Positions 1-64,000 of a DNA stretch of 64,000 nt are shown piece by piece. Position 1 is the first letter of the stretch. Every line of letters starts with the position of its first letter. The DNA lies in assembly GCF_030388245.1 (NCBI RefSeq), contig NZ_CP098362.1, positions 62,001-126,000 on the forward strand, written 5' to 3'. The notes under the pieces were generated by a model. That model did no database searches. It was not told the DNA's origin and saw only the letters and a list, made by a program, of their open reading frames with translations. A program made the translations under genes and the position numbers. The DNA comes from Paracoccus sp. TOH. GTDB lineage: Bacteria; Pseudomonadota; Alphaproteobacteria; Rhodobacterales; Rhodobacteraceae.

Positions 1-18
1 ATGCGTGGCATGGTCCAT
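1..18 (-). CDS. start of an unidentified gene (partial, runs off the left edge)
   Basis: Only the first six codons are present (Met-Asp-His-Ala-Thr-His). The support is a strong ribosome-binding site: the complement of 25-32 reads AGAGGAGG, five to six bases before the ATG at 18. No function can be given. The gene lies downstream of aidB on the same strand, and the 106 bases between them hold nothing I recognise. Confidence 0.5.
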
Positions 19-124
19 TGGGAACCTCCTCTGCTTGTCCGGTTGAGGTTCTTCCAACCACCGCAGGGCCCAGATGTTCCATAACGCGGATGTGAGGCGC
101 GGCGCAGAGCCCCGGGAACGGCGG

Positions 125-1753
125 TCATTCGCCCAAGGGCAGGCCGCCGGCAAGCACGCTTTCGGCAAGCTCGGCGGGGATCGCGCCGGACAGCCGGCCG
201 CGCTCAGCCGTCAGCCGGGTGGCCACGAAAGCCTCGGCAACCGGGCCGGGGCCGGATTGCAGCAGGGCGGCGGCTGCCAGCAGCAGGGCGCTGCGCTCGG
301 CGAACCAGCGCGCCTCGGCCTCGGCCACGCCCCGGCTCCAGCGCGCCCGGTGCGCCGCCAGCGCGGCGTCATAGGCCCGGTCCAGGCCGGCCGCGGCATC
401 CAGCCGCGCGTTCAGCACCTCGGCAGCCAGCGGCTCGCGCGCCAGCGTCCGCAGCGCGTCGAGGCAGATCACGTTCCCCGCCCCCTCCCAGATGCCGTTC
501 AGCGGCGCCTCGCGATAGAGCATCGGCAGGGACGTGTCTTCGATATAGCCCGTGCCGCCCAGCACCTCCATCGCCTCGACCACCACCAGCGGGCAAAGCT
601 TGTTGGCCAGGTATTTCGCCAGCGCCACGCCGATGCGGGCAAAGGCGCGGTCCGCCTCGTCCGCGCCGTCGAAGGCCCGCGCCACCGACAGGCCAAGCGC
701 CAGGCTGCCCTGCCAGTCCAGCGCCAGGTCGGCCAGCACGGCGCGCATCAGCGGCTGGTCGATCAGCCGGCGCTGGAAGGCGCTGCGCTGCGCGGTCCAG
801 TGCCCGGCCTCGCGCAGCGCCGCCCGCATCAGCCCGACCGGCGCCATGGCGGTGTCGAGCCGGGTGTGATGCACCATCTCGACGATGGTGCGGATGCCGC
901 AGCCCTCCTCGCCCACCTGCCAGGCCAGTGCGCGGTGATATTCGATCTCGGCCGAGGCGTTCGAGCGGTTGCCGAGCTTGTCCTTGAGGCGCTGGATACG
1001 GATGCCGTTGCGGCCGCCCTCCAGCCAGCGCGGCATCAGGAAGCAGGTCAGCCCGCCCCCGGTCTGCGCCAGCGTCAGGAAACCGTCCGACATCGGCGCC
1101 GAGCAGAACCACTTGTGCCCGGTCAGCCGCCAGGCCTCGCCGTCGCGCTCGGCCCGCGTGGTGTTGGCGCGCACGTCCGAGCCGCCCTGCTTTTCCGTCA
1201 TCGCCATGCCCAGCGTCAGCCCGGCCTTCTGCGCCATCGGCCGGACCGAGGGATCGTATTGGCGCGACAGCAGTCCAGCGCGCCACTCGCCCGGCAGCGC
1301 GGCGCCCGAGATCACCGGGACGGCCGCATGGGTCATGGTCAGCGGGCAGCAATGCCCCGGCTCGACCTGGCTGGCCAGATAGACCATGGCCGCATGGGCC
1401 AGATGGCCGGCGGGGCCGCCCTCCCAGGCAACAGCGTGATAGCCGGCGGCGGTCGAAAGCCGCAAGAAGCGGTGATAGGCGGGATGAAAGCGCAACTCGT
1501 CCAGCCGCCGGCCGCCGCTGTCGAACAGCCGCAGTTCCGGCGGATTGCGGTTCGCGTCGCGCGCTGCCTCGCGCAGCTCGGCCCGGCCTAGGGCGGCACC
1601 GTAGCCGGCCAGCCCGGCCTGCGCCGCGCCGCTGCCGGCCAGGGCGGCGCGCAACGCCGGATCGTCCTGCCACAGGTCGCGGTCGCCGGGCGGCGCGGGC
1701 TGGTTCAGCACCTCATGCGTTTCCAGCTCCGCCGTCGCTTCAAGCGCTGTCAT
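125..1753 (-). CDS. aidB: AidB-type acyl-CoA dehydrogenase
   Basis: A 542-residue flavoprotein of the acyl-CoA dehydrogenase superfamily, matching E. coli AidB (about 541 residues) along its whole length. Recognisable blocks include THEVLNQPAPPGD at the N-terminus, NPPELR, MGMTEKQGGSDV (written MAMTEKQGGSDV here), KDKLGNRSNAS, EAMEVLGGTGY and IWEGAGNVICLDALR. AidB is induced in the adaptive response to alkylation in E. coli; it binds FAD and DNA, and its physiological substrate remains uncertain. I chose the ATG at 1753 rather than an upstream ATG at 1843 because GGGAGG lies seven bases before it and the protein then starts where the family does. It is divergent from the MoxR operon across a 164-bp gap in which I see no clear promoter. 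Confidence 0.93.
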   Translation of the reverse strand: MTALEATAELETHEVLNQPAPPGDRDLWQDDPALRAALAGSGAAQAGLAGYGAALGRAELREAARDANRNPPELRLFDSGGRRLDELRFHPAYHRFLRLSTAAGYHAVAWEGGPAGHLAHAAMVYLASQVEPGHCCPLTMTHAAVPVISGAALPGEWRAGLLSRQYDPSVRPMAQKAGLTLGMAMTEKQGGSDVRANTTRAERDGEAWRLTGHKWFCSAPMSDGFLTLAQTGGGLTCFLMPRWLEGGRNGIRIQRLKDKLGNRSNASAEIEYHRALAWQVGEEGCGIRTIVEMVHHTRLDTAMAPVGLMRAALREAGHWTAQRSAFQRRLIDQPLMRAVLADLALDWQGSLALGLSVARAFDGADEADRAFARIGVALAKYLANKLCPLVVVEAMEVLGGTGYIEDTSLPMLYREAPLNGIWEGAGNVICLDALRTLAREPLAAEVLNARLDAAAGLDRAYDAALAAHRARWSRGVAEAEARWFAERSALLLAAAALLQSGPGPVAEAFVATRLTAERGRLSGAIPAELAESVLAGGLPLGE

Positions 1754-1917
1754 GGCGTCCTCCCTTCGACTGCTGCGCGACCAGTCTAACCCATCCCACG
1801 CCCGTCGGACGAGTCCCGCGGCCGGCGGCCCGGCTTCACCCATTCGTCTGATACCAAGAAGAATTGCTTGGAAAACGCCACCGGCCTCGGGTGAAACTTC
1901 CCGCAGGGAGAAGAAAA

Positions 1918-2880
1918 ATGTCTCAGCTAGACCCCGTCGGGGCGGGCCCGGTCACCCGCCTTGCCGCAGATGTCGCCAGCGGCCTGGTCGGACACGAGCG
2001 CATGGCCGAGCGGCTGGTGATCGCCCTGCTGGCCGGCGGGCATGTGCTGCTGGAGGGCCCGCCCGGCATCGCCAAGACCCGCGCCGTCAAGCGGCTGGCC
2101 GCGCATCTGCCGGACAGCCATGCGCGCATCCAGTGCACGCCCGACCTGCTGCCCTCGGACCTGACGGGGACGCAGGTGTTCCGCGCCGACAGCGGCCGGT
2201 TCGATTTCGTGCCGGGACCGATCTTCCACACGCTGGTGCTGGTGGACGAGATCAACCGCGCACCCCCCAAGGTGCAGTCGGCGCTGCTGGAGGCCATGGC
2301 CGAAAGCCAGGTGACCACCGGCGGCGTGACCCGGGCGCTGCCCGACCCGTTCATGGTCGTCGCCACCCAGAACCCGATCGAGCACGAGGGCACCTTTCCG
2401 CTGCCCGAGGCGCAGATGGACCGTTTCCTGCTGCACCTGGCGCTGGACCTGCCCGACGCCGAGACCGAGCGCGGCATCCTCGACCTGGTCGAGGCCGAGG
2501 CGATCCGGCCCCCCGCCGCGCCGGCGCCGCCGGTCGGCACCGGCCAGATCCACGCCGCGCGCGAGGCGGTGGCCCGCGTGCACCTGGCCCCGGCGCTCAA
2601 GGATTACATCGTGCGGCTGGTGATGGCGACGCGGCCGGGCGGGGCGGTGGCGGAATGGGTCGAACATCCGGTCTCGCCCCGCGGCACGCTGGCGCTCGCG
2701 GCGGCGGTGCGGGCGCGGGCCTGGCTCGACGGCCGCGACCACGGCCTGCCCGAGGATGCCGAGGCGCTGGCCGAGGACGCGCTGGCCCATCGCCTGATCC
2801 CGAACTGGCAGGCGCTGGCCGAGGGGCGCTCGGGCCGCAGCCTGATCGCCGACGTCCTTCAGGCGGTGCGGCCGTGGTAG
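1918..2880 (+). CDS. moxR: MoxR family AAA+ ATPase
   Basis: A 320-residue AAA+ ATPase. The Walker A motif GPPGIAKT is at residues 47-54 and the Walker B core VLVDEIN at 107-113, followed by the family's conserved RAPPKVQSALLEAM and TQNPIEHEGTFPLPEAQMD blocks. MoxR ATPases act with VWA-domain proteins as chaperone-like machines for assembly or metal insertion in envelope or enzyme complexes. The start is the ATG at 1918 behind GCAGGGAGAAG; an in-frame ATG at 1864 has no such site. It heads an eight-gene run in which every junction overlaps. The stop codon lies inside the start region of the next gene, which suggests translational coupling. Confidence 0.95.
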   Translation: MSQLDPVGAGPVTRLAADVASGLVGHERMAERLVIALLAGGHVLLEGPPGIAKTRAVKRLAAHLPDSHARIQCTPDLLPSDLTGTQVFRADSGRFDFVPGPIFHTLVLVDEINRAPPKVQSALLEAMAESQVTTGGVTRALPDPFMVVATQNPIEHEGTFPLPEAQMDRFLLHLALDLPDAETERGILDLVEAEAIRPPAAPAPPVGTGQIHAAREAVARVHLAPALKDYIVRLVMATRPGGAVAEWVEHPVSPRGTLALAAAVRARAWLDGRDHGLPEDAEALAEDALAHRLIPNWQALAEGRSGRSLIADVLQAVRPW

Positions 2881-3725
2881 CGATGGCGGCGGCGCTGGAC
2901 CGGACCGGCCTGCGGCTGACCGCGGCCGAACTGATGGCGCTGCGCCCGCCGGCCCGCACGGCGCGGCCGCGCCCGGCCAGCCGCCGGCCCGGCGCCATCC
3001 CGGCCCGCATCGCCGGCCAGGGCATGGACCTGCGCGAGATCCGCGCCTTCGCCGACGGCGACGACCCGCGCCGCATCGACCCGGCCGCCACCGCCCGCAC
3101 CGGCCATCTGCATGTCCGCAGCTTTCACGAGGATCGCGACGACAGCACCCTGTTGATCGCCGATTTCCGCCGGCCGATGCTGTGGGGCACCGGCGCGGCG
3201 CTGCGCTCGGTCCGCGCCGCGCGGCACCTGGCGGTGCTGGGCTGGCGTGCCGTCGCCCGCGGCGGCTCGCTGGGCCTGCTGGTCGCGGGGGACGAGGCGC
3301 CGGCCAGCCTGGCCCCGGCGACCGGCAGCGCACAGATGCAGGCCGTGGCCGGGCTGCTGGCGCGCTGCCACGATGCCGCGCTGCTGCGGACGGCGGCGGG
3401 CCATGATCCGACCCCGCTGGCGCCGGTGCTCGCCCGCGCCCTGCGGCTGGTCCCGGCCGGCGGGCGCGTGCACCTGGCGACCGGCCCGGATGGCCTTCTC
3501 GGCACCGAGGCGGCGCTGACCCGTCTGGCGCAAGGCCGCCGGGTCGAGATCCACCTGCTGCTTGACCCGCTGGAAACCGCGCCGCCGCGCCCGGCGCTGG
3601 CGGTCAGCGATGGCGCGGCCAGCCGCTTCGGCCGGCTGGCGCCCTTCGACCCGCAACCGCTGCTGGCGCATCTGCGGCAGCTCGGCGCCAGCCCGCATCT
3701 GGTCCCGCCCGATGACGCAGGATGA
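2874..3725 (+). CDS. DUF58 domain protein of the MoxR/Bat operon
   Basis: About 283 residues. The N-terminal half carries the DUF58 signature: GMDLREIRAFADGDDPRRID followed by HVRSFHEDRDDSTLLIADF. DUF58 proteins almost always sit next to MoxR ATPases and are VWA-related scaffold partners. I prefer the GTG at 2874, seven bases after AGGCGG, over the ATG at 2883, which has no ribosome site at usable distance; the difference is three residues. It overlaps the end of moxR by seven bases and the next gene by 14 bases. Confidence 0.88.
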   Translation: MVAMAAALDRTGLRLTAAELMALRPPARTARPRPASRRPGAIPARIAGQGMDLREIRAFADGDDPRRIDPAATARTGHLHVRSFHEDRDDSTLLIADFRRPMLWGTGAALRSVRAARHLAVLGWRAVARGGSLGLLVAGDEAPASLAPATGSAQMQAVAGLLARCHDAALLRTAAGHDPTPLAPVLARALRLVPAGGRVHLATGPDGLLGTEAALTRLAQGRRVEIHLLLDPLETAPPRPALAVSDGAASRFGRLAPFDPQPLLAHLRQLGASPHLVPPDDAG

Positions 3726-4050
3726 GCTGATCGCCGTCCTGGCCCCCAGCCGGCTGCCGGCGACCCTGCTGAACCCCGGCTGGCGCGAATTCCTCGCCCT
3801 GTTCGGGCTGGGGCTGCTGCTGGCGCTGCTGCTCGCCGCCCTGCTTTCGCCGCTGCTGGTGCGCCGCGTCTCGCGCCGGGCCCGCATCCGCGCCACCCGC
3901 GGCATGCCCCCGCAGGACCGGCTGCTGGCCATCGCCCGCATCCTGGGCCGGCTGCCCGAACCGCTGCGCCCCGCCGCCTACGGCGCCGCTGCCGCCCCCG
4001 ACGAGGCCGAGATCGAGCGCATCGCCCTGCGCCGCGGACGGGTCCGATGA
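3712..4050 (+). CDS. DUF4381-like small membrane protein
   Basis: A 112-residue protein with one strong membrane segment (about residues 25-47, rich in Leu and Ala) followed by a basic cytoplasmic tail containing RRVSRRARIRATRG and an RLLAIARILGRLPEPLRP segment. Size, topology and its place between the DUF58 and VWA genes fit the DUF4381 family of MoxR/Bat operons. Its role is unknown; it may anchor the complex in the membrane. The start overlaps the DUF58 stop and its own stop overlaps the next ATG as ATGA. Confidence 0.8.
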   Translation: MTQDELIAVLAPSRLPATLLNPGWREFLALFGLGLLLALLLAALLSPLLVRRVSRRARIRATRGMPPQDRLLAIARILGRLPEPLRPAAYGAAAAPDEAEIERIALRRGRVR

Positions 4051-5009
4051 CCCTGGCCTTTCCCTTGGCGCTGCTGTTGCTGCCGCTGCCGCTGCTGGTC
4101 CGGCTGCTGCCACCGCTGGGCGCACGGGGTGGATTGCGGGTGCCGGGCCATGTCTTCGCCAGCGTCAGCGACCGAAGCGCCGGCCGCTCGGGCCTGGTGC
4201 TGGCGGTGCTGGCCTGGGTGGCGCTGGTGGTGGCACTGGCCGGGCCGGGCATCAGTCGGCAAAGCCCGATGCTGCCCGCCTCGGGCCGCGATATCGTGCT
4301 AGCGCTGGATCTGTCGGGCAGCATGGCCAAGCAGGATTTCGCGCTGGACGGCCAGCCGATCTCGCGCCTTGATGCGGTCAAGCGCGTGGCCTCGCGCTTT
4401 GTCGCGGCCCGCAAGGGCGACCGGATCGGGCTGGTGATCTTCGGCGAGCGCGCCTATTTCGCCCAGCCGATCACCTTCGACGTCGCCGCCGTGGCCCAGG
4501 CCATCGACGAGGCGCAGATCGGCATTTCCGGCAAAGCCACCGCGATCTCGGACGGGCTGGGCCTGGCCCTGCGGCGGCTGGCGCAAAGCCGCGCGCCGAC
4601 GCGGATCGTGGTGCTGCTGTCGGACGGCATCGACACCTCGGGGCAAGTGGGCGCGGTGGATGCGGCGCGGCTGGCGGCACGGCACGGCATCCGCATCCAC
4701 ACCATCGCGCTTGGCCCCGACGATCTGGAAACCCGGCCCAAAGCCCGCGACGCCGTGGATGCCCGCACCCTGCGCGAAGTCGCCGAGGCCGCCGGCGGCA
4801 CCAGCTTCCGCGTGCGCGGCATGACGGACCTGGCCCGGATGGCCGCGACGCTGGACGCGCTGGAGCCCAACCCCTCGGACCGCCCGCCGCTGCGCTACTG
4901 GCAATCGCTGTGGATCTGGCCTGCCCTGCTGGCGCTGGCGGCGCTGCTGGCCATGGCCGGCAGGGGCGTGTGGACCGGCGCAGGGCCCGGCGGCAGGGGG
5001 CGGCCATGA
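4047..5009 (+). CDS. VWA domain membrane protein, BatA-like
   Basis: A 320-residue protein with membrane helices near residues 3-22 and 48-67, a von Willebrand A domain (about 80-260), and a C-terminal helix (about 285-305). The metal-ion-dependent adhesion site DLSGS is at residues 88-92, with the later LLSDGIDTSG motif also present, so the divalent-metal site looks intact. BatA-type proteins work with MoxR ATPases; the client here is not evident. ATGA overlaps join it to both neighbours. Confidence 0.92.
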   Translation: MTLAFPLALLLLPLPLLVRLLPPLGARGGLRVPGHVFASVSDRSAGRSGLVLAVLAWVALVVALAGPGISRQSPMLPASGRDIVLALDLSGSMAKQDFALDGQPISRLDAVKRVASRFVAARKGDRIGLVIFGERAYFAQPITFDVAAVAQAIDEAQIGISGKATAISDGLGLALRRLAQSRAPTRIVVLLSDGIDTSGQVGAVDAARLAARHGIRIHTIALGPDDLETRPKARDAVDARTLREVAEAAGGTSFRVRGMTDLARMAATLDALEPNPSDRPPLRYWQSLWIWPALLALAALLAMAGRGVWTGAGPGGRGRP

Positions 5010-5887
5010 TCCTGCTGCGCCCCTGGTGGCTGGCGGCACTGCCGCTGCTTGCGCTGGTCGCCGCCTGGCTGTGGCGGCGCGGGCCCGAGGCCGGCGGCTG
5101 GCAGACGGTGCTGCCGGCGCCGATGCTGGCGGGATTGGCGGCGCTTGGCTGGCTGGACGCGGGCGGGCGGCTGGCGCGGATGCTGCCGCTGGCCGGCGCG
5201 GCGGCGCTGGTGCTGGGCCTGTCGGGCCCGGCGCTGCCGCGCGACGACGCGCCGGTCTTTGCGCAAAGCGATGCGGTGCTGCTGGCGCTGGACCTGTCGG
5301 CCTCGGTCGCCGGGGGCGCGCAGGCGCAGGGGTTGAAGGACGCGCAGGCCGCCGCCGCGCAGCTGATCGCCGGGCTTGCCGGCCGGCCGGTCGGGTTGAT
5401 CCTCTATGCGCGCGAGGCCTATGCCGCCGCCGCGCCGACCACCGATCCGCAGGTGCTGGAAAGCCTGATCGCGGTGCTGGACCCCCAGACCCTGCCCGAC
5501 AAGGGCAGCAACCCCGCCGCCGCCATGGCGCTGGCCGGGCAGATGCTGGCCGGGACGGAACGCGCCGACCTGGTGCTGGTCTCGGATGGCGGCGGGGCGG
5601 GCGACCCTGCGGCGCTGGCCGAGGCGGAACGGCTGCGCGCCTCTGGCATCGGCCTTTGGGCATTGACGCTGCGGGGCGAACGCGGCCTGGACGAGGCGGG
5701 GCTGCGCGGGCTTGCCCTTGAAGGGCTGGCCCCCGCCACCACGCCGCAAACGGTCATTGCCGGGCTGGGCCGCTCGGGTCTGGCCACCGATCCGATGCTG
5801 GCGGGGCTGCGCTACCGCGATCTCGGGCCGCTGGTCGCGGCGCTGGCACTGCTGCCGCTGCTCATCCGCTTCCGGAGGCAGTCATGA
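5006..5887 (+). CDS. VWA domain membrane protein, BatB-like
   Basis: A 293-residue paralogue of the preceding gene. It has two N-terminal hydrophobic stretches (about residues 5-22 and 56-78), a VWA domain with MIDAS motif DLSAS at 96-100 and VSDGG further on, and a C-terminal membrane helix ending in RFRRQS. Paired BatA and BatB VWA proteins are typical of this operon type and probably form a heteromer in the inner membrane facing the periplasm. The ATG at 5006 overlaps the previous stop by four bases. Confidence 0.92.
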   Translation: MILLRPWWLAALPLLALVAAWLWRRGPEAGGWQTVLPAPMLAGLAALGWLDAGGRLARMLPLAGAAALVLGLSGPALPRDDAPVFAQSDAVLLALDLSASVAGGAQAQGLKDAQAAAAQLIAGLAGRPVGLILYAREAYAAAAPTTDPQVLESLIAVLDPQTLPDKGSNPAAAMALAGQMLAGTERADLVLVSDGGGAGDPAALAEAERLRASGIGLWALTLRGERGLDEAGLRGLALEGLAPATTPQTVIAGLGRSGLATDPMLAGLRYRDLGPLVAALALLPLLIRFRRQS

Positions 5888-6495
5888 AGCCGTGGCTGAT
5901 CCTGGCCCTGGCACTTGGCTGCCTGGCGCTGGCGGGGCCGCTGGCGCTGGGGCGGCTGGCGCTGGCGGCCGGCCTGCCGCGGCTGGCCGCGCCGCTGCTC
6001 TCCGACCCGGCGGAGCGGGGCGTGGCTCTGTATCGTGCCGGCGATTACGCGGCGGCCGATGCGGCCTTTGCCGATGCGGGCCGGACCCAGACCTACAATC
6101 GCGGCCTGAGTCTGGCGGCGACCGGCGATTACCTGTTGTCGCAGGCCTATTTCGACGCCGTGCTGTTCTCGAACCCCGCCGATGCCGAGGCGCGGCGCAA
6201 CCGCGACCTGGTCGCCGCCATGGTGCCGCCCGAAACCGGCGACAGCATCGCGCCCGGCCGCATCGCCGGGGCCGGCGGCCTCGGCCCGGGCGAGGAGACC
6301 GCGGCCACCACCGCCGGCATCCTTGCCATCCACTGGAAGCGGGACGTCGATGCAAGGGGCATCGCCGCCAGCGACGCCTGGCTGGCCACCATCCCCGACG
6401 ATCCGGGCGAATTCCTGAAGCTGCGGCTGAAGGCGGAATACGACCGCCGCGCCGCCCTGGGCCTGATCCGCCCGGCCGAGGGCGAGCCATGGTAA
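5884..6495 (+). CDS. TPR-type protein of the Bat operon (BatC-like)
   Basis: A 203-residue protein with an N-terminal hydrophobic signal or anchor (about residues 4-32) and a short tetratricopeptide-like region (about 43-105), containing RGVALYRAGDYAAADAAF and LAATGDYLLSQAYF. Position and size match the BatC/BatE TPR components that accompany BatA and BatB. It probably mediates protein-protein contacts at the periplasmic face. ATGA overlap with the gene before and a seven-base overlap with the gene after. Confidence 0.8.
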   Translation: MKPWLILALALGCLALAGPLALGRLALAAGLPRLAAPLLSDPAERGVALYRAGDYAAADAAFADAGRTQTYNRGLSLAATGDYLLSQAYFDAVLFSNPADAEARRNRDLVAAMVPPETGDSIAPGRIAGAGGLGPGEETAATTAGILAIHWKRDVDARGIAASDAWLATIPDDPGEFLKLRLKAEYDRRAALGLIRPAEGEPW

Positions 6496-7658
6496 GACGC
6501 CCGCCCTTATTCCTGGTCCCCCTGTGGGCGCTTCTGCTGCTGGCACTGCCGGCGGCGGCGCAGGACAGCCTGCGCCTGATCCTGCCCAAGATGCAGCCGG
6601 TGGTGGGCGAGATGATCCCGGTCACCATCCGCGGCGAATATACCGGCTGGATCGCGCTCGAGGAGATGACCTTTCCCGATTCCGCCGGTTACGACTGGAT
6701 CCAGCTCGGCCCCGACGAATGGCGCGACGAACGGGTCGAGGGCCGGTCCCGCCGCATCTTCCAACGCCATGTGGCGGTGTTCGCCCGCCGCCCGGGCAGT
6801 CTGGAGATTGGCCCGGTCAGCCATCACCTGACCAAGGCCGAGGGCAATGCCCGCCTGCCGGCCGAGGTGATCGCACCCCCCGTCTCGATCGACGTGCAGC
6901 CCTATCCGGCGCCCGGCACGCCGCTGGTGACGCGCAGCCTGAAGGTCACCGACGAGCTGTCGGGCGACCCGGCCCGGATCAGCGACGACCAGACCATCCT
7001 GCGCCGCATCACCCTGACCGCCGAGGGCACCATGGCCCATCTGCTGCCGCCGCGCCCCGAGCTGCGCGAGCGCTGGCTGATCAGCTTCACCGCCCCCGAA
7101 CGCCGCGAGACCCGGCTGACCGAGCGCGGCCCGGTCGCCTTCGTGCAATGGGAATGGCACCTGCGGCCGATCACCGGCGAACAGGGCACGCTGCCGTCGA
7201 TGCGGTTTTCCTGGTTCGACGCCAACAAGCGCGAGATGCGCGGCGACATCACCCGGCCGATTCCCTTCGGCTATGGCAAGCAGTCCGAAAATCTGGGCGG
7301 CGCGGCGATGGTGCCCAGGGGCCTGGCCTGGCAGGCGCTGGCCGCCCTGGCCGCGGGCTGCCTGGCCGGTCTGGCGCTGCTGCTGCGGGATCGCGGCTTC
7401 AGGCCGGTCCGGGGCCTGCAGCGCCTCTGGCACCGGCTGAGGCCCAACCGCGCCCTGCCGGCGCTGCGTGCCGCGGCGCGCGGCGACGACCTGTTCGCCC
7501 TGCGCCGCGCGGCCGAGGATTATGTCCGGGCCGAGAGCCAGGCGGGCCGCCAGCCGCGCCCGACCGCGATTGCGCGTCTGGACGCGGCGCTGTTCGGCCC
7601 GGTGCCGGCGCCGGATTTCGACCGCGCCGGCTTCCTGCGCGAACTGACCGGACGCTGA
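6489..7658 (+). CDS. BatD-like protein
   Basis: A 389-residue exported protein. It has a clear signal peptide (LFLVPLWALLLLALPAAAQ, cleavage near residue 24), a periplasmic beta-rich region with the family-typical VGEMIPVTIRGEY and RRIFQRHVAVFARRPG segments, a single membrane helix near 280-303, and a cytoplasmic tail. This is the BatD layout. It closes the operon. Its stop lies only six bases from the stop of the convergent aminotransferase gene, leaving no room for a conventional terminator. Confidence 0.85.
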   Translation: MVRRPPLFLVPLWALLLLALPAAAQDSLRLILPKMQPVVGEMIPVTIRGEYTGWIALEEMTFPDSAGYDWIQLGPDEWRDERVEGRSRRIFQRHVAVFARRPGSLEIGPVSHHLTKAEGNARLPAEVIAPPVSIDVQPYPAPGTPLVTRSLKVTDELSGDPARISDDQTILRRITLTAEGTMAHLLPPRPELRERWLISFTAPERRETRLTERGPVAFVQWEWHLRPITGEQGTLPSMRFSWFDANKREMRGDITRPIPFGYGKQSENLGGAAMVPRGLAWQALAALAAGCLAGLALLLRDRGFRPVRGLQRLWHRLRPNRALPALRAAARGDDLFALRRAAEDYVRAESQAGRQPRPTAIARLDAALFGPVPAPDFDRAGFLRELTGR

Positions 7659-7664
7659 CCGGGA

Positions 7665-8963
7665 TCAGGCGGCGGCGCGGCGCATGGCGGCGGCCTCGAT
7701 CGCGGCTTCCAGGATGTCCAGCGCCTCCTCCAGCTGTGCCTGCGGGATGGTCAGCGGCGGCAGCAGGCGGATGACGTTGTAGCGGGTGCCGCAGGACAGC
7801 AGGATCAGCCCGCGTGTCTCGGCCTCGGCCACGATGGCAGCGGTCAGGGCCGCGTCGGGCGCATTGCTGGCCCGGTCCGTCACCAGCTCGAAGGCGTTCA
7901 TGGCGCCCAGGCCGCGCACATCGCCGATGCATTCCATGCCCTGCCGCGCCGCGATGGCGGCCAGGCGGGCGCGGATCGTCTCGCCGATGTCGGCGGCGCG
8001 TTCGCAAAGCCCCTCCTCCCCGATCACGTCCAGCACCGCATGGGCGGCGGCCACGGCCAGCGGGTTGCCGGCATAGGTGCCGCCGATCCCGCCCGGAGGC
8101 GCCGCATCGACGATCTCGGCCCGGCCGGTGACGGCCGAAAGCGGGAAGCCGCCGGCCAGCCCCTTGGCCATGGTCACCAGGTCGGGCACCACGCCGGAAT
8201 GCTGGAAGCCGAACATGCGGCCGGTGCGCGCCATGCCGGCCTGCACCTCGTCGCCGATCAGCACGATACCGTGCCGGTCGCAGATCGCGCGCAAGGCACG
8301 CAGGAAACCGGCAGGGGCGATATTGAAGCCGCCCTCGCCCTGCACCGGCTCGATGATCATCGCCGCGATGCGCTCGGGATCGACGGACGAGGCAAACAAT
8401 CGCTCAATATGCTGAACGGCATCCGCCTCGGATATGCCATGGAAGGCGTTCGGGAAGGGCGCATGCAAGATCTCGGCCGGCATGGCGCCGAAGCCCTTCT
8501 TATAGGGCGCGACCTTGCCGGTCAGGGCCATGCCCAGCAGCGTGCGGCCGTGGAAGGCGCCGGAAAAGGCGATGATGCCCGAACGGCCGGTATGGGCCCG
8601 CGCCATCTTCACCGCATTCTCCACCGCCTCGGCGCCAGTGGTGACCAGCATGGTCTTCTTGGCGAAATCGCCCGGCGTCGCGGCATTCAGCCGCTCGGCC
8701 AGCCGGACATACCCTTCATAGGGCGCGACATGGAAACAGGTATGGGTAAAGGACTCGGCCTGGCGGGCGACGGCGGCCATGATCCGCGGATGGCGATGGC
8801 CGGTATTGTTCACCGCGATGCCGGCGGCGAAGTCGATGAAGCGGCGCCCATCGGCATCCCACAGCTCGGCATTTTCGGCACGGGTGGCAAAGATGCCGCG
8901 CGTCGCGACCCCCTGCGCCACAGCGGCGCTCTTGCGGGCGATAAGATCGGTATTGCTGGTCAT
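7665..8963 (-). CDS. gabT: class-III aminotransferase, probably 4-aminobutyrate:2-oxoglutarate
   Basis: A 432-residue PLP enzyme of the omega-aminotransferase (class III) family. Visible features are DGRRFIDFAAGIAVNNTGHRHP, the PLP-phosphate region TTGAEAVENAVKMARA, the cofactor-binding IGDEVQAGMARTG, and the Schiff-base lysine in TMAKGLAGGFPLSAV. Length and motifs fit GabT, which makes succinate semialdehyde from GABA; a related omega-amino acid substrate cannot be excluded. No gabD or regulator is adjacent. The start is the ATG at 8963 behind AGGGGG; an upstream ATG at 8993 in the same frame lacks a good site. Confidence 0.88.
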   Translation of the reverse strand: MTSNTDLIARKSAAVAQGVATRGIFATRAENAELWDADGRRFIDFAAGIAVNNTGHRHPRIMAAVARQAESFTHTCFHVAPYEGYVRLAERLNAATPGDFAKKTMLVTTGAEAVENAVKMARAHTGRSGIIAFSGAFHGRTLLGMALTGKVAPYKKGFGAMPAEILHAPFPNAFHGISEADAVQHIERLFASSVDPERIAAMIIEPVQGEGGFNIAPAGFLRALRAICDRHGIVLIGDEVQAGMARTGRMFGFQHSGVVPDLVTMAKGLAGGFPLSAVTGRAEIVDAAPPGGIGGTYAGNPLAVAAAHAVLDVIGEEGLCERAADIGETIRARLAAIAARQGMECIGDVRGLGAMNAFELVTDRASNAPDAALTAAIVAEAETRGLILLSCGTRYNVIRLLPPLTIPQAQLEEALDILEAAIEAAAMRRAAA

Positions 8964-8988
8964 GCAGGCCCCCTGATTCTTCCAGGAA

Positions 8989-9017
8989 GACATAGCATCG
9001 CTCAATATCTTGCGCAA
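8989..9017 (-). promoter_or_regulatory. possible promoter for the aminotransferase gene
   Basis: On the minus strand a TTGCGC box (9012-9017) and a TATGTC box (8989-8994) are separated by 17 bases, and a TG precedes the second box like an extended -10. It lies in the 275-bp gap between fahA and gabT, which otherwise holds nothing I recognise. This is weak evidence from sequence alone. Confidence 0.3.
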
Positions 9018-9238
9018 TGGGTTTCGCCAAGCCCGACCTGCCCGCGCGGGCTTTCTCTGCCCGACCATGAGGCGGGCGGGGGCCGTATCCGGATCGGCGA
9101 CCATGAACGCCGCTCGCGCGGGCTGCGGCGATGGCGGCGCTGCACGGCAAGTGGCCGGACGCCTCCGCTCAAAGTCCAGCCTTCGGCCCCCAGCGGGAGC
9201 CGCGGCCGGCAGGGATAGCCAGCCATGCGGCGCGGCGC

Positions 9239-10444
9239 TCATGCCCGGGCGGGCAGGATCCGTCCGGTGCAGGGACCGAGGCCGATGCGATAACCCTCGC
9301 CCTGGGCCTGCGCGAACAGCCCGACCTCGTCGCCATCCTCAAGGAAGGTGCGCGGCGTGCCCTTCACCATGACCGGCAGCTTGCCGCCCGCGGTCATCTC
9401 CAGCAGCGCCCCGGTCTGTTCGCGCGCCGGACCGCTGATGGTGCCCGAGCCCAACAGGTCGCCAACCCGCATCGGGCAGCCAGAGCTGCTGTGATGCGCC
9501 AGCTGCTGGGCGCTGGAATAATACATGACGTTGTAATTGGTCCGGCCCATGACCTGGCCGTTCAGCGTCCAGCCGATCTCGAGGTCGTAAAGCCCCGGCC
9601 GCGCTTCCTGCAGATAGGGCAACAGCGGGTTCACCCGCTCGGCGCCCGCGCAGCGGAACGGTTCCAGCGCCGCCTGCGTCACCACCCAGGCGCCGATGGT
9701 GGTGCCAAGCGCCTTGGACTGGAACGGGCCCAGCGGCTGGTATTCCCAGGCCTGCACGTCGCGCGCCGACCAGTCATTCAGCAGCACATAGCCGAAGATC
9801 ATCGCCTCGGCCGCCTCGACCCCCAGCCGTTCGCCCATGCGGCTGTCGGCGCCAACGACGGCGCCCAGCTCCAGTTCCAGGTCCAGCCGTCGGCAGGGCA
9901 CCCATTCCGGCCCGGCCTCGCCCCGCACCTGTCCCATCGGCCGCCGGATCGGCGTGCCCGAGACCACCACCGACGAGGCCCGGCCATTATAGCCGATGGG
10001 CATATGCGTCCATTGCGGCGGCAAGGCATGCTCCGTCCCGCGGAACAGCGCACCGACATTGAAAGCATGGTTCTTCGAGGCATAGAAATCGGTGAACTCG
10101 GCCACCCTGATCGGCAGGTGCAGCCGGGCCTCCGCCATCGCCACCAGCGGCAGCTCTCCTTCGGTTCCTTCGGCCAGCAACGCCGTCAGCCGCGCCCGCA
10201 CCGCGTCCCAGCGCGCCCGGCCAAGCGCCATGAAGCCGTTCAGCTGCGGTTCCCCGAAGGTACCGCCGGCATCGATCAGCCCGCGCGCCTCGCAGGCGGC
10301 CAAGTCAAGGACCATGTCGCCGATGGCCACCCCGCAGCGCGGCGCATCGCCCGCCACGGAAAACACCCCATAGGGCAGGTTGTTCAGGGGGAACGGGCCA
10401 TCCGCATCATTGGCGCTTTCGACCCGGGACCGCAGCAAAGCCAT
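9239..10444 (-). CDS. fahA: fumarylacetoacetase
   Basis: A 401-residue fumarylacetoacetate hydrolase, the last enzyme of tyrosine/homogentisate breakdown, giving fumarate and acetoacetate. Recognisable blocks are FPLNNLPYGVFS, DFYASKNHAFNVG, the metal-binding LELELGAVVG region, and NDWSARDVQAWEYQPLGPF. The length is close to the usual 415-435. I chose the ATG at 10444 with GGAG upstream; the frame is open further up but the residues there are low-complexity. It follows hmgA on the same strand after a 101-bp gap that contains strong hairpins. The middle enzyme, maleylacetoacetate isomerase, is not in the window. Confidence 0.93.
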   Translation of the reverse strand: MALLRSRVESANDADGPFPLNNLPYGVFSVAGDAPRCGVAIGDMVLDLAACEARGLIDAGGTFGEPQLNGFMALGRARWDAVRARLTALLAEGTEGELPLVAMAEARLHLPIRVAEFTDFYASKNHAFNVGALFRGTEHALPPQWTHMPIGYNGRASSVVVSGTPIRRPMGQVRGEAGPEWVPCRRLDLELELGAVVGADSRMGERLGVEAAEAMIFGYVLLNDWSARDVQAWEYQPLGPFQSKALGTTIGAWVVTQAALEPFRCAGAERVNPLLPYLQEARPGLYDLEIGWTLNGQVMGRTNYNVMYYSSAQQLAHHSSSGCPMRVGDLLGSGTISGPAREQTGALLEMTAGGKLPVMVKGTPRTFLEDGDEVGLFAQAQGEGYRIGLGPCTGRILPARA

Positions 10445-10467
10445 GCCTTTCTCCGTTTCAGAAATAC

Positions 10468-10513
10468 CCTCGGGGGGGAGCGCCTGCCTGCCCCCGAGGG
10501 GGCGGGCAGGCGC
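10468..10513 (-). other. nested, mutually exclusive hairpins between hmgA and fahA
   Basis: Two stems overlap. Stem A pairs CCCTCGGGGG (10468-10477) with CCCCCGAGGG (10491-10500), a perfect 10 bp. Stem B pairs 10480-10494 with 10499-10513, 15 bp with one mismatch and a four-base loop. They share 10491-10494 and 10499-10500, so only one can form. No T-run follows on the hmgA-to-fahA strand, so a simple intrinsic terminator is unlikely; a processing, stability or attenuation element is possible. Confidence 0.6.
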
Positions 10514-10545
10514 CGGGGGGCAGACGCACCCCGCCTTGGGACGCG

Positions 10546-11907
10546 TCATTTCGTCCCGGGCGTGCCGTCGAACCTCTTCTCCAGCCGATCCCAGACCTCG
10601 CCATAGTCCCGCTGCATCGGCGCCTCGCGGGCGGCGAAATCGGTCAGGTGCTGGGGAAAGCGGGTTTCGAACATGAAGCTCATGGTGTGGTCCAGCTTCT
10701 CGGGTTTCAGCGCGGCATTGCTCGCGGTCTCGAAGGCGTCGCGGTCGGGGCCGTGCGGCAACATGCAGTTGTGCAGGCTGATGCCGCCCGGCGCGAAGCC
10801 CTGCGGCTTGGCGTCGTAGATGCCGTAGATATTGCCCATCAGTTCGGACATGATGTTCTTGTGATACCAGGGCGGGCGAAAGCTGTGCTCGGCCACCAGC
10901 CAGCGCTCGCGGAACAGCACGAAATCGATATTCGCCGTCCCCTCCTGCCCCGAGGGTGCGGTCAGCACGGTGAAGATCGACGGATCGGGATGGTCGAACA
11001 GGATCGCGCCCACCGGCGCATAGCTGCGCAGATCGTATTTGTACGGGCAGTAATTGCCATGCCAGGCCACCACGTCCAGCGGCGAATGGTCGATCCAGGT
11101 GTCATGGAACCGGCCGCACCACTTGATCACCACGCGCGAGCGTGTCTCGCGATCCTCGAAGGCCGCGACCGGGCATTTGAAGTCGCGCGGGTTGGCCAGG
11201 CAATTGGCGCCGATGGGGCCGCGGTTCGGCAGGTCGAACTTCTGGCCATAGTTTTCGCAGACGAAGCCGCGGCAGGGGCCTTCCAGCACCTCGACGCGAT
11301 AGACGAGGCCGCGCGGCAGGATGGCGATCTCCTTCGGCTCCAGGTCGATGACGCCCAGTTCGGTACAGAAGCGCAGCCGACCCTCCTGCGGCACCACCAG
11401 CAATTCGCTGTCGGCCGAGAAGAAATATTCGTCCTGCATCGAGCGCGTCACCAGATAGACATGGCTGGCCATGCCGACCTGGATGTTCACGTCGCCGGCG
11501 GTGGTCATGGTCCGCATGCCGGTGATCCAGGTCAGCTCCTCGTCCGGCACCGGGATCGGATCCCAGCGATACTGGCCCAGGCTGACGATGTCGTCGCGCA
11601 GGTTCGGCGCGGTCTTCCAATAGGGCAATCCGAGCGGCGCAAACCGCCCGGTGTGCTGCACCGACGGCCGGATGCGATAGCACCAGGTCCGCTCGTTCTG
11701 GCCGCGCGGCGCGGTGAAGGCGGTGCCGGAAAGCTGTTCGGCGTAAAGCCCATATGCGCATTTCTGCGGGCTGTTCTGGCCCTGCGGCAGGGCGCCGGGC
11801 AGCGCCTCGGTCTCGAAATCGTTGCCGAAGCCGGGCATGTAGCCCTCATGCGGGCCGGCGGGGCCGGCGGCGCGGACCATCCCGCGCGGCAGGTCGTGCT
11901 GGGTCAT
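10546..11907 (-). CDS. hmgA: homogentisate 1,2-dioxygenase
   Basis: A 453-residue non-haem iron dioxygenase that opens the homogentisate ring to maleylacetoacetate. Hallmarks are [48 protein letters not shown], the iron-ligand region [16 protein letters not shown], and [12 protein letters not shown]. Length agrees with the family (about 430-450). The start is the ATG at 11907 behind GGAGG; the frame stays open to 11973, but that part overlaps the promoter. It is the first gene of hmgA-fahA and is transcribed from an unusually perfect promoter with inverted repeats in the core, divergent from a MarR regulator. Confidence 0.96.
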
Positions 11908-11927
11908 CGGTCCTCCCTGCGCAATCT

Positions 11928-11943
11928 CATTGCATTTGCAATG
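11928..11943. promoter_or_regulatory. operator 1 at the hmgA start point
   Basis: CATTGCATTTGCAATG is an inverted repeat with perfect 7-bp arms. It sits immediately downstream of the -10 box and spans the predicted transcription start. Core form: RTTGC-N4-GCAAY, shared with two further sites in this gap. The likely binder is the MarR protein encoded next door. Confidence 0.75.
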
Positions 11944-11973
11944 ATTATACCGTTGCAAACGCAACGGTGTCAA
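11944..11973 (-). promoter_or_regulatory. consensus sigma-70 promoter of hmgA
   Basis: On the minus strand the sequence has a perfect -35 box TTGACA (11968-11973) and a perfect -10 box TATAAT (11944-11949), separated by 18 bases (11950-11967). Transcription should begin around 11936-11938, about 30 bases before the hmgA ATG. Such a strong promoter in a catabolic operon implies tight repression, in keeping with the inverted repeats that fill the spacer and cover the start point. Confidence 0.85.
11949..11968. promoter_or_regulatory. operator 2 filling the hmgA promoter spacer
   Basis: ACCGTTGCAAACGCAACGGT has 8-bp perfect arms around AAAC. It occupies the whole 18-base spacer and touches both promoter boxes. 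Its centre is 23 bp from that of operator 1. A protein bound here would exclude RNA polymerase directly. Confidence 0.78.
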
Positions 11974-11986
11974 GCTGCCGGATCTT

Positions 11987-12000
11987 GTTGCAGCCGCAAT
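11987..12000. promoter_or_regulatory. operator 3, regulator-proximal
   Basis: GTTGCAGCCGCAAT is a third, less symmetrical copy of RTTGC-N4-GCAAY, centred 35 bp from operator 2 and 34 bp before the regulator's ATG. Its position suggests autoregulation of the MarR gene. Confidence 0.6.
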
Positions 12001-12033
12001 GAATTTCTGCTGTCCTGCCGCCCAGGAGGCACC

Positions 12034-12462
12034 ATGTCATTCGATCTGGACGGATTTCTGCCCTATCGGCTGAATGTCGCGGCGACCCAGGTCAGCCGCC
12101 GCTTCGCCGCGCTTTACGCGGCCGAGGCCGGCCTGACCGTTCCCGAATGGCGGGTGCTGGCGCATCTGGACCATTCCGGCGCGGTCAGCGTCCGCGACAT
12201 CCATGCCCGGGTCAACCTGGACAAGTCGATGGTCAGCCGCGCGGCGACGCGCCTGCAGGAAGCGGGGCTGGTCCGCAAATCCGGCAATGAAACCGACCGC
12301 CGGCTGGTGGTGCTGGAGTTGACGGACGAGGGCCGGGCGCTGATGGCCCGCCTGGGCCAGATTGCCGCGGGTTTCCAGGCCGAGCTGCTGGCCGAATTGG
12401 GCGACGATGCCGCGGCACTCGACCGCGCCCTGACCCGGCTGGGCGCCCGCGGCCCGACCTGA
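12034..12462 (+). CDS. MarR family regulator of the homogentisate operon
   Basis: A 142-residue winged-helix protein of MarR size. The segment [46 protein letters not shown] contains the helix-turn-helix; [16 protein letters not shown] is the wing. The ATG at 12034 has a full AGGAGG site. It is divergent from hmgA across a 126-bp gap holding three copies of one palindrome, so it is very probably the repressor of hmgA-fahA. The inducer would plausibly be homogentisate or a related aromatic acid (inference). Confidence 0.9.
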
Positions 12463-12612
12463 ACCCTTTCCGCCGGCGCCGGCTTGCGGGTTTGCGACAT
12501 TTCGCGACAAAAAAACCCCGGGGCCGGATTGATGCCCGCGCTCACAAATGCTTGAAGCGGGCCAGCCCGCGCCCAGCCAGCCATCCCCAATCCTTTCCCA
12601 CAGGAGCAAGCG

Positions 12613-14871
12613 ATGGCGACGCTTTTCCCGCGCCCGGCCACGGGCACCGCACTCTGTCTGCTGATGTCACTGCCGGTTCCCGCCGGGTCCGTTCTGGCGC
12701 AGGAGACCAGGACCGGCACGGACGACACGATCATCCTCGACACGGTGGTGATCTCGGCCGAGGAACAGGGCAAGCAGGCGCTTGGCACCTCGACCGTGAC
12801 CGCCGAGGACCTGGAAAAGACCCCGGTGCGCAACGACGTCTCCGAGATCGTGCGCAAGATGCCCGGCGTGAACCTGACCGGCGCCACGGCGACCGGCCAG
12901 CGCGGCAACCAGCGCCAGATCGACATTCGCGGCATGGGGCCGGAAAACACCCTGATCCTGATCGACGGCAAGCCGGTCATGTCCCGCAACGCCGTAAAGA
13001 TGAGCCGCGGCGGTGAGCGCGACACCCGCGGCGATTCGAATTGGGTGCCGGCCGAGATGATCGAGCGGATCGAGGTGATCCGCGGCCCGGCGGCGGCGCG
13101 TTATGGCTCGGGCGCCTCGGGCGGGGTGGTCAACATCATCACCAAACGCCCCGAAACCTTCACCGGCCAGGTGTCGATGCATGCGACCGTCCCGGAAAAC
13201 AGCAAGGAAGGCAGCACCAACCGCGCCAATTTCATGCTGGCCGGCCCGGTCGGCGAGACGCTGACCTTCCGCCTGTTCGGCAATTACAACCGCACCGAGG
13301 CCGACGCCGCCGACCTGAACCCGCCGCGCACCGATCCCGAGACCGGCGAGGCGCTGCCGCCGCTGGCGGGCAGCGAGGGCGTGACCAACAAGGATCTGGG
13401 CGCGTTGCTGAGCTGGAACCTCGCCCCCGGCCACCACCTTGATGTCCAGATGGATTTCTCGCGCCAGGGCAATGATTATGCCGGCGATACCCGCAACGGC
13501 GCGGTGGACGAGGACATGGCCGAGTTGCTGGGCAGCGAGACCAGCCGCATGTATCGCCGCGCCGTCTCGCTGACCCATCGCGGCGAATACGATTTCGGGG
13601 AATCGCACAGCTACATCCAGTGGGAAAACACCGGCAACACCCGGCTGTGCAGCGGCAATGCCGGCTCGGTCGAGGATAATTACACCCCTTGCATCGACAG
13701 CGATGGCGATGGCGAGGAAGACGCCTACGAATACCGCACCATCGACCTGGATACCGTCTCGGCCAAAAGCGAATGGATCCTGCCGATGAGCCTGGGCGGC
13801 AAGGCCAGCCGGCTGACGCTGGGCGCCGAATACCGCGGCGAGTTCATGGACGATGCGGTCTCGACCACCAACACCCTGCCGCCAGAGGTGGGCGGCGGCA
13901 CCGGCGTGCCCGAAGATGCGGCCGACCGCGATCCCAGGACCGAACAGAACACCATCGGCCTGTATGCCGAGGCCAATATCGAATGGAACGAACAGCTGAC
14001 CCTGACCCCGGGCCTGCGCTTCGACTACAACGACAATTTCGGCTCGAACTGGTCGCCCAGCCTGAACGCCACCTGGCGGTTCAACGAGGCATGGAGCATG
14101 AAGGTCGGCGTCGCGCGCGCCTTCAAGGTGCCGAACCTGTTCCAGCTCAATCCGAACTACGTCTACATCACGCGCGGCCATGGCTGCCCCTATGTGGACG
14201 GCGTGCGGCTGTCCGGCCCCTGCTATGTCCTGGGCAACCCGGACCTGGAGGCCGAGAAAAGCCTGAACAAGGAAATCGGCGTTGCCTATGCCGGATCGAA
14301 CGGCGTCGAAGCCAGCCTGACCTATTTCCACAACGATTATGAAAACCGCATCGGCTCGGGCTTCGTGCAGTATAACGACAACAGCGACGACGGCCGGCTG
14401 TTCCGCTGGGAGAACCAGGGCAAGGCGGTCATCTCGGGGCTCGAGGGCAACTTCTCGACCGATCTGGGCGCGCGTTTCGCCTTCAACGCCAATTTCACCA
14501 AGATGATCAAGTCCGAAAAGGACAATGGCGAGCCGCTGAGCCTGGTGCCGGACTACACGGTCAACGCCTCGCTGGACTGGTTCGCCTCGGATTCGGTGAC
14601 GGTGACGCTGGCGGCGACACATTACGGCAGGATCGACGCGGCGACGATGAGCGCGATCACGAATGCCGAGTTCGACCAGGCCAACGGGCGCGATCCCTAT
14701 ACGCTGGTCAACCTGGGCGCGACCTGGGACCTGACCGAGACGGCGCGGGTCTCGGCCGGGGTGACGAACCTGTTCGACAAGACGGTGCTGCGCACCGACT
14801 CCAGCACCGGGGCGAACACCTTCAACGAACCGGGGCGCGCCTTCTACCTGTCGCTGACCTCGACCTTCTGA
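12613..14871 (+). CDS. TonB-dependent ferric-siderophore receptor, FepA/PfeA type
   Basis: A 752-residue outer-membrane receptor. A signal peptide ends near AQETR (about residue 31), followed by a TonB-box-like stretch (IILDTVVISA), a plug domain with DIRGMGPENTLILIDGKPV and the FepA/PfeA/IroN hallmark MSRGGERDTRGDSNWVPAEM, RIEVIRGPAAARYGSGASGG, and a 22-strand barrel ending in the terminal phenylalanine of YLSLTSTF. The close relatives take up ferric enterobactin and similar catecholates. GGAG precedes the ATG. The 150-bp upstream gap contains two GCGACA direct repeats and an A-run but no iron-box I can name. A two-component pair follows downstream. Confidence 0.92.
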   Translation: MATLFPRPATGTALCLLMSLPVPAGSVLAQETRTGTDDTIILDTVVISAEEQGKQALGTSTVTAEDLEKTPVRNDVSEIVRKMPGVNLTGATATGQRGNQRQIDIRGMGPENTLILIDGKPVMSRNAVKMSRGGERDTRGDSNWVPAEMIERIEVIRGPAAARYGSGASGGVVNIITKRPETFTGQVSMHATVPENSKEGSTNRANFMLAGPVGETLTFRLFGNYNRTEADAADLNPPRTDPETGEALPPLAGSEGVTNKDLGALLSWNLAPGHHLDVQMDFSRQGNDYAGDTRNGAVDEDMAELLGSETSRMYRRAVSLTHRGEYDFGESHSYIQWENTGNTRLCSGNAGSVEDNYTPCIDSDGDGEEDAYEYRTIDLDTVSAKSEWILPMSLGGKASRLTLGAEYRGEFMDDAVSTTNTLPPEVGGGTGVPEDAADRDPRTEQNTIGLYAEANIEWNEQLTLTPGLRFDYNDNFGSNWSPSLNATWRFNEAWSMKVGVARAFKVPNLFQLNPNYVYITRGHGCPYVDGVRLSGPCYVLGNPDLEAEKSLNKEIGVAYAGSNGVEASLTYFHNDYENRIGSGFVQYNDNSDDGRLFRWENQGKAVISGLEGNFSTDLGARFAFNANFTKMIKSEKDNGEPLSLVPDYTVNASLDWFASDSVTVTLAATHYGRIDAATMSAITNAEFDQANGRDPYTLVNLGATWDLTETARVSAGVTNLFDKTVLRTDSSTGANTFNEPGRAFYLSLTSTF

Positions 14872-14971
14872 TTGCATCGCCCCGGCGGCGCCTGCATCCC
14901 GCGGGCGCCCCCACCGCTTCCGACGGCGGCGCCTGCGGTGTCGCCGTCGCATTCCGTTCCATACTGGGCAG

Positions 14972-15697
14972 ATGCCGATGACCGATAGCATCGAACCGCG
15001 CATCCTGATCGTCGACGACGCGCGCGACATCCGCGAACCGCTGGGGCAATACCTGCGCCGCAACGGCTTGCGCACCCGTCTGGCCCAAGACGCCGCCGAG
15101 GCCCGCCGCGCGCTTGGCGCCGAACCCGTGCATCTGGCCGTCCTCGACGTGATGATGCCGGGCGAGGACGGGCTGAGCCTGTGCCGCGCCCTGGTCCATG
15201 AATACCGCCTGCCGGTGATCCTGCTGACCGCCCGCAGCGCGCAAGACCACCGGGTCGCGGGGCTGGATCTGGGGGCCGACGATTACGTCGCCAAGCCCTT
15301 CGACCCGCGCGAACTGCTGGCGCGGATCCATGCCGTGCTGCGCCGCGTGCCGCCGGAACGGCCAGCGCCCGGCAGACAGCGCCGCCGCTTCTCGGGGCTG
15401 GTGCATGATCCGGCGCGGGCCGTGGTCACGCTGGCTGCGGGCCGCGATGTGGCGCTGACCTCGGGCGAGAACCGGCTGCTGGGCCTGCTGCTGGACCATC
15501 CCGGGCAGGTGCTGTCGCGGATGCGGCTGCTGGACCTGCTGTCGGGGCGCGAGGCGCGGGCCTATGACCGTGCCGTCGACAATGCCGTCAGCCGACTGCG
15601 CCACAAGATCGAGCAGAACCCGCGCGCGCCGCGGCTGATCGTCACCGAATGGGGCGGCGGCTATCGGCTGGCGGCCGAAGTGGACACCCTGGCATGA
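14972..15697 (+). CDS. OmpR/PhoB-family response regulator
   Basis: A 241-residue two-domain regulator. The receiver domain (about 9-125) has the acidic pair DD at 15-16, the phospho-acceptor Asp59 in VLDVMMPG, the Thr in LLTAR and the Lys in YVAKPF. The winged-helix effector (about 140-235) ends in NAVSRLRHKIE and TEWGGGYRL. An ATG two codons in (14978) is an equally possible start. It lies 100 bp after the siderophore receptor and overlaps its histidine kinase by ATGA. By position it resembles PfeR, which controls the Pseudomonas receptor PfeA. Confidence 0.92.
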   Translation: MPMTDSIEPRILIVDDARDIREPLGQYLRRNGLRTRLAQDAAEARRALGAEPVHLAVLDVMMPGEDGLSLCRALVHEYRLPVILLTARSAQDHRVAGLDLGADDYVAKPFDPRELLARIHAVLRRVPPERPAPGRQRRRFSGLVHDPARAVVTLAAGRDVALTSGENRLLGLLLDHPGQVLSRMRLLDLLSGREARAYDRAVDNAVSRLRHKIEQNPRAPRLIVTEWGGGYRLAAEVDTLA

Positions 15698-17139
15698 GGC
15701 GCCTGCTGCCCGCCGGGCTGGCCGCCCGCTTCTGGTTGCTGCTGGTCGCGGCGCTTCTGGGCGCGAACCTGATCGCCGCCCTGCTGATGGCGCGCGAGGG
15801 CACCGCCTTCGACCGGGCGATCCGGCTTCAGGGCGACGCGCACCGGCTGCACGCACTGGTCGCCGCGCTGGAGACGGCGGATCCGGAAACGGCGCTGATG
15901 CTGCCCCGCAACAGCAGCACCGGCTTCACCCGCTTTTCGGTCGATCCGGTGCCGCTGGGTCCGCCCGATGCCACGCGGCTGACGCTGCACGAGGCGGACA
16001 TGGCCGCCGAGTTGCTGGGGCACGAGATCCGGATCCGCGAAAGCGCCGCCCCCACCGGCGCCGACAACCGCGCGCCGCTGATGCTGGTCTCGGTGCGGCT
16101 GGCGCAGGGGCCCGAGGCCGGGCGCTGGCTGAACGCGCTGGTCTATCCGCTGCCGGCGCACAGCGCCTGGCAATGGAAACAGGGCTTCTTCGCGCCGCTG
16201 CTGGCCTCGCTTCTGGGCACGCTGGCGGTGGGGCTGGTCTTCGTGCGCCGCATGACCCGGCCGCTGCGCGCCCTGGCCGAGGCGGCGCGGGCGGCGGGCC
16301 GCGGCGACCACGACGCGCGCGTGGCCGAGACCGGCGCCGGAGAGCTGCGCGAGGCCGCCGCGGCCTTCAACGACATGCAGCGCCGCATCGCCGGTTTCGA
16401 GGCCGAGCGGATGCGGCTGCTGGCCGCCGTGGGCCATGACCTGCGCACCCCGATCACCGGGCTGCGCATCCGCGCCGAACTGCTGGACGAGGCCGAGCAG
16501 CGCGAGGCGATGATCCGCGTCCTGGACGAGATGGCGGTGATGGCGGACGGGCTGCTGCACGCCGCCTCGGCGGGGGAAGAAGCCGAAGCGCCGCAGCCCG
16601 TCGATCTGGACCGGCTGCTGGCCCAGCTCGGTGCCGATGGCGGCGCGACCTATATCGGCCAGGGACCGCTGGTCATGCCGCTGCGGCCGGTGGCGATGCG
16701 ACGCGCGATCCGCAACCTGCTGGACAATGCCCGGCGCTATGCCGGGCCGGCGCGGCTGCATTGGCGGCGCGGTCCGGCATCGGTGCTGATCCGGATCGAG
16801 GACGACGGTCCCGGCATCCCCGAAGCGCTGCTGGCCCGCGTGACCGAACCCTTCGTGCGCGGCGAGGCCAGCCGCAGCCTGGATACAGGCGGCGCGGGTC
16901 TGGGGCTTTCCATCGCCCGGGACGTGGTGCGCACCCATGGCGGCACGCTGGCGCTGACCAATCGGGCCGAGGGTGGGTTGCGCGTGGACCTGACGCTGCC
17001 GCTGCGCGAGGCGGACGGATCGCCGCCGGACGGCGCACGGGCACGGTTCGCGGATTGGCGGCTGTTCAGGGACCGCGAAGGCGGCGGATCAGCGCAGCGC
17101 CTTGCAGGGCGGGTCCAGCCGGAAGATCTTTTCCCGTGA
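15694..17139 (+). CDS. sensor histidine kinase
   Basis: A 481-residue membrane kinase. Two transmembrane helices (about residues 12-33 and 165-188) enclose a periplasmic sensor of about 130 residues; then HAMP (about 189-240), the H-box AAVGHDLRTPITGL with phospho-acceptor His248, the N-box LRPVAMRRAIRNLLDNARRYA, and the G boxes DDGPGIP and GGAGLGLSIARDVV. It is paired with the preceding regulator. The stimulus is probably linked to the adjacent siderophore receptor (inference). The last 51 bases overlap the convergent small gene on the other strand. Confidence 0.92.
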   Translation: MRRLLPAGLAARFWLLLVAALLGANLIAALLMAREGTAFDRAIRLQGDAHRLHALVAALETADPETALMLPRNSSTGFTRFSVDPVPLGPPDATRLTLHEADMAAELLGHEIRIRESAAPTGADNRAPLMLVSVRLAQGPEAGRWLNALVYPLPAHSAWQWKQGFFAPLLASLLGTLAVGLVFVRRMTRPLRALAEAARAAGRGDHDARVAETGAGELREAAAAFNDMQRRIAGFEAERMRLLAAVGHDLRTPITGLRIRAELLDEAEQREAMIRVLDEMAVMADGLLHAASAGEEAEAPQPVDLDRLLAQLGADGGATYIGQGPLVMPLRPVAMRRAIRNLLDNARRYAGPARLHWRRGPASVLIRIEDDGPGIPEALLARVTEPFVRGEASRSLDTGGAGLGLSIARDVVRTHGGTLALTNRAEGGLRVDLTLPLREADGSPPDGARARFADWRLFRDREGGGSAQRLAGRVQPEDLFP

Positions 17140-17340
17140 CAGGCGCCAGTGATCCAGCGCGCCCATGCATCTTTCGACCTCGCGGCGCGGGCCTATGACG
17201 CGAATCGTTCCGGGAATCACTTCCTCGGCCGTCAGGGACTTCAATTGATCCAGAGCTTCGGCCGTTTCCTCGCGCGAGGGGTCGCGGTCGTCGGAATAGA
17301 CCAGCACGAAGCGTTCATCCTGTTTGCGTTGCACCTTCAT
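17089..17340 (-). CDS. small partner protein of the S8 protease (function unknown)
   Basis: An 83-residue acidic-then-basic protein beginning MKVQRKQDERFVLVYSDDRD. The pattern strand (FVLVYS), helix (ETAEALDQLKSL), strand (GTIRVIG), helix (REVERCMGALDHWRL) could fold as a ferredoxin-like unit of the sort seen in subtilase propeptides and inhibitors; this is inference from pattern only. It begins 10 bases after the protease stop and is probably cotranscribed. It may be the protease's chaperone, inhibitor or adaptor. Its 3' end overlaps the histidine kinase gene by 51 bases. Confidence 0.72.
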   Translation of the reverse strand: MKVQRKQDERFVLVYSDDRDPSREETAEALDQLKSLTAEEVIPGTIRVIGPRREVERCMGALDHWRLSREKIFRLDPPCKALR

Positions 17341-17350
17341 CGCCCAAAAC

Positions 17351-18895
17351 CTATTCGATCAGTCCAGCGCCTTCATATTCCTTGCCGAAACCGATCGGCG
17401 CTGCGTGGCCGTTCGCCATCCTGACAATGTCGTCCGAACGTTGCTGGTTGCGTTCGGCCGACATGACTTCCGGGTTTTGCGACAGCAGCCTGGCCATCAG
17501 CCCGGCGATTGCAGGGCAGGCCATCGAGGTGCCGTCCATCACCCCTTTGGACTTCGCATCGACCCAAGATATAATACCAACGCCCGGTCCGATAAAGTCC
17601 ACCTCGGGACCGATATTGCTGAATCGGGCAAAGAAGCGGTCTCCGACCGGCTTGGGTTTCTCGGCGACATTGCGCCCGGTGATCGCCCCCTCGGGCCAAC
17701 TGCCCAGCACGCCGCCCGCCGAAACCCCCAGAACGGCCGCCGAGCGCGCCGGATAGGAAACCGGCGCCATGCCGTCATTGCCGGTCGCCGCCACGCAGAC
17801 CACGCCGAGCGCCCGCGCGCGCCGCACCTCGCGCGAGATCGCGATCGGTTCCGAGGACTGGCCGAGGCTCATGTTGATGATGTCGCAACCGTCCTCGACC
17901 GCCTGGCGGATGGCGCGGGCGATGGCGAATTCGCTGGCGCCGCCGTCGCCCTTCTCGAAGACGCGATAGGCGTGCAGCTCCACCGCCGGGGCGATGCGGG
18001 CGACGATGCCGGCGACATGGGTGCCGTGGCCGGCGCCATTGTCGAACCATTCGTCGGCGGGCTCGGTGCCGGTGGTGTTCAGGCCCTTGACCACGTTCAG
18101 GCCCGGCGCCGGGTCGATGCCGGTGTCGATCACCGCCAGCTTGACGCCCTTGCCGTCGCCCTTGCCGGCCGGCTTCACCATCCGGGCCAGCGCATCGGGG
18201 AAATCCTCGGCGATGGGCGGCACGGCCAGGGTCACCTCGGTCTCGCCCTCGGGCGCGACCGGCACCTCCTCCAGCCCGCCGGGCCAATAGCCCGCAAGCG
18301 GCGCGCAGATGATGGCGTCGATGCTGGTCTGCCCGGCCGGCAGCGCGGTGCGGAACCAGCCCTGGTCGTCGGTCCTGACCTCGGATATGCCGAAGCCCCG
18401 CCGCCGGTTCAGCACGATGACGACATGCGCATCGGCCACCGGCCGGCCGGTTTCGGCATCGACGCAGCGCAGGGCCAGCGCCTTGGCCGAGCGGAAGGCG
18501 GCGGGCTTGGCCTGCTGGCGGATGATGTTCACCTGTCCGAAACGCAGCGGATAGAGCCGCAGCTCGGGCCGGATGCGCAGGCCGGGATAGGCGCGCTGCA
18601 GCACGAAGGCCTGCTCGGGCGTCATGCGGACCAGCGAGGCCTCGTCCTCGCCGATGGAATCGATCAGCCTGATGCGGCCGACCTCGGTTTCCAGGATGCG
18701 CAGCGGCGGCCGGGTGGGCGAGCAATCGCCATGCTCGGCGCCCTTGGGCATGCTGCTGGCGATGCCCGCCCGCGCCTTCCTGCCGAACAGCCGCCGGTGC
18801 ATGGTGCGGAACAGCCGGAAGCTGCTGGTCTCCATCCCCTCGTTGAAGACATTGTCCTCGGGCACGATGACATATTTTCGGGTCTTCGCGGACAT
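17351..18895 (-). CDS. subtilisin-like (S8) serine protease without an export signal
   Basis: A 514-residue protease. The catalytic triad is complete: Asp257 in LAVIDTGID, His290 in GHGTHVAG, Ser457 in GTSMACP, with ATGND for the oxyanion region. The first 110 residues include RMTPEQAFVLQRAYPGLRIR, which resembles an inhibitor_I9-type propeptide. A small beta domain follows (about 135-195, DAETGRPVADAHVVIVLNRR) like a carboxypeptidase-regulatory or Ig-like fold. No Sec or Tat signal is present, so it is probably cytoplasmic or exported otherwise. The start at 18895 follows GAGGAATT; the frame is open to 19048 but without a site. The small gene downstream is likely in the same operon. Confidence 0.9.
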   Translation of the reverse strand: MSAKTRKYVIVPEDNVFNEGMETSSFRLFRTMHRRLFGRKARAGIASSMPKGAEHGDCSPTRPPLRILETEVGRIRLIDSIGEDEASLVRMTPEQAFVLQRAYPGLRIRPELRLYPLRFGQVNIIRQQAKPAAFRSAKALALRCVDAETGRPVADAHVVIVLNRRRGFGISEVRTDDQGWFRTALPAGQTSIDAIICAPLAGYWPGGLEEVPVAPEGETEVTLAVPPIAEDFPDALARMVKPAGKGDGKGVKLAVIDTGIDPAPGLNVVKGLNTTGTEPADEWFDNGAGHGTHVAGIVARIAPAVELHAYRVFEKGDGGASEFAIARAIRQAVEDGCDIINMSLGQSSEPIAISREVRRARALGVVCVAATGNDGMAPVSYPARSAAVLGVSAGGVLGSWPEGAITGRNVAEKPKPVGDRFFARFSNIGPEVDFIGPGVGIISWVDAKSKGVMDGTSMACPAIAGLMARLLSQNPEVMSAERNQQRSDDIVRMANGHAAPIGFGKEYEGAGLIE

Positions 18896-19083
18896 GGCGG
18901 CAATTCCTCGATGAATTTCCCGGCCGGCCATCGGCGGACAGCCGCCCGGTTCGGCCCCAGCAGAGGCCACAAACGCCTGCAAGGCAAGGGTTGCGTGCCG
19001 GGGCCGGCCGGGAATTGCCGGCACGGGGCTTGCCCGCGTCCCAGGCATCGGGCGTAATCGACCCAGCCAGGAAAGGGAAACGC

Positions 19084-19635
19084 ATGACCAAGACGATTCT
19101 GGGCCTCAGCGGCAGCCTGCGCCGCGCCTCGTTCAACGCCGGCCTGTTGCGCGCCGCCGCCGATGTCGCGCCCGAGGGCGCGCGGATCCAGATCGGCTCG
19201 ATCCGCGAGGTGCCGCTTTACGACGCCGATCTCGAGGACGCCTCGGGCCTGCCCGCCGCCGTCCGCACCCTGCAGGCGCAGCTGGCAGAGGCGGACGGGC
19301 TGCTGCTGGTGACGCCGGAATACAACAACGGCGTCCCCGGCGTGTTCAAGAACGCCATCGACTGGATGTCGCGCGGCGACGGCCTGGCCATGTTCGTCGG
19401 CAAGCCGGTGGCGGTGATCGGCGCCTCGCCCGGCGGCTTCGGCACCATCCTGGCGCAAAGCCACTGGCTGCCGGTGCTGCGCACGCTGAAGGCCGAACTG
19501 TGGGCCGAGGGCCGGCTGATGGTGTCGCGCGCCGGATCGGTCTTCGACGACCAGGGTAATCTGACCGACGCCAAGACCCGCGAGACCCTGCGCAATTTCC
19601 TTGGGGGGTTCGCAGCCAGCCTGCGGGGGGCCTAG
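19084..19635 (+). CDS. NADPH-dependent FMN reductase family protein
   Basis: A 183-residue flavodoxin-fold enzyme of the ChrR/YieF/azoreductase type. It shows the FMN-phosphate loop GLSGSLRRASFN (residues 6-17), LLVTPEYNNGVPGVFKNAIDW and IGASPGGFGT. Such enzymes reduce quinones, chromate or flavins with NAD(P)H and often protect against oxidative stress. GGGAA precedes the ATG at 19084. It ends in a four-base overlap with a convergent GNAT gene. Confidence 0.9.
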   Translation: MTKTILGLSGSLRRASFNAGLLRAAADVAPEGARIQIGSIREVPLYDADLEDASGLPAAVRTLQAQLAEADGLLLVTPEYNNGVPGVFKNAIDWMSRGDGLAMFVGKPVAVIGASPGGFGTILAQSHWLPVLRTLKAELWAEGRLMVSRAGSVFDDQGNLTDAKTRETLRNFLGGFAASLRGA

Positions 19636-19934
19636 GGATTCTCGCCCGGCGCCAGGGTGAACAGGTCGGCCCATTCCGGGTGGCGGGCATATTGCCCCCG
19701 CACATAGGGGCAAAGCGGGACGATGCGGAAGCCGTTCTGCCGTGCATCCCGCAACATGAAATCCAGCAGCGCCCGCGCCACGCCGCGCCCGGCCATGGCC
19801 TCGGGCACGCCGGTATGATCGGCGCTGATGACCGCGGGACCGCGCCGGGTGAAAGTGATCTCGCCCTCGGCGTCGATGCCGGTAATGCGGGCGACATAGC
19901 GGTTGCCTTCCCTGGCGACGGCGATTTCGGACAT
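19632..19934 (-). CDS. small GNAT-type N-acetyltransferase
   Basis: A 100-residue single-domain protein of the short GNAT (YjdJ-like) family. EITFTRRGPAVISADHTGVPEAMAGRGVARALLDFML contains the acetyl-CoA loop (here MAGRGVA in place of the usual Q/RxxGxG/A). The tail RIVPLCPYVRGQYARHPEW is typical of these minimal acetyltransferases. The substrate is unknown. The start at 19934 has GGAGA upstream; an ATG at 19955 does not. A ten-codon leader frame lies 60 bases upstream. Confidence 0.85.
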   Translation of the reverse strand: MSEIAVAREGNRYVARITGIDAEGEITFTRRGPAVISADHTGVPEAMAGRGVARALLDFMLRDARQNGFRIVPLCPYVRGQYARHPEWADLFTLAPGENP

Positions 19935-19994
19935 GCCGCTCTCCCTTTCAGCCAAAGAGGTGGCCGGCTCGCGACGGCCGGGGCCCGGCGAAGG

Positions 19995-20027
19995 TCAGGT
20001 CACGCTCGGTCCGATGATCGCGAGCAT
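19995..20027 (-). CDS. possible 10-residue leader peptide upstream of the GNAT gene
   Basis: A short frame (MLAIIGPSVT) with a strong GGAGG site at proper spacing, ending 60 bases before the GNAT start. GGCCG and CGGCC arms lie between it and the GNAT ATG and could form a small stem. No regulatory codons stand out. It may be a leader peptide or chance; no function is claimed. Confidence 0.3.
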   Translation of the reverse strand: MLAIIGPSVT

Positions 20028-20195
20028 GGTCGCCTCCGCAGGTCCGTCCTCGGGGACAAGGATAGGGCCGGTGCCGGCCGCTTGTCAAAAGCCGCGTGGC
20101 GCCGCGCGCGACAAGATGCTTGTCGCGGCCCGGCCCCGCTTGCCCGGCCCCGGCCGATCCGCTAGCCCTGTGCCCCGAGGGAAAGGAGCCAGCCG

Positions 20196-20228
20196 ATGCC
20201 GATCACCACGCCCCCCGCCCTGCGATGA
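20196..20228 (+). CDS. 10-residue leader frame coupled to the EamA exporter
   Basis: A short frame (MPITTPPALR) preceded by AAAGGAG at eight bases. Its TGA overlaps the ATG of the exporter gene as ATGA (20225-20228). The exporter itself has only CCGCCCTGCG upstream and no ribosome site, so ribosomes probably reach it by terminating here and re-initiating. The prolines near the end could slow the ribosome (inference). Confidence 0.5.
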   Translation: MPITTPPALR

Positions 20229-21112
20229 GCGCCGCAGCCGCGACCCGGCCCCTTCTGGCCGCCGGCTGGATGATGGGGGCGGTCGCGTCCTTCACCCTCA
20301 TGGCCATCGCCGGGCGCAAAGTCTCGCACGAGCTCGACACCTTCGAGATCCTGGCCTGGCGCTCGCTGATCGGCGTGGCGATCCTGGCGGCGGCGCTGTC
20401 GCTGCGCGGCGGCTGGGCGGTGGTCACGCTGCAGCGCCCGGGGCTGCAACTTGCCCGCAACGGCGCGCATTTCATCGCCCAGAACCTGTGGTTCCATGCG
20501 CTGTTCACCATTCCGCTGGCCCAGGTCTTCGCGCTGGAGTTCACCGCGCCGCTCTGGGTGCTGCTGCTGTCGCCGCTGCTGCTGGCCGAGCGGCTGACCA
20601 TGGTGCGGGCCTTTTCGGCGCTGCTGGGTTTCCTGGGCATCCTGCTGGTCGCGCAGCCCGGCGCGGCGGGCCTGTCGCCCGGGCTGATCTCGGCGGCGCT
20701 GGCGGCGATCGGCTTTGCGCTGACCTATATCTGCACCAAGAAGCTGACGGCGGTGGTCGATCCCCTCTGCATCCTGTGGTGGATGTCGGTCAGCCAGGCG
20801 CTGATGGGCCTTGGCTGCGCGGGTTTCGACGGGCGGATCGCCCTGCCCTCGGCCGCGGCGGCGCCCTGGGTGGCGCTGCTGGGCACCACCGGGCTGGCGG
20901 CGCATTTCTGCATCGTCAACGCGCTGCGCGTCGCGCCGGCAACGCTGGTCATGCCCTTCGACTTCCTGCGCCTGCCGGTCATCGCCGTCGTCGGGCTGGT
21001 GCTTTACGACGAACCCATCGGCCTGGCGGTGGTCGCCGGCGCGGCGCTGATCCTGGTCGGCAACTACATCAACATCCGCGCCCCGGCGCCCGCGCAAAGG
21101 GCCGGATCATGA
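20225..21112 (+). CDS. DMT/EamA family exporter
   Basis: A 295-residue inner-membrane protein with about ten hydrophobic segments arranged as two EamA repeats, the first from about residue 10 and the second from about 155. RNGAHFIAQNLWFHALFTIPLAQV and EFTAPLW match the RhaT/YdcZ-like metabolite exporter pattern. The substrate is unknown. The start lacks a Shine-Dalgarno sequence and overlaps the stop of a short leader frame; it is followed by ybaK with an ATGA overlap. Confidence 0.9.
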   Translation: MSAAAATRPLLAAGWMMGAVASFTLMAIAGRKVSHELDTFEILAWRSLIGVAILAAALSLRGGWAVVTLQRPGLQLARNGAHFIAQNLWFHALFTIPLAQVFALEFTAPLWVLLLSPLLLAERLTMVRAFSALLGFLGILLVAQPGAAGLSPGLISAALAAIGFALTYICTKKLTAVVDPLCILWWMSVSQALMGLGCAGFDGRIALPSAAAAPWVALLGTTGLAAHFCIVNALRVAPATLVMPFDFLRLPVIAVVGLVLYDEPIGLAVVAGAALILVGNYINIRAPAPAQRAGS

Positions 21113-21582
21113 GCACCGGCACCCCTGCCACCCAGTTCCTGCGCCGCGCCGGCGTGGCCTTCCGCCCGGTCGAATACCGCTATGATCCGGGGTCCGAGCG
21201 CGTGGCCCTGCAGGCGGCCGAGGCCGTCGGCCTGCCGCCCGGCCAGCTTCTGAAAACGCTGATGATCGAGGTGGACGGCCGCCCGGCCTGCGCGGTGGTG
21301 CCGGGCGACCGCAGCCTGTCGATGAAGCGCGTGGCCGCGGCATTCGGCGGCAAGGCAGCGGCGATGATGCCCGCCGACAAGGCCGAACGCCTGACCGGCT
21401 TTCGCACCGGCGGCATCAGTCCTTTCGGCCAGCGCCGCCCGGTGCCGACCCTGTTCGAGGCCGGGGCGATGGATTGCGCCGAGGTGGCGATCAACGGCGG
21501 CAAGCGCGGGCTGTTGCTGCTGCTGGCGCCAGGGGACGCGCTGGCGGCGCTTGGCGCGCAGGCCGCGCCGCTCTGCGCCTGA
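21109..21582 (+). CDS. ybaK: Cys-tRNA(Pro)/Cys-tRNA(Cys) deacylase, YbaK/EbsC family
   Basis: A 157-residue trans-editing factor that removes mischarged cysteine from tRNA(Pro). Family features are TPATQFLRRAGVAFRPVEY, GQLLKTLMIEVDGRPACAVVPGD with the catalytic-site lysine, and TGFRTGGISPFGQRRPVPT. Length fits YbaK (159). It is coupled to the exporter by ATGA and ends two bases from the convergent otnC stop. Confidence 0.93.
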   Translation: MSTGTPATQFLRRAGVAFRPVEYRYDPGSERVALQAAEAVGLPPGQLLKTLMIEVDGRPACAVVPGDRSLSMKRVAAAFGGKAAAMMPADKAERLTGFRTGGISPFGQRRPVPTLFEAGAMDCAEVAINGGKRGLLLLLAPGDALAALGAQAAPLCA

Positions 21583-21584
21583 GA

Positions 21585-22235
21585 TCACCCCTCCCAGGCG
21601 ATGTCATGCAGCCGCACCAGTTCGGCGACCTGCGCCGGCGTCAGCCGGTTGGGGGTGGCGCCGCGCAGCAGCAGCGCCAGCCGCGCCGTCGCCTCCAGCT
21701 CCTCGACGGCGTTGCAGGCGCCTTCCAGATCCAGGCCCGCCACCACCGGGCCGTGATTGGCCAGCATCACCGCCGAGCGTTTCCCCGCCAGCCCCCGCAC
21801 CGCATCGCCGATGGCCGGGTCGCCGGGCCGGAAATAGGGCAGCAGCCGCACCCGGCCCAGCTGCATGAAGGCATAGGGCGTCAGCGGCGGCAGAAAATCC
21901 TCGGCATCGGCATCCGGCAGGGTCGAGAGCGCCACCGAGTGGCAGGAATGCAGATGCACCACCGCCGCCGTCCGGCTCCGCGTCTCGTAGAAGGCGGCGT
22001 GCAGCGGCATTTCCTTGGTGGGCCTGTCGCCGTCTATCTGCCGGCCCTGCGCGTCGAAGCGGGCCAACCGCGCCGGGTCGAGCCGGCCGAAGCTGGTGCC
22101 GGTCGGGCTGACCAGCAGCCCGCCATCCGGCGTCCGCGCCGAGATATTGCCGGTCGAGCCATGCGTCAGCCCGCGTTCGAACATCGAGCGCGCCAGATCG
22201 CAGATCCGCTCGCGCAGCCGGGCTTCCCCGGTCAT
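21585..22235 (-). CDS. otnC: class-II aldolase family decarboxylase, OtnC type
   Basis: A 216-residue class-II aldolase/adducin-fold enzyme. Metal-binding histidines lie in VVHLHSCHS and ANHGPVV; GLTHGSTGNISAR is the phosphate-binding start. In the OtnK/OtnC pathway it converts 3-oxotetronate 4-phosphate to dihydroxyacetone phosphate and CO2. The ATG overlaps the otnK stop as ATGA, which supports this role over a fuculose- or ribulose-phosphate aldolase. It is the last gene of the pdxA2-tctCBA-otn operon. Confidence 0.87.
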   Translation of the reverse strand: MTGEARLRERICDLARSMFERGLTHGSTGNISARTPDGGLLVSPTGTSFGRLDPARLARFDAQGRQIDGDRPTKEMPLHAAFYETRSRTAAVVHLHSCHSVALSTLPDADAEDFLPPLTPYAFMQLGRVRLLPYFRPGDPAIGDAVRGLAGKRSAVMLANHGPVVAGLDLEGACNAVEELEATARLALLLRGATPNRLTPAQVAELVRLHDIAWEG

Positions 22236-23494
22236 GCCGCCACCGTCTCGCCGGCCAGCACCGCGGCGGCGGCGGCGAAGAAGTCGGGGCCGCCGAAATT
22301 GCCCGATTTCAGCGCCAGCACCAGCCTGTCTCCGGCGCGCATGGCGGGAACGCCCGGCGCGATCTCGGGGCCGATCTCCAACGCGCCGGGGGCCAGCCCC
22401 TCGACCACCGCGCCCGAGGTCTCGCCGCCGGCGGTGATCAGCCGCGTCACGCCGCCCGCGACCAAGAGCCGCGCCGTCTCGGCGAAAAAGGCTTCCAGCC
22501 GATGGGCGACCAGATCGCTGCCATGCCGGTCCTGAACCGCCCGCACCGCCTGCGGGTCGGCCGAGGAATAGACCAGCGGCAGGCCGGGCTGGGCCAAGGC
22601 CCAGTCGGCGGCGGCGCGCGGCGTCACCTGGCCGGCGATCACCGCCTCGGGGTCGATCTCCAGCCTCGGCTCGCCGCGCGCGACATGCTGGGCCACCTGT
22701 CCCCGCGTGGCGCGCGAGCAGGAACCCGAGAGCACCGCCGCCCGGCCCGCCTGACCGCGCCAACCCGCCGGCTGGCCTGCCAGCAGGCCCCGGCGCCGGA
22801 AATTCGCCGGCAGACCCAGCGCGATGCCCGAGCCGCCGGTGATCAGCGGCATGTCCTCGGCCGCCATTCCCAGCGCCACCAGATCCTCGTCGCGGATCGC
22901 ATCGGCGATGGCGAAGGGGCGGCCGGCGCGCGCCTCCTCGGCCAGCCGGGCGCGGATCGCCGGCGCGCCGGCCCAGACCGTCGCGGCCGGGACGTGGCCG
23001 ATGCCGCGCCGGCTTTGCGCGGCCAGGCAGCGGCGCAGGTCGGGATCGGTCATCGGGGTCAGCGGATGCGCCTCCATGCCGCTTTCGCTGAGCAGCCGGT
23101 CGCCGACGAACAGATGGCCCTGATAGACCGTGCGGCCCGTCGCGGGAAAGGCCGGGCAGAAGATCACCGCCCCGGCCCCCAGGGCGTCGGCCAGCGCCTC
23201 GGCCACCGGGCCGATATTGCCCCGCGGCGTGGAATCGAAAGTCGAGCAATATTTGAACAGGATCTGCCGGCAACCCTGCGCCCTGAGCCAGTCCAGCGCC
23301 CGCAGCGATTGCGCGACGGCCTCCTCGGGCGCGACCGAACGGGTCTTGAGCGCGACGATCCCGGCCTCCACCGCGGGATCGGCGGGGGCGTCAGGGATGC
23401 CGCAATATTGCACCACCCGCATCCCGCCCTTGACCAGCGTATTGCCCAGATCCGAGGAGCCGGTGAAATCGTCCCCGATACAGCCCAGCAGCAT
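22232..23494 (-). CDS. otnK: four-carbon acid-sugar kinase (DUF1537), OtnK/DtnK type
   Basis: A 420-residue kinase of the DUF1537 family. It begins with the family motif LGCIGDDFTGSSDLGNTL, continues with FKYCSTFDSTPRGNIGPV and FCPAFPATGRTVYQGHLFVG, and ends with the ATP-binding ITAGGETSGAVVEGL and ALKSGNFGGPDFF. Members phosphorylate 3-oxotetronate (OtnK) or D-threonate/D-erythronate (DtnK). The otnC neighbour suggests OtnK, while the pdxA2 gene in the same operon would suit a threonate or erythronate kinase, so the substrate stays open. Confidence 0.9.
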   Translation of the reverse strand: MLLGCIGDDFTGSSDLGNTLVKGGMRVVQYCGIPDAPADPAVEAGIVALKTRSVAPEEAVAQSLRALDWLRAQGCRQILFKYCSTFDSTPRGNIGPVAEALADALGAGAVIFCPAFPATGRTVYQGHLFVGDRLLSESGMEAHPLTPMTDPDLRRCLAAQSRRGIGHVPAATVWAGAPAIRARLAEEARAGRPFAIADAIRDEDLVALGMAAEDMPLITGGSGIALGLPANFRRRGLLAGQPAGWRGQAGRAAVLSGSCSRATRGQVAQHVARGEPRLEIDPEAVIAGQVTPRAAADWALAQPGLPLVYSSADPQAVRAVQDRHGSDLVAHRLEAFFAETARLLVAGGVTRLITAGGETSGAVVEGLAPGALEIGPEIAPGVPAMRAGDRLVLALKSGNFGGPDFFAAAAAVLAGETVAA

Positions 23495-23504
23495 GGTCGC
23501 CCCC

Positions 23505-24902
23505 TTACATCCAGTCGCCGGGCGCGACGGCGTCCTGCGCCTGCCGCAGCCGCCAAAGCTCCGAATCCTCGTCGCGCTCGACATCGGCGCAGGTGATCGG
23601 CGCACCGGCCCGGACATCCCGCACCAGCCGCCGCCCGGCGGCCAGATAGTAGGGGATCGGCGTCGCATCCGCCAGCACGGCGGCCGGCGTCATGCGCGAC
23701 GAGACATGGGCGATGGTGTGATGATGCCCCTCGGCCAGCAACAGCGTGCCGGCCGGCAGGTCGCGATCGGCATGGGCGGTCAGGTCGATGACCGGCCGCG
23801 GCCGCGCCGCACCCGAGGACTGGCCCAGCAGCGCCGCCTCGAAGACGGTGGTGGCCGCTTCCAACCCCAGCAGGTGGCGCGGCAGGCCGATCATCGCCGT
23901 GCGGCCGTTCCGGGCCACGACATGCCCCTTGTCGCGCAGCATGTCCCAGCTTTCGTCGTCCTTGCAGGCGACGGTGACGAAGACCCCGCCGGCAAAGCTC
24001 GGCTCTCCCGGCAGGCGCAGGCAGTGGAACACGTCAAGCGCCGGGACCGTGCCCAGCAGCCCGCCATCGGCGCGCGGGGCCATGACATCGGCGACCTCGG
24101 TGATGCGGGCAATGGGCGCGTGCAGGTCGGCCCGGTCGGGCCGCAGGCCAAGCGCGTTGGCCACCACGGTCATCTCGCACAGGTCCGGAACCGCGCGCTG
24201 CGGCAAGGCTGCGGCCAGCGCGGCGCGGGCTTCTGCGACCGCGGGCCAGGGCCGGTCGCCGGCCTGGATCCAGGCGCCGAAGCCGGGCGCGGCGACGGTG
24301 ACGCCGTTGCTGGTGATGGTGTCGGAGCCCGGATCATAGACGAAGTCGTATTCGCTGGACTTGCCGGCGGCCACCAGCTCCAGGCCGACCACCTCGGCCC
24401 AGCTCGCCAAGCCGATCAGCAGGCTGGGCTGGTCGCCGTCGACCGGCGAGACCACCCGGCCGCGCGCCGACGCCATGCGGGCCAGGATCGGGCCGACGAC
24501 GCTGTCGGTCTCCTTGGTGACCATGACCACATGCTTGTCGGCCTCGATCGCCAGCCGGGCGTGGCGGGCGCCGGCCTCGGGGTTGCCGGTCGCCTCCAGC
24601 ACCACCTCGACCGGCAGTTCGGCGAGCAGCGCCGGATCGGCGGCGGCGATGGGTTTGCCCGCCGCCCAGGCGGCGCGGATCGCGGCGGCGTCGGTGCATG
24701 CCGCGATGTCGGCCCGGTCATGGCCGACCGAGGCCAGCGCCGCGGCGGCGATGGCGGTGTCGCGGTCGAAGGCTACCCGGCAGCGCAGCCCCCGCACATG
24801 CCGCGCCTGCGACAGGAAGCTGCGGCCGAAGCCGCCGCTGCCGATGATGGCGCATTCGACCTCGCGGGTCTCGCGCCCGGCGAAATGACGCAGATGGTTC
24901 AT
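23505..24902 (-). CDS. homoserine-dehydrogenase-like NAD(P) oxidoreductase with SAF domain
   Basis: A 465-residue protein of the COG4091 type. A Rossmann region starts at ECAIIGSGGFGRSFLSQ (residues 16-32); LPVEVVLEATGNPEAGARHARLAIEADKHVVMVTKE is the homoserine-dehydrogenase-like core; SAF-type residues occur near the C-terminus (DLPAGTLLLAEG, ITCADVE). Family members sit with acid-sugar genes, but I know of no firm reaction. In this operon it is the only oxidoreductase besides PdxA2, so it may oxidise the hydroxy-acid substrate before the kinase (inference). GGGGCAGGG precedes the ATG. Confidence 0.82.
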   Translation of the reverse strand: MNHLRHFAGRETREVECAIIGSGGFGRSFLSQARHVRGLRCRVAFDRDTAIAAAALASVGHDRADIAACTDAAAIRAAWAAGKPIAAADPALLAELPVEVVLEATGNPEAGARHARLAIEADKHVVMVTKETDSVVGPILARMASARGRVVSPVDGDQPSLLIGLASWAEVVGLELVAAGKSSEYDFVYDPGSDTITSNGVTVAAPGFGAWIQAGDRPWPAVAEARAALAAALPQRAVPDLCEMTVVANALGLRPDRADLHAPIARITEVADVMAPRADGGLLGTVPALDVFHCLRLPGEPSFAGGVFVTVACKDDESWDMLRDKGHVVARNGRTAMIGLPRHLLGLEAATTVFEAALLGQSSGAARPRPVIDLTAHADRDLPAGTLLLAEGHHHTIAHVSSRMTPAAVLADATPIPYYLAAGRRLVRDVRAGAPITCADVERDEDSELWRLRQAQDAVAPGDWM

Positions 24903-24926
24903 GCCCTGCCCCCTCTGATACGCGGC

Positions 24927-26432
24927 TTATTCGACCGGCTGGCGGCGCCGCAGCCGCCCACCCAGATGCAAGAGCTTCGGCAGGATCAGCAGCACCAGCG
25001 CCAGCGTCATGATCGAGCCGACCAGCGGGTTCGAGAAGAACACCGACAGCGAGCCGTCCGACAGGATCATCGACTGGTGGAAGGCGTTCTCGGCCTTGTG
25101 GCCCAGCACCATCGACAGCACCAGAGGCGCCAGCGGATAGTCCAGCCGCGTGAACAGATAGCCCACCAGGCCGAAGACCAGCACCAGCCACAGGTCGAAG
25201 GTGGCGCTTGAGACGGTATAGCCGCCGACGAAGCAGATCGCGACGATCATCGGGCCGATGATGGCAAAGGGGATGCGCAGCAGCGCGGCGAACATCGGCA
25301 CCGTCAGCAGCACCAGGATCACCCCCACCACGTTCGAGATATACATGCTGGCGATCAGGCCCCAGACGAAATCCGGCTTGGTCGCGAACAGCATCGGCCC
25401 CGGGGTCAGCCCCCAGATCATCAGCCCGCCCATCATCACCGCCGCCGTGGCCGAGGACGGCACGCCAAGCGCCAGCATCGGCAGCATGGCGCAGGTGCCG
25501 GCGCTGTGGTCGGCGGTCTCGGGGGCGATGATGCCCTCGGGGCGGCCGGTGCCGAAGGGTTTGCCCTTGCGCGAGGACTGCCGGGCGATGCCGTAGCTCA
25601 TGAACGAGGCGGCGGTGGGGCCGCCCGGCGTGATGCCCATCCAGATGCCGACCAGCCCCGAACGCACCGAGGTCGCCCAGTAGCGCGGCAGCTCGGCGAT
25701 GGTGCGCAGCACGTCGCGCAGGTCGATGCGGGACGAGACGCCGCGGAAGGACAGGCCCTCCTGCACGGTGGCCAGCAGCTCGCCGATGCCGAACAGGCCG
25801 ATCACCACCACCAGGAAGCTGATGCCGCCCAGAAGGTCGGAAAACCCGAAGGTCAGCCGCACCTCGCCGGTGACGTTGTCCATGCCGACCGAAGCCAGCA
25901 GCAGCCCGGTGGCCAGCGACACCACGGTCTTGACCGGCGCGGCGCTGCCCATGCCGATGAAGGCGGCGAAGGCCAGGAAATACACGGCGAAATATTCCGG
26001 CGCGCCGAAGCGCAGCGCGAAGTTCGAGGCCCAGCCGGCCAGCAGGGTGATGACGATGACCCCCAGCAGCGCGCCGATCCCCGCCGACATGAAGGCGAGC
26101 GTCAGCGCCCGCGTCGACTGGCCGGACTTGGCCATCGGATAGCCGTCGAAGGTGGTGGCCACCGAACTCGGCTCGCCCGGGATGTTGAACAGGATCGAGG
26201 TGGTCGAACCCCCGAACAGCGCCCCCCAATACATCGAGGACAAAAGGATGATGGCCGAGGTCGGGTCAAGCGTGAAGGTCAGCGGGATCAGCAGCGACAC
26301 CCCGTTCGGGGCGCCGAGCCCCGGCAGCACGCCGACGATCAGGCCCAGCAGCACCCCCACGACCATCAGCGCCAGATGCATCGGCGTGATGGCGATGCCG
26401 AAGCCGTGGATCAGCAGATCGAAATTTCCCAT
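24927..26432 (-). CDS. tctA: tripartite tricarboxylate transporter, large permease TctA
   Basis: A 501-residue multispanning protein of the TTT family. The conserved GLIVGVLPGLGAPNGVSLLIPLTF, YWGALFGGSTTSILFNIPGEPSSVATTFDGYPMAK and ETADHSAGTCAMLPMLALGVPSSATAAVMMGG regions are intact. With TctB and TctC it imports a carboxylate driven by an ion gradient. By context the cargo is probably a four-carbon sugar acid such as threonate, erythronate or a relative. Confidence 0.95.
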   Translation of the reverse strand: MGNFDLLIHGFGIAITPMHLALMVVGVLLGLIVGVLPGLGAPNGVSLLIPLTFTLDPTSAIILLSSMYWGALFGGSTTSILFNIPGEPSSVATTFDGYPMAKSGQSTRALTLAFMSAGIGALLGVIVITLLAGWASNFALRFGAPEYFAVYFLAFAAFIGMGSAAPVKTVVSLATGLLLASVGMDNVTGEVRLTFGFSDLLGGISFLVVVIGLFGIGELLATVQEGLSFRGVSSRIDLRDVLRTIAELPRYWATSVRSGLVGIWMGITPGGPTAASFMSYGIARQSSRKGKPFGTGRPEGIIAPETADHSAGTCAMLPMLALGVPSSATAAVMMGGLMIWGLTPGPMLFATKPDFVWGLIASMYISNVVGVILVLLTVPMFAALLRIPFAIIGPMIVAICFVGGYTVSSATFDLWLVLVFGLVGYLFTRLDYPLAPLVLSMVLGHKAENAFHQSMILSDGSLSVFFSNPLVGSIMTLALVLLILPKLLHLGGRLRRRQPVE

Positions 26433-26444
26433 CGCCCCGCCCTT

Positions 26445-26957
26445 TCAGTAGATGCCCAGCAGGGGCTCGATCGGCCCCTTCAGAAGCGGCATCAGGAACG
26501 CCACCTCGAAGATCAGGTAGAGCGCGGCGGCGAAGCCGATGCCGATCGCCAGCGCCACCGGCAGGCGATAGCCGCCCTGCCGCCAGGCGTTCCAGGCGAT
26601 ATAGCCGGCCGAGCCGACATAGATGCCAAGCGCCAGCGTCGCGACCACGAAAGCCAGCATGGCCGCCAGGAAGCGGCCCAGGCGCCGCAGCCGCTCACCG
26701 TCCAGGAACGGCTCCTCGATCGCCCCGCCGGCGGCGGCATGGGCCTGGGCGCTGCGATGTCGGATGAAGGCCGCCACCAGGTTCCAGAGGCTGGCACCGA
26801 TCAGGATCAGCCCGACATAGAACGGAAAATAGCCCGATTGCGGGCCGCTTTCCTCCCATCCATGGCCCAGTTCGGCCGCGCCGATCACCGCGGCCACCCC
26901 AAGCGCGCCGGTCCCGATCGCGGTGCCGATCTCGGCATGAAAACGTCTGACTGTCAT
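26445..26957 (-). CDS. tctB: tripartite tricarboxylate transporter, small permease TctB
   Basis: A 170-residue protein with four hydrophobic segments, the usual TctB size and topology; GPQSGYFPFYVGLILIGASLW is family-typical. The start ATG follows AAGGGGGGAGCG. It lies 12 bases before tctA and 70 bases after tctC; the latter gap contains two overlapping hairpins. Confidence 0.92.
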   Translation of the reverse strand: MTVRRFHAEIGTAIGTGALGVAAVIGAAELGHGWEESGPQSGYFPFYVGLILIGASLWNLVAAFIRHRSAQAHAAAGGAIEEPFLDGERLRRLGRFLAAMLAFVVATLALGIYVGSAGYIAWNAWRQGGYRLPVALAIGIGFAAALYLIFEVAFLMPLLKGPIEPLLGIY

Positions 26958-26970
26958 CGCTCCCCCCTTC

Positions 26971-27016
26971 GCCGTCTTGCAGAAGACGGCCCGCCGGACA
27001 GGTTCCGACGGGCCGT
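26971..27016 (-). other. overlapping hairpins between tctC and tctB
   Basis: First stem on the transcript: 27016-27004 with 26998-26986, 13 bp with one G-U pair and a five-base loop. Second stem: 26990-26983 with 26978-26971, a perfect 8 bp around a four-base loop. They share 26986-26990, so they compete. There is no T-run. Such hairpins after a binding-protein gene commonly stabilise the upstream mRNA so that the soluble protein is made in excess; here that is inference. Confidence 0.6.
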
Positions 27017-27027
27017 TCCGGTGCGGC

Positions 27028-28020
27028 TTACTCGCCGATCCAGCCTTCGGCCTTGAAGACCTCGACGGTCTTCGCCTCGCTGTCGGCGATGAACTTCTGC
27101 AGATCCTCGCCAGTCAGGAAGGCGCCGGTCTGCGAGGTCTTGCCCAGATAGCCCTTCCACTCCTCCGAGTCGGCCACCTGCTTCAGCGCGTCGCGGTAGA
27201 AGGCGACCACCTCCTCGGGGACGCCGGCCGGCAGCCAGACGGTGCGCGGCATCTGGTAGCTCTCGATCTCCAACCCCTGCTCCTTGCAGGTCGGGATGTC
27301 GTGCCAGCCCTTGCCGTCATGGATCGGCTCGCTTTCGGCCATGCGCTGCGGCGCGAAGACGCAAAGCGGGCGCACGGCGCCGGCCTGCCACTGGCCAAGA
27401 TTCTCGTTCGGGTTGTTGACATTGGCCACGACATGGCCGCCGGCCAGCTGCACGCCGACCTCGCCGCCGCCGTTGAAGGGGACATACTTGAAGTCGGCGC
27501 CGGAGGTCTGCTCGATCAGCGCCACCAGTGTCTCGTCGGTATCCTTGGACTGGCTGCCGCCGAAGGGCAGCTTGCCGGGCTCGGCCTTGGCCGCCTCGAT
27601 CAGGTCGCCGGCGGTCTGGTAGGGCGCATCCGCCTTGACCCAGATCAGGAACTCGTCCATCGCCAGCGCGGCGACGGGCTGCAGATCCTCGGCCTTGTAG
27701 GCCAGCTTGGCGATATGCGGCAGCAGATAGACGTTGTTGGTGCCAAAGATCACCTTGTGGGGGTCGCCAGCATTCTGCTTGGCGTAAAGGAACGCCTCGG
27801 CCCCCGAGCCGCCGCCCTTGTTCAGCACCACCATGGGCCGCTCGACGATCTTGCCCTTGGTCAGCACCGATTGGATGGTACGGGCGAAATTGTCGGTGCC
27901 GCCGCCAGCGCCCGAGGCGACGACGAATTCCAGCGGCCGCTCGGGCGCCCATTCCGCCGCCGCGGGCAATGCCGTCAGCAGCGCCAGGGCCGCGACCGTT
28001 CCGATGTTCCTGTGTTTCAT
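27028..28020 (-). CDS. tctC: tripartite tricarboxylate transporter, periplasmic binding protein TctC
   Basis: A 330-residue exported solute-binding protein of the Bug/TctC family. The signal peptide MKHRNIGTVAALALLTALPA ends near AAAEW (about residue 22). The mature part shows ERPLEFVVASGAGGGTDNFAR, VVLNKGGGSGAEAF and the family's PYQTAGDLIEAAKAEPGKLPFGGSQ segment. It captures the carboxylate and delivers it to TctAB. It is 35 bases downstream of pdxA2. Confidence 0.93.
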   Translation of the reverse strand: MKHRNIGTVAALALLTALPAAAEWAPERPLEFVVASGAGGGTDNFARTIQSVLTKGKIVERPMVVLNKGGGSGAEAFLYAKQNAGDPHKVIFGTNNVYLLPHIAKLAYKAEDLQPVAALAMDEFLIWVKADAPYQTAGDLIEAAKAEPGKLPFGGSQSKDTDETLVALIEQTSGADFKYVPFNGGGEVGVQLAGGHVVANVNNPNENLGQWQAGAVRPLCVFAPQRMAESEPIHDGKGWHDIPTCKEQGLEIESYQMPRTVWLPAGVPEEVVAFYRDALKQVADSEEWKGYLGKTSQTGAFLTGEDLQKFIADSEAKTVEVFKAEGWIGE

Positions 28021-28055
28021 GATTCTCTCCTCCTCCGTTATTCCGCCCGGCCCCC

Positions 28056-29117
28056 TCAGCCGGCTGCGAGTGTGCTTGCCCCGACCGGCTGCGCGGCCCA
28101 GCCCGCCTGCAGCGGGCGCTGTTCGCCGCGAACCGGGTTCAGCTTCGCCAGATCGAAGCCCAGCCGGGCGGCAGCCAGCGTCGCGCCCAGATCGGCCTTG
28201 CCCTGACCGGCGATGTCGAATGCCGTGCCATGCGCGGGCGTCACGATCGGGAAACCATAGCCCGCGATCAGCGTCACGCCCCGGTCGAAGCCCATCAACT
28301 TCATGGCGATCTGGCCCTGGTCGTGATACATGGTCAGCACCGCATCGAACTCGCCGCGCGTCGCCCGCACGAAGACCGTGTCCGAGGGGATCGGGCCGGC
28401 GACCTTCAGCCCTTCGGCCGCGGCACGCTCGATGGCGGGGGCGATGATGTCCTCGTCCTCGTCGCCGAAATTACGGCCGTCGCCGGCATGGGGGTTCAGC
28501 GCCGCCACGCCGATGCGCGGCGCGGCCTTGCCCGCGCCCTCCATCACCTCGGTGGTCAGGCGGATGCTGTCCAGGATCCGCTCGACGCTGAGACGCGAGG
28601 CCACGTCGCGCAGCGGGATATGCGAGGTCACCCGGGCGTTCCACACCTCGTCCAGCACATTGAACTCACGGCCGCTGCGGCTGGCGTCCAAAGTGGCGTC
28701 GATGAAGCCGATCTCGTCGACATAGGCGGGACGCGCCAGGCGCATCGAATGCTTGTTGAAAGGGGTGAACATCACCGCATCGGCCAGCCCGGCCTGCGCC
28801 AGGCGCAGCACGGCGGCGAAGTTCTGCAGCGAGGCCGCCCCGGCCTCGGCCGACGAGGCACCCAGCCGCAGCCCCTCGACAGGGCAATTCGCCAGATCGA
28901 CCATCACCCGGCCGGCGGGCAGCCCCTTGCCCAGGCGGTCGGCGGCGATCACCGGCAGGTCCAGATCGACCCCGGCATGCCGGGCGCCCATCCGCAGGAC
29001 ACGGGCATCCCCCACCACGATCACGTCGCGGTCCTTCATCTCGTCATGGGCCAGCAGCTTTGCCGCCAGTTCCGGCCCGACACCGCCCGCATCCCCGATT
29101 GCCAGTGCCATCCGCAT
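28056..29117 (-). CDS. pdxA2: PdxA-family dehydrogenase, PdxA2 type
   Basis: A 353-residue metal-dependent dehydrogenase. It shows IGDAGGVGPELAAKLL at the N-terminus, a metal- and phosphate-binding SHIPLRDVASRLS (first His ligand), NPHAGDGRNFGDED (second His) and MYHDQGQIAMKLMGFDRGVTL (third His). True PdxA makes vitamin B6, but the copy in acid-sugar operons (PdxA2) oxidises 4-phospho-D-threonate or -erythronate, which decarboxylates to dihydroxyacetone phosphate. Context strongly favours PdxA2. The start at 29117 has GGAGGG upstream; the frame runs on to 29180 over the promoter. It heads the catabolic operon and is preceded by a GntR-type palindrome. Confidence 0.88.
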   Translation of the reverse strand: MRMALAIGDAGGVGPELAAKLLAHDEMKDRDVIVVGDARVLRMGARHAGVDLDLPVIAADRLGKGLPAGRVMVDLANCPVEGLRLGASSAEAGAASLQNFAAVLRLAQAGLADAVMFTPFNKHSMRLARPAYVDEIGFIDATLDASRSGREFNVLDEVWNARVTSHIPLRDVASRLSVERILDSIRLTTEVMEGAGKAAPRIGVAALNPHAGDGRNFGDEDEDIIAPAIERAAAEGLKVAGPIPSDTVFVRATRGEFDAVLTMYHDQGQIAMKLMGFDRGVTLIAGYGFPIVTPAHGTAFDIAGQGKADLGATLAAARLGFDLAKLNPVRGEQRPLQAGWAAQPVGASTLAAG

Positions 29118-29148
29118 GTCCGAATCCCTCCCTGAGCGCCTGTCTGGT

Positions 29149-29164
29149 ATGCTGTATACAGAAT
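29149..29164. promoter_or_regulatory. GntR-type operator before pdxA2
   Basis: ATGCTGTATACAGAAT contains a perfect CTGTATACAG palindrome. Read towards pdxA2 it is ATTCTGTATACAGCAT, matching the site beside the GntR gene at 14 of 16 positions. A TATACA that could be the -10 box lies inside it, 16 bases after GTGGAC. FCD-type GntR regulators typically bind GTATAC-centred palindromes. Confidence 0.72.
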
Positions 29165-29256
29165 TTTGCATCGCGTCCACGATTTTCTTGTCGCACCGGC
29201 GGAAAAATCTTGCGGCAACCTTTTGATTTCAAAAAAATTTTATACGCAGCAGAACG

Positions 29257-29283
29257 GACGGCACCGCGCGGGGCGGTACCGTC
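29257..29283 (-). terminator. hairpin at the end of the isomerase-kinase operon
   Basis: On the minus strand an 11-bp stem with one G-U pair (29283-29273 with 29267-29257) and a five-base loop begins 20 bases after the kinase stop. A T-rich stretch follows only about 20 bases later (29231-29242), so it is an imperfect intrinsic terminator. It separates this operon from the operator and start of pdxA2. Confidence 0.5.
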
Positions 29284-29302
29284 TGCAAGCCATGCCGCGT
29301 GC

Positions 29303-31021
29303 TCAGCCTGCGGCGAGTTCCTCGGCCACCACCCGCGCGCAAAGCGCCAGCGAGATCGCGCCGGCATCGGGATGGCCGATGCTGCGCTCGGCCAGCGGAC
29401 GGGCACGCCCCAGTTTCGGGCTCAGCTCCGCCGTCGCCTCGGCCGCCTCGGTGGCGCGCGTCGCGGCACGTCGCCAGGCCTCGGCCAGCGCGGCGCCGTC
29501 ATCCACCGTGGCGCGCAGCGTCTCGGCAAAGGGCAGGAAGGCATCGACCAGCGTTTTGTCGCCGGGACGGGCGCCGCCCAGGCGCAGCACCGCCTGCAGC
29601 CCCGCCTCGGCGCCGGCGGCGACATGGGCGGGCGTCAGCGCGTCCCGGTCGGTCAGCGCCGCGCCCCAGCCGCGCAGGGCCACGCCCCACAACGCCCCGG
29701 AAGTGCCGCCGGCCCGGTCCGCCCAGGCATCGCCGGCCATGGCCAGCACCGTCGCCGCGCCGCCGCCGGCCTCGGCCGCATCGCGCGCCGCCGCCGCCGC
29801 CGCCTTCGAGCCGCGCGCCATGCCCTGGCCGTGATCGCCGTCGCCCGCCTGGGCGTCGATCTGGCCCAGCATCTCCTCGGCCTCGGCCAACGCCTCGGCC
29901 AGCCGGCCCAGAAGCCGGGCAATGCAGGCCCCGGCCCGTTGCGACTCGGCCGAGCCGGGCGCGATGGCCTGCGCCGGCGCGACCTGCGGCGCGACGACGT
30001 CCTGCGCCCCGGTCGCGGCAGGGGTCACATTGCCCTTGCGGAAGGCCGGCGCATCGGCGGGCGCGAGCCAGTATTCCTCCAGCTCGTCGTCGAGCCAGAG
30101 GATCGACAGCGAGCATCCCGCCATGTCGAGGCTGGTGACGAATTCGCCCACCTCCGGGTCAACGACGGTCAGCCCCTCGGCCTCCAGCCGTTCCGAGAGG
30201 TGGTGCCAGAGGACGAACAGCTCCTCGTATTTCGTGCAACCCAGCCCGTTCAGCACCACCGCGACCCGGCCGCCATGGCCTTCGGGGCGCTCGGCCAGCA
30301 GCGGCGCCAGCAGCAAATCGGCCATGTCGGCGGCGGATTTCATCGCCTCGGTGCGGATGCCCGGCTCGCCATGGATGCCAAGGCCAAGGGCGACGCCGCC
30401 CTCCTCGACCCGGAACAGGGGCGCCCCCTGCCCGGGCAGGGTGCAGCCGTCGAAGGCCACGCCAAAGGACACGCTGGCGGCATTGGCGCGCTGCGCCACC
30501 GCCTCGACGGCGTCGATGTCCAGCCCGGCCTCGGCCGCCGCGCCGGCGATCTTGAAGACCAGCAGATCCCCCGCCACGCCGCGGCGCTTGCCGCGCTCGG
30601 CCAGCGCGGCGCTGGCCACGTCATCGGTCACCGCCAGGATGCGGGCGTCGATCCCCTCGGCGCGCAGCCGCTCGGCCGCGGCGCCGAAATTCAGCACGTC
30701 GCCGGCATAGTTGCCAAAGCCCAGAATGACGCCGCCGCCGCGATTGGCCGCCCGCGCCACCCCGGCGACGGCGCTGGTCGAGGGCGAGGCGAAGACGTCG
30801 CCGGCCACCGCCGCATCGGCAAGCCCGGCGCCGACATAGCCCAGGAAGGCCGGGTAATGCCCCGAGCCGCCGCCGATCAGCAGGGCCACCTTGCCCTGCG
30901 TGCCGGGCGCCGCGCGCACCGCGCCATGCGGGACAGCGACCACGCGGCCGCGATGTGCCGCGCAGAACCCCGCAAGCGCGGTCGCGGCGAAATCCTCGGG
31001 ATTGTCAAACAGTCTGGTCAT
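29303..31021 (-). CDS. DhaKL-type ketose kinase (fused DAK1-DAK2)
   Basis: A 572-residue ATP-type dihydroxyacetone kinase. The DAK1 (K) domain (about 1-330) has LLIGGGSGHYPAFLGYVG, GDVFASPST, GFGNYAGDVLNF and GLGIHGEPG. The DAK2 (L) domain (about 365-570) has the ATP-site AGDGDHGQGMARG. Family members phosphorylate dihydroxyacetone, but relatives next to TIM-barrel isomerases are L- or D-erythrulose kinases. With the partner isomerase and the four-carbon acid genes nearby, an erythrulose-type substrate is as likely as dihydroxyacetone. It overlaps the isomerase gene by 17 bases; GGAGGA precedes the ATG at 31021. Confidence 0.88.
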   Translation of the reverse strand: MTRLFDNPEDFAATALAGFCAAHRGRVVAVPHGAVRAAPGTQGKVALLIGGGSGHYPAFLGYVGAGLADAAVAGDVFASPSTSAVAGVARAANRGGGVILGFGNYAGDVLNFGAAAERLRAEGIDARILAVTDDVASAALAERGKRRGVAGDLLVFKIAGAAAEAGLDIDAVEAVAQRANAASVSFGVAFDGCTLPGQGAPLFRVEEGGVALGLGIHGEPGIRTEAMKSAADMADLLLAPLLAERPEGHGGRVAVVLNGLGCTKYEELFVLWHHLSERLEAEGLTVVDPEVGEFVTSLDMAGCSLSILWLDDELEEYWLAPADAPAFRKGNVTPAATGAQDVVAPQVAPAQAIAPGSAESQRAGACIARLLGRLAEALAEAEEMLGQIDAQAGDGDHGQGMARGSKAAAAAARDAAEAGGGAATVLAMAGDAWADRAGGTSGALWGVALRGWGAALTDRDALTPAHVAAGAEAGLQAVLRLGGARPGDKTLVDAFLPFAETLRATVDDGAALAEAWRRAATRATEAAEATAELSPKLGRARPLAERSIGHPDAGAISLALCARVVAEELAAG

Positions 31022-31958
31022 GGCGGCTCCTCCTGCCGGCAAGGATGGTGCGGATATAATCGCGGTTCTGCGCGCAGACGCCCAGCCCGTCGCCGCCGTA
31101 ATGCTCGACCAGGAAGGGGCTGTCGAAGCCCAGGTCCAGCGCCGCGTTGATGGCAGCCCGCCAGTTGATCGTCCCGCCCAGAAGCGGCGCGGGATGGGTC
31201 ATCACCTGCCCGGTGGCGCTGTCTTCCATCCGGTAGTAGTTCTTGACGTGCCAGTAGCCGGCAAAGGGCAGGCACAGCCGGATCATCTCGGCCCAGGGCT
31301 CGACGGGGCGATGCAGGCGGATCAGGTTGCCGATGTCGATGTTCAGCCGCACCGCCGGATGGTCCACCTCGGTCACGAAGCGCACCGCGTCGCGCGCGGT
31401 GCCGAGATAGGTGTCCTCGTACATTTCCAGCGCGATCGTGACGCCGCAGCCCTCGGCATGCCGTGCAAGGTCGCGGATCCGCTCGACCGCCAGCCGGTAG
31501 GTGGCGGGATCGTCGGGGTTGCGCGGCCCCTGCTCGGTCCAGAACCAGGTCGCGCGCTGCTGCGCCGGGGTCAGCGGCCCGAAGAAGCCGAAGCTGACAT
31601 GGCCGACGCCCAGCTCGGCCGCGGTGTCGATGACCCGGTGACCATAGGCAAGATGGTCCGCGCCATGCGCAGGGTCGATGACGCTGCGCCGCGAGGTCGA
31701 GATGGCCGGGATGCCCAGCCGCAAATCCGTGCAAATATCAAGAAATTCCGCGCGCCGGGCCCTGTCCAGGTCGGCGATCCGCAGCCAGGAATCGGTGGGG
31801 TCCACCGCGTCGAATCCGGCCGCCGCCACCTCGGCCAGGGTCGCGGCCCAGATCCCGGCCGGCGCGTCCTGCACCAGGCTGCCGTCAGGCAGCATGCCGG
31901 GGAACGGGATCATCGCCGCGGCAATGGGCCAGGTCTCCGCAGTCCACCGGGCGCTCAT
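31005..31958 (-). CDS. TIM-barrel sugar (phosphate) isomerase/epimerase
   Basis: A 317-residue protein of the AP-endonuclease-2/xylose-isomerase-like family. Strand-end motifs include GVTIALEMYEDTYLG, VRLNIDIGNLIRLHRP, YWHVKNYYR and SPFLVEHYGGDG, with Glu, Asp, His and Glu positioned as metal ligands. Such proteins next to DAK kinases isomerise erythrulose phosphates in known tetritol pathways. The ATG at 31958 has no ribosome site but overlaps the stop of a 15-codon leader frame that has one. It is divergent from the GntR regulator. Confidence 0.85.
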   Translation of the reverse strand: MSARWTAETWPIAAAMIPFPGMLPDGSLVQDAPAGIWAATLAEVAAAGFDAVDPTDSWLRIADLDRARRAEFLDICTDLRLGIPAISTSRRSVIDPAHGADHLAYGHRVIDTAAELGVGHVSFGFFGPLTPAQQRATWFWTEQGPRNPDDPATYRLAVERIRDLARHAEGCGVTIALEMYEDTYLGTARDAVRFVTEVDHPAVRLNIDIGNLIRLHRPVEPWAEMIRLCLPFAGYWHVKNYYRMEDSATGQVMTHPAPLLGGTINWRAAINAALDLGFDSPFLVEHYGGDGLGVCAQNRDYIRTILAGRRSRHDQTV

Positions 31959-32002
31959 GACCGGGCCCGCGCGATCCGGACGACACTTGTGAATGACGGC
32001 AT
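31955..32002 (-). CDS. 15-residue leader frame coupled to the isomerase gene
   Basis: A short frame (MPSFTSVVRIARARS) with GGGAGGGAGAG directly upstream. Its TGA overlaps the isomerase ATG as ATGA (31958-31955). The isomerase start has no site of its own, so re-initiation is the simplest reading. An alternative is that a frame shift hides a longer isomerase N-terminus, but the visible N-terminus looks complete. Confidence 0.5.
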   Translation of the reverse strand: MPSFTSVVRIARARS

Positions 32003-32066
32003 CTCTCCCTCCCCCTTCGAATCACCCCCTGCCCTGTCCTAGCGCATGACTTGTCGATCTTCAATT

Positions 32067-32082
32067 ATTCTGTATGCAGAAT
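32067..32082. promoter_or_regulatory. GntR-type operator between isomerase and regulator genes
   Basis: ATTCTGTATGCAGAAT has 6-bp perfect arms. It sits 70 bp before the GntR start and 109 bp before the isomerase start. TTGTCG (32052-32057) and TATGCA (32074-32079), 16 bases apart, could be the regulator's promoter, with the -10 inside the operator as at pdxA2. Confidence 0.72.
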
Positions 32083-32151
32083 GCAAAAGGCATGATTGAC
32101 TTGCGCAGCGGCTCTGCGTAGCCAAGACAGATCTGAGGGAGGGAAAGCAGC

Positions 32152-32844
32152 GTGGACGAATCCAAGGCCCGGACGGCGGGATTGCCCGATACGCCGAACC
32201 GTATCGAGCGGCATTCGCTGCACGAGGCGATCCTGACCCGCCTGCGCGACATGATCATCGAGGGCGAGCTGGCCCCCGGAACCCGGATCAACGAGGGCCA
32301 GGTCGGCGCCTTCCTGGGCGTCTCCCGCACTCCGCTGCGCGAGGCGATCAAGTTCCTGGCCAGCGAGGGGCTGATCGAGCTGATCCCCAGCCGCGGCGCG
32401 GTGGTGAAGAAATTCACCCCCAAGGAGGTGCGGGACATGATCGACGTGCTCCGCACGCTGGAACAGCATGCCGCCCGCCGCGCCTGCGAGGTCGCCACCG
32501 ATGCCGGCATCGCCCAGGTGCGCGATCTGCACGACCGGATGCTGGACTGCTATCGCCGTCGCGACCGGCTGGCCTATTACAAGCTGAACCAGGGCATCCA
32601 CACCGCCATCGTGGCGCTGGCCGACAATGCGGCGCTGGCCGATGTGCATGCGCTGCTGCAGACCCGGCTGAAGCGGATCCGCTTCATCGGCCACGAGGGG
32701 CCCGAGAAATGGGCCAGCGCCGTCGCCGAGCACGAGGAGATGATCGCTGCGCTGGAGGCGCGCGACGCCGATCGCCTGGCCGCGATCATCGGCCAGCACC
32801 TGGACCAAGCCTGGGAGCGGGTGAAGCACGCCCTGGCCGACTGA
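32152..32844 (+). CDS. GntR family (FCD/FadR subfamily) regulator of the acid-sugar locus
   Basis: A 230-residue protein starting at a GTG behind GGAGGGAAAG. The N-terminal winged helix (about 22-95) has ILTRLRDMIIEGELAPGTRINE and GVSRTPLREAIKFLASEGLIEL. The C-terminal FCD domain (about 100-225) carries metal-ligand-like residues in LHDRMLDCY, LNQGIHTAIV and AVAEHEEMI. It is divergent from the isomerase-kinase operon, and near-identical palindromes occur before it and before pdxA2. It is thus the likely repressor of both, with a sugar-acid inducer (inference). Confidence 0.92.
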   Translation: MDESKARTAGLPDTPNRIERHSLHEAILTRLRDMIIEGELAPGTRINEGQVGAFLGVSRTPLREAIKFLASEGLIELIPSRGAVVKKFTPKEVRDMIDVLRTLEQHAARRACEVATDAGIAQVRDLHDRMLDCYRRRDRLAYYKLNQGIHTAIVALADNAALADVHALLQTRLKRIRFIGHEGPEKWASAVAEHEEMIAALEARDADRLAAIIGQHLDQAWERVKHALAD

Positions 32845-32956
32845 GGCCGCGGCGGCGGCGACGGGCAAGCCGGCCCTTCACGACATCGCCCGGCTGGCGC
32901 CATGCGATGAACACGCTTTGCATGCTGCTGTTCTACGGCGCCTTCGGGCTGCACCT

Positions 32957-33247
32957 CTACTTGCTGCGCCGGCGGAAGCATCGCTTCAAATACAACGGAA
33001 CATTATCCCCGGAACTGCGCAGCAAGGCGCGCTGGTTCGAAAGCCAGAACGCGGCAAGCCTGTGTTCGAGGCTGTCGTGCCAGATCCGGTATCGCTGCGG
33101 CGGATCCTGCTCGGTCTCCAGCAGCATCGCCTCGGCCAGGTCGCGGATGACGACGGAGCCTTGGGGAAGCGGCTCCGGCCGACTGCCGGAAAGCATAGGC
33201 GCATCGGCAAGGAACCGAACCGGGTCGAGCACCTGATCCGTATCCAT
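32957..33247 (-). CDS. hypothetical gene, probably the 3' part of a frameshifted ORF
   Basis: A 96-residue reading (MDTDQVLDPVRFLADAPML at its start) with a basic tail RCFRRRSK. No family recognised. It begins without a ribosome site, and a second frame from an ATG at 33384 reads sensibly up to GDVLVSLENA and then loses sense. Adding one C to the CCC at 33258-33260 (minus strand) would join them as ...SLENAPVPDMDTDQV..., so a one-base deletion or a sequencing error is likely. It lies downstream of the Rhs immunity gene on the same strand and could be a decayed orphan of that cassette (inference). A 28-codon frame (33381-33467) overlaps its upstream ATG. Confidence 0.42.
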   Translation of the reverse strand: MDTDQVLDPVRFLADAPMLSGSRPEPLPQGSVVIRDLAEAMLLETEQDPPQRYRIWHDSLEHRLAAFWLSNQRALLRSSGDNVPLYLKRCFRRRSK

Positions 33248-33641
33248 GTCAGGAACCGGGCATTCTCAAGCGACACCAGCACATCGCCTGTTCTCGGGGG
33301 TTCATCGCAATGACCTTGGGCCGAAGTTTCAAAATTGCCAGCCCACTCGCCCTGCGGGCGAGCAGCCGGTGTTTTTTGGATCATCTGTCTTGATGAACGA
33401 TCCGAACCTCATCATTGCCCATCTTCGTCACGAGATAATCGCCGTCAGGCGCGCAGGTTCTCTGCATTTTCCAAACGCGCAGGATAGACCCCTATCCCGG
33501 TTACATCTCTGTATCATTGCAAGATCCGCAGAACTTTCGCCGCGACAAGAAAATCGTCAACCGGGATTCTCAATGCCGCGCCTGCTCGCGCGGGCAATTC
33601 CCATACTGCGCGACTGTCCCTGCCTCAAAAATAATCCCGAA
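33248..33641. other. 394-bp low-GC stretch without a confident gene
   Basis: Roughly 50-55% G+C by eye, against about 70% around it. It contains the 5' part of the suspected frameshifted gene (33384 down to 33260) and a 28-codon minus-strand frame at 33381-33467 (starts MQRTCAPDGDYLVTKMGND) preceded by GGAAA. Both look like remnants of recently acquired DNA at the end of the Rhs cassette. I see no repeat or recombination site. Confidence 0.5.
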
Positions 33642-34079
33642 CTATCTTACAAGATCCCACCATTCATCCTCCTTGAACGAGGGGTCCAGTTGTCCATAGC
33701 CCGATCCCAAGAACTGCGTTTCCAGAACGACGTCTGCGTGCCCCAAATCCATAGGCTCCGAGCCATCTGCAGCAAACAGAAGATGGTTGGATTTCAGGTC
33801 GAGGAGAAGGGGCCTATACAGGATCTGCCCGACAACGATGGCATCCTTCAGCGCGATCTGTTCGAGCCAAAATTGATTTGTGGACAGGTTGCGATTTGCA
33901 AACAGGTCCACCGATCCGTATCGCCCTCCATCACTGATCGCCAGAAACTCGTCCCAGAAGGCCGAACCGGAATTCGGCCGGGCGATCCCTTCCGGCACAT
34001 CCCCAATCAGCGGGGCGGCCGGTTCGTTACGCAGTTTCTCCCTCAACGCCTCTATGCGCTGTCTCAGGCGGTCGTTCAT
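33642..34079 (-). CDS. SMI1/KNR4 (SUKH)-like immunity protein for the Rhs toxin
   Basis: A 145-residue acidic protein. FWDEFLAISDGGRYGSVDLFA and the terminal KEDEWWDLVR fit the SUKH immunity superfamily, though the match is by pattern only. Its ATG overlaps the stop of the Rhs toxin gene as ATGA, the classic position of a cognate immunity gene. It presumably binds and neutralises the nuclease tip in the cytoplasm. G+C is lower than in the T6SS genes, as for the toxin tip. Confidence 0.82.
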   Translation of the reverse strand: MNDRLRQRIEALREKLRNEPAAPLIGDVPEGIARPNSGSAFWDEFLAISDGGRYGSVDLFANRNLSTNQFWLEQIALKDAIVVGQILYRPLLLDLKSNHLLFAADGSEPMDLGHADVVLETQFLGSGYGQLDPSFKEDEWWDLVR

Positions 34080-37000
34080 GGTGGTCCTACAATATCGATA
34101 ACGATCGGTGTGCCCGGCGGCAGATTTCGAATCTGCGGCCAGATCTGCTGGGTGCCGATATGCCAGTTGGTGAAGCTGTCAAGGAATCGCAGATTACTTG
34201 CTGCATCCGGACCGTTCAACTGAAGCTCGTGAACATGATCCGGCTGCATCCGTTGCGTTATCCTCTCGATGAGCTTGTTGGCAAAGGCGGGATTCCTTTC
34301 TCCATACTGGTTCCATATCCGCCGAATCATGTCCTGCCGATATGCCCGTGTGACCGAGGGATCGCGCGACACGGGGCTCGTGGCACGAGACAACAGGCCC
34401 TGCTCGCCCAACTGCTGAAGTGCCTGTGCTTTCCTTTGGAACTCGACGCGGGGCATCCTTGGATCATATTCGACCGTCACTCGATGCGGGACCGTCCCAC
34501 CGCACCCGTTCAGCCCCAGCGGGTCCACCCAGCCGTTCGGATCGGCGACATAGCCCTGGGGCCGGAAGCCGCCCTCGAGGCCGATGGGGTCGGGCGCCAG
34601 GTATTGCGCCGCGTCGGGGTCGTAATAGCGGAAGCGGTTGTAATGCAGCCCGCTTTCCGGGTCCTGGAACTGGCCCTGGAACCGGATCGGGCAGTCCGGC
34701 GCCGCGTCGTCATTGGCGGCGCGGCGGCGCAGATCGGCGATCTCGCCCCATAGCGACAGCTCGGCCCGCCAGACCACCTCGGCACCGTCCTCGGAGAACA
34801 TCTCGCGCGGGGTGCCGATATGGTCGGTGACGATGTAATGCAGCGCCCCGTGCTGGACCTGCGCCAGCGGCCGGAAGCTGCCCGGCTCGTAGACCCAATG
34901 CCGCGCCGCCTGCCATGCCGCGCTGCCGTCGGCAGCCAGCGGCGCCTCGGCGATGAGCCGGTCGCCCTCCCATTGATAGGCGGCGCCCTGGCCGCCCGAC
35001 AGCCGCGCGACCCGGCGGCCGAACGGGTCGTAGCGATAGCGCCAGCGCCGGCCCTCGGGCGTCTCCAGCCCCACCAGTTGGCCCAGCCCGTCCCATTCCA
35101 TGCGCCAGATGCGCGGGCGGAAACCGGGCTCCTCGATGCGCTTCTCGATCACCCGGCCGCAATCGTCGTGGCGATAAAGCACATTGCCGCGCCGGCGCAC
35201 CCGGCCGGCGGCGGTCTCGACCGACCGGGCCACGCCCGCCTCGATCACCGCCGCGAGGTTGCGGGCCGGGTCGTATTCGAACTGCTGCAGCGGCGCCTTG
35301 TCGCTCAGCCGCGCGGTCACCTGGCCGCGGGCGTCGTAGCGGTTCTCGATGCTGCCCATGCTGCGGTCGTGGATCGCGGTGGCGCGGTCCAGCCGGTCCC
35401 AGGCATAGCTGCGATGCAGCCGCGCGCCCATGCGGGTGGCATCGCCGAAGCCGCTGGAGGCGCCCAGCCGGCCCAGCCGCGCCTCCTCGGGCAGGCGGGC
35501 GAAGGGGCCGGCGATCTGCTCGGCCAGGTTGCCGGCGAGAGTATGGCCCTGCGACAGGGCAAAGCCCGCCTCGGAATGGCGCAATTGCTCAAGCCCGCGC
35601 GGATCGTGGCGGAAGCTCAGCGGCTGGTGCCCGGCGACGGTCAGCGCCACCGGCAGGCCGGCGCGGCTATAGGCGGCGGTCAAGTGCAGCACGTCGCCCG
35701 AGCGCGCGATCCTCTGTCCCGCCAGGTCGTAATCCGAGGCGATCTCGCGCCCGTTCAGCCGTTCGGCGACCACCCGCCCCAGCGCGTCGTAATCGTATTC
35801 GACGGTCGCATCGCCGTTTTCGGCCCGCACCAGAAGGCCACGCTGGTCATAGGCGAAGCGGGTCTCGGACAGGCCCTGCCCGTCCTGCACCCGCATCCGC
35901 ATGAGCCGGCCGGAGGGCGACCAGTCGTAATGGCGCTGGCTGCCATCGGGCGCGGCGGCCAGGATCACCCGTCCCGCAGCGTCCAGGGTGTAGCGGGTGA
36001 CCAGGCCGGAATAGTCGCGCTCGGCCACCACGCGGCCGGCGGCGTCATAGCGGTATTCGTAACGCTCGCCCCGTTCGTTGACGACGGCGGTCAGCCGCAT
36101 CTCGCGGTCATGCTCCATCCGCAGGCGATGGCCCTTGGCATCCACGGTCTCAAGCGGCAGGTCGAAGGCGCCGTAACGGTAATGGCGGGCATTGCCGTCC
36201 GGGTCGATGATGGCCGAGAGCTGACCCTCGGCATCCCATTCGATCCGCGTCACCGCGCCGTCCGGGCGCTCGACGGCGCGGACATTGCCGCGCGGATTGT
36301 CAGGGCCACGCGTCACGTCGAAGCGGGTCGCGGCGCCGATCTGGTCGGTCGTCCACAGCAGCCGGCCCTCGGTATCGCGCAGGCTGCGGACCTCGTTGCC
36401 GTCCGGGTCGCGGAAACGGTCCGGCCGCATCAGCGGATCATAGAAGATCCGCTCCTGCACGTCGCCGGGCATGTCGATGCGCAGCACCTCGCCCTTGGCG
36501 CCAAGGCCCAGGCTGGTGATGCGGTTCAGCGCGTCGGTCGTGCCGACCAGATTGCCGTGGCCGTCGTGACGGAACGCGCTGCGGTTGCCGGCCGGGTCGA
36601 TCACGGCGCGCAACAGCCCGTCCGGGCCATAGTCCCATTGCGTCACCGCGCCCTCGGCGTCGGTGGCGCGGATCAGGTTGCCCGAGACGTCATAGGCGAA
36701 GGTGCTGCGCCCGCCCAGCGGGTCCACGCGCGCCGTGACGTGGAAGGCCCGGTCCCATTCGGTCAGCCAGACCTGCCCCGTCGGGTCGGTCTCGCGCCAG
36801 ACCACGCCGTCCTCGGTCCAGTCCCAGACGGTGACGGCGCCCTCGTCGCTGCGGGTGACGGTGCGGCGGCGCGCCACGTCATAGTCCAGCGTGCCGCCGG
36901 CATGGCCGCTGTCGGACCACAGCCGCCGGATGCGGCCATCGGCGCCGTATTCGTAATGGACATGCGTGTCCTTGACGTCGTGCCAGCCGGTCAGCCGGCC

Positions 37001-38683
37001 CTGCTCGTCATAGTCGTAACGCAGATCGCCGGTCTGGGACGAGCGCACCTGCACCAGCTGCCCGGCCCGGTTGTAGTCCCAAGCAAAGACGCAATCCTCG
37101 CCATCGGCAGCGTCCAGCACCGCGTGGCGGATCAGCCCGCCGGCGCTGTGGACGGCCAGGGCGAAACCGTCGGAATGCTCGACCCGGCGCAACCCGTCCG
37201 GGCCATAGAGGAAGGCGATGCGGTTGCCGTTGCGGTCCTCGATCCGGGACAGGCGGCGGGTGTCGGCGCCCTCGTCGGCAAAGACCAGGAACAGCCGGCT
37301 GCGACGGTCGTGGACGAACAGCTCGGCCGAGCGGCGGCCCAGCAGCTCCAGATGCGGAAAGCGCAGGTTGTGGCTCATCACCTCGTCGCCGGGGGTGTGG
37401 AAGGTGATGAGCGTGCCTTCGTCGTTCTGGAAGGTGACGGTCTCGGGGTCCATGCGCAGCTGCTGCGCCCAGGTGCCGGCCCAGCCCTTGCCCTGGATGC
37501 CGGCGGACTCGACCGCATGGGTGCGTTGCAGCACCAGCGGGATGGTGCCGGGAATGGCGATATCGGTGCGCGTCTCCATGAAGCGGCCGGTGGCCACGTC
37601 CACCGGGCAGCCGAAGCCGGTGCGGCAGCCGTTCGGCGCCTCGCCGGCATGGGCGGCCGAGGGATCGCCGCCCTTGGGCTTGCGGCCGCCGATGGGCAGC
37701 AGGTCGGCGGCGATCACGGCAAGATTGGCCAGCCGGCTCTGCCAGCCCACGTCGATGGCCAGCGCGATGGCGCTGGTGTCGATGTCGATGGCGATGTTGG
37801 GCACGCCGTCGTTGATGGTGCCGTCGCAGGTGGTCTTGTGGCCGATGCGGGCAATGGGCCAGTTGTTGGCGAAGACCGTCTCGGCCCCCTCGGCCACCTT
37901 CGAGACCGCGTGGTCCGAGCAGTCGACGATATCGTTGACCCGCGCCACCGGCTTGTTGCGGAACCAGACATTGGCCGAGCCGGTCTTGATGGTGCCCTTG
38001 TTGGTGCCGTATTGCCCGGCGACCGAGGCGAAGCCGAAGCCGATGCCGCCCACCAGGCCCGCCGCGCTGGCCGCCGCCACCGCCAGCATGATCGGCCCCA
38101 GCGCCGCGCCGGCCGTCGCCACCACCAGCACGCCCACCGCCACCGCCGCCACCGCGCCCAGCACCATGGCCCCCAGCGACCAGCCGCTGACATGGGCGAT
38201 GGGATGGCCGACGGTCGCCGGCATCTCGCCATCCTCGGCGATGCGCTCGAAGCCCATGGCCTCCATCGCCCAGCCGCCAAGCGCCTCGCCGGCCTTGAAG
38301 CCGATGAAGCCGGCGACCATGCCGGCCGCGACCGCCGCCGCCGCGGGCGCCGCCGCCGTGGCGGCGGCGCTCAGCACCGCCGTACCGGTCAGTCCCGCGC
38401 CCATCGCCGTGCCGGCGCCATAGGCCGCCGCCATGGCGACCGGCGCCACGGTCAGCGTGTTCTGCACCGCGTCGGAATTATAGGTGGCGATGGCGGAATC
38501 GACGCCCTGCTCGAAGCCGTTCGGCCCGGTCTGCGCGTTCGAGGCGTCGATGGCCTGCTGATGGTAATCGCTCAGCACCGGCGCCGTGTCGGTGCCCTGC
38601 CCGCTTGCCGGGCCGCCCTCATGCCCGCGCCGGCTGGCCACGCGCCCGGCGCCCAGGGTCATGCCGTCGAGCCAGCCGCCCAT
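34076..38683 (-). CDS. PAAR-Rhs type VI effector with a predicted HNH-type nuclease tip
   Basis: A 1535-residue polymorphic toxin. The N-terminus has two long hydrophobic regions (about 75-140 and 165-215) on either side of GHPIAHVSG, then PAAR-type segments with VNDIVDCSDH and ARIGHKTTCDG (to about 290). This layout is typical of effectors needing an Eag chaperone. Next come many YD/Rhs repeats (about 390-1330) and the cleavage region YVADPNGWVDPLGLNG. The last roughly 135 residues are the toxin; PDHVHELQLNGPDAASNLRFLD with a following NWHIGTQQIW resembles HNH/endonuclease-VII tips. I start at 38683, GAGGG upstream and five bases after the eagR stop; the frame runs on to 39073 but only through eagR. 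Confidence 0.92.
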   Translation of the reverse strand: MGGWLDGMTLGAGRVASRRGHEGGPASGQGTDTAPVLSDYHQQAIDASNAQTGPNGFEQGVDSAIATYNSDAVQNTLTVAPVAMAAAYGAGTAMGAGLTGTAVLSAAATAAAPAAAAVAAGMVAGFIGFKAGEALGGWAMEAMGFERIAEDGEMPATVGHPIAHVSGWSLGAMVLGAVAAVAVGVLVVATAGAALGPIMLAVAAASAAGLVGGIGFGFASVAGQYGTNKGTIKTGSANVWFRNKPVARVNDIVDCSDHAVSKVAEGAETVFANNWPIARIGHKTTCDGTINDGVPNIAIDIDTSAIALAIDVGWQSRLANLAVIAADLLPIGGRKPKGGDPSAAHAGEAPNGCRTGFGCPVDVATGRFMETRTDIAIPGTIPLVLQRTHAVESAGIQGKGWAGTWAQQLRMDPETVTFQNDEGTLITFHTPGDEVMSHNLRFPHLELLGRRSAELFVHDRRSRLFLVFADEGADTRRLSRIEDRNGNRIAFLYGPDGLRRVEHSDGFALAVHSAGGLIRHAVLDAADGEDCVFAWDYNRAGQLVQVRSSQTGDLRYDYDEQGRLTGWHDVKDTHVHYEYGADGRIRRLWSDSGHAGGTLDYDVARRRTVTRSDEGAVTVWDWTEDGVVWRETDPTGQVWLTEWDRAFHVTARVDPLGGRSTFAYDVSGNLIRATDAEGAVTQWDYGPDGLLRAVIDPAGNRSAFRHDGHGNLVGTTDALNRITSLGLGAKGEVLRIDMPGDVQERIFYDPLMRPDRFRDPDGNEVRSLRDTEGRLLWTTDQIGAATRFDVTRGPDNPRGNVRAVERPDGAVTRIEWDAEGQLSAIIDPDGNARHYRYGAFDLPLETVDAKGHRLRMEHDREMRLTAVVNERGERYEYRYDAAGRVVAERDYSGLVTRYTLDAAGRVILAAAPDGSQRHYDWSPSGRLMRMRVQDGQGLSETRFAYDQRGLLVRAENGDATVEYDYDALGRVVAERLNGREIASDYDLAGQRIARSGDVLHLTAAYSRAGLPVALTVAGHQPLSFRHDPRGLEQLRHSEAGFALSQGHTLAGNLAEQIAGPFARLPEEARLGRLGASSGFGDATRMGARLHRSYAWDRLDRATAIHDRSMGSIENRYDARGQVTARLSDKAPLQQFEYDPARNLAAVIEAGVARSVETAAGRVRRRGNVLYRHDDCGRVIEKRIEEPGFRPRIWRMEWDGLGQLVGLETPEGRRWRYRYDPFGRRVARLSGGQGAAYQWEGDRLIAEAPLAADGSAAWQAARHWVYEPGSFRPLAQVQHGALHYIVTDHIGTPREMFSEDGAEVVWRAELSLWGEIADLRRRAANDDAAPDCPIRFQGQFQDPESGLHYNRFRYYDPDAAQYLAPDPIGLEGGFRPQGYVADPNGWVDPLGLNGCGGTVPHRVTVEYDPRMPRVEFQRKAQALQQLGEQGLLSRATSPVSRDPSVTRAYRQDMIRRIWNQYGERNPAFANKLIERITQRMQPDHVHELQLNGPDAASNLRFLDSFTNWHIGTQQIWPQIRNLPPGTPIVIDIVGPP

Positions 38684-38688
38684 CGCCC

Positions 38689-39114
38689 TCAGGCCCCCAC
38701 CGTTTCCAGTTGCAGGGTCGAGACGATGCGCCGCATCTCGGCCTGCTGCGCCGCGCTCATCTCGCCCCCGGTCGAGGCGGTCAGCACCAGCACCCGGCCG
38801 CCGCTGGCGCTGACGGTGGTGATCAGCTGGTGGATCGGCCCCTGCTTGGCCACCCAATGGCATTCGATCTCGATCGCGGGGACGCCGTTCACAGACAGTT
38901 CGCGCCGGGCGTCGATGCGGAAATCCTTCAGCGCCTGCGCGGCCTGTTTCGCCTGGTCCTCGACATATTCCGCGAAGCCCATGCCCCAGGGCATGTCGTC
39001 GCGGGTGATGGTCAGCGACACCCCCGGCCCCGCCGGGTTCGAGGACACGACATTGATGGTCCGGTCCTGCCATGCGCGCGGCAGGTCGATGCTGCCTTCA
39101 TTGATGCGATACAT
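38689..39114 (-). CDS. EagR-type chaperone (DUF1795) for the Rhs effector
   Basis: A 141-residue DcrB/DUF1795 protein: MYRINEGSIDLPRAWQDRTINV at the start, then SLTITRDDMPWGMGFAEYVEDQ and the C-terminal VLVLTASTGGEMSAAQQAEM. Eag chaperones shield the hydrophobic N-terminal helices of PAAR-Rhs effectors and load them on VgrG. It sits exactly between vgrG (TGATG overlap) and the Rhs gene (five-base gap). Confidence 0.92.
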   Translation of the reverse strand: MYRINEGSIDLPRAWQDRTINVVSSNPAGPGVSLTITRDDMPWGMGFAEYVEDQAKQAAQALKDFRIDARRELSVNGVPAIEIECHWVAKQGPIHQLITTVSASGGRVLVLTASTGGEMSAAQQAEMRRIVSTLQLETVGA

Positions 39115-41069
39115 CAGCCCGCTGAATCCTTGTTGAGATGAATCATTCCGGCCACCTGGTCCAGCACGCCCTCGGCCAGGGTGACGCGGGTCGAGCCGAA
39201 TTGCAGCACGATCCCGTCCTTGGTCATGGTGATGGTGCCGCTGCCGACCTTGAGCGTGATGGCTTCCTTGGCCTCGGCGTAAATGGTCTTGGCGGTCTGC
39301 TGCATCTTCAGGTCGGAATGCAGCGAGACCAGCTTCTTGGCGGTGGCGGTGATGTCGTCATCGGCAGAATAGGCGATGACGCCCGGCCCGGCCTTGCCGG
39401 CCACCGCCGTCTCGGTGATCTTCGTGGCCTGGCTGGCGCGGGTCAGCGCCACCGTCTCGGTCAGGTTGCCCGAAGCCACGGCCTTGGTCTCGTCCCCGGT
39501 CTGCACGGTGATGGCGCGGTTGCCGTTTTCGACCAGGGTGGATTCGTTGTCCTTGATGACCCGCTCCATATCCTTCTGCGCGTGCAGGAAGATCTTTTCG
39601 GTGCCATTGGCATCCTCGAAGCTCAGCTCGTTGAAGCCCGAGCCCTGATGGGTCTTGGTCTTGAAGCCGCTTTTCGTCTTGCTGGCGGGCAGGCCGTAGA
39701 TATTGCCGTTCTGGCCGTTCACCACGCAACCGGTGACGATGGGCTTGTCGGGATCGCCGTCGATGAAATCGACCACCACCTCCATGCCGATGCGCGGGAT
39801 CACCACGCCGCCCAGCCCGTTCCCGGCCCAGTTCTGCGCCACCCGGCAGCGCATCGAGATCGCGCCCTCGAGATCCCAGTGGAACCGCACCAGGATGCGG
39901 CCGAACTCGTCGCAGTCGATCTCGCCCTCGCCGACCACCATGGCGGTCTGCGGGCCTTGCATGACCGGCATGGGCGTGCGCCGCGGCGGCACCATCGGCG
40001 CCTTGTCCGGCATCAGCACATAGGCGCCGGAAAAGGAATAGCCGTCGCTGCCCGCCCCGCCCGAGCCATAGGCCTCGGAGACGAAATGGTGGCTGGCCGA
40101 CAGGCACAGGAACCGTTCACCCGTGCCCGGCACCTCGTCGCCGCCCAGGGTCACGGTCTTGCCCGAGCCGAGCGCCAGGCAATCGCCCATGGCGCGCACC
40201 CGGCTGTCGCCGCCGCGGAACTGCTTCATGCGCCGCTGGGCGATGCGCCGGCCGGTCGTCTGATCCGGGAAATCGCCGGGATATTCGAAACTTTCCAGCT
40301 GACCGAAGGCATGGGCGGCATCGCCCAGCTGGTCCACCTCCATGGCGGCGGTCGGGGTCTTGAAATTGTAGTCGATCAGCCGCGTCGCGCCGGTGGTCAG
40401 GTTGCGCTCGGCCGACCAGTCCCAGAAATGCTCGCCCTCGGCCTGATGATGGCCGTCATAGGACTTGTAGGGCCGCAAACCGATGGTCTCATGCGCCAGC
40501 ACGTCGTCGGTCAGCACCATGGTATGGCTGCCCGAGGCATGGCGGAAATGGAAGCTGATGCCATGCCGCTCCATCTGCCGGCGGGCGAAGTCCATGTCGG
40601 ATTCGCGATATTGCACGGTATATTCCAGCACCGGGTAATCCTCGGACAACTGGAACTCCAGCGCCGGATCGCCCAGCGGGGCGTAATCCGCGAACAGTTC
40701 GGTCAGGATCTGCACCACGGTCTTGTTGTGGAAGATCCGCTGGTTGCGGCGCCGGCTTGCCAGCCACAGCCAGGGCCGCAGGGTCAGGTCGTAGCGATGG
40801 CCGTTTTCGCCCACCCCGGCCCAGCGGGCCTGGGTCACGATGCCGTCGAACTGGCGCGGCCCGGACCGGCCCTCGATCTCGACCGTGGCGTGGGTGCCGA
40901 TCAGCGCATCGAAATCGACCTTGCTGTGAATGGCCAAGGCCTCGACGCGATAATCGAAAAGCTCGTTCAGATGATCCGAGCCGTCGAGCCGCAAAAGCGC
41001 CAGCTCATCAGGCCCCAGGGCCGTGGTCAGGCGACCAAGACGGCCTGTCTGCTTGAAAGGGACGTTCAC
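39114..41069 (-). CDS. vgrG: type VI secretion spike protein VgrG/TssI
   Basis: A 651-residue VgrG: gp27-like base (about 1-370, with ALAIHSKVDFDALIG and YPVLEYTVQYRESDMDFARRQ), OB-fold (PQTAMVVGEGEIDCDEFGRILVRFHWD), and gp5-like needle (from SGFKTKTHQGSGFNELSFED onward). I start at the GTG at 41069, which has GGAGG five bases ahead; a GTG four codons further up (41081) is possible but has no site. It begins a vgrG-eagR-rhs-immunity cassette at the end of the T6SS operon. Confidence 0.95.
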   Translation of the reverse strand: MNVPFKQTGRLGRLTTALGPDELALLRLDGSDHLNELFDYRVEALAIHSKVDFDALIGTHATVEIEGRSGPRQFDGIVTQARWAGVGENGHRYDLTLRPWLWLASRRRNQRIFHNKTVVQILTELFADYAPLGDPALEFQLSEDYPVLEYTVQYRESDMDFARRQMERHGISFHFRHASGSHTMVLTDDVLAHETIGLRPYKSYDGHHQAEGEHFWDWSAERNLTTGATRLIDYNFKTPTAAMEVDQLGDAAHAFGQLESFEYPGDFPDQTTGRRIAQRRMKQFRGGDSRVRAMGDCLALGSGKTVTLGGDEVPGTGERFLCLSASHHFVSEAYGSGGAGSDGYSFSGAYVLMPDKAPMVPPRRTPMPVMQGPQTAMVVGEGEIDCDEFGRILVRFHWDLEGAISMRCRVAQNWAGNGLGGVVIPRIGMEVVVDFIDGDPDKPIVTGCVVNGQNGNIYGLPASKTKSGFKTKTHQGSGFNELSFEDANGTEKIFLHAQKDMERVIKDNESTLVENGNRAITVQTGDETKAVASGNLTETVALTRASQATKITETAVAGKAGPGVIAYSADDDITATAKKLVSLHSDLKMQQTAKTIYAEAKEAITLKVGSGTITMTKDGIVLQFGSTRVTLAEGVLDQVAGMIHLNKDSAG

Positions 41070-41164
41070 AAATGCCTCCACTCAATGCATCACCATTCAT
41101 AACGCCATTCGCCGGGCATTCAAAGCGCGGCCGGACGGGGGTGGACAAAATCCGCCGCCTTCCC

Positions 41165-43063
41165 TTACGGCATCGCGATGGGCTGGACCGCGATCGAGGG
41201 CGCCTCGCCCGCCGCGCGCAACTCCTCCAGCACCCGCGGCAGCAGTTCCTCGGCCGGAACGCCCGAAGGCGCGGCGGCCACCGCCGCGATCGGCGCATTG
41301 GTGGCCAGCGCGATCAGAAGATAGGATCCCGTCCCCGCCGGCCCCTGGGACAGCGCGAAGCCGAAGGAACGGCCGCCGCCACCAGCATCGCCCAATTGCG
41401 AGGACAGGTCGTAGATCTCGCCCGAGGGTGGCACGATCAGCAACCAGAGATTGCGCCCCTCGCCCGCATCGACCGAGCCGCGGATCTGCAGCCGGTCCCC
41501 GGCAGCGCTGGCCTGCGCCTGCAGCATGACGGGCGGGGCGGGGCGGCCGGCGATCTCGCGCAGGAAAGCCAGCGTGGGGCATTGCGCATCGCTGACCAGA
41601 CCGCGTTGGACCGAGGGGCTGACGCCGAACCGGCCGCCATAGGCCGCGACCACCGGCGCCGGATCCAGGTCGGCCGGACCGAGAAAGCGGATCTGGCCGG
41701 CATTCGGCCCGGCGGCGATCCGGTCGGCCAGCACGCAGGCCGGCAGTGGCTGGGCGGCCAGGAACCCTTCGCGGGTCGAGGCGTCGCGCGGCACCAGATC
41801 GGCGGCGGCCGGCGGCTCGGGCGGCGGCGCAACGCCGGCGGGGCGCAGCATGAGCCAGCTTACCCCGCCCGCCGCCGCCAGCAGGACCGCCGCGGCCGCA
41901 ACCAGCGGCCAGCGGCTGCGGACCACCGGCTGGGGCGCTTCGGGGGCCTCGACCGGCGGCGGCGGCAGCGAGGCGCCGAAGGGGCTGGCGGAATGCGCCG
42001 GCCCGCCCAGGCCCGAGCCCTGGCCGAAGCTGCCGGTCAGCCCCTCGGCCACCGGCGGCTCGTCTCCGCCCTGGCTCCAGAGCGGCAGGCGATAGCGCGA
42101 AGGGATCAACGACGGATCGTCCAGCATCCGCAGCACCGCGCCCATGTCGGCCGGCCGCCGCGCCGGGTCGGGCTCCAGCATGTGCTGCAGCAGCGGGAAC
42201 AGCCGATGCGAGATGCCGGTCAGGTCCGGGATCCCCTGCCGCGCGGCCGAGGCCGAGACCACGGAATCGCCCATGTCCAGCGGTTTGCCGCGCGCGGTCG
42301 CCGCGACCAGCAGCGCCAGCCCGTAGACATCGGTGCGCGGCCCGATCTCGCCACCCCAATGGCCCAGCTGCTCGGGGGCGATATACTTGAACTTGCCGGC
42401 GAAGCGCCCGGCCAGCCCGTCGCCCAGCTCGGTGGAGCGGGCGATGCCGAAGTCGATCAGCACCGCCTCGTCGATGCGGTCGTCGCGCAGGATCACGTTG
42501 TCGGGCGAGAGATCCCGATGGGTGACGCCGCGGTCATGCGCCCGCATCAATCCCGTGCCGATGCGGCGCGTCAGCGCCAGCACCTCGGCCTCGGCCAGGG
42601 GACCGTCCTGCTTCAGCCGGTCACCGAGATGGCGGCCCTCGACGAATTCCATGATCAGGCAATAGCGGCCCAGCCCGGGATCGAGGACGAAATTGTGATA
42701 GCGCACGATCGATTCGTCGCGCAACTGCACGAGCACCCGAGCCTCGCGCCGGAACATGTCCAGCACCGCCTCGTCATTGGCCAGGCCCGGCAGGATGACC
42801 TTGACCGCCACCGGATCGCCGGTGAAGACGTTCTCGGCGCGATAGACCTCGCCCATGCCGCCGGCGCTGACCAGGCCGAGGATGCGATAATTGTTGTTGA
42901 TCAGCGTGCCTGCCTCGACCAGCCGGACCTCTGGCTTGCTCGCCTGCGCGGGCTGGGCGCCGACGACCGTCGGATCGGCGGCGGACGGCTCGGGGGCAGC
43001 CATCACCGTGCGGTCGGCCGCGTCCGGGGCGGCATCGGGCGTGTCGTCCTCGGCATCGGCCAT
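41165..43063 (-). CDS. ppkA: PpkA-type Ser/Thr protein kinase of the T6SS
   Basis: A 632-residue membrane kinase. The kinase domain is about residues 50-310: GLVSAGGMGEVYRAEN, VAVKVI (Lys), HRDLSPDNVIL (catalytic Asp; Ser replaces the common Lys after HRDL) and IDFGIA. A membrane helix follows near 380-402, then a roughly 230-residue periplasmic part of unknown fold. In T6SS loci PpkA phosphorylates a component to switch on secretion. The start at 43063 is two bases after the phosphatase stop. TssL in the same operon carries three similar Thr motifs that are attractive substrates. Confidence 0.9.
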   Translation of the reverse strand: MADAEDDTPDAAPDAADRTVMAAPEPSAADPTVVGAQPAQASKPEVRLVEAGTLINNNYRILGLVSAGGMGEVYRAENVFTGDPVAVKVILPGLANDEAVLDMFRREARVLVQLRDESIVRYHNFVLDPGLGRYCLIMEFVEGRHLGDRLKQDGPLAEAEVLALTRRIGTGLMRAHDRGVTHRDLSPDNVILRDDRIDEAVLIDFGIARSTELGDGLAGRFAGKFKYIAPEQLGHWGGEIGPRTDVYGLALLVAATARGKPLDMGDSVVSASAARQGIPDLTGISHRLFPLLQHMLEPDPARRPADMGAVLRMLDDPSLIPSRYRLPLWSQGGDEPPVAEGLTGSFGQGSGLGGPAHSASPFGASLPPPPVEAPEAPQPVVRSRWPLVAAAAVLLAAAGGVSWLMLRPAGVAPPPEPPAAADLVPRDASTREGFLAAQPLPACVLADRIAAGPNAGQIRFLGPADLDPAPVVAAYGGRFGVSPSVQRGLVSDAQCPTLAFLREIAGRPAPPVMLQAQASAAGDRLQIRGSVDAGEGRNLWLLIVPPSGEIYDLSSQLGDAGGGGRSFGFALSQGPAGTGSYLLIALATNAPIAAVAAAPSGVPAEELLPRVLEELRAAGEAPSIAVQPIAMP

Positions 43064-43065
43064 GG

Positions 43066-43830
43066 CTATTCCACGTCCTCGGCCACGGCCGGCAGCGCCA
43101 GGCAATCGACCACGATCACGCTGACATTGTCGCGCGCGCCGCGCCGCAGCACCTCCTCGAGCAGCGCCGAGGCGACGGAAGCGGCAGGACCCGAGCGCCC
43201 CAGCAAGGCGGCGATCTCGGCATCGTCCAGATGCTCGGTCAGCCCGTCCGAGCAGACCAGGAAGCGGTCGCGGTCCTTGGCCATGCCGGTGACGGTCTCG
43301 GGATCGGCGGCGGCACCCACGCCGATGGCCCGGGTGATGACGTTGCGCCGGCCCGAGCTGCGTGCTTCCTCCTCGGTCATGCGGCCGGCGGCGACCAGCA
43401 TCGCCACCTCGCTGTGGTCGCGGGTCAGCCGGGTCAGGGCGCCGTCGCGCAGCAGGTAGATGCGGCTGTCGCCCGCCCAGACGCAGGCCAGTTCCGCCTC
43501 GTGCAGCAGCAGCGCCGCTACGGTCGAGCCGGCACCGCCGGCATCGTTGCGCTGCGCATGGTCCAGGATGCGGCGATGGGCGCGGTCGATGCGCTCGATC
43601 ACCCGCGCCCGCTGGTCCTGGGCGCTGACCGGCACGCCCAGCGAGGCCAGTTCCTCGGCGATCATGCCGCTGGCCACTTCGCCCGCCGCATGGCCGCCCA
43701 TGCCGTCCGCCACCGCCCAGAGACCGAATTCGGGCCGGGCGGCGATGCTGTCCTCGTTATGCGCGCGCTGGCGGCCGCGATCGGTCAGCGCCGCGAAATC
43801 ATAGGTGAAGACCGGCTGCGGCGTGTTCAT
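43066..43830 (-). CDS. pppA: PP2C-type protein phosphatase of the T6SS
   Basis: A 254-residue PPM/PP2C phosphatase. Metal-site motifs are RAHNEDS (residues 21-27), VADGMGGHAAGE, VWAGDSRIYL, LVCSDGLTEHL and GARDNVSVIVV. It opposes the adjacent kinase in the threonine-phosphorylation control of type VI secretion. ATGA overlap with tagF before it. Confidence 0.93.
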   Translation of the reverse strand: MNTPQPVFTYDFAALTDRGRQRAHNEDSIAARPEFGLWAVADGMGGHAAGEVASGMIAEELASLGVPVSAQDQRARVIERIDRAHRRILDHAQRNDAGGAGSTVAALLLHEAELACVWAGDSRIYLLRDGALTRLTRDHSEVAMLVAAGRMTEEEARSSGRRNVITRAIGVGAAADPETVTGMAKDRDRFLVCSDGLTEHLDDAEIAALLGRSGPAASVASALLEEVLRRGARDNVSVIVVDCLALPAVAEDVE

Positions 43831-44504
43831 GCCTCGACCTCGCGGATGGCGCCGCCGGCGATCAGCCAGCCGATCTCGGGCGGGCTGGGCCAGCCCTGGC
43901 AGCACAGCAGGCCGGAAGACCCCGTCTCGGCGGCCTGGAACCACCAATAGCTGCGCGACGCGGTGGCATGGGCGTGATCGGTGGCGGCCAGCTGCGCCAG
44001 CAGCCCCTCGGGCGGCAGCGACGGGTTGGCGGCCCAGAAGCCGGGCCAGCCCGGCGCCGCATGACCCGGCGGCGGCAGGTCGAGCGCCCGCGCCGCCTCG
44101 CGCGGGTCGAAGCCCTCGGCGCCAAGCATGTCCAGAAGCGCGCGATGCGCGGCGCGATAGAAATCCTGCGCCGCATCCAGCACCGGCGGCGTGCCGCCCG
44201 CCTGCGCCACGATCAGCGGAAAGCGCCGACCGCTGCGGTCGCGCGAGGCCAGCCAGACCCCGCGCAGCGCCTGCCCGGCGCCGGTCAGGGCCGGGCCGAT
44301 CCAGAAACAGACCGCCGGCGCCGCGTCGAACTGCGCCTGCCAGTCCGGCCCGGCCGCGTCGCGCCATTGCCCCAGCACCGCCTGCGCCCAGTCGCCGAAA
44401 CCCTGCCAGCCCTCGGCCAGCCCGGCCGAGATGAAATCGCCAAATCCCGGGTGCTTGCCGTAGAGCCCGGCCGCACCCGCCGTCAGTCGATGCTCTGCGG
44501 ACAT
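43827..44504 (-). CDS. tagF: T6SS-associated protein TagF
   Basis: A 225-residue TagF (DUF2094) protein: GLYGKHPGFGDFISAGL at residues 13-29, then WIGPALTGAGQALRGVW and RRFPLIV. In other bacteria TagF represses T6SS activity by acting on the Fha/PpkA route. It overlaps the end of tssM by 22 bases and the phosphatase start by four. Confidence 0.93.
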   Translation of the reverse strand: MSAEHRLTAGAAGLYGKHPGFGDFISAGLAEGWQGFGDWAQAVLGQWRDAAGPDWQAQFDAAPAVCFWIGPALTGAGQALRGVWLASRDRSGRRFPLIVAQAGGTPPVLDAAQDFYRAAHRALLDMLGAEGFDPREAARALDLPPPGHAAPGWPGFWAANPSLPPEGLLAQLAATDHAHATASRSYWWFQAAETGSSGLLCCQGWPSPPEIGWLIAGGAIREVEA

Positions 44505-47500
44505 TGGAAATCCCTGATCTCGGGCATGGTGAAGGGGTTCGTCACCGCGTTGATGGTGAAATCATAGGTGATGTTGCGCCCGCCCAGCATGAAGGTGGCG
44601 CGCAGCGTGTCGCCGCGCTGCTCCTTGTAGCGGGCGGCGTCGAGCAATTGCATGAAGGTCCAGGAACTGCCCTCGAAGCGCAGCACGGAATCGCGCGCCA
44701 GCGGCGGCGACAGTTGCAGCACCGTGGCCTTGCCGGCACCCGGCCAGACCACGGTGCGCGGCAGCGCGCCGGTCGCCGTCTCGATCACCGTGTCGTTGAT
44801 GGCCAGGATCGCGGATTGCACGGTCGGATGCGCATCGACCTGCGCCACGGTGATCTCGACCGAAGGGCTGGTGCCGCCGCCGGCGAAAAAGGCGCGGCGG
44901 ATGCGCTCGGCCCGCTCGAACTGCCGCAGGGTGGCGGTGGACAGGCGCTGGGTCATCTCCTTGTCCTCGCGCCATTTCAGCCCCTCGGGGCTGCGCTCGA
45001 CATAGGGTTCCAGGTATTCGGTGAAATAGCGGTCCATCTCGCCGCCCGGACCGAAGAACCGGGCGAAATTGTCGATGGACAGGCTGCGCGAGCCGCTGCC
45101 GAACGGATAGGCCGAGGCGACGCTGTCGCGGCACATGAAGGTGATGCGGTCGGTCAGCGCCCGGTTCATCACCTCGATCGAGGCATCCGAAGCGCCCGAG
45201 CGGAAATCGCCCTCGGCCTTGGTCACCATGCGCGCCAGCGGGTCGGGCAACTGCGAATTGTATTGCGTCAGCGAGTTCAGCAGCGTCGGCAGGGCGGCGG
45301 CGGATTGGTCGGGATTGTGCTCGGCCAGCCGCAGGTTTTCCCAGATCGCGCCCAGGTTGCCCAAAAGCGTGTCGATGGGCCGCTTGCCCGGTTCGCCCGC
45401 GACCAGAAGCTGCCAGTTCTCGAAGGCTTTCGAGATCGCCTCGATGGGGGCGGTGACGCTGTTGGTCTCCTCCTCTGCCCCGGCGCCGGCGCGGCGGGTG
45501 CCCTTGCCCTGCTTGCGCATCGCCGCATCCATCAGGATGCGCTGCACCCCGGTCGAGCGCGACTGGATGCGCGAGGCCAGCGCGTCGCCGATACCGCCCG
45601 CCGCGCCGCCTCCCTCCGTCCCGGCCTCGGCCCCCGCGGGCGGCAACTCGCCCTCGAGCTGTTCGTATTCGCGGGAAAGCTGCGTCTGGTCGGCCACCGC
45701 CTTGACCAGTTCCAGGATGGGAGAGTTCTGCGCCCCGGCCGCCGTCCCCAGCGCCGCATATTGCGGCTTGTCGGCGACCATCGAGGTCAGCGTCAGATTG
45801 TCCAGCACCTTGCTCCAGGCGGCGATGAACTCGGCGCGGTAGCGGTCCAGCAGATCGCGGTCCAGCCGCGCCAGCCGGCCCTCGATCTCGTCCGAATTGG
45901 CGAAATCGCCCAGCACCCACTGGTCGCGGCGCAATTCCTCGCCCACCACAGCAAGCTGGTCGTAGAAATAGCCCCAGAAACCCTCATAGGTGTAAAGCCC
46001 GGGGATGGTCAGCGTGGCCAGGTCGCTGCCGTCGCGGGTGGCAAAGACCTGGCCGGCCGCGCCGCCGCCCGCCGCGTCCAGCAGGTTCCAGTCCGGCAGC
46101 CCGGCCGCCACGGCGCCGTCCTTGAGAATGGCATAGGCCTGTTCGTCCAGCGGCAGTTGCGCGATCGCGGCGCGGGCGCGATCCACCGTCGCCTGATCCA
46201 GCGTCACCAGCAAGTCGCGGCGATCGTCCAGCGTCAGCATGGCCTTGAGGTGGCCGGCAAGCCGGTCGATCATCTCGAGCCCGGTGCGGCCGGGATAGTC
46301 CTGTCGCCAGCTTTGCACGAACCAGGCCTCGATGGCCGGGTCGTCGGTGGTCTCGCCCTGCTTGCCGAGCAGCAGATAGACCTTCAGCGCGCGATAGATC
46401 TCGGTCATCTCGCCCGAGGCGATGATTTCCGGCATCCGCCGTTCCAGGTCCAGGATCAGCCGCGGGCGCAGCATCCGTTCCAGCGCATTGGAATAGGTAT
46501 CCGTCGCCACCTTGTTCAGCCGGTCGCGCTGGCTCAGGCCGAAGCCTTCCCACAGGCTGGGCTCCTCGCTGTCGCCATAGCCGGCCGGCATGGTGGCCAG
46601 GTCGTTCAGCAGCGGCAGCACCGGCGTCAGGTCCGGATCGTCGATCACGTCGCGCTGCAATTCCTCGGCGGCGGCGCGGCGCCAATTGGCGGTCTCGGCC
46701 TCGGCGGTGCGGACCAGGTCGCGGTTCTTCCAGTAGCTGACGCCGATGGCGGTGCCGGCCCCCAGCGTCGCCACCGCGATCGCCGCCAGCGCCACCGAGC
46801 GCAGCACGAAGGCCCGCCGCACCGCCTTGCGGTCATGCGAGACCCAGCCCTGTTCCGGGAACACCACGCCGCGCAGAAGGTCGTGGATGAAGAAACTTTT
46901 CCCGCGCCCCGACATGAAGCCCGAGCCGATGCCCATGCCCGGCTCCTGGATCGCGCCCAGCACCTGGTCGATGGGCGTGCCCTCCTGCGTGCCCGAGGTG
47001 AAATAGAAGCCGCGCAGGATGGCGTTGGTCTTGTAACGCGTCGGCTCGAACACCCGGCGCAGGAATGTCGACACGCTGTCGCGCAGCAGCGCCATCTGCC
47101 CCGGCAGGCCGAAGATGGCGATGCGGGCGACGCCGTCCGGTTCCTCGGACAGCCGGTCGATGATCTCGTCCGACAGGCGCGAGACCAGGCGGTCGAACTC
47201 GGCCGGCACGGCTTCGTGGGTGATCGCCTTGCGGTCGGCGGTCTGGAAGGTCACGCCCCAGACCAGCTTGCGGCGGCTCAGGCTGAAGCTGCTGAAATAT
47301 TCGCGGAAGCCGGCGATCAGGTCGGCCTTGGTGAGCATCACATAGACCGGGAAGTCGATCTTGAGCTGCTCGTGCAGTTCCGCCAGCCGGGCGCGCACCG
47401 TCTCGGCATGGGCCTGCAGCGTCGCCGCATCCTGCTGCATCATGTCCTCGACGGAAAAGGACAGGATCACGCCGTTGATCGGCCGGTTCGGGCGGGTGCG

Positions 47501-48103
47501 CTTCAGCAGGTCCAGGAAGGCGTCCCAGCTGGCCTTGTCGGCCACCTTGTCGCTGTCCTGCGTGGTATAGCGGCCGGCGGTGTCAATCAGCACCGCATCC
47601 TCGGCAAACCAGAAATCCATGTTCCTTGTGCCGCCGAAGCCGCTGATGGCCTGGGTCTGCGCCAGGGGAAAATCCAGGCCGGAATTCGCCAGCGCCGTGG
47701 TCTTGCCGGCGCCCGGCGGGCCGATGATGACATACCAGGGCAGATCATAGAGCGAGGCCGCGCCGCCGGATTTCTTCAGCACGGCCAGCGCTTCCGTCAT
47801 CTTCTCGGCCAGCGCTTTACCATCGCCCTCTGGCTCGGCGGGCACCAGCGCCTGCTCGATGGCGCGGGCGGCGCGGACGCGGCGGCGCCAGCGGACCAGC
47901 AGCACCGCCAGCGTGGTGGCCAGGATCAGCCCGACGACCAGCCCGCGCCAGAACACCGAGGCCAGGGGCGCCCAGCCGGTCATCGGCCCGCCGATCCAGA
48001 CCGCCGCGCACAGCGCCGCGATGCCCAGCAGGGTGACGGTCCAGCGCCACCAGCCGTGCTTGCTCCAGCGCGGGGTCGGGACGTAGATGCCTAGCAGTCT
48101 CAA
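44483..48103 (-). CDS. tssM: T6SS membrane-complex protein TssM (IcmF)
   Basis: A 1206-residue inner-membrane protein. Two N-terminal helices (about 22-40 and 50-69), a cytoplasmic NTPase-like domain with an intact Walker A GPPGAGKTT (about 130) and DTAGRY (Walker B region), a third helix (about 430-452), then the large periplasmic domain ending in the C-terminal beta-domain. The start is TTG at 48103, whose bases overlap the tssL stop as TTGA, implying coupled translation. Confidence 0.95.
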   Translation of the reverse strand: MRLLGIYVPTPRWSKHGWWRWTVTLLGIAALCAAVWIGGPMTGWAPLASVFWRGLVVGLILATTLAVLLVRWRRRVRAARAIEQALVPAEPEGDGKALAEKMTEALAVLKKSGGAASLYDLPWYVIIGPPGAGKTTALANSGLDFPLAQTQAISGFGGTRNMDFWFAEDAVLIDTAGRYTTQDSDKVADKASWDAFLDLLKRTRPNRPINGVILSFSVEDMMQQDAATLQAHAETVRARLAELHEQLKIDFPVYVMLTKADLIAGFREYFSSFSLSRRKLVWGVTFQTADRKAITHEAVPAEFDRLVSRLSDEIIDRLSEEPDGVARIAIFGLPGQMALLRDSVSTFLRRVFEPTRYKTNAILRGFYFTSGTQEGTPIDQVLGAIQEPGMGIGSGFMSGRGKSFFIHDLLRGVVFPEQGWVSHDRKAVRRAFVLRSVALAAIAVATLGAGTAIGVSYWKNRDLVRTAEAETANWRRAAAEELQRDVIDDPDLTPVLPLLNDLATMPAGYGDSEEPSLWEGFGLSQRDRLNKVATDTYSNALERMLRPRLILDLERRMPEIIASGEMTEIYRALKVYLLLGKQGETTDDPAIEAWFVQSWRQDYPGRTGLEMIDRLAGHLKAMLTLDDRRDLLVTLDQATVDRARAAIAQLPLDEQAYAILKDGAVAAGLPDWNLLDAAGGGAAGQVFATRDGSDLATLTIPGLYTYEGFWGYFYDQLAVVGEELRRDQWVLGDFANSDEIEGRLARLDRDLLDRYRAEFIAAWSKVLDNLTLTSMVADKPQYAALGTAAGAQNSPILELVKAVADQTQLSREYEQLEGELPPAGAEAGTEGGGAAGGIGDALASRIQSRSTGVQRILMDAAMRKQGKGTRRAGAGAEEETNSVTAPIEAISKAFENWQLLVAGEPGKRPIDTLLGNLGAIWENLRLAEHNPDQSAAALPTLLNSLTQYNSQLPDPLARMVTKAEGDFRSGASDASIEVMNRALTDRITFMCRDSVASAYPFGSGSRSLSIDNFARFFGPGGEMDRYFTEYLEPYVERSPEGLKWREDKEMTQRLSTATLRQFERAERIRRAFFAGGGTSPSVEITVAQVDAHPTVQSAILAINDTVIETATGALPRTVVWPGAGKATVLQLSPPLARDSVLRFEGSSWTFMQLLDAARYKEQRGDTLRATFMLGGRNITYDFTINAVTNPFTMPEIRDFQCPQSID

Positions 48104-49761
48104 TTCGCGGCCTCCTGCGGGGCGGGGGCGTCATAGGTGCCCTCGCGCGCCAGCATGATCTCGACCCGGCGGTTGGCGGCCTGGCCCTCGGGCTGGGCGT
48201 TGTCGCCGACCGGATCGTCCTCGCCCCGGCCCTCGGTGGTGACGCGGGCGGGGTCGCTCAGCAAGGGTTTCAGCACCTCGGCCACGCCCTCGGCGCGGGC
48301 GGCCGAGATCTGGTAATTGTCCTTGAACCGGCCCCGGCCCGAGACGGGCACGTTGTCGGTATGGCCCTCGATCAGGATCGGGCCGCTCTCGCCGTTCAGC
48401 ACCTCGGCGATGCGTCCGGCCAGATCGGCGAAGCCCGGCTTCACCGTGACTGAGCCCAAATCGAACAGCTGCAGGTTGCCGACCCGGACGGCGATATAAT
48501 CGCCTTTGGCCTCGACCGAGACGCGGCCGTCCGAGATCTCGGCCGCAAAGGCGTCGCGGATGCGTTGCAGTTGCGGGATCTCGGCCACATAGACCTCGCC
48601 CGGGGTGCGGTCGATCTGGATCACCGGCGCGTCCAGCGCCACGCCGCGCAGATCCTCGGCCGCGACGGCACCGTCGCGGTTGATCAGCGTCAGCAGCGTC
48701 GCGAATGCGGCGACCAGCGCCACGGCGGCGATGCCCGCCACCGCCGGCACCGGGATGGCGCCGAAGCGGCGGGCCTTGCCCTGCACAACCGGCGCCCACA
48801 TCACGGAAATATCCTCGTCCGGGCGCGGATGCACCCGGCGCAGGCTTTCATAGATGGCGCTGCGGATGCGCATGAGCTCGGCCGCGCCGTTCGGCATGGT
48901 GCGGAACTGGCCCTCGAAGCCCAGCGACAGGCAGACCAGCATCAGTTCCAGCAGGTTGTAGTTCTGCGCCGGGGCATAAAGCGCCTTCTCGGCCTCCTGG
49001 AAGAAGCCGACGCCGGAATCGCGCTTGTGGAAGAAGCGCGCGACCATGGAATATTGCTGCCAGTTGCCGCGATCGGCGCCGGGCAGGTTCTGCACGATGT
49101 CGTCGGCCGTGCCGGACAGCGCGTATTTGGCCACCAGCGCCTCGTGCGGGTTGACGCCGGCGGCGACGGCATTGCGCTCGAAGCGGTCGATTTCGCGCGT
49201 GACATGCTCCATCAGCGGCGCGACCTGCAATTCGACCAGCCCGGTGCGCAGCCGCCCGAGCAGGATCAGCAGCGGCGCCGCTGCGGCGATCAGCGGGTTC
49301 GAGGAACTGGCCGCGCCCAGATCGCGCACCTGCATCGCCTGCGCCTGCGGGATGCGCGGCGCCACGCGGTTCTGCGGGGCTTGCTGCGTGGCGATGTCGG
49401 GAAAGAAGCCGCGCTGATCCGGCCCCGCCGCCCGCCCGATCTGCGAGGGATCGGCCGGGCCGAAGGGGCTTTGCCCGCCCTGCGCCGGCTGCTGCCAGCC
49501 GCCGGGATAGCCCTGATAGCCGGGCTGCGGCTGAGGCGCGGCCGGCCGCGACGGACCGCCGATCCAGGTCTGGCCCTCGGCCGGCTGGTTGCCCCAGCCG
49601 CCCGGCTGGCCGAAGGGCGAGCCCGAGCCGCCGCCCGGCCCGCCGATGGCGGTGCGGCCGTCCTCCGGCCCCGGCGCCGGGCGCGACCAGTCCTGCGGGC
49701 GCTGGCCCGGAAGCGGGCCGCCAAAGACCGTCTTGTCGCCGTCGTCGTCCTTGCCCGCCAT
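48100..49761 (-). CDS. tssL: T6SS protein TssL with C-terminal OmpA/MotB domain
   Basis: A 553-residue protein. Low-complexity Gly/Pro-rich N-terminus (1-150) with three copies of T-x-[FI]-G-G-P at Thr11, Thr37 and Thr65; IcmH/DotU domain (about 155-335); a membrane helix (about 350-372); OmpA-like peptidoglycan-binding domain (about 425-545, GHTDNVPVSGRGRFKDNYQIS). In Agrobacterium, PpkA phosphorylation of an N-terminal Thr of TssL is read by an FHA protein; the motifs here suggest multiple such sites. GAGAGG precedes the ATG at 49761, which overlaps the tssK stop as TGATG. Confidence 0.95.
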   Translation of the reverse strand: MAGKDDDGDKTVFGGPLPGQRPQDWSRPAPGPEDGRTAIGGPGGGSGSPFGQPGGWGNQPAEGQTWIGGPSRPAAPQPQPGYQGYPGGWQQPAQGGQSPFGPADPSQIGRAAGPDQRGFFPDIATQQAPQNRVAPRIPQAQAMQVRDLGAASSSNPLIAAAAPLLILLGRLRTGLVELQVAPLMEHVTREIDRFERNAVAAGVNPHEALVAKYALSGTADDIVQNLPGADRGNWQQYSMVARFFHKRDSGVGFFQEAEKALYAPAQNYNLLELMLVCLSLGFEGQFRTMPNGAAELMRIRSAIYESLRRVHPRPDEDISVMWAPVVQGKARRFGAIPVPAVAGIAAVALVAAFATLLTLINRDGAVAAEDLRGVALDAPVIQIDRTPGEVYVAEIPQLQRIRDAFAAEISDGRVSVEAKGDYIAVRVGNLQLFDLGSVTVKPGFADLAGRIAEVLNGESGPILIEGHTDNVPVSGRGRFKDNYQISAARAEGVAEVLKPLLSDPARVTTEGRGEDDPVGDNAQPEGQAANRRVEIMLAREGTYDAPAPQEAAN

Positions 49762-51095
49762 CACGACCTCTCGGGCACGGCCCACAATTCCAGCTTCAGA
49801 TTCGGCCAGTCACCGGCGAAATGCATCCCGATGGCGGTCGCGGTCGAGAACTCGCGCCACAGGGGCGAGTTGCGCTCCAGCCGGAAATAGACGTTCGAGG
49901 ACAGCACCCGGATCTGCCGCGGCGGGTTCGGCAGGTGCTGAAGCGCGATGCCGGGCAGGTTGTTGTTGACGATTTCCGACATGCGGGTGTTCGGCCCGAC
50001 CTTGCACAGTTCGGGGAACTGCATCTGCACCTGCGACAGCGGCTTGGCGCTTTCGACCTCGATGATGAAGGTGGCCTCGCGGAACAGGTTGCGGTCGGCG
50101 ACGGCTGCCAGATAGGAGTTCTGCCGCACCTGCTGCAGGGGCAGCCGGATGGCCCGGCCCACGTCGCGCGACAGCAGGCGCTGGATATCCGCCACGATCT
50201 CGCCGAAACTTTCCTTGGGATTTTCGTGGTCATAGGCCGGATAATCGGGCGCATGGCGGCTGGCGCTGTCGAAGCTCGCCAGTTCCCCCGCCAGCGAGAC
50301 CAGCTCGCGATACAGCGCCTCGGGATGCACGGCCAGGGTGCGGGACAGGTGGCGCAAGACGCCGATCTGCCGGTTCAGCACCATCAGCATCAGGTAATCG
50401 CTGGCCTGCAATCCGCCCCCGGCCGAGGGGTCGGTGGCATAACGCGACAGGCTTTCCAGCCGCGCCTCGATCCAGCCGATCACGCGGGTCAGGTAGCCCA
50501 TGACCTGCGGATGCGCGCCGATGACCAGCGAGGGCGGCGGGAAGGTCTCGTCCAGCGTCACCACGCCGTCGCGCACCTCGGCCACGCGGGCCAGGCGGAT
50601 GTTCTGGTAGCCGGGGCGCGGGGTCTTGCGGATCGCGATTTCCAGCCGCGGCACGGCCAGCTCCAGCACCTGCTCGATCCGCGCCGACGAGGCGCTGTCG
50701 CTGACCGTCTCGGTCACGATGCCCCAGCGGGTCGTCGCGCCCTCGTCCTCATAGGGGGCGGCGTCGCGCATGTTGGGGCTGCTGTCGGGCAGGGTCAGCC
50801 AGACGAATTGCCCGGCCGCGTCCTCGGGCACGCGGACCGGCACCGGCAAGGGTCCGGTGCCCGGCGCGTCGAAAGGGGTGCCGTCGGGCATGATGCCGGC
50901 GACGGCGCGCAGCGCGATCATGCCCTGCTGCGCCTGGTCGCGGTCCAGCACCAGTTCGCCCACGCCCCAGGGATAGGGGGTGATCAGCCGGGTGCGGGCC
51001 TGGACCAGATGCTCGTGATAGCGGTCGGCCTGCTGAAGATGCTGCGGCTGGAGGAACAGACCCTCTTTCCAGGCGACTTTGCTGAACCAGGACAT
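49761..51095 (-). CDS. tssK: T6SS baseplate protein TssK
   Basis: A 444-residue TssK. The N-terminus WKEGLFLQPQHLQQADRYHE and the middle VADIQRLLSRDVGRAIRLPLQ are family hallmarks. It connects the baseplate to the TssJLM membrane complex. It is the first T6SS gene of the operon in this window; the sheath, tube, ClpV and other baseplate genes are not here, nor is tssJ, which some alphaproteobacterial systems lack. GGGAG lies ten bases before the ATG. Confidence 0.95.
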   Translation of the reverse strand: MSWFSKVAWKEGLFLQPQHLQQADRYHEHLVQARTRLITPYPWGVGELVLDRDQAQQGMIALRAVAGIMPDGTPFDAPGTGPLPVPVRVPEDAAGQFVWLTLPDSSPNMRDAAPYEDEGATTRWGIVTETVSDSASSARIEQVLELAVPRLEIAIRKTPRPGYQNIRLARVAEVRDGVVTLDETFPPPSLVIGAHPQVMGYLTRVIGWIEARLESLSRYATDPSAGGGLQASDYLMLMVLNRQIGVLRHLSRTLAVHPEALYRELVSLAGELASFDSASRHAPDYPAYDHENPKESFGEIVADIQRLLSRDVGRAIRLPLQQVRQNSYLAAVADRNLFREATFIIEVESAKPLSQVQMQFPELCKVGPNTRMSEIVNNNLPGIALQHLPNPPRQIRVLSSNVYFRLERNSPLWREFSTATAIGMHFAGDWPNLKLELWAVPERS

Positions 51096-51196
51096 GCGTC
51101 ACCGACTCCCGTTCTTGTTCGCTTCGATCCGGCGGAGGCCCGGACCGGACCCGCAACGGTTGTGCCAACCTAGCTGCGGGCCCGGTCCGAGGCCAG

Positions 51197-54100
51197 TCAG
51201 AATTGCCAGCGGAACTGGCCCGAGACCCCGACGCTGTCCAGCCGGTCGCCGAAGCGCGCGTCGATCCGCGCGCCGGCACTGATCTGGCGGCCGCGGGCCT
51301 TCGGTCCCAGCACCTTGACCCAGTTCGCGCCAAGGCTGACCTCGCCATAGGCGCCCAGATTCTCGGATTTCAGCACCTGCGGCTCGAAATCCGTATCGTC
51401 CGAGGCAAAGACCGACACCGTGGGATCGGCGAAATCCTTGTACCAGGTGCCGGTGGCGAAGGCGTAAAGCGCCGAGTTCCGCTGCTCCTGCACGAAGGTC
51501 TTGGCCACGGTCGCGCCGGCAAAGCCGATCTTGCGGGTGCTGTCCTTGAAGCTCAGCCGATAGCCATCCTCGAAGGGGATGGAATCCGTGGACATCTTCG
51601 ACCAGGCGAAGCCCATGGTCGGCAGGACCGCCCAGCCGCTGTCACCGATCGGCATGGCATAGCTGATCGAGCCGCTGAGCGTCTGCGCGTCGCTGGAAAA
51701 GTCGGTCTCGTCCAAGCCCAGGCCCTTGTAGCCGGGCAGCGGGTTGTTGGCGATGGTGAAGTCCGTGCGCTCGAAGCGGTATTGCAGGTCGGCCTGGAAC
51801 CGCTCGCGCGTCGCGGTGGCGTAGATGCCGGCATAGCGCTGTTCGAAATCGGTCGAGGTATAGGAGGTCAGGATCGCCGTCAGATCCTGCGAGTTGTTGG
51901 GGTTGATCGCATAGACCGGCTGGCTGGTCGAGCCGCGGTTGATGCCGCCCAGCACGCCGAAGGCCATGTTCCAGCCGCCGAAACGGTCGTCGAAACAGGC
52001 CAGGTCGGTGCCGACCTGCATGCCGTAGTAATCGGCCTTGACCTCGCTTTCGACCTTGCTGATGCCATTGTCGGTATTGCCGTTCGCCGTGGCATGGCCT
52101 CCGATGGCGCGTCCCCAGCTGCCGATGCCGCAGGGTTTTTCCGTGTCTTCATAAGCCAGCGAGGTGACGAAGGGGCTGGTCGGCCGGTTCACCACCGAGC
52201 CGATCAGCGACTGCACCAGCGCCACGTTGCCGAAGATCGCGCCCATGGCCGGGTTCAGCTGGCTGACCAGGTCCAGGTTGCCTCGGCCGGCCTCGCGCTC
52301 GATCGAATAGACGATGCGCTCGGAACCGGCCGGCAGCTCGTCATGGCGGAAGACGAAATCGTTCTGCGAGCCGAAGGATTCGTCCACGTCGATCAGCGTC
52401 AGCCGCTCGCCGGATTGCGGGATGGTGTCGCGGTCGCCCAGATCGAAGCTGAGATAGTAGCTGCCGCGCGCCGCGCCGCCGTCCACGACGATCCGGTCGG
52501 CGGTCATGTCGCGCAGGTTCACGTCCAGCGCATAGGTGCCGTTGCCCGACAGCCCGCCCACGGTCAGCACGCCGCCGGTGCTGTCGTCCTCGAGGTCGAT
52601 GGTGCCGTTGTTGGTCACCGCGCCGGTCACGCGCCCCTGGGCGCCCGAGGCATCGAGCATGCCGTGGTTCACCAGCGCGCCGTTCAGCGTGCCCGCCAAC
52701 CCCAGCGTGCTGTCCGAGCCCACCACCGTGCGGGCCGCCGCGATCTGGCGGCCGGCGCCGACCGTGTAATCGGCGTTCAGCATGAAATCGCCGCCGATGC
52801 TCAGGCCGTTCCGGGTGGTCAGCGACCCGCCGTCATAGATCAGATCGCCGGTGATCCGACCGCCCAGCGTCGCGCTTCCCGAGGTCTGCAAAGACCCGTC
52901 CAGCGTGCCGGTCTGGTTCAGCGTGCCCTCGTTCAGCAGATCGCCCCGCAGCGTGCCGAGCAGCGCGAAGCCGGCGCCGGCTGCGTTCAGGCTGGCGGTG
53001 CCGGCCCCGGTCTCGGTCCGGGTCACCAGGGTCGAGCCCGAGGCGACCTCGATCTGGGCCCCGGATTCGTTGCGCAGCCCGCCCAGGATGGTCGCGGTGC
53101 CGCGCGTGGTCAGCGCGCCGGATCGGTTGACCACCCCGCCGGCGACGCTGCCGCCCAGCCGCAGCAGCGATTCATTGCTGACCGTGCCGCCGATGTGGCC
53201 GTCCCATTCGGCCGTGCCGCGGTTCAGCACCGATCCGGTGATCGTGCCGCCACCGCCCAGCCGGCCGGCATTGGCCAGCGAACCCGCCAGCGTGCCGTCG
53301 ACCGTCAGGTCGCCCCCCGCCAGGTTCTGCGCGGCGACCGGGGCCGCCTCGGCCGCCGCGTCGGGATCGGCCATGGTCAGCCGGTTCGGCTCGGCGATGA
53401 TCGCGGTGCCGGCATTGACAAAGCCCTCGGTCACCAGTTCGCCGCCGACGCGCAGGGTGCCCTCCGCCAGGTTCTCGACCGTGCCGACCCGGCCGCCGAT
53501 CCGGGCGTTGCCGGCGTTTTGCAAGACGCCCTCGATGGTGCCCTGCCCGGTCAGCGTCCCCAGGTTGCCCACGTCGCCGCGCAGGGTGCCCCCGGCCAGC
53601 GTGGCCGTGCCGCCGGCGCGGTTCAGCAGGTCGGCATCCAGCGTGCCCGCAAGGCCCAGCCGGTCGTTGTTCTGCACCGTCGCGGCCGAGCGCAGCAGGC
53701 TGCCGGCGCCGATCGAGACGATCTCGTCATTGACTAGCTGGCCGATGGTCAGCGCACCGCTCGCGGTCAGGGTGCCGCGGTTGTGCAGCAGCCCGGCGAT
53801 CTGGCCGGCGCCCGACAGCGTGCCGCTGTTGGCCACGTTGCCGTCGATGGTGCCGGCAAGCGTGGTGGTGGCGCGGTTGTCCAGCGAGCCGTCCAGCGTC
53901 CCGGCCACGGTCAGCCGGTCGCGGTTCAGCAGCGCGTTGCCCGTGGTCAGCGTCCGGCCCGCCGCAATGGCGACGACCTCGTCATTGATCAGCGTCCCGA
54001 CCGCAAGGTCGCCCGACAGGCCCAGCGTGCCGGTGTTCTCCAGCCGCTCGACCTGCCCGGCGATGGTCGCCCGGCCGCTGTTCGCCAGCGTGCCGTCGAT

Positions 54101-57100
54101 GGTGCCGCTGCCGGTCAGCGTGCCGCTGTTGGCCAGCCGGCCAACCAGGGTGCCGCCGGCCAGCGTGGTGTCGGCGAGGTTGCGCAGATCGCCCTGCACC
54201 CGGCCGGCCAGGTTCACGCTGCCGTTGTTGACGATGGCGCTGTCGGAAAGCAGGGTGCTGCCCCGCGCCACGTTCAGCTGTTCGTTGTTGGCCAGCCCGG
54301 CGACGCTGAGCGTGCCGTTGCTGGTCAGCGTGCCGTCATTCGTCACCGTCCCGGTCACCCGACCGCCGAGATAGGCGGCGGCGTTGTTCGCCAGCGTGCC
54401 GTCTATGGTGCCGCTGCCGGTCAGGCGGCCGTTATTGGTGACGGCGCCGGCGATGGTGCCGCCGCTCAGCGCGGTGGTGCCGGTGTTCACCAGATCGGCG
54501 GCCAGCCGGCCCGCCACCCCAAGCTGGTTGCCGTTCTGCACCGCCGTATCGGATTGCAGCGTGCTGCCCGCCGCGACCTCCACCGTGCCGGTATTCACCA
54601 GCGAGGCGGTATGCAGCGTGCCTTCGGATTCCAGCCGGCCGCTATTGGTCACGCCCGCGACCAGCCGGCCGCCGATGGTAGCGGTGCCGCTGTTGGTCAG
54701 CACGCCGGTGATGGTGCCGCTGCCGGTCATCTCGCTGGAATTGCTGACCGCGCCGGTCACGTTGCCGCCGCTGAGCGTGACCCGACCGCCGGCATGGTTG
54801 CTCAGCGCGGCGTCAAGCTGGCCCGCCAGCAACAGCCGGTCGCTGTTCTGCACCGTCGTGGCCGAGCGCAGCACGCCGCCGGAGGCGATGTTGACCAGCT
54901 CGTCATTGATCAGCCCGACGACACTCAGCGTGCCGTTCTGGTTGATGGTGCCGATGTTGATGATCTGGCCGGACACCTGCCCGCTCATCGCCATGGTGCC
55001 GCTGTTCGTCACCGAGTCCGAGATGGTGCCGTTGCCCTGCAGCTGCCCGCTGTTGGTCACCGCGCCATCCAGCGTGCCGCCCGCCAGCACGGTGGTGCCG
55101 GCATTGTCCAGATCGGCATCAAGGGTGCCAGAGACGTTCATGTCGGCCTGGTTCTCGACCGCGGCGGCCGAGGTCAGGGTGCCTGCGACGATCAGCTCGC
55201 CGTCGCCCTCGTTCAGCACGCTCTGGGCCGAGGCCGAAGCGCCGCTGGCGATGGTGAAGCTGCCCTCGTTGGTCAGCGCATTGACATTGGTCATGGCGCC
55301 CGAGGAATCGGCATCGGTGCCGATCAGGAAGCTGCCGCGGTTGCCGATATCGTTGCCTCGCACATCCAGCCCGGCCGAGACCGTGACCTCGCCCATGCTG
55401 TCATTGGTCAGGTTGCCGTCCAGAAAGGCGTCCTGGTCATAGGTCAGGGTGCTGCGGTTCAGCACGTCGCCGATGACGTTCACGTTGTTCACCACCGCGC
55501 CGGCCTCGATCGCGACCAGATCGGCAACGATGGTCATGGCCGAAGGCGTGCCGCTGGTATTGGTGCCGTCCACCACGCCGGAATTGGTGAAGGTGCCGTC
55601 CACGGTCAGCGTCACGTCGCCGGCGGTGCCGTCCAGCGTCAGGTCCGAGCGGTTGGTCAGGTCTCCGGTCACCTGCGACGAGGAATTGACCAGCATCGTG
55701 CCGTGGTTGGTGACGTTGCCGGTGATCTCGGCCCCGTCCAGCGCCAGGGTGGCGCCGCTGTTGTTCTGGATGCCGTCGCTGCCGGTCACCGTCACCGCGC
55801 CGCCGACATTCAGCGTGCCGTCGTTCGAGATGCGCTGGTCCGCGGTCAGCACATGGCCGGCGCCGACCGTGGTGGTGCCGTCGTTGTCCAGCCGGCCGAC
55901 GCGCAGGTTGCCGGTGGTGGTCAGGCTGTCGTTGTTGTCCAGCGTGCCGGTGACGCGGCCGTGCCCGGTCATGGTGGCGTCGTTCTGCACATCGCCGTCG
56001 ACCGTGCCGCCCCGCAGCGCCGTGGTGCCGTCGGCGTTCAGCAGGTCGCCGGTCAGCGTGCCGTCGATATTGGTCCGGCCGCGGTTCTCGACGCGCTCGC
56101 CGGCAGTCAGCTCATGCCCGGCGCCGATGGTGGTGGTGCCGGCGGTATGGGTGATCAGCCGCCCGACACTGACGTCGCCCGCGGTGGTGACGCTGCTGGC
56201 ATTCGACAGCCGACCGAGGATCTGCCCGGCAATCTGCATGGTGCCGGCATTGTCGATGCCGCCGCCGATGATGGCGTTCTCGCCCATGGTCATGGTGCCG
56301 GTCGCGGTGTTGTCAAGCCCGCCCGCCAGGTTGCCGTTCACGGTCAGCTGGGCGTTGTTCTGCAGCGCCGAGCCGGTAGCCTCCAGCCGGTTCCCCGCCC
56401 CGATCACCACCGTGCCGTCATTGGTCATCCCGCCGACAGCCATGTTGCTGCCCGCCGTGACTGTGCCGCTGTTGGTGACATGCCCGGTGATGGTGCCCTC
56501 GCCCTCCAGCGTCCCGGCATTGGCCAGGTTGCCCTGCAGCCGGCCGCCGAACAAGGTGGTGCGGCCGGTTGCCGACGAGGCAACATCGGCATCCAGCTCG
56601 CCCCCGATGGAAAGCTCGCCACTGTTTTCCAGCGTGTCTTCCACCTCCAGCGACCAGTTTGTCGCGACGGTCAGCCGGGCGCCGTCACGGTTGATCAGGC
56701 TGTCGACATGGCCGACGCCGTCCGCAAGCAACTCTGCGGCATTGTCGATTTCACCGTCCACCCGGCCGCGCACAAACAGACGGTCGGTATTCAGCACGTC
56801 CCCGTTCACCGTGCCCCTGATCCTGAGCACTTCGTCATTGGTGATGCTGCCGACATGATCGCCGCGGATCGTCAGGACGCCCGCGTTCGAGACCGTGCCC
56901 TCGCTGTCGCCGCGAAAAATGAGTTCTCCCGGCCCGCTGACGCTGATCTCGTCCGCGGCCTCGACGTCCGAGCGGATCAGCAGTTCCGATCCCTCCGCGA
57001 CGCTGAAGGCGAACGAGCCTCCGCCTGCGCGCAGGGTGCCGCTATCCAGCGTGAAGTTACCCCGTTCAACGGTCAGCCCGCCGGCCTCCACCGTGCCGCC

Positions 57101-57367
57101 GATCCTCAGGTTGATGTCATCGTCCGCTTGCCCGCGCAGCACGCCGATCTCGGTCGATGGCAGCTCGGTCGCATTCTCGCCATTCTCGTCGGTCCAGATG
57201 TCGCTCCACCACCTCCAGGTGCCATCCGCGACCTCGATCTCGCCATCGCCGGGATCGACGTTGTCGAGATACATCTCGGCCCGCGCCGCGCCGGGGCAAA
57301 GCGGCAAGCCGACCAGCGAGATCAGCGCGGTGGTCAGAAACAGATGAGAGCGGGCAAAGCGCCGCAT
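51197..57367 (-). CDS. giant modular autotransporter (type Va)
   Basis: A protein of about 2056 residues. Signal peptide MRRFARSHLFLTTALISLVG...ARA (cleavage near 30); a passenger of repeating beta-helix-like modules (about residues 265-1565); a pertactin-like junction (VDGGAARGSYYLSFDLGDRD, about 1640); and an autotransporter barrel (about 1770-2056) ending in the terminal aromatic RWQF. The passenger is rich in Asn, Gly and Thr and poor in Cys. It is probably an adhesin or surface fibre; no protease triad or RGD is seen. The start is uncertain: ATG 57367 gives a standard signal, ATG 57391 adds eight residues, and neither has a ribosome site. The gene is monocistronic and lies between T6SS and an envelope system without evident link. 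Confidence 0.9.
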   Translation of the reverse strand: MRRFARSHLFLTTALISLVGLPLCPGAARAEMYLDNVDPGDGEIEVADGTWRWWSDIWTDENGENATELPSTEIGVLRGQADDDINLRIGGTVEAGGLTVERGNFTLDSGTLRAGGGSFAFSVAEGSELLIRSDVEAADEISVSGPGELIFRGDSEGTVSNAGVLTIRGDHVGSITNDEVLRIRGTVNGDVLNTDRLFVRGRVDGEIDNAAELLADGVGHVDSLINRDGARLTVATNWSLEVEDTLENSGELSIGGELDADVASSATGRTTLFGGRLQGNLANAGTLEGEGTITGHVTNSGTVTAGSNMAVGGMTNDGTVVIGAGNRLEATGSALQNNAQLTVNGNLAGGLDNTATGTMTMGENAIIGGGIDNAGTMQIAGQILGRLSNASSVTTAGDVSVGRLITHTAGTTTIGAGHELTAGERVENRGRTNIDGTLTGDLLNADGTTALRGGTVDGDVQNDATMTGHGRVTGTLDNNDSLTTTGNLRVGRLDNDGTTTVGAGHVLTADQRISNDGTLNVGGAVTVTGSDGIQNNSGATLALDGAEITGNVTNHGTMLVNSSSQVTGDLTNRSDLTLDGTAGDVTLTVDGTFTNSGVVDGTNTSGTPSAMTIVADLVAIEAGAVVNNVNVIGDVLNRSTLTYDQDAFLDGNLTNDSMGEVTVSAGLDVRGNDIGNRGSFLIGTDADSSGAMTNVNALTNEGSFTIASGASASAQSVLNEGDGELIVAGTLTSAAAVENQADMNVSGTLDADLDNAGTTVLAGGTLDGAVTNSGQLQGNGTISDSVTNSGTMAMSGQVSGQIINIGTINQNGTLSVVGLINDELVNIASGGVLRSATTVQNSDRLLLAGQLDAALSNHAGGRVTLSGGNVTGAVSNSSEMTGSGTITGVLTNSGTATIGGRLVAGVTNSGRLESEGTLHTASLVNTGTVEVAAGSTLQSDTAVQNGNQLGVAGRLAADLVNTGTTALSGGTIAGAVTNNGRLTGSGTIDGTLANNAAAYLGGRVTGTVTNDGTLTSNGTLSVAGLANNEQLNVARGSTLLSDSAIVNNGSVNLAGRVQGDLRNLADTTLAGGTLVGRLANSGTLTGSGTIDGTLANSGRATIAGQVERLENTGTLGLSGDLAVGTLINDEVVAIAAGRTLTTGNALLNRDRLTVAGTLDGSLDNRATTTLAGTIDGNVANSGTLSGAGQIAGLLHNRGTLTASGALTIGQLVNDEIVSIGAGSLLRSAATVQNNDRLGLAGTLDADLLNRAGGTATLAGGTLRGDVGNLGTLTGQGTIEGVLQNAGNARIGGRVGTVENLAEGTLRVGGELVTEGFVNAGTAIIAEPNRLTMADPDAAAEAAPVAAQNLAGGDLTVDGTLAGSLANAGRLGGGGTITGSVLNRGTAEWDGHIGGTVSNESLLRLGGSVAGGVVNRSGALTTRGTATILGGLRNESGAQIEVASGSTLVTRTETGAGTASLNAAGAGFALLGTLRGDLLNEGTLNQTGTLDGSLQTSGSATLGGRITGDLIYDGGSLTTRNGLSIGGDFMLNADYTVGAGRQIAAARTVVGSDSTLGLAGTLNGALVNHGMLDASGAQGRVTGAVTNNGTIDLEDDSTGGVLTVGGLSGNGTYALDVNLRDMTADRIVVDGGAARGSYYLSFDLGDRDTIPQSGERLTLIDVDESFGSQNDFVFRHDELPAGSERIVYSIEREAGRGNLDLVSQLNPAMGAIFGNVALVQSLIGSVVNRPTSPFVTSLAYEDTEKPCGIGSWGRAIGGHATANGNTDNGISKVESEVKADYYGMQVGTDLACFDDRFGGWNMAFGVLGGINRGSTSQPVYAINPNNSQDLTAILTSYTSTDFEQRYAGIYATATRERFQADLQYRFERTDFTIANNPLPGYKGLGLDETDFSSDAQTLSGSISYAMPIGDSGWAVLPTMGFAWSKMSTDSIPFEDGYRLSFKDSTRKIGFAGATVAKTFVQEQRNSALYAFATGTWYKDFADPTVSVFASDDTDFEPQVLKSENLGAYGEVSLGANWVKVLGPKARGRQISAGARIDARFGDRLDSVGVSGQFRWQF
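52670..56565 (-). repeat. tandem modules in the autotransporter passenger
   Basis: About a dozen diverged modules of roughly 85-110 codons. A typical module runs LAGGTLxGxVxNSG, LTGSGTIDGTLxNSG, GTLSVxxLxNDE, AGSTLxSxxxVQNxxxL, AGxLDxxLxN. Modules in the middle to C-terminal half (about 53,500-55,100) are most alike. The central part (about 55,150-55,750) is irregular. DNA repeats are not exact, so the copies are old or under selection only at protein level. Confidence 0.8.
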
Positions 57368-57506
57368 CGGCGTGATAAAAATTGGCAGCATTGGCAATGT
57401 CTACTTTTTGCAAGGAGGCAGGGCGCACGCGAATATGGTTAAAAGGGTTACTTTGGCCTGCCCCGCCAGCACAAGCCCCATTGGCCGCAAAGGCCGATTT
57501 TCGCGC

Positions 57507-59678
57507 TCAACCCTGTCCTTTGCGCCGCAGGCGGTCCATTTCGGCGACGAAGGATCGCAACTCGGCGGTCAGCGGCTGCGCGGGCATGGTCTGGACCGGC
57601 GCCGCCGCGCCTGCCGGTCCGCTCATGCGGCGCTCGGCCCAGTTGCGCAGGTCGGCGATGGACCAGCGCCGCAGGAAGGGGTTCGCGCCGACCACCGCCG
57701 GCCCCATCACGCTTTCCACCGATTGCGCCGGGTCGGCGCGCAGCGCCAGGTCGGCCCCGGCAGGGCCCAGGAAATGCGCCAGATACAGCCGCCCGGCCGA
57801 GATGCCGTGGCCGCGCGCGCGCAGATAGGCCTCGTTCTCCTGCGCCAGGTGGCGGACCATCTGCCGCGACAGCGCCGGGTCGAGCCGCAGGTCCAGCAGC
57901 TCGCGCGCGCCCAGCGTCGCGACCAGGTCCGGGCGATAGCTGCGCATCATCCGCAGCCAGGTGCCCTCGATGAACTGGCCAAGGCCGGTCGCGGTCGAGC
58001 GCGGGTTCTTCGCCGTGGCGTCGCCGCCGCTTTCCACCCGGATGATATGCCCGATCAGCGCTTCGATGGAATCCGAGGCCAGCACCTCGCCGCCGCCGCC
58101 CAGCAGGGGCAGGGGATCGACCGGCCGGCCGTCCTGCACAAGCTGGAAGGCCAGACCCGGCTCGGACCGGCCGGGCGGCAGGCCGGCCCGGCCCAGCACC
58201 GCGCCGCGGGCGATCTCGGCCCCCCGGGCAAGATCCGGGGTGACGGCGGCAAGGCCCAGATAGCGGCTAAGCAGCCCGTCCGCATGGCTGATCTCGACCG
58301 AATCGCCGTCCAGCGCGGTGATGCGGCCGGCGGCGGCGGCCATCACGGGGCTGCCCTGCGGCGCGGTCCAGACGACCTGCCCGCGGCCCGTCTCGGCCTC
58401 TCCACCGGCCGAAGGCGGGACGAAACGCTGCGACAGCACGCCGCCCACCGGCTGCAACAGCCCGTCCGAAGCATCCGGCCGCCGGACGCGCGCGCCCGGC
58501 GCGTAGCACTCGAATCCCTCATCGGCAGGCACCACATAGCAGGGCTTGTCGCCCGATGGGCCGCTGATGCCCACGAACAGCACCGCGCCCGGCCGGTCGG
58601 CGGCGCCGTCGGCATAGATCAGCGTCAACCGGTCCTCGGGATCGGCATAGCCGTCCAGGTCGAAGACCTGCGACATCAGCGCCAGCGCCTCGCCGATGAC
58701 CTCGGGCGGCACGTCGCCGCGCAGCGCCGCCGAATAGATCACGTCCAGCAGCCGCTGCTGGCCCTGCGGCGCCGGGGTGCCGGCTCGGGCCATGGCGTCC
58801 TGCAGCAGCGGCTGGTCGGCCCAGGCATCCGCCGCCGCCGCCAGCTGGCCGGCCGCCGACAGCGCCAGCGAGCCCAGATAGCCCTGGGGACCGTAAAGCG
58901 ACAGCTGGACCACCTCGCGGCCGCCGTCGCGGGGCCGCCAGCGCAGCGCCAGCACGGCGCCCCGCGGCAATCCGCCCGGCAGGGAAAGCTGGCTTTGCAG
59001 CCGCTCGGCCAGACGCGACGCGCTGTCGGCGTCGAAGCCGTTCTCGGTCAGCAGCGCCTGGACCGTGGTGTCGCGCGCGGTCTCGAGGATCGTCTCGCGC
59101 CACAGCGGCGTGCGGTTGGCGGCGGCGCGCAGGAAGACGATGCCCGAGGCGGGATCGGGCGCCGCCGCGCCAGAGCCCGGCAGGGCCAGGCTGGCATTCA
59201 TCAGCCGCTCGCGGCCGCGTTCGGCCTGGAACAGCGCGAATTCCTCGCGCGTCGAAGGCAAAGCGGCGACCAGTTGCCGGTCCCGCGGCACCAGCGCGCT
59301 GTCCAGAAGCGCAAGCTGCGCCGCCCGCCCCGGCACCCGTCCCGAGACGGCCAATGCCGCCGGCGCCGGCAGTTGCCGCGCGCCCTCGCCCTCGCCCGCT
59401 TCCGGGGGCGGGATGATGATCGGGTCGCCGGGAATGTCGGTGAAGGTGTCGCCGCGCACCACCGGTGCGATGTCGAACTGCGATTCCACCTGCACCATGG
59501 CCGGGTCCGCACCGGGTGTCAGCAGGGCCGAAACGCGCGGCGCCAGCATCGGCCCAAGCCAAGCCCCCAGCCCGGTCAAAACCAGCGCCGCCGCCCCGCC
59601 CCGCAGGGCCGAAACGCGGCGACGGCGGCGGCGCGCGCCCTTGCCCATCTGCCGGAAACGGGGATCGACCTCGGCCAT
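57507..59678 (-). CDS. membrane-anchored protein with degenerate LytM and lytic-transglycosylase domains
   Basis: A 723-residue protein. A basic N-terminus (ARRRRRRVSALRG) and one membrane helix (about 26-48) place the rest in the periplasm. Residues about 430-545 resemble an M23/LytM fold (VMAAAAGRITALDGDSVEISHADGL, PVDPLPLLGGG), but the zinc-binding HxxxD and HxH positions are absent. Residues about 540-690 are an SLT-like domain: IIRVESGGDATAKNPRSTA with putative catalytic Glu549, and GLGQFIEGTW. It would bind or cut peptidoglycan. It is third in a minus-strand operon with a peptidoglycan-binding and a DUF1036 protein. Confidence 0.8.
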   Translation of the reverse strand: MAEVDPRFRQMGKGARRRRRRVSALRGGAAALVLTGLGAWLGPMLAPRVSALLTPGADPAMVQVESQFDIAPVVRGDTFTDIPGDPIIIPPPEAGEGEGARQLPAPAALAVSGRVPGRAAQLALLDSALVPRDRQLVAALPSTREEFALFQAERGRERLMNASLALPGSGAAAPDPASGIVFLRAAANRTPLWRETILETARDTTVQALLTENGFDADSASRLAERLQSQLSLPGGLPRGAVLALRWRPRDGGREVVQLSLYGPQGYLGSLALSAAGQLAAAADAWADQPLLQDAMARAGTPAPQGQQRLLDVIYSAALRGDVPPEVIGEALALMSQVFDLDGYADPEDRLTLIYADGAADRPGAVLFVGISGPSGDKPCYVVPADEGFECYAPGARVRRPDASDGLLQPVGGVLSQRFVPPSAGGEAETGRGQVVWTAPQGSPVMAAAAGRITALDGDSVEISHADGLLSRYLGLAAVTPDLARGAEIARGAVLGRAGLPPGRSEPGLAFQLVQDGRPVDPLPLLGGGGEVLASDSIEALIGHIIRVESGGDATAKNPRSTATGLGQFIEGTWLRMMRSYRPDLVATLGARELLDLRLDPALSRQMVRHLAQENEAYLRARGHGISAGRLYLAHFLGPAGADLALRADPAQSVESVMGPAVVGANPFLRRWSIADLRNWAERRMSGPAGAAAPVQTMPAQPLTAELRSFVAEMDRLRRKGQG

Positions 59679-59681
59679 GGC

Positions 59682-60461
59682 CTAGCGGAACATGCCCGAA
59701 CCCATCAGCGACGGGTTGATCTGCCGGGTGGTGGTCGGCGCGCTTGGCGCGGCGCGGGAGGGTTGCGCGCGCTGCGGCGCGGTTCGGGCGGCAGGGGCCG
59801 AGCGGCTTTCGCGCGACGAGGCCGCACGGCTGGCATTGGCGCGCGAGGCCGTCGCCGGCTGCGCCGCCACGGGCGCGGCGACGGCGGCGCAACGCAAACT
59901 GGTGCTGCGGGCGATGCTGCGGAACAGCGGGATCTCGGGGGTGCTGCCGGCCTCGGCCTTGGCGGCCTGCGACCAGCGCTCGACCGCCCGCGCCGAGCCC
60001 GAGCCCCAATCGCCGTCGATGCTGCCGCCATAGCAGTCCATGCGCTGCAATTCGGTCTGGATCGCCTCGGCCAGCCGGTCGGCGGCCGGATCGAAGGCGC
60101 CGCGCCCCAGAAGCCGGTCGAAAAGCGCCGGGTCGCGCTGCCGGATCGCCTCGCGCGCCGCGAAGGGCAGGCCCAGCGGGCCGCGCGGGTCGTAGGCCGC
60201 GAGAACCGCCAGATCGCCGACGATGATCGAGGGCCGGGGCAGGCCGGTCCGGGCAGGCGCATCTGGCCCGGGCGCGGCAGGCTGGGCAGGCTCGGGGCCG
60301 GGCTGCGACGGGGGCGGCACGGCTGGCGCCTCGGAGGCGCGGATCACCTGGTCCGAGGGCAAGGGCGTGATCACCAGCCCCTGCGCCTGCGCGGGCGAGC
60401 CGCAGGCGAGCCAGACCGCCAGGGCGGCGATTCCCGCCAGATATGCCCGTTCTTGTCCCAT
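59682..60461 (-). CDS. exported peptidoglycan-binding-like protein
   Basis: A 259-residue protein with a signal peptide (AYLAGIAALAVWLACGSPAQA, cleavage near 26), a Pro-rich linker (about 45-75), a helical region (AREAIRQRDPALFDRLLGRG), and a short peptidoglycan-binding-1-like unit MDCYGGSIDGDWGSGSARAV (about 140-160). The C-terminal 70 residues are an Ala/Ser/Arg-rich tail. The function is unknown; it lies three bases before the LytM-SLT gene and seven bases after the DUF1036 gene. GAGG precedes the ATG. Confidence 0.75.
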   Translation of the reverse strand: MGQERAYLAGIAALAVWLACGSPAQAQGLVITPLPSDQVIRASEAPAVPPPSQPGPEPAQPAAPGPDAPARTGLPRPSIIVGDLAVLAAYDPRGPLGLPFAAREAIRQRDPALFDRLLGRGAFDPAADRLAEAIQTELQRMDCYGGSIDGDWGSGSARAVERWSQAAKAEAGSTPEIPLFRSIARSTSLRCAAVAAPVAAQPATASRANASRAASSRESRSAPAARTAPQRAQPSRAAPSAPTTTRQINPSLMGSGMFR

Positions 60462-60468
60462 CCGCGCC

Positions 60469-60900
60469 TCAATTCGGCCTTGGCGTCACGAAGACGGTCC
60501 AGTCGGGCCGGTCCTGCGTGTCCACCTCGGCGAAACGCGCGTCCAGGTAGCCGCGCAACAGGCAATCCTGCTGGCCCTCGATCTGGAAGCGCCGCGGCGC
60601 CACGCACATCGGGATCGACCCTACCAGAACCTCATTACCGAAAACATCGGTCGCAAAGACATAATAATAGCGTGACTGCAGCGGCTCGCGCTGCAGGGTC
60701 GCGCATTGGTTCGGCGCCACCCGCCACCAGCCGCGGGTGGCGAAATCCTGACCCGAAGGCTCGGCCAGCGCCACGTTCAGCACGTCGAAGGACTGGTTGC
60801 ACAGCCGCAGCTCGGCCCGCGCCGGCCCTGTCCAGGCCAGGCCCGACAGCCCGGCAACCAGCCATTTCAATGCAGGGTTGATCAAGCGCCGATTGAGCAC
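60469..60900 (-). CDS. DUF1036 exported protein
   Basis: About 143 residues from the GTG at 60900. A signal peptide (WLVAGLSGLAWTGPARA) is followed by LRLCNQSFDVLNVALAE, TRGWWRVAPNQCATL and YYYVFATD, the pattern of DUF1036 proteins, with paired cysteines likely oxidised in the periplasm. The function is unknown. The frame is open to 60978 but that would cover the start of the divergent gene; GAAG is the only, weak, ribosome site. It is the first gene of the minus-strand envelope operon. Confidence 0.75.
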   Translation of the reverse strand: MLNRRLINPALKWLVAGLSGLAWTGPARAELRLCNQSFDVLNVALAEPSGQDFATRGWWRVAPNQCATLQREPLQSRYYYVFATDVFGNEVLVGSIPMCVAPRRFQIEGQQDCLLRGYLDARFAEVDTQDRPDWTVFVTPRPN

Positions 60901-60950
60901 CGCTTCCAGCCATGTTACAGCCCGCAGGGGCAAAGGGAGTGTCAACAGGC

Positions 60951-61445
60951 ATGAAACCGATCCTGACAGCGGGTGCAACCTTTCCGGCAGGCGCCGCCCT
61001 GCCGCATCGGCTTGCGGTTGGGCCGGCGGTTGCCCTGCTGGCGCTGCTGATCGGCCTGGCCGCGCCGCCGCTGCGCGCGCAGGCGCCCGAGGCGATCACG
61101 CTGGAGCTGAACGGCGCCGCCGCCACGCCGGACGGTGCCTGCCAGCTGACGCTGGTGGTGACGAACGGCCTGCCCCAGACGCTCAGGCGCGCCGCCTGGC
61201 AGGTCGCGATCTTCGACAGGGCCGGCGCGGTGCAAAGCCTGCCGGTCCTGGACTTCGGCGCGCTCTTGCCGGGCAAGACCCGCGTCGCGCAATTCGCCCT
61301 GCCCGGCCGGCCCTGCGACCAGCTGGGGCGCATCGTGGTCAACGACGTGGCCGAATGCACGGCCCAGGACGGCTCGGACCAGCGCGCCGCCTGCCTGGGC
61401 GGTCTGGCGACCCGCAACCGCAGCGAGATCGGGTTCGGATTGTGA
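60951..61445 (+). CDS. small exported protein of unknown function
   Basis: A 164-residue protein with a long signal (VGPAVALLALLIGLAAPPLRAQ, cleavage near 43) and a compact beta-rich mature domain with four cysteines (GACQL, RPCDQ, AECTA, AACLG), probably two disulfides. No family recognised. GGGAGT precedes the ATG at 60951. It overlaps the ExbB start by one base (TGATG) and is divergent from the DUF1036 gene across 50 bp, so the two operons probably share a control region. Confidence 0.75.
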   Translation: MKPILTAGATFPAGAALPHRLAVGPAVALLALLIGLAAPPLRAQAPEAITLELNGAAATPDGACQLTLVVTNGLPQTLRRAAWQVAIFDRAGAVQSLPVLDFGALLPGKTRVAQFALPGRPCDQLGRIVVNDVAECTAQDGSDQRAACLGGLATRNRSEIGFGL

Positions 61446-62074
61446 TGCCCCTGGACCTGCCGCTTGTCACCTGGATCGTCTTCGCCGCCCTGGCGGGCCT
61501 GTCGGTGCTGACCCTGACCGTGGTGATCTTCAAGCTGATGCAGTTCCGCCGCATGGGCGTCGGCCGCCACAAGCTGGCCGAGGCGATCCTGGACGACTGG
61601 CTGAACGGCCGCCCCGACGAGGCGCAGAGGAAGGCCCAGCCCGGGCGCACCGTGCTGTCCCGGGTGCTGGGCGCTACCATGTCCGGCCTGCGCGCCCGCC
61701 CCGGCGAACCCGCCTATGGCGAGGAACTGGCCCGCCAGGTCGCGCTGGCCGAGCTGGTGCAGATGGGTGCGCGGATGCGGCTTCTGGAGGCCGTGGCGCA
61801 GATGGCACCGATGCTGGGGCTTCTGGGCACGGTGATCGGCATGATCGACGCCTTCGGCAACCTGGCGCTGAGCCAGCAGACCTCGGACCCGCGCTTGCTG
61901 GCGGGCGGGATCTGGACGGCGCTGACCACCACCGCCGCCGGGCTTGCCATCGCGCTGGTGGCCTATTTCGTCTCGGCCTGGCTGGAGGGCCGGATCGAGG
62001 ACGAGCGGCAGGGGATCGAACTGGCGGTCTCGGCCGCGATCCATGGCCGGATCGCGCGCGCCGCCGGACGCTAG
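61445..62074 (+). CDS. ExbB/TolQ/MotA-family proton channel protein
   Basis: A 209-residue inner-membrane protein with helices near residues 7-27, 118-140 and 155-178. The conserved region AVAQMAPMLGLLGTVIGMIDAF and the later GIWTALTTTAAGLAIALVAY are typical of ExbB/TolQ. With an ExbD it forms the proton-driven motor that energises a TonB- or TolA-like protein. Here it is followed at once by two ExbD genes and a TonB-like gene. Confidence 0.93.
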   Translation: MPLDLPLVTWIVFAALAGLSVLTLTVVIFKLMQFRRMGVGRHKLAEAILDDWLNGRPDEAQRKAQPGRTVLSRVLGATMSGLRARPGEPAYGEELARQVALAELVQMGARMRLLEAVAQMAPMLGLLGTVIGMIDAFGNLALSQQTSDPRLLAGGIWTALTTTAAGLAIALVAYFVSAWLEGRIEDERQGIELAVSAAIHGRIARAAGR

Positions 62075-62077
62075 GCC

Positions 62078-62554
62078 ATGCAAGTGGTGCGGCCCCCGAT
62101 CCGCCCGCCGGGGCTGGACCTGCCGCGCCGACCGCGCCAGCGCGGCGTGTTCGCGATGACGGCGCTGGCCGACGTGCTGTTCCAGCTGCTGATCTTCTTC
62201 ATGCTCTCGGCCAGCCTGGTCGCCTATTCCATGCTGCCGCTGCGCAGCGGCGCGATCCGCGACGGCGGCGGCGGCGACGGCGCAGGGACCGAGGCCGGGA
62301 CCACGGTGACCGATGCCAGCGCCACCGCGGTCTGGACGCTGAACCCGGACGGCATCACCGCCTCTGGCCAGCATTTCGCCCTGCCGCGCCTGGCCGCGCT
62401 GGCGGATGCGCTGGCGGCGCAGGGCACGCGCAACGTGCTGCTGGTGCTGCGCCCCGAAGTGCCGGTGCAGGACGTGGTGACGGTGCTCGAGACGCTGTCC
62501 GCGCATGGCATCGACTCGGTGCAGATCGCCGAGGCGCCGCGGGGCCGGTCATGA
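62078..62554 (+). CDS. ExbD/TolR-family protein with the membrane aspartate
   Basis: A 158-residue single-pass protein. The helix TALADVLFQLLIFFML (about 28-46) keeps the essential proton-carrying Asp32. The periplasmic domain has LPRLAALADALAAQGTRNVLLVLRPEVPVQDVVTVLE, the TolR/ExbD fold. Three bases separate it from exbB; its stop overlaps the next ATG as ATGA. Confidence 0.92.
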   Translation: MQVVRPPIRPPGLDLPRRPRQRGVFAMTALADVLFQLLIFFMLSASLVAYSMLPLRSGAIRDGGGGDGAGTEAGTTVTDASATAVWTLNPDGITASGQHFALPRLAALADALAAQGTRNVLLVLRPEVPVQDVVTVLETLSAHGIDSVQIAEAPRGRS

Positions 62555-62946
62555 GCATGAACCTGCCTTCGCGCGACGGCCGGCGGGTGCAGGTCGATCC
62601 CTCGCTGGCGATCGTCAACATCGTGCTGCTGCTGATCTTCTATTTCCTGCTGGCCGGGCAAGAGCGGCCGGTCGAGACGCCTTTGGACCTGGCCACGACC
62701 ACGACCCTGTCGCCCGAAAGCCTGCCCTCGCCGATGCTGGAACTGCGCGGGCCCGAGGACTGGCTGCTCGACGGCGCGCCGGTCCGGCCCGAGATGCTGC
62801 CCGCCGCGCTTGCCCAGGCGCAGGGGCCGGTGCATCTGCTGATGGACCGGAACGCACCGTCCGGCCTGCTGGTCTCGGTCCTGCGGCGGCCGGAACTGGC
62901 CGGGCACGAGATCCGGCTGGTGACGATGAAGGATGTCGGGCGGTGA
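62551..62946 (+). CDS. second ExbD-like protein, lacking the membrane aspartate
   Basis: A 131-residue paralogue. The single helix SLAIVNIVLLLIFYFLLAG (about 18-36) aligns with ExbD, but the Asp position is Val22 or Asn23 depending on the alignment, and no acidic residue lies in the helix. The periplasmic part is shorter (LPAALAQAQGPVHLLMDRNAPSGLLVSVL) but of the same type. It probably forms a heteromer with the first ExbD. Four-base overlaps join it to both neighbours. Confidence 0.85.
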   Translation: MSMNLPSRDGRRVQVDPSLAIVNIVLLLIFYFLLAGQERPVETPLDLATTTTLSPESLPSPMLELRGPEDWLLDGAPVRPEMLPAALAQAQGPVHLLMDRNAPSGLLVSVLRRPELAGHEIRLVTMKDVGR

Positions 62947-63950
62947 TCGGCCAGCAACCCGCGCCACGCGGTTGGGCCCTGGCGGCGGGCCTGTCGCTGG
63001 CGGTGCATGCCGCCGCGGCCGGGGCGGTGCTGTGGCAGCCGAGCTGGCACTGGTCCGACGGGCCGACGGAACCGGCGCAGATCACCGTCACCGCCCTGCC
63101 CATCCCCACGGCCCCGGAAAGCGACGTGCTGGAGCCGGTCAGCGCCCCAGTGCCGCCCGAACTGGCGGCCGGGGCCGAGGAGATTTCGGCGCCCGAGCCC
63201 GAGCCGGTGGCGCCTTCCGCCTCGCCGGTGCTGACGAACACCGCGCTGCCGACCGCCGACCGGGCCGAGACGCCCGTGCCCCCGCCATCGGCCGGCGAAA
63301 GCGGCCCGGCCGCGGCGGAAACCGATCCGCGCCTGGCCGAGCTTTTCGACCGTATCCGCAGCCAGTTGACCGCGCCCTGCCTGCTGGCGCTGCCGGCGCT
63401 GGACGCCGAGGGGGGGATCCGGCTGAACCTGCTCGCCTCGGACGACGCGCAGATCCCCGGATTGCTGCGCGCGCTGACGCAGGGGCTGGAAACCCAGGTC
63501 GAGGGCCAGGCGGTGCTGCTGGACCCGCGGCAATGCCCCGGCCTGGCCTTCGCGCGGCGCGATGCGCGCTATCCGGTGTTCCCGCTGGCGGTCCGACTGC
63601 AATCCCAGGACGTGGCCAGCGGCGAGAGCCTGCGCGGCACCATATCCGGCGGAGCGGGGCGTTATGTCACGCTGCTGATGATCGACGACAACGGCGTGAC
63701 GCACGACCTGCGCCGCTTTCTGGTCAATGCCGGCGGGCGCATCCGCTTCGACGTGCCGGTGGCCCGAGACGGCGCAGGCCGCGACACCCATCAACTGCTG
63801 CTGGCCGTCGCCACGCCCTCGCGGCCCGAGACGGTCAGCCGCGCCGCGGGCGAGCCGGCCAAGGACTTCCTGGACCAGTTCGCGCGCGAGATCGGCCCCG
63901 AGGCGCTGATCGGCGTCGGCAGCGTCTATGTCCGTCAGGCGAAACCATAG
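62943..63950 (+). CDS. TonB-like envelope-spanning protein
   Basis: A 335-residue protein starting at a GTG that overlaps the previous stop (GTGA). It has an N-terminal membrane anchor (GWALAAGLSLAVHAAAAGAVLW, about 9-30), a Pro/Glu/Ala-rich linker (about 38-130) and a C-terminal domain of about 200 residues with two cysteines (APCLLALPAL, RQCPGLA). The layout is that of TonB/TolA, but the C-terminal domain lacks a TonB signature I can recognise. By position it is the transducer driven by the ExbB/ExbD proteins upstream. Its last 16 bases overlap a convergent gene. Confidence 0.78.
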   Translation: MIGQQPAPRGWALAAGLSLAVHAAAAGAVLWQPSWHWSDGPTEPAQITVTALPIPTAPESDVLEPVSAPVPPELAAGAEEISAPEPEPVAPSASPVLTNTALPTADRAETPVPPPSAGESGPAAAETDPRLAELFDRIRSQLTAPCLLALPALDAEGGIRLNLLASDDAQIPGLLRALTQGLETQVEGQAVLLDPRQCPGLAFARRDARYPVFPLAVRLQSQDVASGESLRGTISGGAGRYVTLLMIDDNGVTHDLRRFLVNAGGRIRFDVPVARDGAGRDTHQLLLAVATPSRPETVSRAAGEPAKDFLDQFAREIGPEALIGVGSVYVRQAKP

Positions 63951-64000
63951 GCGAAGCCGTCGCCCTCGACGCGGATGGCGACATCCGACATCGCCCGAGC
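63935..64000 (-). CDS. 3' end of an unidentified gene (partial, runs off the right edge)
   Basis: Twenty-one codons and a TGA in an open frame ending ...VAIRVEGDGFAYGFA. G+C-rich third positions fit a real gene, and it meets the TonB-like gene tail to tail with a 16-base overlap. Too short to identify. Confidence 0.35.
   Translation of the reverse strand, partial: ARAMSDVAIRVEGDGFAYGFA

Follow-up and report, generated by a model that had tools for sequence, protein, structure and literature searches.

The AglRQS-Glt machinery of Myxococcus combines one TolQ/ExbB protein with two ExbD/TolR proteins; GltG carries an FHA domain and a TonB motif, GltH has a weak match to an autotransporter beta-domain, and a conserved Asp is described for AglQ as well as for AglS, according to the parts of two papers that deal with these proteins (PMC3169522; PMC9389320). 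In type IX secretion, the proton motor GldLM serves secretion and also moves a surface adhesin, and its sequence is reported not to be obviously related to those of MotAB-type motors (PMC8986121; PMC9389320). In Vibrio fischeri, TasL, a surface protein and putative lipoprotein linked to a type VI secretion system (T6SS), is reported to mediate cell-cell contact (PMC9040878).

The locus analysed here shares elements with each of these systems and differs from all of them. Likened by description to AglRQS-Glt, as far as the consulted parts of its literature portray it, it brings together an ExbB-type protein, two ExbD proteins and FHA, TonB-like, autotransporter and lytic transglycosylase parts. 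Unlike AglQ and AglS, both of which have Asp, its second ExbD has Asn; the FHA domain is on a separate protein, the autotransporter is giant, and no T6SS link is portrayed for Glt. Compared with the partial accounts of GldLM and TasL, the motor here has an ExbB/MotA-type subunit and the secretion route differs, and the surface protein is a giant autotransporter accompanied by a motor. Among the papers listed by searches of open-licence PMC text, none describes this combination, and the words 'exbb' and 'autotransporter' appear nowhere in the main text of a survey of roseobacter T6SSs (PMC9515649).

Composition of the locus

The window, i.e., the whole stretch of DNA analysed, comprises 64,000 nucleotides of Paracoccus sp. 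TOH (Bacteria; Pseudomonadota; Alphaproteobacteria; Rhodobacterales; Rhodobacteraceae in GTDB) and corresponds to positions 62,001-126,000 of the forward strand of contig NZ_CP098362.1 (assembly GCF_030388245.1). The sequence-only reading had singled out a block of eight genes, and all eight are present at the coordinates it gave, tightly packed in two divergent operons whose starts, those of the DUF1036 gene and of the gene for a protein with four Cys (4-Cys protein), are 50 bp apart. That reading had missed the T6SS context: the block lies within a T6SS cluster, whose genes, partly outside the window, form both of its flanks and which extends past the window end. The features are as follows.

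34076-38683, minus strand, PAAR-Rhs T6SS effector-type protein
38689-39114, minus strand, DcrB-family protein, between VgrG and PAAR-Rhs
39114-41069, minus strand, VgrG (TssI)
41165-43063, minus strand, PpkA-like Ser/Thr kinase; membrane helix at about 387-405; C-terminal domain resembling the one in the TonB-like protein
43066-43830, minus strand, PppA-like PP2C phosphatase
43827-44504, minus strand, TagF
44483-48103, minus strand, TssM
48100-49761, minus strand, TssL with OmpA domain
49761-51095, minus strand, TssK
51197-57367, minus strand, giant autotransporter-type protein, 2056 aa; Pertactin 7.5e-5, just over the cut-off
57507-59678, minus strand, LytM-SLT, an SLT lytic transglycosylase with a LytM/M23 domain; M23 4e-11, SLT 0.002 (below the cut-off)
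59682-60461, minus strand, exported peptidoglycan-binding-domain (PGBD) protein; PG_binding_1 0.02 (below the cut-off); C-terminal end ...GSGMFR
60469-60900, minus strand, exported DUF1036 protein; Pfam DUF1036 8e-35
60951-61445, plus strand, exported 4-Cys protein, a beta-sandwich whose predicted fold resembles IrmA most and SadB next
61445-62074, plus strand, ExbB/MotA-type proton-channel subunit; Pfam MotA_ExbB 6e-26
62078-62554, plus strand, ExbD1; Pfam ExbD 3e-11; Asp32 of the membrane helix conserved
62551-62946, plus strand, ExbD2; Pfam ExbD 0.005 (below the cut-off); Asn23 at the aligned site
62943-63950, plus strand, TonB-like transducer; GTG start; C-terminal domain in common with the PpkA-like kinase
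63935-64000, minus strand, 3' end of tssH (ClpV)
beyond the window, after tssH: tssG, F, E, hcp, tssC, B, A, tagH and a DUF6931 gene

For the Pfam scan, ExbB and the 4-Cys protein were entered with slightly longer starts.

The single cluster holds TssA-C, E-H, K-M, Hcp and VgrG. TssB, C, E, G, H, K, M, VgrG and DotU/TssL score over the cut-off; TssA (97.9 bits for a cut-off of 160.85), Hcp (51.9 for 58.9) and the long form of TssL (136 for 139.8) are matched below it, and TssF was assigned by position and by similarity across loci. The profile of the outer-membrane lipoprotein TssJ, PF12790, has no match in the Paracoccus sp. TOH genome; as it matches in few genomes of the family (2/37 motor-bearing genomes, in each of which the match lies on a contig with a different T6SS, and 8/43 other genomes), TssJ is commonly absent from the T6SSs of this family. 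The giant autotransporter has a signal-like N-terminus, a repeat passenger without Cys and the C-terminus FRWQF; no barrel family and no solved-structure match was found for its 2056 residues.

In the minus-strand operon, the N-terminus of LytM-SLT is basic and probably membrane-anchoring, as judged by eye, though it is not called by the hydropathy script. The zinc ligands of its M23 domain are lost in 9/9 Paracoccus copies and intact in 16/16 copies from outside Paracoccus; the SLT Glu is found in 25/25 copies, including Glu548 of the window protein.

The motor set compared with TonB and Tol systems

Pfam backs ExbB and ExbD1 of the motor set proposed from the sequence, and ExbD2 is recognised below the cut-off. 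The ExbB protein scores apart from other ExbB/TolQ proteins; among Zorya (ZorAB) profiles it gives a weak ZorA match (about 1e-4), and neither ExbD is matched. The genes of relatives were called by script with some wrong starts, which shortened ExbD1 in four rows and ExbD2 in one; the membrane Asp of ExbD1 is kept in all 36 readable copies (36/36), and Asn occupies the aligned site of ExbD2 in 39/39. The exported protein previously called Cys-rich has four conserved Cys.

The transducer is TonB-like by its predicted layout, with one N-terminal membrane helix, a Pro-rich linker and a folded periplasmic end, and its His22 is invariant in the Paracoccus alignment. It has no Pfam match and, in particular, matches no TonB C-terminal family of Pfam or NCBIfam. 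Its sole match to TonB chains (E 0.08) spans the N-terminus and linker, and against TolA the best E value is 0.33, for the N-terminal part alone.

Like TonB-ExbB-ExbD and Tol-Pal, the set thus combines ExbB and ExbD homologues with a transducer bearing a His in its membrane helix, often as S-x3-H. Unlike them, it has two dissimilar ExbDs and a transducer outside the TonB and TolA C-terminal families, and neither Pal nor TolB lies beside the block, where the window gene list, read by eye, shows no receptor either; TolB, Pal and the TolA C-terminal domain were not found among the scanned cluster genes. By eye, a Tol-Pal-like gene set (in Tol-Pal-like order at L006) and an ExbB-ExbD-TonB-like set are present elsewhere in the genome, which bears out the proposal that this is no ordinary locus for Tol or for uptake. 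The accompanying view of a dedicated proton motor is likewise upheld; the motor is conserved, is distinct from Tol and has no receptor next to it when the window gene list is inspected by eye. It could be argued from the ExbB and ExbD family membership that a TonB-ExbBD uptake set, e.g., for a metal, is hitch-hiking with the T6SS; this is very improbable in view of the transducer's missing TonB C-terminal family, the lack of a receptor beside the motor in the window gene list, the second set in the genome and the motor's recurrent link to the kinase and the autotransporter.

Distribution and linkage across Rhodobacteraceae

Of 395 Rhodobacteraceae genomes sampled, 25 have a strong match to the TonB-like protein; T6SS sheath genes are present in 25/25 of these, against 96/395 overall, and 20 of the 25 hold one particular sheath clade. 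In the TssC trees, the TssCs of other types are a few of those found, and two rows (G707, G692), which are probably wrong-frame picks given their very long branches, received no weight. The block is found again in other genera and is therefore not a chance arrangement.

Forty TonB-like gene loci were compared, neighbours being counted up to a distance of 12 genes from the TonB-like gene and hence under-counted when lying further off; the PGBD gene is present in 33/40 loci, DUF1036 in 31/40 and LytM-SLT in 27/40. The 4-Cys protein accompanies the motor in 40/40 loci, and the giant autotransporter occurs in the same genome as the motor in 39/39 testable cases; genes of G031 are broken in this comparison. 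Six motor loci belong to genomes in which no TssC of the clade type was found (G580, G770, G451, G478, G019 and G014; the G478 contig is of 20.5 kb and bears no tss gene). They keep the motor and the giant autotransporter, and the stretches viewed contain neither LytM-SLT nor DUF1036, as is also the case for the motor loci of G029b and G633. In the other direction, LytM-SLT and DUF1036 are retained in the T6SSs of the clade in G535, G761 and G640, where motor genes are missing. The co-occurrence of the two operons expected by the sequence-only reading is thus borne out in most loci, but the operons are separable both ways, and the more constant company of the motor is the 4-Cys protein and, at the genome level, the giant autotransporter.

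These data bear on the possibility that the motor powers peptidoglycan opening for the T6SS membrane complex, the TonB-like protein activating LytM-SLT via the PGBD and DUF1036 proteins. This account is the closest to the earlier proposal of a motor driving peptidoglycan remodelling. It is consistent with the adjacency seen in most loci, with G558 and G690, where both operons stand together though apart from tss genes, with the zinc ligands intact outside Paracoccus, and with part of a study of Myxococcus in which a lytic transglycosylase joins the gliding machine, itself driven by protons, to the cell wall (PMC11444678). It is at odds with the six motor loci lacking LytM-SLT and DUF1036 in the stretches viewed and with the three clade T6SSs having both and no motor. 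As the genes are separable and the 4-Cys protein and autotransporter are more constant partners, we consider it possible, if unlikely, and not the best reading.

The distribution of the motor in the family is patchy, as would be expected from neutral co-inheritance within a mobile T6SS island. Such an origin is scarcely credible, since the set persists without the clade T6SS in at least two separate clades and functional residues are conserved, at the ExbD1/ExbD2 site as well as in LytM-SLT. As the gene neighbourhoods show, the block is the envelope module of one Rhodobacteraceae T6SS clade, kept also in some genomes without that T6SS.

The kinase and a proposed surface unit

The PpkA/PppA/Fha control pathway is known from other T6SSs and, as in that pathway, a kinase, a phosphatase and an FHA protein are present in the cluster; unlike in that pathway, the C-terminal domain of the kinase is here that of the TonB-like protein. 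Among the proteins of the loci tested, this domain is restricted to these two. In the window proteins, both have two conserved Cys spaced by 52 (146-198 in the TonB-like protein, 443-495 in the kinase), and the two genes are directly adjacent and convergent in 19/24 non-Paracoccus loci (hand count). All three observations would fit a motor acting as a signalling input only, in which a single periplasmic ligand is contested by the TonB-like protein and the kinase, the activity of the kinase is set by the proton gradient and the autotransporter is a separate accessory. However, G535, G761 and G640 have the kinase but not the motor, and in G478, G558 and G690 the kinase lies away from the motor, and a rotary-type motor seems costly for mere sensing; we therefore hold this explanation to be improbable.

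The explanation that we prefer, with a probability of about 0.4, is a proton-driven adhesin/signalling unit that was taken up by one T6SS clade. Judging from their family, ExbB and a mixed axle of ExbD1 (Asp) and ExbD2 (Asn) would use the proton gradient to set the TonB-like protein in motion, and the periplasmic end of this protein may act on the giant autotransporter at the outer membrane. With the help of the IrmA/SadB-like 4-Cys protein, the surface adhesin would be displayed, tensioned or tested, and the PpkA-like kinase, through the periplasmic domain in common with the TonB-like protein, could read its state. By analogy with the pathway of other T6SSs, the kinase would then license T6SS firing together with the phosphatase and TagH, the FHA protein, while LytM-SLT may open the peptidoglycan for T6SS assembly and the DUF1036 and tailed PGBD proteins may complete the contact with the wall.

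A joint, tentative and on balance doubtful version would go further. The machine would be a stand-alone, proton-driven surface machine in which an asymmetric motor of ExbB, ExbD1 (Asp) and ExbD2 (Asn) acts through a TonB-like lever to pull on the giant autotransporter adhesin; the kinase bearing the lever's periplasmic domain would read the load, peptidoglycan-binding and small exported proteins would dock by a shared G-[VIMLA]-[FY]-[RQ] C-terminus, and one T6SS clade would have adopted the machine as its contact trigger.

That a proton motor is recurrently grouped with a giant surface protein and the T6SS kinase, and that this grouping outlasts the clade T6SS, makes two questions directly testable: how a T6SS senses contact, and whether it uses the proton gradient. 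The linkage of these parts in one T6SS branch suggests an undescribed use of energy at the cell surface, which perhaps controls the T6SS by the mechanism predicted above. The Asp/Asn pair of ExbDs also offers a test of a 5:2-type rotary motor with one proton site. Finally, the G-[VIMLA]-[FY]-[RQ] C-terminus is common to two exported proteins, pointing to a candidate docking site, and some relatives of the PGBD protein in other genera carry a caspase-like N-terminal domain.

Gene block and its T6SS setting

The eight genes claimed by the sequence-only reading are borne out, coordinates included, by the gene list and in part by Pfam, and the start codons of the two divergent operons lie at 60900 and 60951, 50 bp apart. 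The TonB-like protein shares 91% identity with a P. binzhouensis protein and 99% with one recorded under the name P. simplex. The block ends near the window edge, and its surroundings are the following.

57507..63950: LytM-SLT, PGBD and DUF1036 genes (minus strand); 4-Cys protein, ExbB, ExbD1, ExbD2 and TonB-like genes (plus strand)
Adjoining the block end: tssH
Past the window end, after tssH: tssG, tssF, tssE, hcp, tssC, tssB, tssA, tagH (FHA) and a DUF6931 gene (by family scans, except tssF, assigned from position and cross-locus similarity)
Opposite flank: giant autotransporter (51197..57367, minus strand), tssK, tssL, tssM, tagF, PP2C phosphatase, Ser/Thr kinase (41165..43063, minus strand), vgrG, DcrB-family gene and PAAR-Rhs gene

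As T6SS genes flank the block on both sides, what had been proposed as an undescribed envelope machine lies inside a T6SS cluster, and this context is certain. Tol-Pal-like and ExbB-ExbD-TonB-like sets are present elsewhere in the same genome (judged by eye on gene order and N-termini).

Other features of the region can be mentioned. A possible TonB-dependent receptor (12613-14871), followed by two-component-like genes, lies more than 40 kb from the motor (by eye only). Directly downstream of the PAAR-Rhs gene, and overlapping its end by 4 bases, a small gene (33642-34079, minus strand) has no Pfam match and is, going by position alone, a possible immunity gene. The DUF6931 protein adjoining the FHA gene (L005:6332-6916, a fetched stretch beyond the window) is also retained at two motor loci of Paracoccus without tss genes, G019 and G014.

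Distribution of the motor and of its T6SS

TonB-like matches were found in 13 of 61 genomes, the source genome counted, all within Paracoccus; among 37 Paracoccus genomes, 13 have the TonB-like gene and 14 TssC. In a profile search of the class sample, the TonB-like protein was detected in 6/387 genomes, strongly in only 2, and the module ExbB scored 338-346 bits in 2/387, with no other above 167 among the matches listed. In the family sample it was detected in 29/395 genomes, 25 of them strongly (>=111 bits). At the sensitivity of these searches, the module is a feature of Rhodobacteraceae. TssC is present in 96 of the same 395 genomes, and these include all 29; such an overlap has, for the 25 strong matches, a hypergeometric probability of 3e-17, kinship ignored.

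In TssC trees, which included only few of the other T6SSs, one branch (100/99) groups 28 sequences of motor-bearing genomes with 4 of genomes in which no motor genes were found. Of these four, G755 has a locus cut off by the end of its contig, G535 and G761 retain the autotransporter, 4-Cys protein, PGBD, DUF1036 and LytM-SLT, and G640 retains DUF1036, LytM-SLT and the kinase, the autotransporter, 4-Cys, PGBD and motor genes not being seen there. Five motor-bearing genomes (G451, G478, G580, G633, G770) have TssCs that are not on this branch. G633 is mixed: TagF, TssM and TssL genes adjoin its motor, and the TssC on the same contig is of another type.

Gene company of the motor

Neighbourhoods were compared at 40 loci: that of the window, 15 more in Paracoccus and 24 outside the genus. 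At a distance of up to 12 genes from the TonB-like gene, the 4-Cys protein, ExbB, ExbD1 and ExbD2 are each found in 40/40, PGBD in 33, DUF1036 in 31, the autotransporter in 30, LytM-SLT and TssM in 27, and the kinase and phosphatase in 25. At the genome level the autotransporter accompanies 39/39 motor loci, P. binzhouensis left out, farther away or elsewhere where it is not close.

At 9 of the 40 loci, no tss genes were found in the stretch covered. G558 and G690 have a T6SS of the module's type elsewhere in the genome, and G029b, broken off by a contig end, is the second motor locus in a genome that also has a T6SS of this type. In six motor-bearing genomes (G580, G770, G451, G478, G019, G014), no TssC of the module's type was found. 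Their loci all retain the motor, 4-Cys protein and autotransporter, and all but G478 the kinase and phosphatase; DUF1036 and LytM-SLT are seen at none of them in the stretches covered. Five contain a T6SS of another type, so that action in trans is conceivable, and G019, at 90% genome completeness, has no TssC of any type. In the ExbB, ExbD1 and ExbD2 tree, G580, G770 and G451 group together in one supported clade, G019, G014 and G029b in a second; G478, labelled T6SS-linked there, is placed outside both.

Taken with the T6SSs without motor, these gene sets indicate that DUF1036 and LytM-SLT track the T6SS and that the 4-Cys protein tracks the autotransporter. The motor, 4-Cys protein and autotransporter probably form one unit, to which we would give about two chances in three. 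In LytM-SLT, the SLT Glu is retained in 25/25 copies, including Paracoccus copies without LytM zinc ligands, these ligands being intact in 16/16 non-Paracoccus copies and lost in 9/9 Paracoccus ones.

Three further observations concern these loci: a module-type kinase adjoins a T6SS of another type at a second G478 locus (L206), away from the motor; an ABC-transporter gene adjoins the G019 motor locus (L052), and carbohydrate-enzyme genes lie downstream of that of G014 (L057), both without tss genes.

Protein anatomy and a shared C-terminal tail

ExbD1 has a membrane Asp in 36/36 readable copies (4 further cut short) and ExbD2 an Asn in 39/39 (1 further cut short), at the same profile position as counted from Pfam alignments. 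The membrane His of the TonB-like protein is invariant in the Paracoccus alignment, and 24/40 N-termini, one of them matched at the wrong place, contain an S-x3-H pattern like that of TonB and TolA. The C-terminal end of the kinase matches the TonB-like C-terminal domain (hhalign 98.8%, 5.5e-17), and among the 1434 proteins of the loci fetched by then this domain matches only the TonB-like and kinase families. A proton-driven adhesin or sensor, whose state would be read by the kinase, is tentatively the best-supported of several pictures; its main rival is the earlier picture of a motor for peptidoglycan remodelling.

PGBD relatives in several genera carry a caspase-like domain (Pfam 1.1e-37 in G580, 1.2e-36 in G451), with the aligned Cys retained; the window protein lacks this region. 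A local profile finds it in 12 proteins of 11 genomes, further ones or the same. Proteins with the domain include:

L127:3626-5767: caspase-like PGBD protein
L131:14678-16558: caspase-like PGBD protein

G-[VIMLA]-[FY]-[RQ] is the usual C-terminus of PGBD proteins and of a variable small exported protein. The gene of this small protein comes before the 4-Cys gene in 29 loci that were examined (27 with the motor, plus G535 and G761); the window does not have it.

59682-60461 (minus strand): window PGBD protein, C-terminal tail at 59682-59696, relatives in L030-L136

The tail occurs in 49 of 1632 distinct proteins (24 small, 23 PGBD and, in G761 and G764, 2 additional calls belonging to these families), versus 0.30 expected from composition, a count that is descriptive because the motif was first noticed on the same proteins. 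Sixteen of the 63 members (29 small, 34 PGBD) have no strict match. A DNA-level search of the source genome for G-[VILM]-F-R-stop, covering only some codons, hits once, at the PGBD gene. The two families with this common tail are otherwise unlike, and both are exported.
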